Shown: in pieces, positions 1 through 40,940 of the stretch
How the letters are laid out: every line of letters begins with the position of its first letter
Numbering within the stretch: position 1 is the first letter of the stretch
Assembly (NCBI GenBank): GCA_945878515.1
Contig: CAMCTL010000006.1
Location: 1-40,940, forward strand
Reading direction: 5' to 3'
Length of the DNA stretch: 40,940 nt
DNA from: Flavobacterium psychrophilum
Lineage (GTDB): Bacteria > Bacteroidota > Bacteroidia > Flavobacteriales > Flavobacteriaceae
Translations under genes and position numbers: made by a program
Notes under the pieces: model-generated
Told to the model about the DNA's origin: nothing
The model's input: only the letters and a program-made list of their open reading frames with translations
The model's database searches: none

Positions 1-2040
1 GGTGTTGGTCAAATTATTGGTGCGATTCAAGTCGTTTTCCAATTGTTTCCCCCAATGCATCGGCAAGAAAACTACGCCTTCTTTGATGCTATCGGTTACT
101 TTGGCTTTAACTCTGACATTGCCATTTTTACTCGTCACCACAACAATATCTCCAGTTTTTATGACAGATTTGTAGGCATCTATAGGATTTATTTCGAGCA
201 CTGGACTTGGAATATGGGTCATCAATCGGGACACTTTCCCTGTTTTTGTCATCGTATGCCATTGATCTCGAATTCTACCTGTGGTCAAAATAAATGGAAA
301 CTTATCACTAGGTTTCTCAGATGTATTTTCAATTGAAGTTGGAATATTGAAAATGGCTTTTTGCGAAGGCGTATAGAATTTTTTATCGGTAAATAATCGT
401 GGCGTTCCGGGATGCCCATAATCGGGAACCGGCCATTGAAAAGTGCCTTCATTTTTCAGTCGATTGTAATTCAAAAAGGAAATATCCATTTTGGTGCCTT
501 TGGTCATCAAGCAATATTCCTTGTAAACCTCTTCGGTGGTATTGAAATTGAACCCATTAAATTTCATTTTCTGCGCAAAACGAATCAAAATTTCCACATC
601 CGAAAGGGCTTCGCCTGGTGCATTGATTCCTTTTGGAAGGTAGGAAATCCGCCTTTCGGAATTGGTCATTGTTCCGTCTTTCTCCAGCCAACCTGCCGCA
701 GGCAATAGCAAATCGGCAAATTTGGCGGTGTCAGAATTATGTGAAATATCTTGAACAACTACAAATTTGGCGTTTTGTAATGCCTTTTCAACTCTACGAG
801 AATCGGGTAAACTTACCATTGGATTGGTACAAATAATCCAAATCGCTTTCATTTTTCCAGATTCTAAAGCGTCGAACATTTCGGTTGCCGTTAAACCTGG
901 TTTTTCAGAAATTTCATTTACTCCCCAAAATTCGGCGACTTCTTTGCGATGAATGGGATTGTTTAATTCTTTGTGAACGGCTAATAGATTTGCTAAGCCA
1001 CCTACTTCTCTTCCGCCCATTGCATTGGGTTGACCGGTTAAAGAAAATGGTCCTGAACCTGGTTTTCCAACTTGTCCAGTAACCAAAGAAAGGTTGAGTA
1101 GCGCGGTATTTTTATCGACTCCAATAGCACTTTGGTTTAAACCCATTGCCCAAAGTGAAATAAACCCTTTGGCTTTTCCGATAATATCGGCAGCTAATTT
1201 GATGTCTTTTACAGTAACACCACAAAGTTTAGACGCTTTTTCAAATGAACTAGATAAAACCAAGTCTTTATATGCTTTGAAATTTTCAGTGTTGTTTTTA
1301 ATAAAATCATTGTCGATATATCCTTTTTCGATTAATCGCTTTCCTATGGCGTGATAGAGAATTATATCGGTTCCGGGAATAATTTGCAAATGCAAATCCG
1401 CTAAAGCAGCCGAATCAGTGCGACGCGGATCGATAACGATTATTTTTATCTTTGGATTTTTCTCTTTGTGTAGCTCCAATCGTCTAAAAAGAATTGGATG
1501 ACACCAAGCTGGATTAGCTCCAGTAATCAAGAATGTATCAGCCAATTCGATGTCATCATACGCAATAGGAACGCTATCTTCACCAAAGGTTTTTTTGTAA
1601 CCCACCACAGCCGAACTCATACAAAGTCTAGAGTTGGTGTCTATATTATTGGTTTTGAGAAATCCTTTGACCAGTTTATTTACCAAATAATATTCTTCGG
1701 TAAGACATTGTCCAGAAACATAAAAACCAACACTATCAGGCCCGTGCTTATTGATAATGGAAGAAAAAACTGCGGCTGCTCGATCCAAAGCGGCTTCCCA
1801 ACTCACTCTTTCTTTGGGGTGTGATTTGCTCCAACGCATTTCGGGATACAAAATTCGATCCGAAGTATCGTTTGCCACATAATGTAAATTCATTCCTTTA
1901 GAACAAAGCATTCCTCTATTTACAGGATGATCAACATCGCCTTTTAATGATACGCCATTTTTAGCATCATTCGTTACAATAATTCCACAGCCTACACCAC
2001 AATAAGAGCACGTAGTTTTAATTTCTGAATTTTGCATCAT
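1..2040 (-). CDS. nasC: Assimilatory nitrate reductase catalytic subunit (molybdopterin oxidoreductase), C-terminus outside window
   Basis: The reverse strand is open over 680 codons from ATG ATG at 2040 to the window edge, so the protein is cut at its C-terminus by the window, not by mutation. The N-terminus has the [4Fe-4S] pattern C11-x2-C14-x3-C18-x27-C46 (CSYCGVGCG), then the bis-MGD catalytic domain with C140 in SRLCMSSA, the position of the molybdenum-ligating cysteine in Nap/Nas enzymes. The last visible residues lie in the molybdopterin dinucleotide-binding domain. No twin-arginine signal is present, which fits a cytoplasmic assimilatory enzyme reducing nitrate to nitrite. It is divergent from the Crp/Fnr gene and shares a 155-bp regulatory region with it. 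Neighbouring nitrate transporter and nirBD genes support nitrate as substrate. Any C-terminal 2Fe-2S or flavin extension cannot be judged here. Confidence 0.93.
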   Translation of the reverse strand, partial: MMQNSEIKTTCSYCGVGCGIIVTNDAKNGVSLKGDVDHPVNRGMLCSKGMNLHYVANDTSDRILYPEMRWSKSHPKERVSWEAALDRAAAVFSSIINKHGPDSVGFYVSGQCLTEEYYLVNKLVKGFLKTNNIDTNSRLCMSSAVVGYKKTFGEDSVPIAYDDIELADTFLITGANPAWCHPILFRRLELHKEKNPKIKIIVIDPRRTDSAALADLHLQIIPGTDIILYHAIGKRLIEKGYIDNDFIKNNTENFKAYKDLVLSSSFEKASKLCGVTVKDIKLAADIIGKAKGFISLWAMGLNQSAIGVDKNTALLNLSLVTGQVGKPGSGPFSLTGQPNAMGGREVGGLANLLAVHKELNNPIHRKEVAEFWGVNEISEKPGLTATEMFDALESGKMKAIWIICTNPMVSLPDSRRVEKALQNAKFVVVQDISHNSDTAKFADLLLPAAGWLEKDGTMTNSERRISYLPKGINAPGEALSDVEILIRFAQKMKFNGFNFNTTEEVYKEYCLMTKGTKMDISFLNYNRLKNEGTFQWPVPDYGHPGTPRLFTDKKFYTPSQKAIFNIPTSIENTSEKPSDKFPFILTTGRIRDQWHTMTKTGKVSRLMTHIPSPVLEINPIDAYKSVIKTGDIVVVTSKNGNVRVKAKVTDSIKEGVVFLPMHWGKQLENDLNRTNNLTNT

Positions 2041-2104
2041 TGAAATTCTTTATAAATTGAAAAACTTTGCATATAAATTTTAAAAATGTAAAAATAAGTA
2101 TTTT

Positions 2105-2120
2105 TACGTATAAATACGTA
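2105..2120. promoter_or_regulatory. Palindrome site 1, nasC / crp-fnr divergent promoter
   Basis: TACGTAT-AA-ATACGTA is a perfect inverted repeat with 7-bp arms and a 2-bp spacer. Its centre is about 40 bases upstream of the start predicted from the TAcgTTTG box at 2140-2147, a typical class II activator position for the regulator gene. It also lies 72 bases upstream of nasC. A further half-site (TAAGTA) is at 2095-2100. It matches the palindromes at 3089, 9277 and 15026. Confidence 0.7.
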
Positions 2121-2139
2121 TAAAACAAAAAATATTTTA

Positions 2140-2147
2140 TACGTTTG
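2140..2147 (+). promoter_or_regulatory. Putative -7 box of the crp/fnr gene
   Basis: TAcgTTTG matches the Bacteroidota primary sigma factor -7 consensus TAnnTTTG, 49 bases before the start codon. No clear -33 TTG lies at the usual distance, which fits an activator-dependent promoter with the palindrome at 2105-2120 in its place. Confidence 0.45.
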
Positions 2148-2195
2148 ACAAAATAATTATTGAAAAAATCAATTTGCGCCTAATTCCATTTTATT

Positions 2196-2894
2196 ATGAA
2201 GAAAGAAACACCAATTTGCGAAAACTGTTCGAATGAAAATTGTTTCATCAAAAAGCATCTTCATTTAGAAAAAATGCAGCAATACATTGAAAAAAAGAAC
2301 AGTTTTGTTTGCAAAAAATCGCAACAATTTATAATCGAAGGTGCGCCAACACAAGGTTTATATTTTGTTTACAAAGGAAAAGTAAAGACTGTAAAAACAG
2401 GCATTTACGGAAGAGAACAAATTGTACGACTTACTACAAATGGCGATGTTGTGGGATTCCGTGGTTTTGCTACAAGCAAACGTTGCCTTATTGGCGCTTC
2501 GGCTTTAGAGGATACTATTTTATGCAATTTTAGTAATGAAGATATGTTGGATATTCTTAAAAACTTACCCGAATTCACCTTTGATTTGATGCTGTTTTAT
2601 GCCGAAGAATTAAACAAAAGCGAGAATAATATTCGAAAAATTGCGCAAATGAATGTCCGAGAAAGAGTTATTGATACCTTATTATATATACATCGAAAAT
2701 TTGGTCAGTCCAATGGCGTTATTGACGTCGAATTATCAAGACGTGACATCGCCGATTTTGCTGGAACCACCGAGGAACAAGTAATAAGGGTATTATCAAG
2801 TTTAAAAAAAGAACTTCTGCTCAAAACTGTTGGCAAAAAAATAGGGCTTCTGAACGTAGAAAAAATGCGTTCTGAAATTATTGAACACAAATAA
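2196..2894 (+). CDS. Crp/Fnr family transcriptional regulator, probable nitrate-cluster activator
   Basis: This 232-residue protein has an N-terminal cyclic-nucleotide-binding-like beta barrel (about 25-135), a dimerisation helix (about 135-160) and a C-terminal winged helix (about 165-225). The N-terminus carries C8-x2-C11-x4-C16, similar in layout to the FNR iron-sulfur ligands; C97 or C110 could be the fourth. The recognition helix, TTEEQVIRVL at 191-200, aligns with CRP CSRETVGRIL: the E and second R that read the inner G are kept, but CRP R180 is replaced by E193. This predicts a target retaining G at position 4 of each half but not at position 2, as in TA[A/C]GTAT. Its placement between nasC and the transporter genes suggests control of nitrate assimilation. 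Whether it senses redox state, NO or something else is not shown. Confidence 0.88.
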   Translation: MKKETPICENCSNENCFIKKHLHLEKMQQYIEKKNSFVCKKSQQFIIEGAPTQGLYFVYKGKVKTVKTGIYGREQIVRLTTNGDVVGFRGFATSKRCLIGASALEDTILCNFSNEDMLDILKNLPEFTFDLMLFYAEELNKSENNIRKIAQMNVRERVIDTLLYIHRKFGQSNGVIDVELSRRDIADFAGTTEEQVIRVLSSLKKELLLKTVGKKIGLLNVEKMRSEIIEHK

Positions 2895-3088
2895 TCTTTA
2901 GAATTATGATTACGACTTCATTTTGTCTAAATGACAAACAGATATATCTACGTAAATTACTTAATTTCTAATACTCACTTATACTTGAACTTACCGCTAT
3001 TTACTGCCAAAAAACATAAAATTAACTATTTAAGTCCTCTTTATTTATGTAGTAAAAAGAGATTTTAGCCTGTACTATTTCATAAGAA

Positions 3089-3104
3089 TAAGTATTTATA
3101 CTTA
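3089..3104. promoter_or_regulatory. Palindrome site 2, upstream of porin
   Basis: TAAGTAT-TT-ATACTTA is a perfect 7-2-7 inverted repeat of the same class as site 1. It ends two bases before a TAcaTTTG box at 3107-3114. The centre would then be near -23, which is more usual for a repressor; alternatively the box is fortuitous and the true promoter lies elsewhere. Confidence 0.68.
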
Positions 3105-3106
3105 CG

Positions 3107-3114
3107 TACATTTG
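3107..3114 (+). promoter_or_regulatory. Putative -7 box of the porin-nrt operon
   Basis: TAcaTTTG matches TAnnTTTG and predicts a start near 3120, about 20 bases before the porin ATG. The call is uncertain in such AT-rich DNA. Confidence 0.4.
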
Positions 3115-3140
3115 TAACATACTAATTAAAACAAATCATT

Positions 3141-4559
3141 ATGCAAACAACTATGAACAAATTACTAAGTATTCAAGGTTTCAAAAATGAAACAATTGCA
3201 AGAGTAAATCTTTCAAAATCATTTTTTTTAGGCATTACATTATTGATTTTTGGTCAAAATGTGGCCCATGCGCAATTAACCGCTACGGGTCAGATTAGAG
3301 AAAGAACCGAGGCAAGAGGCGGTCAGGCAACTTTATTACAAGAAGGACAACGTGGCGCATTATTTAATTCGCAACGTACAAGATTAAACGTAGGATATAC
3401 TGGATATAGGTATAAAGTGTATGCTTCATTACAAGATGTTCGTGTATGGGGACAAGACGCTTCAACAATAAACAGGACAAATCTCGAAGCCAATGACGGT
3501 ATTTTGTTTCACGAAGCTTGGACTGAAATTATGCTTATTGATACTATTAGTAGCATTCAAAATTTATCTTTAAAAATTGGTCGTCAAGAAATTTCGTATG
3601 ATGATCAAAAGGTTCTTGGTAGTTTAGATTGGTTGCAACAAGCACGAAGACACGATGCAATAGTATTAAAATATGCCAACAAAGGTTGGACTGCCGATTT
3701 TGGTGCAGCTTTTAATCAAAGAACTGAACAAAATACAGGAACATTGTATAACGGACAACCAAGCACGTATGCAGCGGGTACCAATCAAATAGGTCACGCA
3801 TATAAATCATTTCAGTATGCTTACATTGGTAAAAAATTGTATTTTGGTGATGTGTCATTCCTTTTCTTCAAAGACGATTTTAGCAAATTTACAGGAACTG
3901 TTGCAGCTCCAACAATTATAGAGGGTGTAAATTCAAGAACTACTACCGGTTTTTATTATAACCTTAATCCTACCAGAAAGATTAATTTGAATGGTAGCGT
4001 ATACTACCAAGGTGGTAAGGACAAATCTGGAAAATATATTAGCGCAAAACTTGCATCATTAACGGCTACATATCAGGCTGGAAGAAAATTATCGTTGGGA
4101 TTAGGAGCTGATTATTTATCCGGAACAGACGAGTCTAAAGAGGCTACACATAATAACCAGTTCGATCCGCTATACGGAACTCCTCACAAATTCTGGGGTT
4201 ATATGGATTATTTTTATGTGGCTAACCAGTTTGGTCAGCAAGGTTTGTTTAATTATTTTGTAAAAGCAAAATACAACGCTTCGGATAAATTAGGTTTATT
4301 TTTAGATGTTCACGGCTTCGAATCTGCTGCAAAACTCAATGGTGGTTTAGATAGTTATTTAGGAACTGAAATCGATTTGAAAGCAAATTACAAATTCACC
4401 AAACTAATCAATTTAGAGTTCGGCTATTCAACAATGTTAGCTAAAAACACTATGGCATCGGCAGCGGTAAAAAATGTTGTAAATCCAGAATTGACAGCAC
4501 ATTGGGCATATTTGATGTTGAACATTACACCCAACTTTCTGAACACAAAAAAAATGTAA
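3141..4559 (+). CDS. Outer-membrane porin, alginate-export-like family
   Basis: A 472-residue protein with a long N-terminal region, then a hydrophobic stretch (about 27-40) and a likely signal peptidase site after AHA at about 44. The mature part is rich in alternating aromatic and polar residues, typical of an outer-membrane beta barrel. Early segments (QIRERTEARGG, NSQRTRLNVGY, VWGQD) resemble the alginate export family (PF13372), a label often given to specific porins in Bacteroidota. It is the first gene of a set continuing into the nitrate ABC transporter and lies behind palindrome site 2. This suggests an entry route for nitrate or nitrite; alginate as substrate is unlikely here. A second ATG at 3153 is a possible start. 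Confidence 0.8.
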   Translation: MQTTMNKLLSIQGFKNETIARVNLSKSFFLGITLLIFGQNVAHAQLTATGQIRERTEARGGQATLLQEGQRGALFNSQRTRLNVGYTGYRYKVYASLQDVRVWGQDASTINRTNLEANDGILFHEAWTEIMLIDTISSIQNLSLKIGRQEISYDDQKVLGSLDWLQQARRHDAIVLKYANKGWTADFGAAFNQRTEQNTGTLYNGQPSTYAAGTNQIGHAYKSFQYAYIGKKLYFGDVSFLFFKDDFSKFTGTVAAPTIIEGVNSRTTTGFYYNLNPTRKINLNGSVYYQGGKDKSGKYISAKLASLTATYQAGRKLSLGLGADYLSGTDESKEATHNNQFDPLYGTPHKFWGYMDYFYVANQFGQQGLFNYFVKAKYNASDKLGLFLDVHGFESAAKLNGGLDSYLGTEIDLKANYKFTKLINLEFGYSTMLAKNTMASAAVKNVVNPELTAHWAYLMLNITPNFLNTKKM

Positions 4560-4576
4560 TTTAATTAAAGAAAAGA

Positions 4577-4616
4577 GATGATAGAGTATAGATAATAGAC
4601 TAAACGATAATAGATT
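4577..4616. repeat. Short word repeats between porin and nrtA
   Basis: The gap contains GATAATAGA twice (4591-4599 and 4606-4614) and related GATAGA words. It belongs to a set of locus-specific intergenic word repeats in this window. No terminator is evident, so porin and nrtA may be cotranscribed. Confidence 0.45.
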
Positions 4617-4649
4617 TAAGATTTTAATAAAATTATAAACAACAATAGT

Positions 4650-5864
4650 ATGAAAAATTATTCAAGCCAAATTATGAAAATAGCTGCAGCAATCTTGCTC
4701 ACTGTTTTCACAACTTTTACAGCTACAAATGCTCAAGAAGCAGTAAAATTAGGGTTTATTCCGCTAACGGATTGTTCGCCAATAGTTATGGCAAAAGAAT
4801 TGGGATTGTTCAAAAAATATGGCGTCGAAGTAATTGTAACCAAAGAATCTTCTTGGGCTAATGTTAGAGACAAAATCCTTACAGGTGAACTAGATGGCGC
4901 ACATTGCTTATATTCTATGCCGTTTTCAGTTTATACTGGAGTTGGCGGAAAAGCAGGATCTGAGATGAAAATTGCAATGATGCTGAATGTCAATGGACAG
5001 GCAGTAACACTTTCCAATGACTTTTGTGGAAAAGTAGGCTTTAAACAAATGAACAAAGTAACTCCAGTTGTTGCTGCTAAATTAAAAGCCGAGAAAGAAG
5101 TAACTTTTGCAATGACATTTCCTGGTGGAACTCACGATTTGTGGCTCAGAAACTGGATGTCAATTGCAGGATTGAATCAAAAATCGGTAAAAATAATTAC
5201 TATTCCTCCTCCACAAATGGTAGCCAATATGAAGGTAGGAAATATGGACGGCTATTGCGTTGGTGAACCTTGGGGCGGAGTTGCTGTTAAACAAGGAGTT
5301 GGATTTACTCAAGTTGCAACTCAAGATATTTGGAAAGATCATCCTGAAAAAGCTTTGGTTGTTAATAAAGATTTTAGCTCAAAACACAAAGCTGATTTAG
5401 TTAAAGTAATGAAAGCAGTAATGGAAGCTTGCAAATGGCTGGATGTTCCTGCAAATCGTAAAAAAGCTGCTGCCATTATTGGAAAAGCACCTTATGTAAA
5501 TGCTCCTGCTGAAGTAATCGAAAATAGATTGATGGGGAATTATGATTTGGGTTGCAACCAAGGAACAGAAATTTATGACAATGATTATATGTTATTTCAC
5601 AAAGGTGGAATGGTCAATTATCCGCGCAAATCACACGCAATTTGGGCAATGGCACAATATGTTAGATTCGGATATTTAGATGAGGCACCAAATTATAAAG
5701 CAATTGCCGATAAATTAATTCTTCAGGATTTATACGAAGAAGTAGCTGCAAGCATGAAAGTAAAAGTACCAACAGATGATATGAAACCTTTTTCTCTAAC
5801 TATGGACAAAACTGTTTTTGACCCTAATAATCCAGCGGCTTATTTAAAAGTGGTGAAGAAGTAG
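4650..5864 (+). CDS. nrtA: Nitrate ABC transporter substrate-binding protein (NrtA/CmpA-like)
   Basis: This 404-residue periplasmic binding protein has a Sec signal ending near ATNAQ (about 27-29) and no lipobox cysteine. The mature start, KLGFIPLTDCSPIVMAKELG, followed by FKKYGVEV, is characteristic of the NrtA/CmpA family that binds nitrate, nitrite or bicarbonate. FPGGTHDLWLRNWM and the later GEPWGG are also family-typical. With the permease and ATPase it would form a high-affinity nitrate importer. The alternative start at 4674 would give a more compact signal peptide. It is separated from the permease by 76 bases containing a strong hairpin. Nitrate, not bicarbonate, is inferred from the neighbouring nasC and nirBD. 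Confidence 0.9.
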   Translation: MKNYSSQIMKIAAAILLTVFTTFTATNAQEAVKLGFIPLTDCSPIVMAKELGLFKKYGVEVIVTKESSWANVRDKILTGELDGAHCLYSMPFSVYTGVGGKAGSEMKIAMMLNVNGQAVTLSNDFCGKVGFKQMNKVTPVVAAKLKAEKEVTFAMTFPGGTHDLWLRNWMSIAGLNQKSVKIITIPPPQMVANMKVGNMDGYCVGEPWGGVAVKQGVGFTQVATQDIWKDHPEKALVVNKDFSSKHKADLVKVMKAVMEACKWLDVPANRKKAAAIIGKAPYVNAPAEVIENRLMGNYDLGCNQGTEIYDNDYMLFHKGGMVNYPRKSHAIWAMAQYVRFGYLDEAPNYKAIADKLILQDLYEEVAASMKVKVPTDDMKPFSLTMDKTVFDPNNPAAYLKVVKK

Positions 5865-5873
5865 TTTTTTTTT

Positions 5874-5901
5874 GACACTCCCGAAAGCCTTCGGGAGTGT
5901 C
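5874..5901 (+). terminator. Strong hairpin between nrtA and nrtB
   Basis: GACACTCCCGAA and TTCGGGAGTGTC form a perfect 12-bp GC-rich stem with a 4-base loop (AGCC), just after the nrtA stop. A run of eight T lies before it and only a short ATTTTT after it. It probably terminates partially or protects the nrtA 3' end, giving more binding protein than permease. Confidence 0.75.
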
Positions 5902-5940
5902 TAAGATTTTTCCAATAAATACAATTAAAATGATATTACA

Positions 5941-6822
5941 ATGACAGAAAATAGCACAATTACAATAAACGATGCGGAATCAACACTAAACTTGGTTAGT
6001 GAAACAACCATTGAAAGTTCAAAAAACACCGAAAAATGGACTGAAATGCTCGGGACAGTTTTTGAAAAATCAAAATCAGTATTTTTTGCAATTATCGGTT
6101 TGATCGCTTTCGGAGGGTTTTGGAGCTTGCTGACCATTTATACAGAACAAGCACTTCCGGGTCCAATAGCAACGCTAACTGTTTTGAAAGAAATGTTGAG
6201 CGACCCATTTTATGACTACGGACCCAACGACAAAGGAATTGGTTTACAATTATTCGTTTCTATAAAAACCGTACTAATGGGCTTTTTGATGGGTTCCTTA
6301 ATTGCTATTCCGATCGGAATTTTAATGGGAGCAAGTACCATTTGCAAACAAATTTTCTATCCAATTGTGCAATTGTTGAAACCAGTTTCGCCTTTGGCTT
6401 GGTTTCCAATAGGTTTGGTTGTTTTTAAAGACACTGGAATGGCAACAATATTTATTGTTTTCATAACGTCGTTGTGGTCCACATTGATTAACACTTCTTT
6501 TGGAGTAGGATCTATTCCGCAAGATCATAAAAATGTCGCCAAAGCTTTTGGTTTTTCGAAAATGAGATATTTAACTAAAATATTGATTCCATATAGTTTA
6601 CCACATATCATCACAGGTTTACGTTTAAGTATCAGTGTGGCTTGGCTAGTAATTGTTGCTGGCGAAATGCTGTCTGGCGGAGCAGGAATTGGTTTTTTTG
6701 TTTGGGACAGTTGGAATGCTCTAAGTCTAGAGAAAGTAATATCGGCTATCATCATCATTGGAATCGTAGGCTTACTTTTCGATAGGATATTTACTTATAT
6801 TGAGAACAAAGTTGCCTATTAA
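5941..6822 (+). CDS. nrtB: Nitrate ABC transporter permease (NrtB-like)
   Basis: A 293-residue inner-membrane protein of the binding-protein-dependent permease family. A hydrophilic N-terminal tail of about 45 residues, rich in Thr/Ser/Glu, precedes six or so membrane segments. The cytoplasmic EAA-type loop is visible in AKAFGFSKMRYLTKILIPYSLP, which contacts the ATPase, followed by the typical GLRLSISVAWLVIVAGEML. The family imports nitrate, sulfonates or bicarbonate; context selects nitrate. The N-terminal tail is longer than in many NrtB proteins and of unknown role. It lies downstream of the nrtA hairpin and 87 bases before the ATPase gene. Confidence 0.9.
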   Translation: MTENSTITINDAESTLNLVSETTIESSKNTEKWTEMLGTVFEKSKSVFFAIIGLIAFGGFWSLLTIYTEQALPGPIATLTVLKEMLSDPFYDYGPNDKGIGLQLFVSIKTVLMGFLMGSLIAIPIGILMGASTICKQIFYPIVQLLKPVSPLAWFPIGLVVFKDTGMATIFIVFITSLWSTLINTSFGVGSIPQDHKNVAKAFGFSKMRYLTKILIPYSLPHIITGLRLSISVAWLVIVAGEMLSGGAGIGFFVWDSWNALSLEKVISAIIIIGIVGLLFDRIFTYIENKVAY

Positions 6823-6831
6823 GGCTTCAAA

Positions 6832-6873
6832 GTTTAAAGGTTTAAAATTGTTTAAACTCTTAAACCTTTAAAC
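6832..6873. repeat. GTTTAAA-word inverted repeat between nrtB and the ATPase gene
   Basis: GTTTAAAGGTTTAA (6832-6845) and TTAAACCTTTAAAC (6860-6873) are perfect 14-bp complements around a 14-base loop. More TTAAAC words follow to 6900. There is no T-run after the stem, so simple termination is unlikely. It is one of the locus-specific word repeats. Confidence 0.7.
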
Positions 6874-6909
6874 AACCTTAAACTGTTAAACAATTTAAAC
6901 AAAAACAAA

Positions 6910-7716
6910 ATGAGCTATCTAGAAATAAAAGACTTGGAAATCTCTTTTCCAACTCCAAAAGGGAAATACATTGCAGTAAAAGACATTAATCTTTCGATCA
7001 AGAAAGGGGAAATCATCTCTATAATTGGACATTCGGGTTGCGGAAAATCGACAATTATGAATGCGATTGCGGGAATGTTAAATCCAACAGGCGGGAATGT
7101 TGTGTTGGATGGAAAAACCATCAAAGGTCCAGGTCCAGACAGAGGAATTGTATTCCAAAACTATTCTTTATTGCCTTGGTTATCGGTTCACGAAAATATT
7201 TTTCAAGCTGTGGATTCGGTTATGGATTGTTCCAAAAAAGAAAAACACGAAATCGTGGATTACAATCTTAAAATGGTTAATTTATTGTCTCATCGAGATA
7301 AATTGCCAGGACAATTATCAGGCGGAATGAAACAACGTGTGGCTATTGCAAGAGCTTTTGCTATCAATCCTGGAGTTTTGTTGTTGGATGAACCATTTGG
7401 TGCTTTGGATGCATTTACCAAAAGTTCGATGCAACTAGAAGTGTTGAAACTTTGGAACCTTAACAACCGCGATAAAACCATTATAATGATTACGCACGAC
7501 ATCGAAGAAGCCTTGTTTTTATCGGACAGAATCGTAGTGATGAATGATGGTCCAGCATCGACAATTAGAGAAATCGTAGAAGTTCATCTGAAAAGACCAA
7601 GAAATAAAATTGAGATTGTAAAAACTACAGAATATATTGAATTGAGAGATAAACTATTACATCTACTTACCGAAGAATTTTCTATTGAAGATATGGGCGT
7701 GGTTTATAAAAGTTAG
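6910..7716 (+). CDS. nrtD: Nitrate ABC transporter ATP-binding protein (NrtD-like)
   Basis: A 268-residue ABC ATPase. Visible motifs are Walker A GHSGCGKST (about 39-47), the Q-loop QNYSLLPW, the signature LSGGMKQR, Walker B VLLLDEPFGALD and the H-loop THD. The sequence is closest in style to the NrtD/SsuB/TauB group. It lacks the C-terminal substrate-binding domain of cyanobacterial NrtC, so this transporter has one short ATPase type, presumably as a homodimer. It is the last gene of the transporter operon; a terminator follows at 7742. Confidence 0.92.
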   Translation: MSYLEIKDLEISFPTPKGKYIAVKDINLSIKKGEIISIIGHSGCGKSTIMNAIAGMLNPTGGNVVLDGKTIKGPGPDRGIVFQNYSLLPWLSVHENIFQAVDSVMDCSKKEKHEIVDYNLKMVNLLSHRDKLPGQLSGGMKQRVAIARAFAINPGVLLLDEPFGALDAFTKSSMQLEVLKLWNLNNRDKTIIMITHDIEEALFLSDRIVVMNDGPASTIREIVEVHLKRPRNKIEIVKTTEYIELRDKLLHLLTEEFSIEDMGVVYKS

Positions 7717-7741
7717 TTTGAATTTAGTTTGGTTAGTAAGA

Positions 7742-7775
7742 ATCCCTGTAAATTTTAACATTGCAGGGATCTTTT
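7742..7775 (+). terminator. Intrinsic terminator of the nrt operon
   Basis: ATCCCTG and CAGGGAT form a 7-bp stem with a 15-base A/T-rich loop, followed by CTTTT and further T-rich sequence. It separates the transporter genes from the chlorite dismutase gene. Confidence 0.75.
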
Positions 7776-7811
7776 AATTTAAAAAGGTAATTAATTTAAA
7801 AAAATAACTTT

Positions 7812-8360
7812 ATGTTAGATTCAATTTTTGATTTTATTGGAGCTGATTCCGGTGAATGGAAAGTGGCTTCAACTTCTACATTTAAAGGTAGTCCCCTGCC
7901 ATCAGTATCACATCTAACAAAAATAGCTAGCAATTTAGTTCCAACAGCATCAGGAATTTGGACTCTTAAAGGAATCGTAAGTAATCTTAGGTACACAGAG
8001 AAAGAAGAAAAGGACAAATTAGTTGCCATGCAAGAAGATTTGGGAAGACCTAATGCAACTTTTGCAGCCTTTATTCCAATCCGGAAATCAGAAGCATGGT
8101 GGAATCTAGCACAAGACGAACGCCGAAAGATAATGGAAAACAAATCGCAACATACGCATACCGGAATGAAATACCTACCGGCTATTGCGAGGAAGTTATT
8201 CCATTCTCGAGATATTGGTGAACCTTTTGATTTTTTGACATGGTTTGAATATGCTCCCGAACATCTGGACGATTTTGAGGAACTTTTATTTGCACTTCGG
8301 AAAACAGAAGAATGGACTTATATTGATAGAGAAATTGATATAAGATTGGAAAAGATGTAA
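7812..8360 (+). CDS. cld: Chlorite dismutase, short dimeric-type heme protein
   Basis: This 182-residue protein matches the short (lineage II) chlorite dismutase family along its full length. Marker segments are LKGIVSNLRYT, LGRPNATFAAFIPIRKS, the WW pair at 96-97, and EPFDFLTWFEYAPEH. H114 falls where the proximal heme ligand lies and R127 where the distal catalytic arginine lies; both numbers coincide with those I recall for the Nitrobacter winogradskyi enzyme. The distal arginine separates true chlorite-decomposing enzymes from HemQ-like relatives. The reaction is chlorite to chloride plus O2. No signal peptide, so cytoplasmic. Its place between the nitrate transporter and regulators suggests detoxification of chlorite formed from chlorate by nitrate reductase. 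It lies beyond the nrt terminator and probably has its own promoter. Confidence 0.88.
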   Translation: MLDSIFDFIGADSGEWKVASTSTFKGSPLPSVSHLTKIASNLVPTASGIWTLKGIVSNLRYTEKEEKDKLVAMQEDLGRPNATFAAFIPIRKSEAWWNLAQDERRKIMENKSQHTHTGMKYLPAIARKLFHSRDIGEPFDFLTWFEYAPEHLDDFEELLFALRKTEEWTYIDREIDIRLEKM

Positions 8361-8589
8361 CTTTAATTTATTTTAGTAAAACTCAAAGGAATCTTCACTA
8401 TTTAGATAAACGCTAGCAAAAGCAGCACTAATTCTTTTTCTAAGGCAAGAATCGTCTTTCCGATAAATTGATTTTTGTCATTCAGGAATCCGATACTTTA
8501 TAATTAGCACTCTATGATTATTTCATGCATCCAATAAAAGTAGATTATCTGTTTTCCAAGTTGAACAGTAAAAAACTTATAATCAGCAA

Positions 8590-9249
8590 CTAAAGCAAAG
8601 AAAATTCCATAGCTTTGTGCGAAAGCTCTATCAAATTTTTAACTTTTAGCTTTTTCATTAAATTAAAACGGTGTACTTCGGCGGTTCGTTTGCTAATGTC
8701 TAATGCTTCTGCAATTTCTTTATTCCCTTTGCCTGATAACAATAGTACAAGAATTTCTTTTTCCCTTTTAGTAATCAACATTTCTTCGTTTGTAGATTGT
8801 TTCTCTTCTGAAAAATTGGTTGCTTGAGTCAATTGGCCTATCAATATAGAGGATATATCGCCACTAAAATATTTTCCACCTTCAGCAACAGTATTCAGTG
8901 CCTTAAGGAATTCTTCTTTGCTAGAGCCTTTCAGCAAATAGCCATCGGCGCCAGCTTTAATTGATTTCAGAACATATTCTTCGGATTCATGCATCGAAAG
9001 CATTACAATTTTTACGGGATTTTTCTGGCTACGCAGTTTTTCGACTACTTCAATACCCGTTAAATTAGGCATTCGAATATCAAGTATTAATAAATCTGGC
9101 TGATTGATTTCGATTGTTTTTAATGCTTCTAAACCATCTGTTGCCTCGCCAACTACTTCAATGTTGGCTTCGTTTTCTAATAATGATTTGATACCATCTC
9201 TTACAAACACGTGATCATCTGCTAGCACAACTCGAATCGGATTGCTCAT
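8590..9249 (-). CDS. NarL/FixJ family response regulator
   Basis: A 219-residue two-domain response regulator. The receiver has the acidic pair D11-D12, the phospho-acceptor D57 in LILDIRMPN, and a conserved KG at the end of its fifth strand region. The C-terminal LuxR-type helix-turn-helix (about 150-215) reads LITKREKEILVLLLSGKGNKEIAE and ISKRTAEVHRFNLMKKL. The residues aligned with NarL K188 and K192 are E and F, so DNA specificity should differ from enteric NarL. Its partner is most likely the kinase at 9574-11379, whose gene lies upstream on the same strand but 324 bases away. Palindrome site 4 lies 28-43 bases upstream of the start, suggesting autoregulation or control by the Crp/Fnr protein. 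Confidence 0.9.
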   Translation of the reverse strand: MSNPIRVVLADDHVFVRDGIKSLLENEANIEVVGEATDGLEALKTIEINQPDLLILDIRMPNLTGIEVVEKLRSQKNPVKIVMLSMHESEEYVLKSIKAGADGYLLKGSSKEEFLKALNTVAEGGKYFSGDISSILIGQLTQATNFSEEKQSTNEEMLITKREKEILVLLLSGKGNKEIAEALDISKRTAEVHRFNLMKKLKVKNLIELSHKAMEFSLL

Positions 9250-9276
9250 AATCTACTTAATTTTTAATTTAATTTT

Positions 9277-9292
9277 TAAGTATATAAACTTA
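9277..9292. promoter_or_regulatory. Palindrome site 4, upstream of response regulator
   Basis: TAAGTAT-AT-AAACTTA matches the 7-2-7 motif of the other three sites with one mismatch. It is nested in a wider inverted repeat, TTTTTAAGT (9273-9281) and ACTTAAAAA (9288-9296). The centre is about 35 bases before the response regulator ATG. Confidence 0.55.
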
Positions 9293-9309
9293 AAAAGTGA
9301 TGCTAATGT

Positions 9310-9570
9310 ACGTAATTTTCAATTGCAATTTCAATTTCAAAAATCAATTTCAAAAATCGATTTCAAATTCAAAAATCAATTTCAGTGTAATAATATTTAA
9401 CAAAAAAATATTGCTAATAATCATTGTAACTATATTCTGCGGTGAACCTACCATTCTAGCCTTGCTTCAATTACTGATGGTTTTAAATTGTAATTACGCA
9501 TATTTATCATTAACATTTTATTGAAATTGTAATTGAAATTGTAATTGAATTTGATTTTTGAATTTGATGT
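9310..9570. repeat. AATTTCAA-word repeats flanking a 170-bp core in the kinase-regulator gap
   Basis: This non-coding gap starts with repeated TTTCAAAAATCAA-like words (9317-9384) and ends with two tandem copies of ATTGAAATTGTA (9520-9543) plus related words. TCAAATTCAAAAATCAA (9363-9379) and its exact complement (9551-9567) form a 17-bp perfect inverted repeat 171 bases apart. The core between them has no open frame of note. It could be a decayed non-autonomous element or slippage-derived sequence; no target duplication is recognised. Confidence 0.6.
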
Positions 9571-9573
9571 TTT

Positions 9574-11379
9574 TTAAATAGGAATGTTAAAAGTAATTCT
9601 AGTTCCCTCATCAGGAACAGAATTAAAAAACACACGACCGTTGATGTATTGTATTCTTTCTTTCATAAAAAGCAATCCCATTCCCGATTCGCTATTTCGC
9701 TTTTTTTCTACTGAGGAAACGTCAAAACCTTTTCCATTGTCATCAATTATAATGCTCAAAAGTTTGTCACTATGCGAAAGTTGAACAATGATATGCGTAG
9801 AATTGGCATATTTCAAAGCATTATTAATAGCTTCTTGAGTCAGCCTATAAATGTTAATTTCGACTAATGAATCCAATCGTTGGTCAAAATTGGTTTTGTT
9901 ATAAAACAAAATTTCTTTTCCAGTAAGTTTTGATAATTCCTGAGTTAGTTTTGCCAAAGAAGATACAATTCCGTGGTCGCTCAATTCAGGAGGCATCAAG
10001 TTGAAAGTAGCAGTACGAACACCTTTTATAATGTCTAAGGATAATTTTTTAAGATATTCAATTTTTTGAGCCGATTTTTCTTGGTCGTCCAGATTAATAC
10101 TTTCGAGACTGAATTTTAACCCTGTAAGCATTTGTCCAATGCCGTCGTGAATTTCTTTGGCAATACGGTTTTGTTCATTTTCTTGGTTTTCGACAATCTT
10201 ACTCGAGATTAATTTTTGCTGATTGAGTTTGTCTGTGATGTTCTCGGTATTCAACCGCTCAACTTCTTGCTCTGCTTTTTTTCTTTCAGTAATATCAAAA
10301 CAAATGACCAACAATTCCGCTTCGTCTTTCCTGATAGTCACCGGAATCATGGATAAATCAAGCCAAATCAATTGTTCGTTTCGAGTCGTAATATTTATCT
10401 CGCCTTGCCAACCCGTTCGTTGTTTTTCAAGAAAAATCTGTTGTAGAAAGTTCTGCTCTTTTTCAATTGGAGTTAATGCCTGCGCAAAAGTTTTATCTGA
10501 AAGGAAAGAATTGTATTGCAGTAATTTGGAAAATTTTTCTCCAATATGAATAATAGATCCATCGGGCGCAACCCTACAATACAAAAGGGTGTTTTCCATT
10601 GCATAATTAAGTGACTTCAATTCTTTCACTGAATTTTCTTTTGCTTCGCTGATGACTTCGGTGTCGTGTGCAAGTTTTAGTGCTTTTTTCTCTGACAATA
10701 AAAGTTTTGAAATTAGATCCTCTACATTTTTATTTGTAGGTTTAAAAATAAAAATGAATTCTAAGATTAGTACAAGTATTGTAAAAAATAAAATAAGATA
10801 TTCGGTCTTACTTTGTAAAGTCACTTTTTTGCGGGCTTCAATATCATACTGCCCTACTATTTGATCCATTTTATCCAAAAAAACGGCGGAATTTTTTAAA
10901 ATGGTATCAACCAATACCTGATTTTCCTCTTCATTTATTCTGTTCTTTTTATTGTCTAAAAATGATGATGAAGCGCTAATAATAGTGTTAAAGTTTGGTT
11001 TTATTCCGAGATATAAATCATTAAGTTCTTTACTTTTTTCTTTTGGAAAACCGAGACTATCATTCCCTATTTCTAAGGCATAATGATTGAATTTCCAAAG
11101 CCGCTTGATCTCGTTAATTTTATCAATTCCCGCGTCAATATTATTGCTGTCGGTTACAAAATTTAAAATCAAAATCTCTTTGGTTAGCTTTTGACTCAAA
11201 AAACGCTGCTTTCCTGAATAATTAATGATTTTAGAATCGCTTAATTGGGTAAAAATATTATACTGAATAACCAATTGACTTAGCAAAACGGTAACCGCGA
11301 TGGTCAATAATGCAAAAATGTATAATTTCTTTAAGTTTTTGAAAGAAATAGATGCCGAGGTAAGTTTGTTGTTTTTCAT
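9574..11379 (-). CDS. NarX-like sensor histidine kinase with PilJ-type sensor and PAS domain
   Basis: A 601-residue membrane kinase. TM1 (about 19-38) is followed by a PilJ/NarX-type periplasmic domain with INYSGKQRFLSQKL at 52-65, comparable to the nitrate-binding P-box of NarX. TM2 is about 194-213, then a coiled region, a PAS domain (about 262-365, ending FDITERKKAEQE), and a HisKA_3 dimerisation domain with phospho-acceptor H411 in KEIHDGIGQ. The catalytic domain has the N box EAINNALKYA and G boxes DDNGKGF and GMGLLFMKERI. This is the usual partner architecture for a NarL-type regulator. It starts 11 bases after the DUF4202 gene, downstream of nirBD, so nitrate or nitrite is the probable signal. 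Direct nitrate binding is inferred, not shown. Confidence 0.9.
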   Translation of the reverse strand: MKNNKLTSASISFKNLKKLYIFALLTIAVTVLLSQLVIQYNIFTQLSDSKIINYSGKQRFLSQKLTKEILILNFVTDSNNIDAGIDKINEIKRLWKFNHYALEIGNDSLGFPKEKSKELNDLYLGIKPNFNTIISASSSFLDNKKNRINEEENQVLVDTILKNSAVFLDKMDQIVGQYDIEARKKVTLQSKTEYLILFFTILVLILEFIFIFKPTNKNVEDLISKLLLSEKKALKLAHDTEVISEAKENSVKELKSLNYAMENTLLYCRVAPDGSIIHIGEKFSKLLQYNSFLSDKTFAQALTPIEKEQNFLQQIFLEKQRTGWQGEINITTRNEQLIWLDLSMIPVTIRKDEAELLVICFDITERKKAEQEVERLNTENITDKLNQQKLISSKIVENQENEQNRIAKEIHDGIGQMLTGLKFSLESINLDDQEKSAQKIEYLKKLSLDIIKGVRTATFNLMPPELSDHGIVSSLAKLTQELSKLTGKEILFYNKTNFDQRLDSLVEINIYRLTQEAINNALKYANSTHIIVQLSHSDKLLSIIIDDNGKGFDVSSVEKKRNSESGMGLLFMKERIQYINGRVFFNSVPDEGTRITFNIPI

Positions 11380-11390
11380 TGGAAACGCTA

Positions 11391-11972
11391 TTACATCCCA
11401 AGTGAATCTTTGATCAATTGAAAATTAGAATCGCTAAAATTGATTTTCAAGGCTTCTTCATGTCCTTTTATTGACATTTTATTCCAAGTTTTCAGGATGA
11501 TGTTTTTCATTTTTTCTCGGTCGTGTTTTTGTGCAAAATCATCAAAGTAATATTCCAGAAACACCAGACAAATTACATCTTCGAGGAGTTGGGTTTCGAT
11601 ATCTTTTTTGAGTAATTTTTTTTCGATAAGGAAAGAAACTCTATCTATAAATATTGGAGAATATCCAGCTTTTTCTAAAATTTCGGCAGTAGTTTGGGCG
11701 TGAAATTTCTTTAAGTCTTCACGCCACTTTAAATAGCCAACGCGATCCATGGGGAAGGATTCGCGCGGCATTTTCCAACGGCAAATGTGTTGCGCTTTTG
11801 CAGCAATCTGAATTTCTTCGGAAGCATTTGGATAAAAATCCATCAGTCTTTCAAACATTCGATTCGAATATAAAAGTTCCTTTGGGTAGCTATTGTACTG
11901 GTATATTTCACTGTTTGGATCTTGTGCATTTTCGGCATCAATCCACGCACTGGCGTTCTGAAATGGTGTCAT
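11391..11972 (-). CDS. DUF4202 family protein, nitrite-reductase-associated
   Basis: A 193-residue soluble, mostly helical protein resembling the DUF4202 family: the start FQNASAWIDAENAQDPN, AQHICRWKMPRESFPMDRVGYLKWR and EDVICLVFLEYYF are the recognisable blocks. The spaced histidines, acidic residues and tyrosine in the helices recall HD-domain folds, but no HD dyad is certain and no activity is known to me. It lies 34 bases after nirD and 11 before the kinase gene, so it is very probably cotranscribed with them. A role in nitrite reductase maturation, siroheme handling or signalling is possible but unproven. Confidence 0.75.
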   Translation of the reverse strand: MTPFQNASAWIDAENAQDPNSEIYQYNSYPKELLYSNRMFERLMDFYPNASEEIQIAAKAQHICRWKMPRESFPMDRVGYLKWREDLKKFHAQTTAEILEKAGYSPIFIDRVSFLIEKKLLKKDIETQLLEDVICLVFLEYYFDDFAQKHDREKMKNIILKTWNKMSIKGHEEALKINFSDSNFQLIKDSLGM

Positions 11973-12006
11973 TTAATTTGAATTGTTTAAATTCAAAGAT
12001 ACACAA

Positions 12007-12384
12007 TTATTCCAAAAAGCCAACGAATACTTCGCCGTCCACCACTTTTACAGGATATGTAGCAATCGAATATTCTTCGCCATTCAGGTTGGAGCCATCA
12101 GTAAGGGAAAAAGTTTTTTTGTGCATAGGACATGCAATTTTAGGGATTTCGTCAGCAGAACCAATCATTCCTCTAGACAAAACCATTTCCATTTTGTGCG
12201 GACAAACATTTTGGCAAGCATACCATTCGTTTCTGCGAGTGAAGTTAATGACTGCAATTTGCTTGTTTTTATATTTGATACAACCTCCACCTTCAGTTGG
12301 AAAATCAGTAGTTTTTCCAGCTTTGAACCAAACATTTACATCGTTAAACTGAACCGTTTCGTATTGATTTAAAATATCTTGCAT
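12007..12384 (-). CDS. nirD: Nitrite reductase (NADH) small subunit, Rieske-type
   Basis: A 125-residue Rieske-fold protein. The two ligand loops are complete: C61-P-H63 in NVCPHKM and C85-P-M-H88 in IACPMHKK, so it should bind a [2Fe-2S] cluster. The E. coli NirD subunit lacks these ligands. It partners NirB in the cytoplasmic six-electron reduction of nitrite to ammonium. It lies 106 bases downstream of nirB in the same direction. The gap contains no strong terminator, so an operon is likely. Confidence 0.92.
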   Translation of the reverse strand: MQDILNQYETVQFNDVNVWFKAGKTTDFPTEGGGCIKYKNKQIAVINFTRRNEWYACQNVCPHKMEMVLSRGMIGSADEIPKIACPMHKKTFSLTDGSNLNGEEYSIATYPVKVVDGEVFVGFLE

Positions 12385-12490
12385 AATTTTAGTTTTTAAA
12401 ATTCCATCTCTTCAACATAGTAAATTTAGGTCTGCCAAAGATCAAATCCTGTTTGTTACAATTGATGGAAGATTTTTTGAATAGTTGATA

Positions 12491-14995
12491 TTACCAGGCT
12501 GAAGGCATTTTTTGACCTCTAAGAGGAATATATTCTAAAGTATCATCACGATCCTCTGAATTGGTAAAATGACTGAAACGTTTCATCATTTCGGGATCTT
12601 CAATGGCTTGTTTCCACTCGCATTCAAAAGTATCTACTAATTGTTTCATTTCGGCTTCAAGTGTTTCGTTGATTCCAAGGCTGTCGTTAATCACTATGTT
12701 TTTCAAATATTCAATTCCACCTTCTAATTTTTCTAGCCAAGTTGAAGTTCTTACTAATGGTCCTGCGGTTATAATGTAGTACATTAAGAAACGATCCATA
12801 TACTTAATTACCGTTTCTTTATCGATAGATTCTGCTAATATAACGGCGTGTTTCGGATTCGCTCCTCCGTTTCCACAGATATACAAATTCCAACCACCTT
12901 CAACTGCAATTACACCAAAATCTTTGCCTCTAGCCTCGGCACATTCTCTGATACAAGCCGAAACTCCTCCTTTTAATTTATGCGGAGAACGGATTCCTCG
13001 GTAACGATTTTCTAATTCGATAGCCAATGTAGTACTATCATCCATTCCGTAGCGACACCAAGCATTACCTACGCAACTTTTAACCGCTCGTAATGATTTT
13101 CCGTAAGCGTGACCACTTTCGAAACCATTGTCTATAAGGGTTTTCCAAATGGCTGGTAAGTCATTCAATTCGGCTCCGAATAAATCGACTCTTTGCGCCC
13201 CGGTAATTTTGGTGTATAAATTGTATTTTTTAGCTACTTCGCCTACAACTATTAATTTTTCGGCAGTAACTTCTCCTCCAGCCATTCTCGGCACCACTGA
13301 ATAGGTTCCGTTGCGTTGAATATTTGCTAAAAATCGATCGTTAGAATCTTGGGCTGTAATATGTTTGTTGGCAGTATCATTATAAATGCTTGAAAAAATA
13401 GATGACAAAACGGGTTTACACACTTCGCAACCATCTCCTTTTCCTATGACACCCAACACTTCATTGTGATTGGTGAATTTATTTATTTTTATAATATCGA
13501 ATAATTCCTGTCTGCTATAGGCAAAATGCTCACAAACAACATCTTTTACTTCTTTTCCTAGGGATTTTTGGGTTGCTTTTACAATATCAACGACCATCGG
13601 TTTGCAACCACCACAACCTGTTGTCGCTTTGGTCAATTTTACTACATCCGAAAAGGTTTCACAGGTTCCATCTGTTATTGAGCAACATATAGCTCCTTTA
13701 GTAATATTTTCGCAAGAACAAATCACAGCCGAATCAGGCAAATCATTTGCTCCCAAAGTTGTTGATTCTCCACCTCTAGAACCCAAAATCAAATCTTCGG
13801 GATTTTTCGGCAATGACATAGCGTTACTGTAAATTTGGAACAATCCGTTGTAGTCTGATGAATCGCCAACAAGAATTCCGCCCAAAAGTGTTTTACCGTC
13901 TTTGGTCACATTGATTCTTTTGTAAACTCCGCTGAATTTATTTTCATATACAATAGCAACAACTTCATCATTTTCTACGAAAGGATCACCAAAACTCGCT
14001 ACCTCGACACCAATTAATTTCAATTGAGTGGACATATCGATGGTTTCTCGCATCGTTTTTTGACCATTTAAGATTTGGTCGGCAGCAACATCTGCCATTT
14101 CGTAACCTGGTGCTACCAAACCGTAAATCATACTGTTATACAGTGCTACTTCGCCAATAGCATAAATATTAGAATCCGACGTTTGCATTCTATTGTTCAC
14201 AACAATTCCGCCACGTGCTCCCACTTCAAGTCCTGCAACTCTACCTAGTTCGTCACGAGGTTTTATTCCTGCCGAAATAACGAGCATGTCTACTTTTAAT
14301 AATTCATCATCGGCAAACATCATCCCGGTAATTGCGGTGTCGCCATCTATATATTGTGTCGCTTTATTTAGGTGTATGCCAATGTTGAGTGCTTCAATTT
14401 TAGATTGCAACATATTGCTTGCAGCTTTATCTAATTGTCTGGGCATCAGTTTGGGGGCAAATTCTACCACATGAGCATTCAATCCCATTCCTAAAACGGC
14501 ATTGGCGGCCTCAAGTCCCAATAGTCCACCTCCCAAAACAGCAGCTTGAGTTGCTCCTTTCTTTTTTATTTTTTTTGCGTAGGACATCATGGCGTCCAAA
14601 TCTTCGATGGTTCTATAGACAAAAACGCCTTCTTTGTCCGAACCTTTTATGGGCGGAACAAAAGCCGAAGATCCTGTAGCTAAAACTAAGTAGTCATAAC
14701 TAAGTATTTTTCCAAGATGAGTTGTGATTGTTTTATTTTCTTTGTCTAAGCCAACAACCAATTCCGATGTATTAAGTACAATATTATTTTCTTCATACCA
14801 CGACAAAGTGCTCATTGACAAATCATCGGCAGACTTGCCTCCAAAGTATTCACTCAGGTGAACACGGTCGTAAGCGCGTCGTGGTTCTTCACCAAAAACT
14901 GTAATCTGATAGTTCTCTTGACCCGATTTTGCAATGAATTTTTCACAAAATTTATAACCAACCATGCCGTTGCCGACTACAATAACTTTAAGCAT
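12491..14995 (-). CDS. nirB: Nitrite reductase (NADH) large subunit
   Basis: The 834-residue protein starts at the ATG at 14995, giving MLKVIVVGNGMVG, the canonical NirB N-terminus; an upstream in-frame TTG at 15022 overlaps the promoter box and is rejected. Domains in order are an FAD/NAD(P)H-binding pyridine nucleotide-disulfide oxidoreductase part (1-290, second Rossmann GGGLLGLEAAN near 155), a NirB-type middle domain, a BFD-like [2Fe-2S] domain (CSCEN near 427, CGGC near 461), a second CEVC pair near 525, and the siroheme/[4Fe-4S] half-domain repeat. Siroheme-cluster cysteines are CVGNAWC near 640 and CIREC near 680. It reduces nitrite to ammonium with NADH and NirD. Palindrome site 3 lies in its promoter. 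Confidence 0.95.
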   Translation of the reverse strand: MLKVIVVGNGMVGYKFCEKFIAKSGQENYQITVFGEEPRRAYDRVHLSEYFGGKSADDLSMSTLSWYEENNIVLNTSELVVGLDKENKTITTHLGKILSYDYLVLATGSSAFVPPIKGSDKEGVFVYRTIEDLDAMMSYAKKIKKKGATQAAVLGGGLLGLEAANAVLGMGLNAHVVEFAPKLMPRQLDKAASNMLQSKIEALNIGIHLNKATQYIDGDTAITGMMFADDELLKVDMLVISAGIKPRDELGRVAGLEVGARGGIVVNNRMQTSDSNIYAIGEVALYNSMIYGLVAPGYEMADVAADQILNGQKTMRETIDMSTQLKLIGVEVASFGDPFVENDEVVAIVYENKFSGVYKRINVTKDGKTLLGGILVGDSSDYNGLFQIYSNAMSLPKNPEDLILGSRGGESTTLGANDLPDSAVICSCENITKGAICCSITDGTCETFSDVVKLTKATTGCGGCKPMVVDIVKATQKSLGKEVKDVVCEHFAYSRQELFDIIKINKFTNHNEVLGVIGKGDGCEVCKPVLSSIFSSIYNDTANKHITAQDSNDRFLANIQRNGTYSVVPRMAGGEVTAEKLIVVGEVAKKYNLYTKITGAQRVDLFGAELNDLPAIWKTLIDNGFESGHAYGKSLRAVKSCVGNAWCRYGMDDSTTLAIELENRYRGIRSPHKLKGGVSACIRECAEARGKDFGVIAVEGGWNLYICGNGGANPKHAVILAESIDKETVIKYMDRFLMYYIITAGPLVRTSTWLEKLEGGIEYLKNIVINDSLGINETLEAEMKQLVDTFECEWKQAIEDPEMMKRFSHFTNSEDRDDTLEYIPLRGQKMPSAW

Positions 14996-15019
14996 ACTAC
15001 ATAAATTAAGTATTAGACG

Positions 15020-15027
15020 CAAAAATA
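15020..15027 (-). promoter_or_regulatory. Putative -7 box of nirB
   Basis: On the minus strand TAttTTTG matches TAnnTTTG and shares two bases with the end of palindrome site 3. It predicts a start near 15014 and a leader of about 19 bases to the nirB ATG. Confidence 0.4.
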
Positions 15028-15041
15028 CGTATTAATACTTA
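15026..15041. promoter_or_regulatory. Palindrome site 3, nirB promoter
   Basis: On the minus strand TAAGTAT-TA-ATACGTA; all seven arm positions fit the TA[A/C]GTAT class and pair across the dyad except one A/C difference. Further TAAGTAT words occur just upstream (15046-15053 region) and one downstream near 15007-15013, so several half-sites are clustered. Confidence 0.65.
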
Positions 15042-15088
15042 ATTATAATACTTATTTTTAGTATTTTTTATTAAAGGATTAGAAATGG

Positions 15089-15841
15089 CTATATACTATC
15101 TACTTGTTCATGGGTTACCCTAGAATTCAGATAAAAGAACAATCGTAATGTATGATTCATATCATACTGGTAGCCAGAAGATTTTTGTTGATAAACATTC
15201 ATATACCCAAAATCGAAGCTCAACTTAGGATTAATGGCTTGTTTGATTCCAATAAATATTCTATTTTGATCGAAAGTATTGTATACAATATCTTTTCCGA
15301 ATTGAACCAGTAATTCATCTGATATGACAAGTAGTGGTGCTGTTTTTTTCTTAAAAACAGGTATGGTTGTACCTAATAAAAAACGAACTCGATTTGAAAA
15401 TTTATTTTTCCCGGTTGAAACATCATTAAGCACGATTTCTTGCCACCGCTGCTCATTTCGTATCCTTTGAATGAGAGTGATATTGCCAGATTTGGAGTTC
15501 ATTTGTACTTGCTGATAGATTCTGTTTTCGTCCGAAAAAGTGGCCCAAGAATCATTTTTAGGCGCTAACCACAGATGCGCATAACCAGCTGTAAAAGAAA
15601 ACTTAGCATTGGGAATATAACTCAGACCTCCTCGTAACAAGAAAAAATTTGTGTCTTCAAAAAAATCATTTGCCCTCAAATGAACGTCGGCCGCAATGCC
15701 CCATTTTTCGCTAAATTTGGTTACTGAATTTAAGGAGACCCAAGTTTGAAATTGTTGATTGACTTCTTTTTGTTTGGGAGTTTGAGCAAAACTAACCATT
15801 GGCAACAAAAATAATAAAATTCTGAATGTATTTGGTTTCAA
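15089..15841 (-). CDS. DUF2490 outer-membrane beta-barrel protein
   Basis: A 250-residue exported protein with a signal peptide (MKPNTFRILLFLLPMVSFAQ, cleavage about 19-20). The mature part matches the DUF2490 pattern: QFQTWVSLNSVTKFSEKWGIAADVHLR, then FTAGYAHLWLAP, QRIRNEQRWQE and the terminal aromatic-rich strands. It is predicted to be a small outer-membrane barrel of unknown substrate. It lies directly upstream of nirB on the same strand, 94 bases away, but nirB has its own regulated promoter, so cotranscription is uncertain. Confidence 0.8.
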   Translation of the reverse strand: MKPNTFRILLFLLPMVSFAQTPKQKEVNQQFQTWVSLNSVTKFSEKWGIAADVHLRANDFFEDTNFFLLRGGLSYIPNAKFSFTAGYAHLWLAPKNDSWATFSDENRIYQQVQMNSKSGNITLIQRIRNEQRWQEIVLNDVSTGKNKFSNRVRFLLGTTIPVFKKKTAPLLVISDELLVQFGKDIVYNTFDQNRIFIGIKQAINPKLSFDFGYMNVYQQKSSGYQYDMNHTLRLFFYLNSRVTHEQVDSI

Positions 15842-15981
15842 AGTATTTTGCTTTTGTGTTACTAAATTTCAAATGCAAATTTACTATTTCAATACCTGTA
15901 GTACAAGTTTTCGATATACTAAACATTATGAAAAACTTTATTTATTTTTATTCCATTTTGGCATTACAAAATTTAGCGAAT

Positions 15982-16024
15982 AAAACCAACTTTATTAGAA
16001 AGTCTTCTTAAAAAAGTTGGTTTT
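15982..16024. terminator. Hairpin in the DUF2490-sodC divergent gap
   Basis: AAAACCAACTTT (15982-15993) and AAAGTTGGTTTT (16013-16024) form a perfect 12-bp stem with a 19-base loop. The A- and T-runs make it terminator-like on both strands, yet it lies between divergent genes. It overlaps the 3' end of a 27-codon frame starting at 15928, so it may end a small transcript. Confidence 0.5.
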
Positions 16025-16049
16025 CATAAATGAAAAATTAAAAGAATTT

Positions 16050-16075
16050 AAGACAACTTTAATTTTTGTTGTCTT
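16050..16075. repeat. Hairpin upstream of sodC promoter
   Basis: AAGACAAC and GTTGTCTT form an 8-bp stem with a 10-base T-rich loop, immediately upstream of a TAatTTTG box at 16085-16092. It could be an operator or an unrelated terminator. Confidence 0.35.
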
Positions 16076-16084
16076 ATTAATGAG

Positions 16085-16092
16085 TAATTTTG
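16085..16092 (+). promoter_or_regulatory. Putative -7 box of sodC
   Basis: TAatTTTG matches TAnnTTTG, with a TTTG at 16065-16068 a little closer than the usual -33 spacing. It predicts a start near 16098. Confidence 0.4.
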
Positions 16093-16117
16093 TTAGACTA
16101 TAAAAATTATGAATACT

Positions 16118-16645
16118 ATGAAAAAAATAATCTTCTCTATTGCAGTCGTTATTGCTGTAATCACTGGTTGCAAAACAAAAAGTAATCCAAGTGATGCTAA
16201 GACCTTGAACCTTGTATTTGAATCTAAAAGCAATAGCACAGTCACTGGAACAGCCATGTTCAAAGTAAAAAATGGAAAAGTGACTTTTATTGCAACAATA
16301 GCTGGATTAAAACCAGGAATTCACGCCATTCACATTCACGAAAAATCAGATTGCACGGCTGCTGACGGAAGCTCAGCAGGAGGACACTGGAATCCAACCT
16401 TTAAAAAACATGGAAAATGGGGCGTTGACGAATACCATAAAGGCGATATTGGCAATTTTATAGCAGATGAAAAAGGAAACGGAACCATCACGCTAACCAC
16501 TGATGAATGGGCAATTGGCGGCGACGATGCTACTAAAAATATTATTGGTAAAGGATTGATTGTGCATCAAGGTGCCGATGATTTTGTTTCTCAACCAGCT
16601 GGAAATGCAGGAGCCAGAGTGGCTTGTTCGGCAATTATTAAGTAG
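16118..16645 (+). CDS. sodC: Cu/Zn superoxide dismutase, lipoprotein
   Basis: With the ATG at 16118 this is a 175-residue protein starting MKKIIFSIAVVIAVITGC, a lipoprotein signal with the lipobox ITGC; an ATG three codons upstream (16109) is the alternative. Metal-binding segments of SodC are visible: HAIHIHEKSDC, the zinc-loop GGHWNP, and the HQGADDF block near the C-terminus, with cysteines in SDC and ARVAC placed for the family disulfide. It converts superoxide to hydrogen peroxide and oxygen outside the inner membrane. It probably stands alone, read from the box at 16085. Confidence 0.92.
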   Translation: MKKIIFSIAVVIAVITGCKTKSNPSDAKTLNLVFESKSNSTVTGTAMFKVKNGKVTFIATIAGLKPGIHAIHIHEKSDCTAADGSSAGGHWNPTFKKHGKWGVDEYHKGDIGNFIADEKGNGTITLTTDEWAIGGDDATKNIIGKGLIVHQGADDFVSQPAGNAGARVACSAIIK

Positions 16646-16664
16646 AAAAGATTAGTGCGGCTTT

Positions 16665-17261
16665 TTGGTTAACCCCATTTATTTAAAACATTTGGATCAG
16701 AAAGAACATCATTATTTTAAAAATGCGAAAGAATGGCGGGAATGGTTACACGAAAACCATACTAAATCTACTGGCATTTGTCTGATTTTTTACAAAGTAG
16801 GCAGCCAATTTGAAAGTATGCGTTGGGAAGAAGCCGTTCAAGTTGCTATTTGCTATGGTTGGATAGATTCGACTGTAAAAAAGATGGATGAAGAACGGCA
16901 CCGACAATTTTTTTCGCCAAGAAAAAATAAAAGTGTCTGGAGTAAACTCAATAAAACCTATATCGATAAACTTCTAAAAGAGAACCTCATGCACGAAAGT
17001 GGTTTGTCAAAAATAGAAATTGCCAAGCAAAATGGTTCATGGAATTCGCTAGATGCAGTGGAAGATTTAATTGTTCCTGATGATTTAAAATTGGCATTTG
17101 ACCTCAATCAAATAGCTTTTGAAAATTATAATAATTTTAGTCCATCCTATCGAAAAAATTATCTTTACTGGCTAAATCAAGCTAAAAGAGTGGAAACACG
17201 AAATGTTAGAATCGCACAAATCATTCATTTTTGCAATCAAAATAAAAAATCAAGAGAATAA
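16665..17261 (+). CDS. YdeI/OmpD-associated family protein
   Basis: About 198 residues, matching YdeI-like proteins: KNAKEWREWLHENH, WEEAVQVAICYGWIDS, RQFFSPRKNKSVWSKLNK and the C-terminal FSPSYRKNYLYWLNQAKRVETRNVRI. The first block is the usual N-terminal DUF1801-like fold of this group; biochemical function is unknown. No ATG is available in frame: after the stop at 16653 the plausible starts are TTG at 16665 or a TTG further in, so the start is uncertain. It follows sodC closely (19 bases) and may be read through from it. Confidence 0.75.
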   Translation: MVNPIYLKHLDQKEHHYFKNAKEWREWLHENHTKSTGICLIFYKVGSQFESMRWEEAVQVAICYGWIDSTVKKMDEERHRQFFSPRKNKSVWSKLNKTYIDKLLKENLMHESGLSKIEIAKQNGSWNSLDAVEDLIVPDDLKLAFDLNQIAFENYNNFSPSYRKNYLYWLNQAKRVETRNVRIAQIIHFCNQNKKSRE

Positions 17262-17312
17262 TTTTTACTGAAACGCACAAAAAAACATAGCTTTGCAATT
17301 CAAAACAAAGTA

Positions 17313-18527
17313 ATGATTAACCCCTCAGCATCTGGTTGGATAGACAAATTTTTTCTTAAAAAAAAGTCATCAGTTTTTCTTGCCGAAACGGAGCCTACTA
17401 TTTTTTACAAAAATGTTAGAGAAACAGGTTTTATTTATGGTCATATCGTTTCTTTTGACACTTCATTTTCAATAAATAGCAGAGGCTGGCTTCAAAACGA
17501 AATTTCAAAACTGGCTCTGCTCAATACTTTGAATGGGATTTATGAACTAAGCAATCCCGAAAGCAGTCCCGAAAACTTTAGTATAGCGGCAGTCGATTTC
17601 TATAACAAAATGAATCCGCAGGGCTACAATTTATTCAAAAAAATATTGCCAAATGATACCGTTTCATTAGCTTTAGAAAAAATTATTGATAGTCGAGTTC
17701 AAACTAATATCGACATTATCAACAAAAATTTTTCTCATATTGTTACAAATGCCTTGCTTTTTATCGATGTTTTGGCCTTTCGCCAATACTTGATTCTCGG
17801 AGAAATTCCTGAAAAATATTTAAATAAAATAGAAGAGGCAATAATCAGCATCGTATCATTGGCCTTGAGAACCAAAACCACAAAATCAAAATACGATGAT
17901 TTATTAATCAAGCTTTTTGAATCATCAGTGCGATACAGCAAATTTTCACAGGTAAATGTACGTTCAAAACACTTCGGGATGGATGAATTAAAATTGGACT
18001 ATTTTACTAATATTCTTGAAAAACAATATTTAGTAGATATGGCAGGAATGGCGCTGTGGAGTGATGGTATTATAGAAAAGAATGAAGCTTATTTTCTTTA
18101 CAAATTAGCTGAATTAATTGGTGTTTCCGATAATTTTGTTAGTGAAAGTATGCAGAATACTAATGACTTTATTACCAAATTCAGAAAAGAAATTCCTTAT
18201 TTTAATTACACGAACCCGGTAAAACATTTTTACGATCACACTACTCAAAGGGTTGTTACACTTATTAGTCGCAACAAAAATAGGCTTCAGAAAGAAATAG
18301 TTCAAAGTAAAGAATTGATGTTATTATTGGTCTATTCAACCCGAAGGGAATTAGATGAAAAAGAGAAAAAAAAGGTAAGAAAACAACTATTGGATATTTG
18401 TAAAACGATACCTTCATTGGCAATATTTCTTTTGCCAGGTGGCAGTTTACTATTACCTATTTTTATCAAATTTATTCCCACACTTTTGCCATCAGCCTTT
18501 AATGAAAACTTAGAAAATGAAGAGTAA
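17313..18527 (+). CDS. LETM1-related protein with TerB-like middle domain
   Basis: A 404-residue protein without a signal peptide. The middle (about 230-285, YLVDMAGMALWSDGIIEKNEAYFLYKLAELIG) resembles TerB-like helical domains. The C-terminus (about 340-400, STRRELDEKEKKKVRKQLLDICKTIPSLAIFLLPGGSLLLP) resembles the LETM1 domain with its Pro-rich hydrophobic segment, which may be membrane-associated. Such Bacteroidota proteins are often labelled LETM1-related biofilm-associated; I cannot confirm a biofilm role from sequence. Monocistronic on present evidence. Confidence 0.7.
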   Translation: MINPSASGWIDKFFLKKKSSVFLAETEPTIFYKNVRETGFIYGHIVSFDTSFSINSRGWLQNEISKLALLNTLNGIYELSNPESSPENFSIAAVDFYNKMNPQGYNLFKKILPNDTVSLALEKIIDSRVQTNIDIINKNFSHIVTNALLFIDVLAFRQYLILGEIPEKYLNKIEEAIISIVSLALRTKTTKSKYDDLLIKLFESSVRYSKFSQVNVRSKHFGMDELKLDYFTNILEKQYLVDMAGMALWSDGIIEKNEAYFLYKLAELIGVSDNFVSESMQNTNDFITKFRKEIPYFNYTNPVKHFYDHTTQRVVTLISRNKNRLQKEIVQSKELMLLLVYSTRRELDEKEKKKVRKQLLDICKTIPSLAIFLLPGGSLLLPIFIKFIPTLLPSAFNENLENEE

Positions 18528-18731
18528 TTAAAGAGAGTTTTCAAAACAAAAATCCAATATTTCACAAGTTAGAAAATTGAATTATTGGTTAATGCCCTCC
18601 TTCGGAAAATCCTCAAAATAATTGGCATCTAGTTTCAATTACGCTTCTACCTTTTTTTATTTCTAACCTGTGTTCGATTATTATTGAAATTTAATCGACT
18701 GTATTTTAATTACTTAATTTTTTTGATTTCT

Positions 18732-18764
18732 CCTGCAAGGTCTTTTTTTTTTTAGACCTTTTAG
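18732..18764. repeat. REP-like palindrome, unit 1
   Basis: AAGGTCT (18737-18743) and AGACCTT (18754-18760) pair around a T10 loop; including flanks the arms CCTGCAAGGTCT and AGACCTTTTAGG match at 10 of 12 positions. Its outer sequence (CCTnCAAGG) is shared with unit 2. Confidence 0.55.
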
Positions 18765-18787
18765 GTATTTCTATAAAAACAAATACA

Positions 18788-18814
18788 CCTACAAGGTTTT
18801 AAAAACCTTGTAGG
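18788..18814. repeat. REP-like palindrome, unit 2
   Basis: CCTACAAGGTTTT and AAAACCTTGTAGG are perfect 13-bp complements around a single A. Its similarity to unit 1, 50 bases away, suggests a dispersed palindromic repeat family and not a gene-specific terminator. No REP-associated transposase is in the window. Confidence 0.6.
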
Positions 18815-18993
18815 AATTCAAATCTCTTTATAAATCAATCATTTAACAATCGAACCCAGGTTTCTATGTAAAATATTACTAGAAAAATCGTTCATCTTCT
18901 AAAGTTCTGTTGCAAGTTGAGGTAATTTAATCGTTTTTAATTTGATAGTAATTTTAATTTCTAAAAATCAACGAAATATATCACGATAATATT

Positions 18994-19010
18994 AATCAAT
19001 TAAATTGATT
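18994..19010. promoter_or_regulatory. Candidate OxyR/LysR-type operator
   Basis: AATCAATT-A-AATTGATT is a perfect 17-bp palindrome containing the LysR-type T-N11-A pattern. It lies six bases upstream of the oxyR -7 box, where binding would block the promoter, suggesting negative autoregulation. Confidence 0.5.
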
Positions 19011-19015
19011 GTTTT

Positions 19016-19023
19016 TATCTTTG
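19016..19023 (+). promoter_or_regulatory. Putative -7 box of oxyR
   Basis: TAtcTTTG followed by CA fits the TAnnTTTG consensus, 20 bases before the oxyR ATG. Confidence 0.5.
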
Positions 19024-19042
19024 CATCACAAAATACTATACA

Positions 19043-19984
19043 ATGACAATTACACAACTTCAATATGTATTGGCAGTAGCCGAACACAAAAACTTTACAC
19101 TTGCAGCAGAAAAATGTTTCGTTACCCAACCGACTTTGAGCATGCAAATTCAAAAAATTGAGGATGAATTGAACATTTTAATTTTTGATAGAAGCAAAAA
19201 ACCAATTCAACTCACGGCTATTGGTCAAAAAATAGTCGAACAAGCCAAAAACATTGTCAACGAAGCAGGAAAAATAAAAGACATAGTTGAATATCAAAAA
19301 GGATTTATTGGTGGTGAATTCAGAATTGGAATTATCCCAACGATTATGCCAACACTTTTGCCAATGTTCTTAAATAATTTTATCAAAAAATACCCTAAAA
19401 TAAAACTCATCATTGAAGAGTTGAATACCGACGAAATTATAATAAAATTAAAAAATGGTCATCTTGATGCAGCTATTGCAGCAACACCATTAGAAGATGA
19501 AAAAATTAAGGAAATTGTGTTGTATTACGAGCCATTTGTAGCCTATGTTCCTCACCAAACTATTATTTCTCAAAAATCCGAAATAGAAATTTCGGATTTG
19601 AATATAGACGATATTTTACTTTTGCAAGACGGGCACTGTTTTAGAGATGGTATTCTAAATTTATGCAAAAACAAGGAATTATCAGGGAGAAACTCATTTC
19701 AATTAGAAAGTGGTAGTTTCGAAACCTTAATTAAACTTGCTGATGAAGGACTAGGAACTACGCTTCTACCCTACATGCATACTTTGAATTTACATGAAAA
19801 AGACAAATTGAAATTGAGACAATTTAAAGAGCCAAAACCAGCAAGAGAAGTGAGTCTCATATACCCAAAAAGCGAACTAAAGATCCATATAATTGACGCA
19901 CTAAGAAACACCATTTCAGGAGTTGTAAAAGGCGCAATTGCGTTTCAAAATGTTCAAATAATTAGCCCAATCCTCAAAAAATAA
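19043..19984 (+). CDS. oxyR: OxyR, hydrogen peroxide-sensing LysR-type regulator
   Basis: A 313-residue LysR-type regulator: an N-terminal winged helix (1-60; QLQYVLAVAEHKNFTLAAEKCFVTQPTLS), a linker helix, and a periplasmic-binding-protein-like effector domain (about 90-300). The redox pair is in DGHCFRDGILNLC: the cysteines fall at 199 and 208, spaced by eight residues, the same numbers and spacing as in E. coli OxyR. This strongly supports peroxide sensing by disulfide formation. Typical targets such as katA or dps are not in the window; sodC lies 2.4 kb upstream. The gene has its own promoter with a palindromic candidate operator, and the next gene follows after 27 bases. Confidence 0.93.
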   Translation: MTITQLQYVLAVAEHKNFTLAAEKCFVTQPTLSMQIQKIEDELNILIFDRSKKPIQLTAIGQKIVEQAKNIVNEAGKIKDIVEYQKGFIGGEFRIGIIPTIMPTLLPMFLNNFIKKYPKIKLIIEELNTDEIIIKLKNGHLDAAIAATPLEDEKIKEIVLYYEPFVAYVPHQTIISQKSEIEISDLNIDDILLLQDGHCFRDGILNLCKNKELSGRNSFQLESGSFETLIKLADEGLGTTLLPYMHTLNLHEKDKLKLRQFKEPKPAREVSLIYPKSELKIHIIDALRNTISGVVKGAIAFQNVQIISPILKK

Positions 19985-20011
19985 ATAACTAACGTCATAA
20001 AAAAAAGTGTT

Positions 20012-21121
20012 ATGAGAATTATAAAATATCTTTTTCTTTTGTTATTGCTTAGTTTAGTAGCACTATCCATTTTTATAGCCACTCAAAAAGGAGAATTTAA
20101 GGTTGAAAAAAGCAAGATTATCGATTCGCAAAAATCGGCAATTTTCAGTTATGCCAATAATTTCAAAAACTGGACAGATTGGAATTCGTTGGCTGCTGAA
20201 GACTCGATTATAAACGTCATTTATTCTACTAATGCTATTGGAAAAGGTAGTTTTTGTAGCTGGGAAGGCAAAGCAGGAATTGGAGAAATAAAGACGATTA
20301 ATGTGGTAGAAAACGATAGCATTCTTCAAACAATGAGTTTTAATGGAAATTCAGCTGATGTTGTACTAAGTTTTAAAGACACTTTGGGTAAAACAAAAGT
20401 AACTTGGAAAGCAAAAGGAAGAATGAGCTTTCTTTTTAAGGTAAAAACTATTTTTGATGGCGGTGCAAATAGAATATTTGGAAGTATTTTTGAGAAAAGT
20501 TTGATTAATTTAGATAAAAGATTAGACTATGAAATGAATACATTTAATGTTAATATAAATGGTATCGTCAAAAAACTTGAGTCTTTTTATCTTGCTCAAA
20601 GATTTACAAGCACGTTTTCAAATATTACCAAAAATTCTGGTATCGTGTTTTCTAAAATTACCGCTTTTTGCAATAATAATAATATTACAATTAAAGGAAA
20701 ACCTTTTGTTATTTATCACACTTACGATACCATAAACAATTTGGCCAAAATGTCAATCTGTATTCCTATAAAACAGTCCATTTTTATAGCCGAAGGCAGC
20801 GAAATATTATCTGATACGCTTAAATCATTTGAAGCTATAAAAACAACTCTTCGAGGTGATTACTCGCATTCACATAAAGCTTTAAATAAAACATTAGATT
20901 ACTTCAAAAAAAATAGTCTCAAATCAGACGATTCATTTTCGCATCTTGAAATTTATTCGATTGGTAAAAATGAAATCAGTAATCCATCCAAATGGAAGAC
21001 TGAAATTTATTTCCCCACAAAACCAAAAGTATTATATGTAAAACCACAGTTAAGGCCAACAATTAAAGAAGAAGTTGTACCTAAGAAAGCCGAAGAGATA
21101 GCAGTTCCAGATGAATTTTAA
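20012..21121 (+). CDS. SRPBCC domain plus GyrI-like domain protein, membrane-anchored
   Basis: A 369-residue protein. One N-terminal membrane segment (about 5-25, LFLLLLLSLVALSIFIA) is followed by an SRPBCC/polyketide-cyclase-like fold (about 30-165; FSYANNFKNWTDWNSLAAED, GKGSFCSWEG, VTWKAKGRMSF). The C-terminal half (about 185-345) resembles GyrI-like/AraC effector-binding domains (KGKPFVIYHTYD, EAIKTTLRGDYSHSHKALNKTLDYF). The tail after 350 is charged and proline-rich. Both folds bind small hydrophobic ligands in other proteins; the ligand here is unknown. It lies 27 bases after oxyR and could be cotranscribed. Confidence 0.72.
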   Translation: MRIIKYLFLLLLLSLVALSIFIATQKGEFKVEKSKIIDSQKSAIFSYANNFKNWTDWNSLAAEDSIINVIYSTNAIGKGSFCSWEGKAGIGEIKTINVVENDSILQTMSFNGNSADVVLSFKDTLGKTKVTWKAKGRMSFLFKVKTIFDGGANRIFGSIFEKSLINLDKRLDYEMNTFNVNINGIVKKLESFYLAQRFTSTFSNITKNSGIVFSKITAFCNNNNITIKGKPFVIYHTYDTINNLAKMSICIPIKQSIFIAEGSEILSDTLKSFEAIKTTLRGDYSHSHKALNKTLDYFKKNSLKSDDSFSHLEIYSIGKNEISNPSKWKTEIYFPTKPKVLYVKPQLRPTIKEEVVPKKAEEIAVPDEF

Positions 21122-21184
21122 AATTTTGATTATTATGATTAAACCTAATCGAAAAATTTCAATCTAAACATATAAATAACAGCT

Positions 21185-21727
21185 TTGCAAGAGGAAAAGG
21201 AATTTATTCAGGAGCTTTTGAACCCTAAAACGCAAAATCAAGCGTTTCAAAAGCTCTTGAAAGATTATCAAAAACCGTTATACAATCACATTCGAAATAT
21301 CGTTTTGAACCACGATGACGCCAATGATGTTTTGCAAAATACTTTTGTAAAAGTATTTCAGAATTTAATTAAATTTAAAGGAGAAAGCAAACTCTTTTCT
21401 TGGATGTATCGCATTGCAACTAACGAAGCGTTAACTTTTTTAGCCCAAAAATCAAAAAAAAGTGGCATTTCATCGGAAACTTTGCAAAACAAAACTATAG
21501 ACAATTTAAAAGCCGATGTTTATTTTGATGGAAACGAAATTCAACAAAAATTGCAAAAAGCAATTTTATTATTGCCAGAAAAGCAACAACTTATCTTTAA
21601 AATGAAATATTTTGAAGAACTGAAATATGAGGAGATTTCTGAAATACTTGGCACATCGGTTGGTGGTTTGAAGGCTTCCTATCATCTTGCTGTAAAAAAA
21701 ATAGAAGCCTTTGTAACAAAAAATTAA
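21185..21727 (+). CDS. ECF RNA polymerase sigma factor
   Basis: About 180 residues. Region 2 (about 22-90) is recognisable in LYNHIRNIVLNHDDANDVLQNTFVKVFQN and GESKLFSWMYRIATNEA; region 4 (about 118-172) in LPEKQQLIFKMKYFEELKYEEISEILGTSVGGLKASYHLAVKKIEAF. The only plausible start is TTG at 21185, since the frame opens at a stop at 21173 with no ATG before the conserved QEEKEF opening. It heads an operon with a membrane protein and a periplasmic sensor-like protein, with gaps of 30 and 6 bases. The tight arrangement suggests envelope-stress signalling. Confidence 0.9.
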   Translation: MQEEKEFIQELLNPKTQNQAFQKLLKDYQKPLYNHIRNIVLNHDDANDVLQNTFVKVFQNLIKFKGESKLFSWMYRIATNEALTFLAQKSKKSGISSETLQNKTIDNLKADVYFDGNEIQQKLQKAILLLPEKQQLIFKMKYFEELKYEEISEILGTSVGGLKASYHLAVKKIEAFVTKN

Positions 21728-21757
21728 ACCTTTTGACTCTGATGAAGTCTAACAACT

Positions 21758-22171
21758 ATGAAAACATTTCTACTAGATAACGAACCAAAACTGAAAACTG
21801 GATTTATAGTCCCAGAAAATTATTTTGAAAATTTTTCAATAAAAATGATGCAACAATTGCCTCAAAATGAACCAAAAGTAGTTTCGATTTATGCGAGGAA
21901 AAAAACTTGGATGTATGCAGCTGCAGCGATTTTAATATTGGCCATGTCGATACCTCTATATACTAATTATTTTAGTCATTCATCTGAAATTGAAGACGCC
22001 ACTTTAGAAAATTATATAGCCTATCAGACCACTGTTTCTGGGACAGATTTAGTGAACCTTCTTGATGAACAAGACATTCAAAAAATAAGCGTTGACTTGG
22101 ATTTAGAAGATTTAACTATCGAAAACGAACTTTCTCAAAATAAGAATTTAGAACAATACCTGTTAAATTAA
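21758..22171 (+). CDS. Small single-pass membrane protein, putative anti-sigma partner
   Basis: A 137-residue protein with a short cytoplasmic N-terminus containing the motif PENYFENF (19-26), one membrane helix (about 51-70, WMYAAAAILILAMSIPLYTNY), and an acidic C-terminal domain. The layout is that of an anti-sigma factor, though I see no zinc anti-sigma motif. The PENYFE motif is common to small membrane proteins in Flavobacterium ECF operons. Its position directly behind the sigma gene supports an inhibitory role, which is inference. Confidence 0.7.
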   Translation: MKTFLLDNEPKLKTGFIVPENYFENFSIKMMQQLPQNEPKVVSIYARKKTWMYAAAAILILAMSIPLYTNYFSHSSEIEDATLENYIAYQTTVSGTDLVNLLDEQDIQKISVDLDLEDLTIENELSQNKNLEQYLLN

Positions 22172-22177
22172 TATAAA

Positions 22178-22627
22178 ATGAAAACAAACAAACTAATATT
22201 TATACTATTTCTAATATCAATTTCTTCATTTGCTCAATCCATATTAGCTGAAAAGAAAGAAAAAATTAACGCCTTAAAAATTGGTTTTATTACCAATGAA
22301 CTAACTTTAACAACTGAAGAAGCTACTAAATTTTGGCCCATTTATAATGCTTATGATGACAAACAGTTTGAAATTAGGCATCAGAAAATGAAAGCATTTA
22401 AGAGTCGAATGGATGCTGATTTAGAAAAAATGAGCGAAAAAGAAGCCGCTACATTTCTTGCTCAAATGGAAAACACAGAAGATGAATTATATCAACTAAG
22501 AAAAAAATTCGTTGCAAATCTAAAAGGTGTTTTACCATCAGTGAAAATCATAAAATTGAAAAAAGCCGAAGACGATTTTAATAGAAAATTGCTGCAACAA
22601 TATAGAAATAACGGACCAAAGAGATAA
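22178..22627 (+). CDS. Periplasmic Spy/CpxP-like sensor of ECF operon
   Basis: A 149-residue secreted protein with a signal peptide ending near SSFAQ (about 19-20). The mature part is helical and charged: EEATKFWPIYNAYDDKQFEIRHQK, then a long region of Lys/Glu/Met-rich helix. Its shape recalls the Spy/CpxP group that senses misfolded envelope proteins, and homologues in Flavobacteria are called sensors of ECF-type sigma factors. It starts six bases after the membrane protein gene and is followed by a strong terminator. Confidence 0.75.
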   Translation: MKTNKLIFILFLISISSFAQSILAEKKEKINALKIGFITNELTLTTEEATKFWPIYNAYDDKQFEIRHQKMKAFKSRMDADLEKMSEKEAATFLAQMENTEDELYQLRKKFVANLKGVLPSVKIIKLKKAEDDFNRKLLQQYRNNGPKR

Positions 22628-22651
22628 TAATCTTTACTAATTAAATACTTT

Positions 22652-22694
22652 AAAAAGACCAAGAATTAGACTCATCTGTTTCTTGGTCTTTTTT
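22652..22694 (+). terminator. Intrinsic terminator of the ECF sigma operon
   Basis: AAAAAGACCAAGAA (22652-22665) and TTCTTGGTCTTTTT (22680-22693) form a perfect 14-bp stem with a 14-base loop and T-run. Confidence 0.88.
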
Positions 22695-22846
22695 ACATTT
22701 TGGAACAAAAAATAAAATATATTTTAGAGTTTAATTAAATGATTTTAAGTATTTTAAAAGCTATTTATTTAGTTAATCTGTGCTAATTTAAATTAATTGG
22801 CACAGTAATTGAAAAGCTAAATATATATAACTTAATCTTATTAATT

Positions 22847-24085
22847 ATGAAAACTCAAGTACTTTTATTAGCCCTAATCAGTTCAGTATTTGCAACTCAA
22901 ATACAAGGGCAAAACAGAACAATTGTAAATCCACAAAGTTCAGAAATTAGCGACAATTTGGATTTAAGAGTTGTGGCATCGATCTTTGGTGATTCAAGAA
23001 ATTTGCAGGATTTTGAAAGACAATTGAATGATCCCAAACTTCAGATTTCAAATCTAGATTTGAATAATGATGGACAGGTAGACTATTTGAGAGTTATTGA
23101 ATCGGTAGAAAAACGCACGCATCTCGTTATAATCCAATCTGTTCTTGACAAAGATATATACCAAGATGTAGCTTCTATTGAAGTAGAAAAAGACAGGAAT
23201 AATACTATTCAAATTCAAGTGGTAGGAAATTCCTATTTCTATGGGCAAAATTACATTTATGAACCGGTTTTTTATAGAACTCCCTTGATTTATGCCAGTT
23301 TTTGGATGCCTAATTATAGACCATATTACTCTAATTGGAATTGGAATTATTATCCAAGTTACTTTTATGCTTGGAATTCATATCCAATATTTAGATACAG
23401 AAACAATGTAAATATCTGTCTAAATAGATATAACAACAACCATTATAATTATGTAAATTACAGAAGAAGTAGCTATGCTAGTAATAACTATTTCAGAAGT
23501 CAATCAAATGGTTATGAAAGACAATATCCTGAAAATTCTTTTTCAAGAAGAAATACAACTGTGAGTAATCGATATGAATTAGACCAAACACGTAGTACAA
23601 GAAATGGTGGCACGAGAAGCGAAGTAGTAAATTCACCAAACAGCGTTAATTCTAATAGACAATCTTCGACGCAAAGAGCAGAATCTTCAAGAGATTATGC
23701 TCAAAATAGAACTGAAACTCCAAGAGAAGCAATTCCGCAAAGAACAGTAACTCAAAGAGATTATTCTCAAACTAGAACGGAAACTCCAAAACAATCTGTA
23801 CCACAAAGAGCAGAATCTTCACGAGATTATTCTCAAAATAGAACAGAAACTCCAAGAGAAGCAGTTCCGCAAAGAACAACACCTCAAAGAGATTATTCTC
23901 AAAATAGAACTGAAACTCCAAGACAATCAGCTCCGCAACAAAGAGAGTATTCTCAAAATAGAACGGAAACCCCAAAACTATCTGCTCCGCAAAGAACAGA
24001 ATCTTCAAGAGAAAATAATTCTTCAAGAAATTCCTCATCACGTGATAATTCTAATTCATCGCGTGGTGGAAACAGAAGAATCTAA
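22847..24085 (+). CDS. Secreted protein with C-terminal 22-residue tandem repeats
   Basis: A 412-residue protein with a signal peptide (cleavage near 21-22, IQGQ). The N-terminal domain (about 30-135) includes DLNNDGQVDYLRV at 71-83, an EF-hand-like calcium loop pattern. A Tyr/Trp/Asn-rich segment (about 140-225) follows, then a repeat region (about 277-390) with RTETP at spacings of 22, 22, 22 and 18 residues and the variants RDYSQNRTETPRQSAPQ. The repeat part is basic, hydrophilic and likely disordered, so it may contact the cell wall or nucleic acids. I do not recognise a named family. Flanked by terminators at 22652 and 24108, it is monocistronic. Confidence 0.78.
   Translation: MKTQVLLLALISSVFATQIQGQNRTIVNPQSSEISDNLDLRVVASIFGDSRNLQDFERQLNDPKLQISNLDLNNDGQVDYLRVIESVEKRTHLVIIQSVLDKDIYQDVASIEVEKDRNNTIQIQVVGNSYFYGQNYIYEPVFYRTPLIYASFWMPNYRPYYSNWNWNYYPSYFYAWNSYPIFRYRNNVNICLNRYNNNHYNYVNYRRSSYASNNYFRSQSNGYERQYPENSFSRRNTTVSNRYELDQTRSTRNGGTRSEVVNSPNSVNSNRQSSTQRAESSRDYAQNRTETPREAIPQRTVTQRDYSQTRTETPKQSVPQRAESSRDYSQNRTETPREAVPQRTTPQRDYSQNRTETPRQSAPQQREYSQNRTETPKLSAPQRTESSRENNSSRNSSSRDNSNSSRGGNRRI
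23675..24016 (+). repeat. 66-bp coding tandem repeats
   Basis: About five copies of a 66-bp unit within the preceding gene encode the RTETP repeats, the last shortened to 54 bp. Copies differ by substitutions, so they are old and not a recent expansion. In-frame copy-number change is possible. Confidence 0.7.
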
Positions 24086-24107
24086 AAATAGGAATGATTC
24101 AATTATT

Positions 24108-24138
24108 AAAACACGGTAACAATAACCGTGTTTTTTTA
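24108..24138 (+). terminator. Intrinsic terminator
   Basis: AAAACACGGT and ACCGTGTTTT form a 10-bp stem with a 7-base loop and T-run, 23 bases after the repeat-protein gene. Confidence 0.88.
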
Positions 24139-24209
24139 ATTTTTATCGTTTATCATTTAATAATATATTTAAAAAGATTAGATTTGCTGTGTTATTTTAT
24201 AGATTATTC

Positions 24210-26171
24210 ATGAATACTACGCACAAAGACTTACACAGTAAGTTAACATTAGGAGGTTTATTAATTTCATTAGGAATTATTTACGGAGATATTGGAACTT
24301 CCCCTTTATATGTAATGAAAGCCATCATTGGATTACATGTTATCAATGCAGATATAGTTTTAGGAGGAATATCTTGTGTTTTTTGGACATTAACATTACA
24401 AACCACAATCAAATATGTTCTTATCACTTTAAGCGCTGACAACCATGGCGAAGGAGGGATTTTTGCGTTGTATGCTTTAGTCAAAAAGACCAAGATTAAA
24501 TGGTTGATTGTTCCTGCTATAATTGGAGGAAGTGCTTTGCTGGCAGATGGAATTATTACACCTCCCATTTCTGTATCCTCGGCGGTTGAAGGAATAAAAA
24601 CTTTTTATCCAGAGATTAATACAATCCCAATTGTCATCGGAATATTATTTGTTTTATTTACCATTCAACAATTTGGTTCTAAACTAGTTGGTCGATTTTT
24701 TGCACCAATGATGTTACTATGGTTTAGCATGCTAGGTATTTTAGGCGTCTTACAAATTTTTCATCATCCAGAAGTTTTAAAGGCGTTTAACCCATATTAC
24801 GCCTATCACTTATTAACCATTCATCCAGAAGGATTTTATGTTTTAGGATTTGTTTTTCTTTGTACAACTGGTGCCGAAGCTTTGTATTCAGATATGGGAC
24901 ATTGTGGACGAAAAAACATCCGAATCAGTTGGATCTTTGTAAAGGCAACGTTAATCTTAAATTACTTTGGTCAAGGTGCTTATTTAATTCATCACGAAGG
25001 AGAAACCTTATCTAGTTTAGGTGGAGAAAACGGAAATCCATTTTATCTAATAATGGCCGACTGGTTTCAACCAATTGGAATTGTAGTAGCAACTTTAGCC
25101 GCTGTAATTGCATCTCAAGCATTGATTAGTGGTTCATTTACATTGATAAACGAAGCCATGCGTTTGAATTTTTGGCCAAAAGTTAAAATAAAATATCCAT
25201 CGGAAGTAAAAGGGCAACTGTACATACCGTCTATAAATTGGTTGCTGTTTTTGGGTTGTGTTGGTGTTGTTTTGCATTTTGAAAAATCAAGTAATATGGA
25301 GCATGCTTATGGATTAGCAATAATACTTTGTATGATAATGACTACAATATTACTCAATTATTATATGATTTTAAAGCGAGTAAAATTGTATTTTATGGTT
25401 CCGATTATAACGATATATTTAACTATTGAATCTGGTTTCTTCATCGCAAATATTACAAAATTTACCGAGGGTGGTTATGTAACATTAATTATTGCCTTTG
25501 TTTTGATAGCCATTATGACAATTTGGTATTTTGCTAAAAAAATTAATAAGAGCTATACTAAAATTGTACAAATTCAAGACTATACCAAAGTTTTATTAGA
25601 GTTAAGTAATGATTTATCAATTCCCAAATATGCTACTCATCTGATATACATGACTAATGCTAGCAAATCGGATGAAATTGAAGAAAAAGTGATGTATTCT
25701 ATACTAAGAAAAAGACCTAAAAGAGCTGATATATACTGGTTTGTTCATGTAAATGTTTTAAACGAACCTTATAAAAAAGAATATCGAGTAACAGAAATCC
25801 TTAAAGAAGATATTTATAGAATCGATTTTAATTTAGGGTTTCGAGAACCTACAAAAATTAACTTGATGTTCAAAGAAGTTATTACCGATATGGTAAAAAA
25901 AGGCGAAGTAGATGTTACCAGTAGATACGAATCATTGAATAAAAATAATATAATTGGAGACTTTAAATTTGTGTTATCTGAAAAATATTTGTCCAATGAT
26001 AGCGATTTAACCTTCTTTGAGAAAATAATTATGAATTCATATTTCTTTATTAAAAAACTAAGTTTGTCTGAAGAAAGTGCATTTAATTTAGACATCGGTT
26101 CCGTAAAAGTGGAGAAATTCCCAATGGTGCTCCATGCTCCAGAAAATATCGGTTTAACCAGAATCCCATAA
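24210..26171 (+). CDS. kup: Kup-type potassium transporter
   Basis: The 653-residue protein starts at ATG 24210 (MNTTHKDLHSKLTLGGLL); a GTG at 24189 would add only seven non-conserved residues. The family motif GDIGTSPLYV is at about 28-37, followed by about 12 hydrophobic segments up to residue 430 and a cytoplasmic C-terminal domain. DNHGEGGIFALYALV and GHCGRKNIRISW are further Kup hallmarks. It is a K+/H+ symporter of the inner membrane. No neighbouring gene is functionally linked. It ends at a clear terminator. Confidence 0.95.
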   Translation: MNTTHKDLHSKLTLGGLLISLGIIYGDIGTSPLYVMKAIIGLHVINADIVLGGISCVFWTLTLQTTIKYVLITLSADNHGEGGIFALYALVKKTKIKWLIVPAIIGGSALLADGIITPPISVSSAVEGIKTFYPEINTIPIVIGILFVLFTIQQFGSKLVGRFFAPMMLLWFSMLGILGVLQIFHHPEVLKAFNPYYAYHLLTIHPEGFYVLGFVFLCTTGAEALYSDMGHCGRKNIRISWIFVKATLILNYFGQGAYLIHHEGETLSSLGGENGNPFYLIMADWFQPIGIVVATLAAVIASQALISGSFTLINEAMRLNFWPKVKIKYPSEVKGQLYIPSINWLLFLGCVGVVLHFEKSSNMEHAYGLAIILCMIMTTILLNYYMILKRVKLYFMVPIITIYLTIESGFFIANITKFTEGGYVTLIIAFVLIAIMTIWYFAKKINKSYTKIVQIQDYTKVLLELSNDLSIPKYATHLIYMTNASKSDEIEEKVMYSILRKRPKRADIYWFVHVNVLNEPYKKEYRVTEILKEDIYRIDFNLGFREPTKINLMFKEVITDMVKKGEVDVTSRYESLNKNNIIGDFKFVLSEKYLSNDSDLTFFEKIIMNSYFFIKKLSLSEESAFNLDIGSVKVEKFPMVLHAPENIGLTRIP

Positions 26172-26198
26172 AAATTTGATTACAGTAAAATTCCTAAA

Positions 26199-26228
26199 AA
26201 ACACTGCCTAAAATCAGTGTTTTTTTTG
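26199..26228 (+). terminator. Intrinsic terminator of kup
   Basis: AAAACACTG and CAGTGTTTT form a 9-bp stem with an 8-base loop, followed by T3 and GC. Confidence 0.85.
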
Positions 26229-26267
26229 CTTACAACACTTTCAACATAACTTTATACCAAATCAATT

Positions 26268-26305
26268 CGGAATCTGAAATCTGAATTTAAAAATCTTCAA
26301 TCTAA
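26268..26305. repeat. ATCTGAA-word repeats
   Basis: The gap before the methyltransferase gene carries repeated ATCTGAA / ATCTTCAATCT words. Short and direct only. It is of the same type as the other word repeats. Confidence 0.4.
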
Positions 26306-26311
26306 AATAAG

Positions 26312-26319
26312 TACCTTTG
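26312..26319 (+). promoter_or_regulatory. Putative -7 box of the RsmB-like gene
   Basis: TAccTTTG followed by CAC matches the Bacteroidota -7 consensus, 18 bases before the start codon. Confidence 0.5.
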
Positions 26320-26336
26320 CACTTCAATAATTTAAA

Positions 26337-27572
26337 ATGAGATTACACAGAAATTTAGTTTATACTACAATCGACGCTCTAAATGCTATCTTCAATGAAG
26401 GCGAATATGCCGATAAAGTGGTTGCAAGATCCCTAAAGAAAGACAAACGTTGGGGCAGTTCAGATAGAAAATTTGTTGCCGAAACCATCTACGAAATTGT
26501 TCGTTGGAAACGATTATATGCAGAAATTGCCGAAGTAAAAGAACCTTATGACCGAGATAATATTTGGCGAATGTTCTCCGTATGGGCAGTATTAAGAGGC
26601 TATCCCATCCCCGACTGGCGCCAATTGGAAGGAACTCCTGAAAGAAAAATAAAAGGACGTTTTGACGAACTTTCCAAAATAAGAACCTTAAAAGAATCTA
26701 TTCCAGATTGGATGGATGAATTGGGCGTTAAGGAATTAGGCGAAAAAGTGTGGGCAAAAGAAATTGCAGCTCAAAACCAACCCGCCAAAGTTATTCTTAG
26801 AACCAATACGCTTAAAACTACTAAAGAGCAATTAAGAGCCATCTTGATGGACTTGAATATTGAAACTGAATACCTGAAAGACCAACCTGATGCTTTGGTT
26901 TTAAAAGAAAGAGCAAACGTATTCTTGACGGATGCTTTCAAAGATGGTTTTTTTGAAGTTCAGGATGCCAATTCACAATTAGTTGCCGCGTTCCTTGACG
27001 TAAAACCAGGAATGCGTGTGGTCGATACTTGTGCTGGAGCTGGCGGAAAAACCTTGCACATTGCCGCTTTGATGGAGAACAAAGGTCAATTGATTGCTAT
27101 GGATTTATACGAAAGTAAATTGAAACAATTGAAATTGAGAGCCAAAAGAGACGGCGCTTTCAACATTGAATATCGAATTATCGACACCACAAAAGTTATT
27201 AAAAAATTACACGAAAAAGCGGATAGAGTTTTAATTGATGCTCCTTGTAGCGGTTTGGGAGTCTTGAAAAGAAATCCTGATGCCAAATGGAAATTACAAC
27301 CCGAATTCATAGATAACATTCGTAAAGTTCAAGCCGAAGTTTTAGAAAGTTATTCTAAAATTGTAAAACCAGGTGGAAAATTAGTTTATGCGACTTGTTC
27401 GGTTTTGCCTTCTGAAAATCAAGAACAGGTTAAAAAATTCTTGACTACCGACATTGGTAAACAATTCAACTTCATAAAAGACCAAAAAATATTGGCACAC
27501 GAATCTGGTTTTGATGGATTTTATATGGCATTGTTGGAACGTAAAGAAAGTTTGGAAGAGAAGAAAGAATAA
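26337..27572 (+). CDS. RsmB/NOP family 16S rRNA cytosine-C5 methyltransferase
   Basis: A 411-residue protein. The N-terminal helical NusB-like region (about 1-140) is followed by a SAM-dependent methyltransferase domain: motif I VDTCAGAGGKTLH, motif IV DAPCSGLGVLKRNPDAKW with its conserved cysteine, and motif VI YATCSVLPSENQEQV with the catalytic cysteine. This is the RsmB/Sun/NOP arrangement, using two cysteines to methylate C5 of a cytosine in rRNA. The exact target base is not shown by sequence. It converges on rho with a shared terminator. Confidence 0.9.
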   Translation: MRLHRNLVYTTIDALNAIFNEGEYADKVVARSLKKDKRWGSSDRKFVAETIYEIVRWKRLYAEIAEVKEPYDRDNIWRMFSVWAVLRGYPIPDWRQLEGTPERKIKGRFDELSKIRTLKESIPDWMDELGVKELGEKVWAKEIAAQNQPAKVILRTNTLKTTKEQLRAILMDLNIETEYLKDQPDALVLKERANVFLTDAFKDGFFEVQDANSQLVAAFLDVKPGMRVVDTCAGAGGKTLHIAALMENKGQLIAMDLYESKLKQLKLRAKRDGAFNIEYRIIDTTKVIKKLHEKADRVLIDAPCSGLGVLKRNPDAKWKLQPEFIDNIRKVQAEVLESYSKIVKPGGKLVYATCSVLPSENQEQVKKFLTTDIGKQFNFIKDQKILAHESGFDGFYMALLERKESLEEKKE

Positions 27573-27602
27573 AGAGAAAAGAATATAGATTTTACCATTT
27601 AC

Positions 27603-27640
27603 AAAAAAACTCCGACAGATAATTGTATCGGAGTTTTTTT
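27603..27640. terminator. Bidirectional terminator between RsmB-like gene and rho
   Basis: AAAAAAACTCCGA and TCGGAGTTTTTTT form a 13-bp stem with a 12-base loop; A- and T-runs serve both strands of this convergent pair. Confidence 0.88.
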
Positions 27641-27653
27641 TGGGTATTGAATA

Positions 27654-27688
27654 TTGAAATTGAACTTTGAAATTGAATTTTGAAATTG
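27654..27688. repeat. TTGAAATTGAA-word repeats at the rho 3' end
   Basis: TTGAAATTGAA occurs at 27654-27664 and 27667-27677, with a third partial copy at 27680-27688, between the terminator and the rho stop codon. The word resembles those at 9520-9543. Confidence 0.5.
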
Positions 27689-27689
27689 C

Positions 27690-29507
27690 CTAATCATTCA
27701 TCGAAATCAAAAACTCTTCATTATTTTTGGTTTTCTTGAAACGATCGTTGATGAAATCCATTGCTTCAACAGGGTTCATATCCGAAAGATATTTTCGCAT
27801 AATCCACATTCTTTGCAATGTTTTGGCGTCTAATAATAAATCATCACGTCTTGTACTTGAAGAAGTTAAATCAATTGCAGGAAAAATACGTTTGTTGGCA
27901 ATTTTTCTGTCCAATTGCAATTCCATATTTCCAGTTCCTTTAAATTCCTCAAAAATAACTTCATCCATTTTAGAACCCGTTTCGGTCAATGCTGTGGCAA
28001 TAATACTCAATGAACCTCCATTTTCTACATTTCTTGCAGCTCCAAAGAATCGTTTTGGTTTTTGTAAAGCATTCGCATCAACACCACCACTCAATACTTT
28101 TCCAGATGCTGGTTGTACTGTGTTATAAGCTCTTGCCAAACGTGTAATCGAATCTAATAAAATAACGACATCGTGACCACATTCGACCAAACGTTTTGCT
28201 TTTTCAAGAACAATATTGGCAATTTTCACGTGTTCTTGTGGTTCTCGGTCAAAAGTAGAAGCGATTACTTCGCCACGAACACTTCGAATCATATCTGTAA
28301 CTTCTTCTGGTCGCTCGTCAATCAATAAAACAATCAAATAGACTTCAGGATGATTGGCTGCTATGGCATTTGCAATGTCTTTTAACAACATTGTTTTACC
28401 TGTTTTAGGCTGCGCTACAATCATACCACGTTGTCCTTTTCCTATTGGAGAAAACAAATCAATAATTCGAGTAGAAATGGTACTTTGTCTTTCGGCCAAT
28501 TTGAATTTTTCAGATGGAAAAACGGGTGTTAAATGTTCAAAAGATACTCGGTCACGAACTACTTGCGGATCGTGTCCGTTGATTTTTAAAACTCGAACCA
28601 ACGGAAAGAATTTTTCTCCTTCTTTTGGTGGACGAACCACACCTTTTACAGTATCGCCGGTTTTAAGTCCAAACAATCTAATTTGAGAAGTCGATAAATA
28701 AATATCATCTGGCGAGGCCAAGTAATTATAATCGGAAGATCGTAAAAAACCATAACCATCAGGCATCATTTCTAGAACACCTTCGCTTTCAATAATTCCA
28801 TCAAATTCAAAGTCAGAATCTCTAAAGTTGTTTTTCTTGTTTTTGAAATTAGGATTACCATTTCCGTTTCCATTTGGCTGGACTCTATTTGGATGTACCT
28901 CGGTTCCGTTTTGATTTTGATTTGTATTCTGGTTTTGCTTATTAAGTTGGTTTGGATTTTGTTTTTTGGTTTGAGTGCTAACCTGAACATTATCTAAAGA
29001 TTCATTATTTTCAATTATTTCAGTATTTTGAATCTCTGAATTTGTCTTGGATATTTCTGTAGATTCATTTTCACCATTGGATAATTTTGCATCTTCTTTT
29101 TGTTTTTGCAAAGCCATTTTCTTTTCGTAAGCTGATTTATTAAATTTAATCACCTTATCCACTTTCTTTTCAGGAGTTGTATCTTCAATTGGATTTTCGC
29201 TTTTAACTTCTGGAGTGATGGGTTTCGCTACTACATCTTGATCAGCAAAAAGTGAAGTGGTATTGTTTTTTTGAATAGCTACTTTTTTTGGAGCGATAAT
29301 TCTAGCTCTTTTTGGTTTATCATCTTCAACTATTGGCTCAGACTTTTTATTATCTGTATCAGAATCAACACTAACAGATTGAAGCGCTAGAATTTGACTG
29401 ATTAATGTGTCTTTTTTTACACCGGTAATTTTTATTGTTTTAGCTGCTTTAGCTATTTCTTGAAGCTCGGATAGCTTCATTTCTTTCAATACAGAAATGT
29501 CAAACAT
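27690..29507 (-). CDS. rho: Transcription termination factor Rho with disordered insert
   Basis: A 605-residue Rho, longer than the about 420 residues of E. coli. A SAP-like Rho N-terminal domain (1-45) is followed by a roughly 190-residue charged and Asn/Gln/Gly-rich insert (about 48-235; [20 protein letters not shown]). Then come the RNA-binding cold-shock-like domain (about 237-310, [18 protein letters not shown]) and the hexameric ATPase with Walker [10 protein letters not shown] and Walker [17 protein letters not shown]. The insert is typical for Bacteroidota, and in Bacteroides such Rho inserts are reported to drive condensate formation. It is essential for factor-dependent termination. 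It is divergent from the DUF4293 gene. Confidence 0.96.
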
Positions 29508-29661
29508 AAATGTTTTTTGATTTTAAATAATTCGGGAATACTATAAAGGTGTGTAGTAAAATTTTGTTTTGAATTGACCGAAGATTGAAGTACTTACGGA
29601 TTTGTTATGCAATATTACGAATAAATTTTTATCTACAATAGTTTTTATTAAAAAGAAAATA

Positions 29662-29669
29662 TATTTTTG
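29662..29669 (+). promoter_or_regulatory. Putative -7 box of the DUF4293 gene
   Basis: TAttTTTG matches TAnnTTTG, 18 bases before the start codon; no clear -33 element is seen. Confidence 0.4.
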
Positions 29670-29686
29670 TAAAACAATTTAAGATA

Positions 29687-30100
29687 ATGTTACAAAGAAT
29701 TCAAACCATTTATTTGCTCCTAGCCTTTGTTGCAACTGGAGTTTTACCATTCTTAATTCCACTTTGGACAATGAATGATGCTAAAGTTTATTTTTTTGTA
29801 CAAAATCAGGTGTATGTGGCTTTATTTGGACTGAGCACAACATTAACTGTAGTAGGTATCGTATCCTTTAAAAAAAGACAAAATCAATTTGTATTGGGCA
29901 GATTGAATATAATTTTAAATTTAATTTTATTAGGCTTGTTTGTTTATCGTTCACTAAATGTATCTGGAGAAACCCCAACGGTTTCTGAGAAAGGTATTGG
30001 GATGTTTCTACCGATTGTTGCTATCGTATTATTAGTTTTGGCTAATAAGGCCATCAAAAAGGACGAAGATCTTGTAAAATCTGTGGATCGATTGAGATAA
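29687..30100 (+). CDS. DUF4293 integral membrane protein
   Basis: A 137-residue protein with four predicted membrane segments (about 6-25, 40-60, 70-88, 105-122) and a charged C-terminus. The start MLQRIQTIYLLLAF is the signature opening of the DUF4293 family, which is often placed next to rho in Bacteroidota. Function unknown. Its own promoter box and a terminator at 30131 suggest a single-gene unit. Confidence 0.85.
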   Translation: MLQRIQTIYLLLAFVATGVLPFLIPLWTMNDAKVYFFVQNQVYVALFGLSTTLTVVGIVSFKKRQNQFVLGRLNIILNLILLGLFVYRSLNVSGETPTVSEKGIGMFLPIVAIVLLVLANKAIKKDEDLVKSVDRLR

Positions 30101-30130
30101 TCCTATAAACTTAGTTTATTAGTGCGAAGG

Positions 30131-30158
30131 AAACCCGAATGAAAGTTCGGGTTTTTTT
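30131..30158 (+). terminator. Intrinsic terminator of the DUF4293 gene
   Basis: AAACCCGAA and TTCGGGTTT form a 9-bp stem with a 6-base loop followed by T-run. Confidence 0.88.
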
Positions 30159-30313
30159 GTAAATAACAAAAAATAATTCGTAAAAATTATATGATATACA
30201 AGCAAGTAACTGATTCAAGAACCACAATATTCGGACGCTTTGTTATTTGAAATATTTTACTTTCGTGTTAAGTAATTAATTCAACTATCCTATTTTTATT
30301 TTATTTAATTTTT

Positions 30314-31120
30314 ATGCTATTCCAAATCAAATCCTATTTTAAATTCCTTTGGTATTCTAAAAACGAACACGCCGTGCATTCGCCTTTTGTGTATAATTTA
30401 GTTACCAAATGTTTTTATGACAATAAAACAAAACCTGATCCGAGCGGTAGCGAACAGGCGAAGCAATATGCTATTTTAAAAGAGTACAGAAAATCCCTTT
30501 TAGATAATAAAAAAACCATTGAAGTAATTGATTTTGGTGCAGGTTCCAAAGTTTTTAAATCCAATAACCGACAAATTGCCAAGATTGCAAAAAACGCTGG
30601 AATTAGCCCAAAACGAGCCCGATTGCTGTTCCGAATTGTAAAATATTTCCAGCCAAAGACAATTTTAGAACTTGGAACTTCATTGGGATTGGCTACTTCT
30701 GCCCTAGCCTTGGGAAATCCTAAAGCAAAAATAATTACATTGGAAGGCTGTCCCGAAACAGCAAATCAATGTCAATTGCAATTTCAAAAATTCAATTTCA
30801 ACAATGTATCATTAGTTTTAACTGAATTTAGAAGTTATTTTAACAGCTTCCAACTGAAAACTGAAAACTGCCAACTGATTTACTTCGATGGTAATCATTC
30901 TAAAACAGCTACTTTAAACTATTTTGAACTTTTATTACCAACAATTTGTAATGATTCTGTTTGGATTTTCGATGATATTCATTGGTCAAAGGATATGGAA
31001 GAGGCTTGGGAAATTATAAAAAGTCACCCAAAAGTAACAGTAACTATTGACACTTTTCAGTGGGGAATCATTTTTTTTAGACAAGAGCAAGCCAAAGAAC
31101 ATTTTGTAATTCGCACCTAA
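30314..31120 (+). CDS. Class I SAM-dependent methyltransferase
   Basis: A 268-residue protein. FLWYSKNEHAVHSPFVYNLVTKCFYD near the N-terminus is typical of a Bacteroidota methyltransferase group. The SAM-binding motif I is ILELGTSLGLATSALALGNP (about 116-135), then IITLEGCPETANQC and the later IYFDGNHSKTATLNYFELL and WIFDDIHWSKDMEEAW, resembling O-methyltransferases (Methyltransf_24). Substrate unknown. Around residues 154-190 the coding DNA contains word repeats like those in intergenic regions (30772-30803 and 30850-30877), possibly an in-frame expansion in a surface loop. Confidence 0.82.
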   Translation: MLFQIKSYFKFLWYSKNEHAVHSPFVYNLVTKCFYDNKTKPDPSGSEQAKQYAILKEYRKSLLDNKKTIEVIDFGAGSKVFKSNNRQIAKIAKNAGISPKRARLLFRIVKYFQPKTILELGTSLGLATSALALGNPKAKIITLEGCPETANQCQLQFQKFNFNNVSLVLTEFRSYFNSFQLKTENCQLIYFDGNHSKTATLNYFELLLPTICNDSVWIFDDIHWSKDMEEAWEIIKSHPKVTVTIDTFQWGIIFFRQEQAKEHFVIRT

Positions 31121-31123
31121 AAA

Positions 31124-31153
31124 AAAATGACAATCATTGCTGACTGTCATTTT
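31124..31153. terminator. Bidirectional terminator between methyltransferase and lipoprotein genes
   Basis: AAAATGACA and TGTCATTTT form a 9-bp stem with a 12-base loop; extra A's upstream and T's downstream serve the two converging genes. Confidence 0.75.
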
Positions 31154-31180
31154 CGAATTAATAACAAACCAATTTAAACT

Positions 31181-31843
31181 TTATTCTTTGGCTTCCTTCA
31201 TTTCTTCCGATTTGGCTCCCATTCTATTGATTTTCATCATTGGAGCAAATTTGAATTTTAAAGCAGCAATTTTTCTATTGTCTTCTTTAGTAAGACCTTC
31301 TTTTTCAACTGTATTCTTTCTAGAATCTAGTGCTTCATACATCAATTTGATTTCGTCCCAATCCTCGCGAGAGTAGCTGTCTTTGTTGTTCTCAACAGTA
31401 TGAATTAATGTTTGATAAACAGAGTGGATGTTAGCCGCATTGACCCAATCAAAACTCATATCATCTCCAATTTTTCCTTCACCAAACAAAGCATTTCTCA
31501 ATTTTTGTTTCGAAGCAACAACAGGAGCAGCAACAGTTTTAACTACCGTTTTAGTTCGGATAATTTCGTACTTTCCTTTGCTGGCAAGAATTCTTTCCTG
31601 TGCTTTTACACTATCTTGCAAATTGGCTAAATTAGCCTCTGCTTCATTCATTCTCAATTGATAAGCTGCATCAATTCCTTCCCAATTGTTTTGGGCATCT
31701 TCAATAGCTACTTTTTCTATCGAATCCACGTAAATAACATAATTGTCTACCGCTTTTTCAGCTTGAACTTCTTTCTCATCTTTGCACGATGCAAATCCTA
31801 AAGCAATTAACGCAACTCCAAAAAATAAATTTCTAGTTTTCAT
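31181..31843 (-). CDS. Hypothetical lipoprotein
   Basis: A 220-residue protein with a lipoprotein signal (MKTRNLFFGVALIALGFASC; lipobox FASC, lipidated C20). The mature part is helical and highly charged (Lys/Glu-rich), with coiled-coil tendency around 60-90, and one basic stretch IIRTKTVVKTV. It resembles uncharacterised Bacteroidota lipoproteins, possibly DUF6565-like, but I do not recognise a function. It converges on the methyltransferase gene. The 294 bases upstream show no gene. Confidence 0.72.
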   Translation of the reverse strand: MKTRNLFFGVALIALGFASCKDEKEVQAEKAVDNYVIYVDSIEKVAIEDAQNNWEGIDAAYQLRMNEAEANLANLQDSVKAQERILASKGKYEIIRTKTVVKTVAAPVVASKQKLRNALFGEGKIGDDMSFDWVNAANIHSVYQTLIHTVENNKDSYSREDWDEIKLMYEALDSRKNTVEKEGLTKEDNRKIAALKFKFAPMMKINRMGAKSEEMKEAKE

Positions 31844-32137
31844 AATTTTGATTTTTTTAAATTTTATTCAACAAATTTATATCGTAACACATCATAATCA
31901 ATTTTAATCCAAAAATTATACAACAATTTAAATAAATTATGATAATTAACTGAAAAGCAATAGAATTAGATGAATTTATTACCTTGCAATGCACAAGAAA
32001 AACAGCTAAATTTGAATGCAAATTGTAACTAATTTAAAAAAAACACTACTTATCAATAATTCGAAAGTGTTTCGTACTTTTAAGCCCAAACTGTAATGAT
32101 GCACTAAGTAAATTAATGCGGTAAATTCAATATAAAA

Positions 32138-32824
32138 ATGTCAAATTCATTAATTAAAATTTCCAACATAAAAAGGGATTTTGCCTTAGGAAACGAAATC
32201 GTTTATGTGTTAAAAGGAATTGATTTAGAAATAAATAAAGGCGAATATGTGGCATTAATGGGACCATCTGGTTCTGGAAAATCTACATTGATGAATCTTT
32301 TGGGTTGCTTAGACACACCCACTTCTGGCTCATACATTCTTAACGGAAAAGATGTGAGCCAAATGCACGACGATGAACTCGCTGATATTAGAAACAAAGA
32401 AATTGGTTTTATTTTTCAAACGTTCAACCTATTGCCCCGAACCACTGCTTTAGACAACGTGGCGCTACCAATGATTTACGCAGGATATTCCAAATCCGAG
32501 AGAAACGCTCGTGCTACCGAAGTACTGAAACAAGTCAACCTTGCTGATAGAATGGACCATCAACCCAACCAACTTTCAGGAGGTCAACGCCAGCGTGTGG
32601 CTATTGCAAGAGCTTTGGTCAACAAACCTTCTATCATTCTTGCCGACGAACCTACAGGAAATTTGGACAGTAAAACGTCCGAAGAAATTATGGCACTTTT
32701 AGAAGAAATTCACCAAAAAGGCAACACTATAATCGTTGTTACCCACGAAGAAGACATTGCTGCACATGCAAAAAGAATCATCCGGATGCGTGACGGTATG
32801 ATAGAAAGTGATAATATAAAGTGA
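32138..32824 (+). CDS. ABC transporter ATP-binding protein, LolD/MacB type
   Basis: A 228-residue ATPase: Walker [11 protein letters not shown]-loop [16 protein letters not shown], signature LSGGQRQR, Walker [14 protein letters not shown] and H-loop VTHEED. The GCLDTPTSG and [11 protein letters not shown] wording is characteristic of the LolD/MacB/FtsE group, which powers lipoprotein release or tripartite efflux rather than substrate import. No permease is adjacent, so the partner is elsewhere. It is followed by a word-repeat gap and then the adenosyltransferase gene. Confidence 0.88.
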
Positions 32825-32903
32825 GGATAGAGGTTAGGGCTTAGAAGTCAAGAAAGAACTTCCATCTTCTAACTTCCATATTCCTTCTAACTTCTAACTT
32901 AAA
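32825..32903. repeat. CTTCTAAC-word repeats between ABC ATPase and adenosyltransferase
   Basis: Nearly the whole 79-bp gap consists of CTTCTAACTTCCAT-like words, with GCTTAGAAGT as an inverted copy upstream. It has no terminator T-run. One of the locus-specific word repeats. Confidence 0.55.
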
Positions 32904-33473
32904 ATGAAAATCTACACAAAAACTGGCGATAAAGGTACCACATCACTTTTTGGCGGAACAAGAGTTCCCAAAGACCATATTCGTATTGAAAGTTACGGCA
33001 CGGTCGACGAACTGAATTCTTATATCGGACTTATTCGAGATCAAGAAATGAGCAATCATTACAAAAAAATTCTAATCGAAATACAAGATCGATTGTTTAC
33101 TGTAGGCGCTATTCTCGCCACTCCACCTGAAAAAGAAGTGAAAAAAAACGGAGAATTGCGTTTAAAAAAACTTGGACTTATTGATGGCGATATCGAATTA
33201 CTAGAAAATGAAATTGACGCTATGGAAGAAGCGCTTCCGCCAATGACACATTTTGTGCTACCTGGTGGACATACTACGGTGTCATATTGTCACATTGCAA
33301 GGTGTGTTTGCCGTCGTGCCGAACGTTTAGCCGTGCATCTAGACCATAATGAACCTATCGTTGAAAGCGTAATTATGTACCTAAACCGACTTTCTGACTA
33401 CCTTTTTGTCTTGGCACGAAAGTTGTCCTATGATTTGAACGCCGAGGAAGTAAAATGGATACCTAGAAAGTAA
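32904..33473 (+). CDS. Cob(I)yrinic acid a,c-diamide adenosyltransferase, PduO type
   Basis: A 189-residue protein starting MKIYTKTGDKGTTSLFGGTRVPKD, the conserved ATP-binding N-terminus of PduO-type enzymes. ESYGTVDELNSYIGL, LPGGH, HIARCVCRRAER and LNRLSDYLFVLAR complete the pattern. It transfers the adenosyl group of ATP to cob(I)alamin, giving coenzyme B12. Length is usual for the family. No other cobalamin gene is nearby. Confidence 0.93.
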   Translation: MKIYTKTGDKGTTSLFGGTRVPKDHIRIESYGTVDELNSYIGLIRDQEMSNHYKKILIEIQDRLFTVGAILATPPEKEVKKNGELRLKKLGLIDGDIELLENEIDAMEEALPPMTHFVLPGGHTTVSYCHIARCVCRRAERLAVHLDHNEPIVESVIMYLNRLSDYLFVLARKLSYDLNAEEVKWIPRK

Positions 33474-33485
33474 AAAACTTTCGTA

Positions 33486-33576
33486 AAATTCCAATTTTTA
33501 AATCCCAAATTCCAATCCTTCGATGTTAAAATTTGGAATTTCTTTTTTGGTATTTGGAATTTCTTTTTTGGAATTT
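33486..33576. repeat. AATTCCAA-word repeats with 19-bp direct repeat
   Basis: AAATTCCAA words (33486-33515) face inverted TTGGAATTT words downstream. TTTGGAATTTCTTTTTTGG occurs twice exactly, at 33532-33550 and 33553-33571. The inverted pair could fold and terminate the adenosyltransferase transcript weakly. Confidence 0.6.
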
Positions 33577-33622
33577 AAAAAAAAACGTTCTTAACTTTAA
33601 CAAAAAATAAACTAATTTTTAC

Positions 33623-33652
33623 TTGTATTTTTCAGTAAAAAAATTATTTTTG
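33623..33652 (+). promoter_or_regulatory. Promoter of the DUF2795 gene
   Basis: TTG at 33623-33625 and TAttTTTG at 33645-33652 are 19 bases apart, the best match in the window to the Bacteroidota -33/-7 consensus. The start codon lies 23 bases further on. Confidence 0.6.
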
Positions 33653-33674
33653 CACAAAATTAAACAGACAACAG

Positions 33675-33896
33675 ATGTATTGGACATTAGAATTAGCATC
33701 TTACCTTAGTGATGCACCGTGGCCTGCTAACAAAGACGAACTTATAGACTACGCTATTAGAGCTGGAGCTCCATTAGAAGTAGTAGAAAACCTGCAGTCT
33801 ATAGAAGATGAAGGTGAAATATATGAGTCGATGGAAGAAATCTGGCCGGATTATCCTACTGACGAAGATTATCTTTGGAATGAGGACGAATATTAA
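33675..33896 (+). CDS. DUF2795 small acidic protein
   Basis: A 73-residue, strongly acidic protein: MYWTLELASYLSDAPWPANKDELIDYAIRAGAP followed by an acidic tail rich in Glu, Asp and Tyr. The start and length match DUF2795 proteins, common and conserved in Bacteroidota, of unknown function. It has a good promoter and its own terminator, just upstream of secA. Confidence 0.87.
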   Translation: MYWTLELASYLSDAPWPANKDELIDYAIRAGAPLEVVENLQSIEDEGEIYESMEEIWPDYPTDEDYLWNEDEY

Positions 33897-33906
33897 AAAA
33901 GATATC

Positions 33907-33939
33907 CCAAAAAAAAGTCTCGTATGAGGCTTTTTTTTT
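33907..33939 (+). terminator. Intrinsic terminator of the DUF2795 gene
   Basis: AGTCTC and GAGGCT (one G-T pair) flank a 4-base loop, extended by A-run and T-run of eight or more bases. Confidence 0.8.
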
Positions 33940-33983
33940 GGTTAAATTTACACACGTATATAAAATAGAAATACAAACACACT

Positions 33984-36900
33984 ATGAGTTTCATAAACAG
34001 CATTATTAAAGCCTTTGTAGGGGATAAATCTCAAAAAGACGTTAAAGCTTTGCAACCTTATTTAGCCAAAATTAAAACTTTCGAAAGTGCTTTATCGTCA
34101 TTATCTAACGATGAGTTAAGGGCAAGAACTACTTTTTTTAAAGAAAAAATAAAACAAGCCAGAACTGAAAAAGACACTAAAATTGCTTCACTAAAATTAG
34201 AAGCAGAGAGCATCGAAGATATTGACAAACGCGAAGACATTTACTTGGCAATTGATGCTTTGGAAAAAGAAGCTTACGAAATTTCGGAAAAAACTCTGAT
34301 GGAAATTCTTCCAGAAGCCTTTGCTGTAGTTAAAGAAACAGCCAAACGATTTAAAGAAAATACTCAAATTCAAGTATCAGCTACGGCAAAGGACAGAGAA
34401 CTTTCGGCAACAAAAAGTTACATTACAATTGATGGTGATGCGGCAATATGGTCCAATTCCTGGAATGCTGCAGGAAAGCAAATCACCTGGGATATGATTC
34501 ATTATGATGTCCAATTGATTGGTGGAATGGTCTTGCACGAAGGTAAAATTGCCGAAATGCAAACTGGGGAAGGAAAAACATTAGTTGCTACTTTACCAAT
34601 CTATTTAAATGCTTTGACTGGAAATGGTGTACATTTGGTTACCGTTAATGATTATCTAGCCAAACGTGATAGTACTTGGAAAGCTCCTCTTTTTGAATTT
34701 CATGGTTTAACTGTTGACTGTATCGACAACCACCAACCCAATTCTGAAGGTAGAAAAAAAGCTTATAATGCAGATGTTACGTACGGTACTAATAACGAGT
34801 TTGGTTTTGATTATTTGAGAGATAACATGGCGCATTCGCCAGAAGACTTAGTTCAAAGAAAACACAATTATGCCATTGTCGATGAGGTCGATTCGGTTTT
34901 GATTGATGATGCTAGAACGCCTTTGATTATTTCTGGTCCAGTTCCAGAGGGAGATCGTCACGAATTTAATGAGTTGAAACCAAAAATTGAAAACTTAGTA
35001 AGCCTTCAACGTCAATTGGCTAATGGTTTTTTGTCAGAAGCCAAGAAATTAATTAAGGAAGGAAATACAAAAGATGGTGGCTTTTTATTATTGAGAGCTC
35101 ACCGAAGTTTACCAAAGAATAAAGCATTGATCAAGTTTTTGAGTGAAGAAGGAATCAAACAATTGCTTCAAAAAACCGAAAACCAATACATGCAAGACAA
35201 CAATCGCGAAATGCCAAAAGTGGACGAAGCATTGTATTTTGTGATTGAAGAAAAAAACAATCAGGTAGAATTGACTGATAATGGAATTAAATTCCTTTCA
35301 GGTGATACCGATAGCAATTTCTTCGTTTTACCAGACATTGGAACCGAAATAGCTATTATTGAAAAGAAAAATCTAGAGAAAGATAAGGAAGCCGAAGAAA
35401 AAGAAAAACTATTCCAAGATTTCGGTGTAAAAAGTGAACGGATACATACTTTGACACAATTGCTTAAGGCTTACACGCTTTTCGAAAAAGATGTCGAATA
35501 CGTTATCATGGACAATAAAATTATGATTGTCGATGAGCAAACCGGTCGTATTATGGACGGTCGTCGTTATTCTGACGGTTTACACCAAGCGATTGAAGCC
35601 AAAGAAAGTGTGAAAATCGAAGATGCTACTCAAACATTTGCCACGGTAACATTGCAAAATTATTTCAGAATGTACAGCAAATTAGCAGGTATGACTGGAA
35701 CCGCAGTAACCGAAGCTGGTGAGTTATGGCAAATCTATAAATTGGATGTTGTAGAAATTCCTACGAACAAACCAATGACCAGAAAAGATAAGGAAGACTA
35801 TATTTACAAAACAACTCGTGAGAAATTCAATGCTGTAATAGAAGATGTTACTGAATTATCAAAAGCTGGAAGACCAGTTTTAATTGGTACAACTTCTGTT
35901 GAGATTTCAGAATTATTGAGCCGAATGTTGAAAATGCGTGGCATCAATCACAATGTTTTGAATGCAAAAATGCACAAGCAAGAAGCGCAAATTGTAGAAG
36001 AAGCAGGAAAATCTGGAGTGGTAACTATTGCCACCAATATGGCTGGTCGTGGAACAGATATTAAATTGTCTGCAGAAGTGAAAGCTGCTGGAGGTTTAGC
36101 TATTGTAGGTACGGAACGTCACGATTCACGTCGTGTGGATCGCCAGTTGCGAGGTCGTGCTGGTCGTCAAGGAGATCCCGGAAGTTCTCAGTTTTATGTT
36201 TCGCTAGAAGACAACTTGATGCGTTTATTTGGTTCAGAAAGAGTAGCCAAAGTAATGGACAGAATGGGATTAGAAGAAGGCGAAGTCATCCAACATTCAA
36301 TGATGACCAAATCTATTGAACGCGCTCAGAAAAAAGTTGAGGAAAACAACTTTGGAGTTCGTAAACGTTTGTTGGAATATGATGATGTTATGAATGCGCA
36401 ACGTGAAGTGGTGTACAAACGTCGTCGTCATGCTTTGCACGGAGAACGTTTGAAGCTCGACATTGCCAACATGTTGTATGATACTTGCGATGTAATCGTG
36501 ACTGAAAATAAAGCTAGTAGCGATTTCAAGAATTTTGAATTCGAATTGATCCGTTACTTCTCCATCACTGCTCCAGTTTCTGAAACTGAATTTAGTAAAT
36601 TGACTGAAGTAGAATTGACCGGAAAAGTGTATAAAGCTGCTTCTCAATTTTATGCTGAAAAGACAGAACGCAGTGCTAGAGAAGCATTTCCTATAATCAG
36701 CAATGTGTATGAAGATAAAAATAATCAATTCGAACGCATCATTGTTCCATTTACAGATGGAATAAAATCCTTGAATGTGGTTACTGATTTGAAAAAAGCG
36801 TATGAATCGCAAGGAAATCAACTCATTGCCGATTTCGAGAAAAATATCACTCTTGCGATTGTGGATGAAGCTTGGAAAAAACATTTGCGCAAAATGGACG

Positions 36901-37325
36901 AATTGAAACAATCGGTTCAATTAGCAGTTCACGAACAAAAAGACCCATTGCTCATCTATAAATTTGAAGCCTACAATTTGTTTAGTTCGATGTTGAATGG
37001 CGTGAATAAAGAAGTGATTTCGTTCTTGTTCAAAGGTGATTTGCCACAGCAACAAGCTCCAGCTATTCAAGAAGCAAAACAAATTAAAGTTAAAGAAAAT
37101 TACAAAACGAGTAAAGACGAAATTGTTTCCAGTGAAAGTGCCAATCGTGAAGCTGGGCAAACACAGCAACGTCAAGTTACAGAAACCATTGTTCGTGATC
37201 AACCGAAAATCAATCGCAACGATACCGTAACGATTCAAAATGTGGCCAATGGACAAACGCAAGAAATGAAATACAAAAAAGCCGAAAGTTTAATCGCCAG
37301 CGGAACTTGGGTTTTGGTTCATTAG
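33984..37325 (+). CDS. secA: Preprotein translocase ATPase SecA
   Basis: A 1113-residue SecA, longer than the about 900 of E. coli, as usual in Bacteroidota. Motifs: Walker [10 protein letters not shown] (about 192-200), [16 protein letters not shown], Walker [19 protein letters not shown], motor motifs [23 protein letters not shown] and [10 protein letters not shown], and a helical scaffold. An inserted stretch at about 335-500 contains long coiled segments. The C-terminus ends in [22 protein letters not shown] and lacks the cysteine-rich zinc-binding SecB/phospholipid-binding tail. It drives Sec-dependent protein export. Monocistronic between terminators at 33907 and 37378. Confidence 0.97.
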
Positions 37326-37339
37326 TAAAAAGTTCAGAT

Positions 37340-37365
37340 TTTAGAGTTTAGATTTTAGATTGCAA
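37340..37365. repeat. AGATTTTAGAGTTT-word repeats after secA
   Basis: AGATTTTAG occurs twice around GTTT in the 3' region of secA, just upstream of its terminator. Part of the word-repeat set. Confidence 0.4.
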
Positions 37366-37377
37366 ACTCAATAATTC

Positions 37378-37411
37378 AATCCTCAATTGCGAAAGTTGTT
37401 GGGGATTTTTT
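37378..37411 (+). terminator. Intrinsic terminator of secA
   Basis: AATCCTCAA (37378-37386) pairs with TTGGGGATT (37399-37407) with one wobble, loop of 12 bases, followed by T-run. Confidence 0.72.
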
Positions 37412-37511
37412 ATATTTGAGAAATTGAAAAAGTAAAAATTCTTATTTTTTGAAAAAAAATGCTATATTTACTATAATATAATTTAAACTCTTATATCTAA
37501 AATTAAATATT

Positions 37512-37622
37512 ATGGCAAAAAGTCAAGACGCAAAAAAAACAGTGAAAAAAGAACCGCTTAAAACCGCCAAGGAAAAAAAGGAAGAAAAAAGAGAAAAGAA
37601 AAACAATCCTAAAAGGGATTAG
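37512..37622 (+). CDS. Small lysine-rich basic protein, 36 residues
   Basis: ATG at 37512 to TAG at 37620 encodes MAKSQDAKKTVKKEPLKTAK, then a Lys/Glu-rich stretch, ending NNPKRD. About 45 percent of residues are lysine or arginine, so it is strongly basic. I recall similar tiny Flavobacteriaceae proteins starting MAKSQDAKK but know no function; it could bind nucleic acid or ribosomes. Support comes from codon-consistent sequence, a preceding 100-bp gap after the secA terminator and a strong hairpin after it (37662). It converges on pepD. Confidence 0.7.
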   Translation: MAKSQDAKKTVKKEPLKTAKEKKEEKREKKNNPKRD

Positions 37623-37623
37623 T

Positions 37624-37758
37624 TTTCAGATTGCAGGTCACAGATTATAGGTGGCAGAAAAAAAAGCAGTTTAAAGATGATTCATTTCATTTTTAAACTG
37701 CTTTTACTATTCATGAAAAATTGTCTGATTTCTATGTACTAAAACCTGCAATCTGAAA
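37624..37758. repeat. Nested inverted repeat between small basic protein and pepD
   Basis: TTTCAGATTGCAGGT (37624-37638) and ACCTGCAATCTGAAA (37744-37758) are perfect 15-bp complements 105 bases apart and enclose a second hairpin at 37662. Outer words CAGATT and CTGAAATCTG repeat. It fills the space between two converging genes. Confidence 0.7.
37662..37705. terminator. Bidirectional terminator hairpin
   Basis: AAAAGCAGTTTAAA (37662-37675) and TTTAAACTGCTTTT (37692-37705) form a perfect 14-bp stem around 16 bases. Runs of A and T at the ends fit termination of both the small gene and pepD. Confidence 0.8.
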
Positions 37759-37763
37759 TCTGA

Positions 37764-39227
37764 TTACTTTTTCAATGGTATATTCTCCAGAATTTCCAAT
37801 ACAAATTTATAGAATTTTTGAGAAGATTTTATTGAGGCTCTTTCGTCTGGCGAATGTGCTCCGTGAATCGTTGGCCCAAAAGAAATCATATCCATATCAG
37901 GATAATTTGTTCCAAGAATTCCACATTCTAAACCAGCGTGACATGCTACAACTTTTGGTTTTTCGTTGTTTTGTTTTTCGTAAATATGTACCAATAAATC
38001 CAACATTTCTGATTTCACATTAGGTGTCCAACCCGGATATGAACCAGCAAAATTCACTTCGCATCCACATAATTCAAAAGCAGAACGCAAGGCATTTGCC
38101 AAATCAAATTTAGAAGTTTCCACCGAAGAGCGCGTCAAACAGCCAATGGTAATTTCGCCATCTTTGATGATTACTCGTGCAATATTATTAGAAGTTTCTA
38201 CCAAATTTTCCATATCGGAAGACATTCTATAAACACCGTTATGAGCGGCATAAATCGAACGGATAATTCCTTCCTGAACGCCCAAATCCATAACTTTTTT
38301 CGGCAAATCGCTTTTCACAATTTCGATAGTCAGGTTTGGTTCAGTTGTTTTATATTCGGTTTTGATGTCGTTGATAATTTCCTGCATATCAAAAATGTAT
38401 GCTTCGTCATACATTCCGGCTACGATAACTTTGGCGATACTTTCTCTCGGAATGGCGTTGCGTAAACTTCCTCCATTGATTTCTGAAACCTGAAGTCCAA
38501 AATTCTCGAAAGCATCAAACAACAAACGGTTCATTATTTTGTTCGCATTCCCCAAACCTTTGTGAATATCCATACCAGAATGTCCACCATTCAAGCCTTT
38601 TACCGTAATCATATAACCAACTGAATCTTCCGGAGTTTCCTCTTCTTGATAACTTCTGTTCGCAGTTACATCAATTCCGCCAGCGCAACCAATGTCAATT
38701 TCGTCGTCTTCTTCGGTGTCCATATTCAAAAGGATTTCGCCTTTCAGGATTCCACCTTTTAGGTTCAAAGCGCCTGTCATTCCCGTTTCTTCGTCAATAG
38801 TAAACAAAGCTTCAATGGCCGGATGTTTAATTTCTTTGGATTCTAAAATCGCCATTATCATCGCTACTCCAAGACCATTATCGGCGCCAAGTGTAGTTCC
38901 GCGAGCACGAACCCAGTCGCCATCAACATACATATCGATTCCTTGTTTGTCGAAATCAAAAACGGTATCAGCATTTTTTTGATGCACCATATCGAGATGC
39001 CCTTGAAGCACAATTGTCTTGCGATTTTCCATTCCCGCAGTTGCTGGTTTGCGGATAATTACGTTTCGGATTTCATCTTCAAAGGTTTCTAATCCCAATG
39101 AATTTCCGAAATTTTTTATAAACTCAATTACTCGATCTTCTTTTTTAGAAGGACGAGGGACAGCGTTTAAGTCGGCAAATTTATTCCAAAGTGCTCTGGG
39201 TTCTAGATTTCTTATTTCTTGGCTCAT
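37764..39227 (-). CDS. pepD: Aminoacyl-histidine dipeptidase, M20 family
   Basis: A 487-residue metallopeptidase of the M20/PepD type. Metal and catalytic segments are visible: QGHLDMVHQ (metal His and catalytic Asp), GADNGLGVAM (bridging Asp), FTIDEETGMTGA (catalytic Glu pair), NMDTEEDDEIDIGCAGG, and HAGLECG and GPTIHGAHSPDER near the C-terminus. A lid/dimerisation domain lies between about 200 and 390. It hydrolyses Xaa-His dipeptides such as carnosine and other short peptides in the cytoplasm. It lies 7 bases downstream of the toxin gene but is a larger housekeeping gene. Confidence 0.93.
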   Translation of the reverse strand: MSQEIRNLEPRALWNKFADLNAVPRPSKKEDRVIEFIKNFGNSLGLETFEDEIRNVIIRKPATAGMENRKTIVLQGHLDMVHQKNADTVFDFDKQGIDMYVDGDWVRARGTTLGADNGLGVAMIMAILESKEIKHPAIEALFTIDEETGMTGALNLKGGILKGEILLNMDTEEDDEIDIGCAGGIDVTANRSYQEEETPEDSVGYMITVKGLNGGHSGMDIHKGLGNANKIMNRLLFDAFENFGLQVSEINGGSLRNAIPRESIAKVIVAGMYDEAYIFDMQEIINDIKTEYKTTEPNLTIEIVKSDLPKKVMDLGVQEGIIRSIYAAHNGVYRMSSDMENLVETSNNIARVIIKDGEITIGCLTRSSVETSKFDLANALRSAFELCGCEVNFAGSYPGWTPNVKSEMLDLLVHIYEKQNNEKPKVVACHAGLECGILGTNYPDMDMISFGPTIHGAHSPDERASIKSSQKFYKFVLEILENIPLKK

Positions 39228-39234
39228 TGTATGT

Positions 39235-39528
39235 TTATTTTGGATATTTTTTAGGGTTTAAATTGGTGTTAAATACAGACATTATATAAATGGTCTTGAG
39301 TTTTTCATCTATATAATAAAGGATAATAAAAGGAAATTTCCGAATGGGAAAACCGTGATAATCGTTGTATCTAATTTGAAAGAAAGGATTTTTTGCCAGA
39401 GTTTCTATATGTTCTTCGACTACTTGGTAAAAATATTCACCTAATCCATGCTGTTTGGAATCATAATAGTCAATGGCATCTTGAATATCAATAATGGCTC
39501 TTGGTTCAATTACAACTTTATAAATCAT
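39235..39528 (-). CDS. RelE/ParE family toxin
   Basis: A 97-residue protein with the RelE/ParE pattern: an N-terminal YKVVIEPRAIIDIQDAIDYYDSKQHGLGEYFYQVVEEHIETLAKNPFF helix pair, then the beta-strand segment PIRKFPFIILYYIDEKLKTIYIMSVF. The conserved arginine and the C-terminal tail N-x-x-P suggest an intact fold. It overlaps the antitoxin gene by four bases (ATGA type), the usual translationally coupled arrangement. Whether it cleaves mRNA or poisons gyrase is not decidable here. Confidence 0.85.
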   Translation of the reverse strand: MIYKVVIEPRAIIDIQDAIDYYDSKQHGLGEYFYQVVEEHIETLAKNPFFQIRYNDYHGFPIRKFPFIILYYIDEKLKTIYIMSVFNTNLNPKKYPK

Positions 39529-39737
39529 TTTTCAGATTTAAAACGCAATTGCTTTTTTGCCTCGTTCCAAGGAATGAAATCGTCAACTTTTGAACTTAAT
39601 CTTCTTTCGTCCAATACATTTTTCATTTCTTTTGTTACAGAAAATTCGTTGATTACGGTTTCGTAATTAAATTTTTCTATCAATTTCATAAAGAAACTCA
39701 ATTCACTGTCTGGAATATTTAAAGTAATTTGTGTCAT
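39525..39737 (-). CDS. Antitoxin of the RelE/ParE-type pair
   Basis: A 70-residue protein: a short beta strand MTQITLNIPDSELSFFMKLIEKFNYE, a middle helix, and a C-terminal part ending PWNEAKKQLRFKSEK. The opening ITLNIPDSELSFFMKL resembles small antitoxins found before RelE/ParE toxins in Bacteroidota, but no standard DNA-binding domain is evident. It overlaps the toxin gene and is transcribed first, as expected. Divergent from the DUF3810 gene. Confidence 0.72.
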   Translation of the reverse strand: MTQITLNIPDSELSFFMKLIEKFNYETVINEFSVTKEMKNVLDERRLSSKVDDFIPWNEAKKQLRFKSEK

Positions 39738-39821
39738 TCTTCTTTTTATAGAAAAACAAATTTACAAAAAAAGAATGCGAACTACTCTATTTATTGTTAT
39801 TTTTATGCCAAAAGCAAAACC

Positions 39822-40883
39822 GTGAAAAGAAAATATATTCTTCCCTTATTCCTACTAATTCAAATTTTATTTCTGAAAATAATTGCCTTTTTTCCGGAGT
39901 TTATTGAACAATTTTACAGCAATGGTTTGTATGTTTTTGTTTCCAAAGTTTTAAGAATTACTTTGGGAATAATCCCTTTTTCGGTTGGAGATCTAATGTA
40001 TGGAATCCTGATTGTATATTTGCTGAAATCAATTTGGAATTCTAGAAAAACTTGGAAGCAAGAATGGAAAAATAATGTTTTAAAGGTTTTAAGCGCTCTT
40101 TCGATGGCGTATTTTCTATTTCATTTTTTGTGGGCAATGAATTATTACCGCCAACCACTTTTTGAAAAAATGAAAATTGAACGAGATTACACCAATGCTG
40201 ATTTGTTGGATTTTACCAAAAAACTAATTGCTAAAACCAACGAAATTCAATCCCAAATCACCAAAAATGACAGCCTGAAAGTAGAATTTCCCTATTCGAA
40301 TGAGCAGGTTTTCGAGATGAATTTGAACGGTTATCAAACACTTTCGAATCAGTATGCTTTTTTTGAATACAAGAATCCCAGCATCAAGAAATCGCTTTTT
40401 AGTTTGCCCTTGACGTATATGGGTTTTGGTGGTTATTTGAATCCGTTTACAAATGAAGCACAAGTGAATTATTTGATGCCGATGTACAATTCGCCAACGA
40501 CTACTTGCCACGAAATGGCGCACCAAATGGGTTTTGCCAGCGAAAGCGAATGTAATTTTATTGGGTTTCTGGCATCGGTTAAAAACGAAAATTTGTATTT
40601 TAAATATTCGGGGTATAGTTTTGCTTTGAGGTATTGTTTGAGCAATTGGTATGCACGTGACGAAAAAGTCTATGACGAATTATTAAAAACCATTAATCCA
40701 GGAATTTTGAAAAACTATCAGGAAAGCGAAGATTTTTGGAAGCAATACGACACATTTATAGACAAAGGTTTTCATATTTTTTATGACAATTTCTTGAAAA
40801 TAAATCAACAAAAAGACGGAATGGAAGGATATAGTAAATTCGTGAATTTAATGGTGAATTATTATAAGCATAACCAATTCTAA
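39822..40883 (+). CDS. DUF3810 membrane protein with HExxH motif
   Basis: Starting at GTG 39822 (MKRKYILPLFLLIQILFL) the protein has 353 residues; the frame is open upstream to 39729, but that part has no hydrophobic character, overlaps the antitoxin start and is rejected. Three membrane segments lie at about 5-25, 45-70 and 90-112, then a large domain. TTTCHEMAHQMGFASESECNF contains HExxH, the zinc-protease signature, with downstream Glu residues possibly completing the site. This is the DUF3810 family. It is probably a membrane metallopeptidase; substrate unknown. Confidence 0.85.
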   Translation: MKRKYILPLFLLIQILFLKIIAFFPEFIEQFYSNGLYVFVSKVLRITLGIIPFSVGDLMYGILIVYLLKSIWNSRKTWKQEWKNNVLKVLSALSMAYFLFHFLWAMNYYRQPLFEKMKIERDYTNADLLDFTKKLIAKTNEIQSQITKNDSLKVEFPYSNEQVFEMNLNGYQTLSNQYAFFEYKNPSIKKSLFSLPLTYMGFGGYLNPFTNEAQVNYLMPMYNSPTTTCHEMAHQMGFASESECNFIGFLASVKNENLYFKYSGYSFALRYCLSNWYARDEKVYDELLKTINPGILKNYQESEDFWKQYDTFIDKGFHIFYDNFLKINQQKDGMEGYSKFVNLMVNYYKHNQF

Positions 40884-40919
40884 AAACAATTCGTTTCAAT
40901 CTATATATAAATTATACAA

Positions 40920-40940
40920 ATGCTTGATACCGAAAAACTA
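40920..40940 (+). CDS. Possible start of a further gene, cut by window end
   Basis: ATG at 40920 opens seven codons (MLDTEKL) to the edge. It lies 36 bases after the DUF3810 gene. Too little sequence to identify. Confidence 0.3.

Follow-up and report, generated by a model that had tools for sequence, protein, structure and literature searches.

The Bacteroidetes narHK/narRR class of nitrate sensors is described as having a P-box of the form N-x-[AS]-G-x-x-R in the sensor, with a PAS domain in place of HAMP and GAF (PMC8199190), and a 2021 review counts what nitrate-sensing kinases do across different organisms among the open questions. For FixJ, the sequence selected in vitro is GTAMGTAG (PMC4999443). 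Here we analyzed a window of 40,940 nucleotides (the whole stretch of Flavobacterium psychrophilum DNA presented above), in which a histidine kinase and a response regulator lie among nitrate genes:

4 to 2037, minus strand: nasC-type molybdopterin oxidoreductase (Pfam), truncated by the window edge; proposed target
2196 to 2894, plus strand: Crp/Fnr-family protein (Pfam, co-occurrence); proposed target rather than binder
3141 to 4559, plus strand: Alginate_exp porin, followed by nitrate ABC transporter genes (4650 to 7716); proposed target
8590 to 9249, minus strand: response regulator with receiver and LuxR/GerE helix-turn-helix (HTH) domains (Pfam); proposed binder
9574 to 11379, minus strand: histidine kinase with PilJ/P-box sensor, PAS, HisKA_3 and HATPase_c (Pfam)
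12491 to 14995, minus strand: nirB, followed by nirD (12007 to 12384); proposed target

By its predicted domains the partner kinase fits the published narHK/narRR class. Its P-box reads INYSGKQRFLSQK, and the P-box pattern matches 27 of 31 distinct kinase starts. A Pfam search at E 0.001 found PilJ, PAS_9, HisKA_3 and HATPase_c and neither HAMP nor GAF, which is the arrangement given for Flavobacteriales. The sensor domain had no match in the PDB even at E 10, so that the P-box assignment rests on Pfam and the motif.

The promoter gaps of the nitrate genes carry copies of a palindrome, TAMGTAT-N2-ATACKTA; among the papers listed in our searches of open-licence PMC literature, none dealt with it or with a corresponding regulon:

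2095 to 2110, no strand: palindrome with one mismatch, 10 bp from the 2105 copy and overlapping it
2105 to 2120, no strand: exact palindrome between the divergent genes nasC and crp, conserved in relatives
3089 to 3104, no strand: exact palindrome ahead of the porin-nrt genes, from the window motif scan
9277 to 9292, no strand: palindrome with one mismatch ahead of the response-regulator gene, between the kinase and regulator genes
15026 to 15041, no strand: exact palindrome ahead of nirB, which it serves on the minus strand

The earlier note had listed four of these, all of which we recovered; its count has to be raised by one for the copy at 2095. With one mismatch allowed, 5 matches occur in the window; 100 dinucleotide shuffles averaged 0.02 and never reached 5, and chance origin of the window copies is excluded. 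At up to three mismatches the number of matches rises to 25, and the other 20 all carry exactly three mismatches, in line with the remark in the same note that no other gap holds the motif. The 2095/2105 double site is retained in 21 of 22 first-scan loci whose Crp is at least 74% identical, the porin palindrome in 24 of 24 loci whose porin has at least 60% identity, and the nirB site, whose centre is 38.5 bp from the likely nirB start (the ATG at 14995), in all 21 genomes of the set G001-G021 (at most one mismatch). At the 9277 site, relatives retain ATACGTA, the half on the side of the regulator gene, and the other half decays. A conserved stretch (AAAAA, TTTT, TG) is also found upstream of the porin palindrome.

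Across these 21 Flavobacterium genomes we found 77 exact copies, 76 of which were placed on genes in a table compiled by hand (the placement count leaves out one of the four exact sites in G004). Seventy-one of the 76 precede nitrate genes by no more than 260 bp, namely nasC/crp, the porin, nirB, NarK-like carriers, moeA and a second binding protein. One further exact site precedes a tetrapyrrole methylase gene, exact sites away from nitrate genes occur in L116, L122 and L127, and within 260 bp of that at 6705 in L115 no nitrate gene was recognised. In 24 genomes, 79 exact sites were found versus 5 for the pattern read backwards. A shared variant palindrome (7-2-7, starting with TA, at most 260 bp before cluster genes) was sought in L025, L035, L037 and L038, and none was found. 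The proposal that the copies mark a single regulon, for which a scan of this and related genomes had been suggested, was supported by the small number of exact copies per genome, their placement mostly at nitrate genes, and their conservation at orthologous promoters.

The palindrome is very probably the dimer site of the adjoining NarL/FixJ-type regulator (8590 to 9249), which would govern the nitrate regulon, as judged from sequence comparison. What the sequences show directly is the motif, where it lies, how it is conserved and that it co-occurs with the regulator; we infer physical binding by the regulator and nitrate as the signal. The earlier note had left both local regulators as candidates, and a 16-bp twofold site adjoining crp could indeed be bound by the local Crp/Fnr protein as a Crp-type dimer site, the more so as Crp orthologues occur only in motif-bearing genomes. 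Among 249 Flavobacteriaceae genomes, which are mutually related so that the counts (compiled by hand) are not independent, the motif is present in 44/44 with both the regulator and a Crp orthologue, in 15/16 with the regulator and without a Crp orthologue, and in 25/189 with neither; 12 of those 189 hold at least two copies. Orthologues were called at thresholds read off the score lists, at least 212 bits for the regulator (next score 156.6) and at least 231 for Crp (next 132), from the best 12 regulator and 11 Crp candidates per genome at most. In five regulator-only genomes examined, the motif lies before the same nitrate genes (nasC, nirB, the second binding protein or NarK-like carriers). 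The L020 and L036 genomes, which encode Crp-like proteins and lack the regulator, have zero exact copies, although these proteins are only 46-47% identical and their site could differ. The local Crp/Fnr protein is thus disfavoured as the binder by co-occurrence, the regulator-only genomes and L020/L036, and we consider that reading highly unlikely.

The co-occurrence and the recognition helix together favour the NarL-like response regulator. The helix reads RTxExHR in motif-bearing loci and RT[IV]DNHRAS in three loci without the motif. Single genomes depart from this pattern: G054 has the regulator and lacks an exact copy; L025 keeps the helix type (RTIETHRFN), yet its locus lacks a site even with one mismatch allowed, and its genome lacks an exact copy; and the L029 genome has 0 exact copies versus 3 control matches, with a one-mismatch site before its porin only. 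Of the 52 Cytophagales genomes that encode a homologue scoring 198 bits or more, 21 lack an exact copy, and one or more is present in 17 of the 142 others; these counts, also compiled by hand, are weaker than those of the Flavobacteriaceae since regulator orthologues are not separable from paralogues by score.

According to the mechanism that we propose, the neighbouring kinase (9574 to 11379) would sense nitrate and phosphorylate the regulator, which would dimerise on the palindrome and switch on genes for taking up nitrate, for reducing nitrate and nitrite, and for the molybdenum cofactor. The crp gene would be among those switched on, and probably the regulator's own gene as well. Given the regulator, motif and regulon, we lean towards activation over repression, a preference that draws on the −7 boxes of these promoters:

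2089 to 2096, minus strand: probable −7 box TATTTTTA of nasC, with a terminal A for G and the half-site fused
2140 to 2147, plus strand: crp −7 box TACGTTTG, 35 bp downstream from where the 2105 palindrome starts, an offset that is the same in relatives
3107 to 3114, plus strand: porin −7 box TACATTTG, 18 bp downstream from where the palindrome starts
9303 to 9310, minus strand: TACATTAG, the probable −7 box of the response-regulator gene, with the half-site TACGTA fused to it
15020 to 15027, minus strand: −7 box TATTTTTG of nirB, whose TA is the palindrome's last TA

The porin box is likewise fused to a half-site (TACGTACATTTG, 3103 to 3114), and on the minus strand the 2095 palindrome ends in the TA of the probable nasC box. 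Overall, 66 of 105 nitrate promoters carry a −7 box with the half-site TACKTA fused to it, versus 10 of 107 others, and a −33 element TTG at the usual spacing appears in 7 of 105 versus 40 of 107, the 107 background promoters being from the same loci, partly orthologous and possibly including unrecognised regulon members. The motif might be read as mainly an extended −7 promoter element recognised by a sigma factor and no regulator site; this is extremely improbable, as it leaves unexplained the twofold symmetry, the tie to one response regulator, and the crp and narK1 sites, which lie upstream of the −7 box at offsets of 35/45 and 67.

With the response regulator as binder, the fused half-site and the rare −33 element suggest nitrate-dependent activation from within the core promoter. 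It is possible, if doubtful, that this LuxR-family regulator activates there by a half-site that shares the −7 bases and replaces the missing −33 element, with the upstream sites on the same face of the helix. If so, nitrate promoters would fire only with the regulator bound. Site offsets of 14, 24, 35, 45 and 67 are close to whole helical turns, but this phasing is only suggestive, since the porin (18) and moeA (−11) offsets fall outside it and those of 24 and 45 stem from overlapping double sites. The same regulator and motif could alternatively serve repression, the dimer blocking RNA polymerase by lying over the start region or the −7 box until the signal takes it off: the palindrome overlaps the −7 box in 25 of 26 distinct nirB promoters and sits at the moeA start region (with the −7 box 11 bp before it in 4 of 6), and in E. 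coli frdA is repressed by NarL through a 7-2-7 site at −4/+6 (PMC4549865). Against this, rarity of the −33 TTG is expected of activator-dependent promoters, the crp and narK1 sites are upstream, and the kinase would have to be inverted if nitrate activated a repressor of nitrate-use genes. Repression thus appears rather unlikely.

If regulation by the response regulator holds, a little-studied nitrate sensor gains a defined, testable target set through one 16-bp word, with a proposed regulon that extends outside the cluster to moeA, NarK-like carriers and the second binding protein. The system also supplies a NarL-like protein whose DNA-reading helix is FixJ-like, and three Pontibacter-group loci provide a natural case in which a changed helix accompanies loss of the site.

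Compared with known systems, the regulator appears NarL-like overall, with a recognition helix and half-site that resemble those of FixJ. Among solved structures the whole protein matches NarL best (5e-39), and the HTH aligns with both FixJ and NarL; scores stay below the NCBIfam cut-offs for NarL (163.1 bits, cut-off 250) and FixJ (93.3 bits, cut-off 255), and the NarX cut-off is likewise not reached by the system. As in E. coli NarX-NarL, the site consists of inverted heptamers 2 bp apart (PMC4549865), but the letters differ (TAMGTAT here, TACCCCT in an engineered narG site of NarL; PMC4549865), as do the helix (EVHRFN versus KVHVKH) and the targets, which are assimilatory here. The helix RTAEVHRFNLM is close to RTVEVHRANVM of Sinorhizobium FixJ, whose in vitro site includes the TAMGTA of our half-site (PMC4999443); unlike FixJ, the system here has a nitrate P-box sensor, nitrate-gene targets and a symmetric palindrome fused to a Bacteroidota −7 box. 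With narHK/narRR it shares the P-box sensor, PAS without HAMP or GAF, a LuxR-type partner and adjoining nitrate genes (PMC8199190). The accessible part of that description gives no DNA site or regulon; for this Bacteroidetes branch of nitrate sensors, a DNA site, a gene list and a promoter layout are proposed here.

The palindrome TAMGTAT-N2-ATACKTA occurs five times in the window with up to one mismatch (at 2095, 2105, 3089, 9277 and 15026), compared with a mean of 0.02 such matches in dinucleotide shuffles of the window, none of 100 of which reached five. Chance does not explain the four sites noticed earlier from the sequence alone (2105, 3089, 9277, 15026), which are genuine. The copy at 2095 had been overlooked, and through it the nasC/crp gap carries three half-sites spaced 10 bp. 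Up to three mismatches give 25 matches, and the 20 beyond these five all have exactly three.

Genes of the cluster in the window (Pfam and NCBIfam assignments)
nasC, molybdopterin oxidoreductase, truncated at the window edge
2196..2894 (+), Crp/Fnr protein (Crp)
Alginate_exp porin
Binding protein, NMT1_2 family
Permease and ATPase beside that binding protein, exceeding nitrate-transporter cut-offs
7812-8360, chlorite-dismutase-like heme protein gene, downstream of the nitrate transporter genes
8590..9249 (-), response regulator, LuxR-type HTH
9574..11379 (-), histidine kinase with PilJ and PAS
11391-11972, DUF4202 gene, flanked by nirD and the kinase gene
NirD and NirB

Some relatives have a chlorite-dismutase-like gene and others do not. 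The DUF4202 gene is likewise placed in related loci L001, L003-L005, L010, L017 and others, and was not found in this position in L007. The kinase-regulator gap contains low-complexity repeats of the CAATTTCAAAAAT and ATTGAAATTGTA kind (9320-9570), and is 86 to 575 bp long in relatives.

Across 24 genomes, exact copies number 79, as compared to 5 for the pattern read backwards (the control); G022 and G024 have no exact copy genome-wide. In the Flavobacterium genomes G001-G021, 76 of 77 exact copies were placed (73 listed, plus three of G004's four). A script put 68 of the 73 within 260 bp of the start of a nitrate-related gene (nasC, crp, porin, nirB, moeA in 6 genomes, NarK-like carrier or second binding protein), and the three in G004 lie at nasC/crp, porin and nirB. 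With 71/76 placed copies at nitrate genes, the genome scan supports the nitrate regulon proposed in the earlier note. Pfam confirms MoeA and assigns the carriers to MFS_1; we read the latter as NarK-like. In G002 (L089), one exact copy stands in front of a gene for a tetrapyrrole methylase, which we read as cobA-like, and the remaining four are in L116, L122, L127 and at one site in L115.

Orthologous promoters were collected using the nitrate binding protein as query, since it is neutral between the two candidate regulators. This gave at least 80 loci, of which L001-L041 were examined and those from other phyla (L042-L080) left out. All 24 loci with a porin at ≥60% identity (L001-L019, L021, L026, L027, L032, L034) have the motif, with up to one mismatch, upstream of that porin, and no such copy was found ahead of the 59% porins of L020 and L036. 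The nasC/crp double site is retained in 21 of the 22 of these porin loci with Crp at ≥74%, and nirB is preceded by the motif (up to one mismatch) in 21/21 genomes (G001-G021), its centre 39.5-40.5 bp from the start codon. Alignment of 27 porin promoters shows another conserved stretch (AAAAA, TTTT, TG; window 3020-3070) 5' of the palindrome. L104 (~5690-5750) and its orthologues share a hairpin that looks like a terminator (CTGCG...CGCAG, then T); it separates the palindrome downstream of the regulator gene from the NarK-like gene's promoter.

Both the Crp/Fnr protein and the NarL-like regulator had been named as candidate binders. We searched 249 Flavobacteriaceae genomes for the motif and both proteins, whose orthologues and paralogues fall into well-separated score ranges. 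Crp occurs in 44 genomes, all within the 60 with the regulator, and all 44 contain the exact motif (143 sites vs 1 control). So do 15 of the 16 regulator-only genomes (32 vs 5; G054 is the exception), as compared to 25/189 genomes with neither protein (42 vs 23; Fisher p = 2.6e-11, uncorrected for kinship). In five regulator-only genomes (G236, G106, G201, G188, G167) the motif, with up to one mismatch, precedes nasC, nirB, the second binding protein and NarK-like carriers, and in G201 also a globin gene. Genomes with a Crp-like protein (46-47%) and without the regulator (L020, L036; best regulator match 168 bits) contain no exact motif; the L039 and L040 genomes, where Crp-like proteins reach 33-35% and no regulator match exceeds 142 bits, contain 0 and 1. 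Twelve sites (L142-L153) were read from four neither-protein genomes with 2-4 exact copies each (G057, G063, G180, G229): 11 are intergenic, and the nitrate query set had no match among the ORFs of the surrounding 5-kb stretches. A different LuxR-type regulator may read the same motif there.

The motif also occurs beyond the family. In the order to which L033 (a Cytophagaceae record) belongs, 194 genomes were compared: the motif occurs in 31/52 with a regulator homologue of ≥198 bits (51 sites vs 16 control) and in 17/142 others (20 vs 10); in at least nine genomes its distance to the best homologue is 0.2-8.1 kb. The L033 locus lacks Crp and has sites close to kinase, porin and nasC; the L028 and L030 genomes have one copy each, on the same contig as the regulator and ~7 kb away.

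At motif-bearing loci the regulator's recognition helix reads RTAEVHRFN, RTIETHRFN, RTIETHRAN, RTIEAHRFN or RTTEVHRFN. Three nitrate clusters with kinase and regulator (L035, L037, L038) have the altered helix RT[IV]DNHRAS and no exact copy genome-wide. However, L025 has RTIETHRFN yet no exact copy genome-wide, contradicting a simple rule from helix type to motif.

Palindromes were positioned relative to the Flavobacterium -7 box, TAnnTTTG at -12 to -5 according to an excerpt of PMC9723704.

Offset from palindrome start to -7 box start (bp), over distinct promoters
nirB: 14 in 25/26
porin: 18 in 24/28
crp: 35 and 45 in 21/43 each (two overlapping palindromes)
nasC: 14 in 13/48, 24 in 12/48; 20 without strict box
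narK1: 67 in 10/21
second binding protein: 14 in 3/6
narK2: 14 in 2/12, 67 in 3/12
moeA: -11 in 4/6

A half-site (TACKTA) is fused to the -7 box in 66/105 nitrate promoters vs 10/107 others from the same loci, and in 0/15 crp promoters; the regulator gene's own promoter has a fused half-site and a retained downstream half. A -7-like box with half-site-like words fused to it also precedes an RsmB/F-type methyltransferase gene (26302-26319), probably by chance, since the 17 one-mismatch matches to this pattern barely exceed the shuffle mean of 9.9. The TTG of the -33 element, at 17-22 bp, occurs in 7/105 nitrate promoters (6 of them porins) vs 40/107 others. These missing -33 elements favour activation, whereas the overlap of the palindromes with the core promoter favours the main rival, that the regulator represses these genes. 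On promoter architecture we lean modestly towards activation as the predicted mode of control.

Besides its PilJ domain, the kinase has a P-box stretch reading INYSGKQRFLSQK, which shares the N, G and R positions of the nitrate P-box consensus in the review PMC8199190; its sensor part matched no solved structure by sequence. Bacteroidetes kinases lacking HAMP and GAF, with PAS in Flavobacteriales, are described in the same review, and together with the P-box likeness they suggest that the kinase senses nitrate.

Of solved structures, NarL is closest to the whole regulator (5e-39), and the regulator's HTH aligns as ISKRTAEVHRFNLM to FixJ ISPRTVEVHRANVM. The preferred NarL site is a pair of inverted heptamers separated by 2 bp (PMC4549865, excerpt), and the in-vitro selected FixJ site is GTAMGTAG (PMC4999443, excerpt). 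The palindrome has the geometry of NarL sites and a FixJ-like sequence. The kinase-regulator pair belongs to a published class, named narHK/narRR in the portion of PMC8199190 consulted. No paper listed by our literature searches linked the regulator to the motif and gene set; we place this proposed link within the NarL/FixJ kind.
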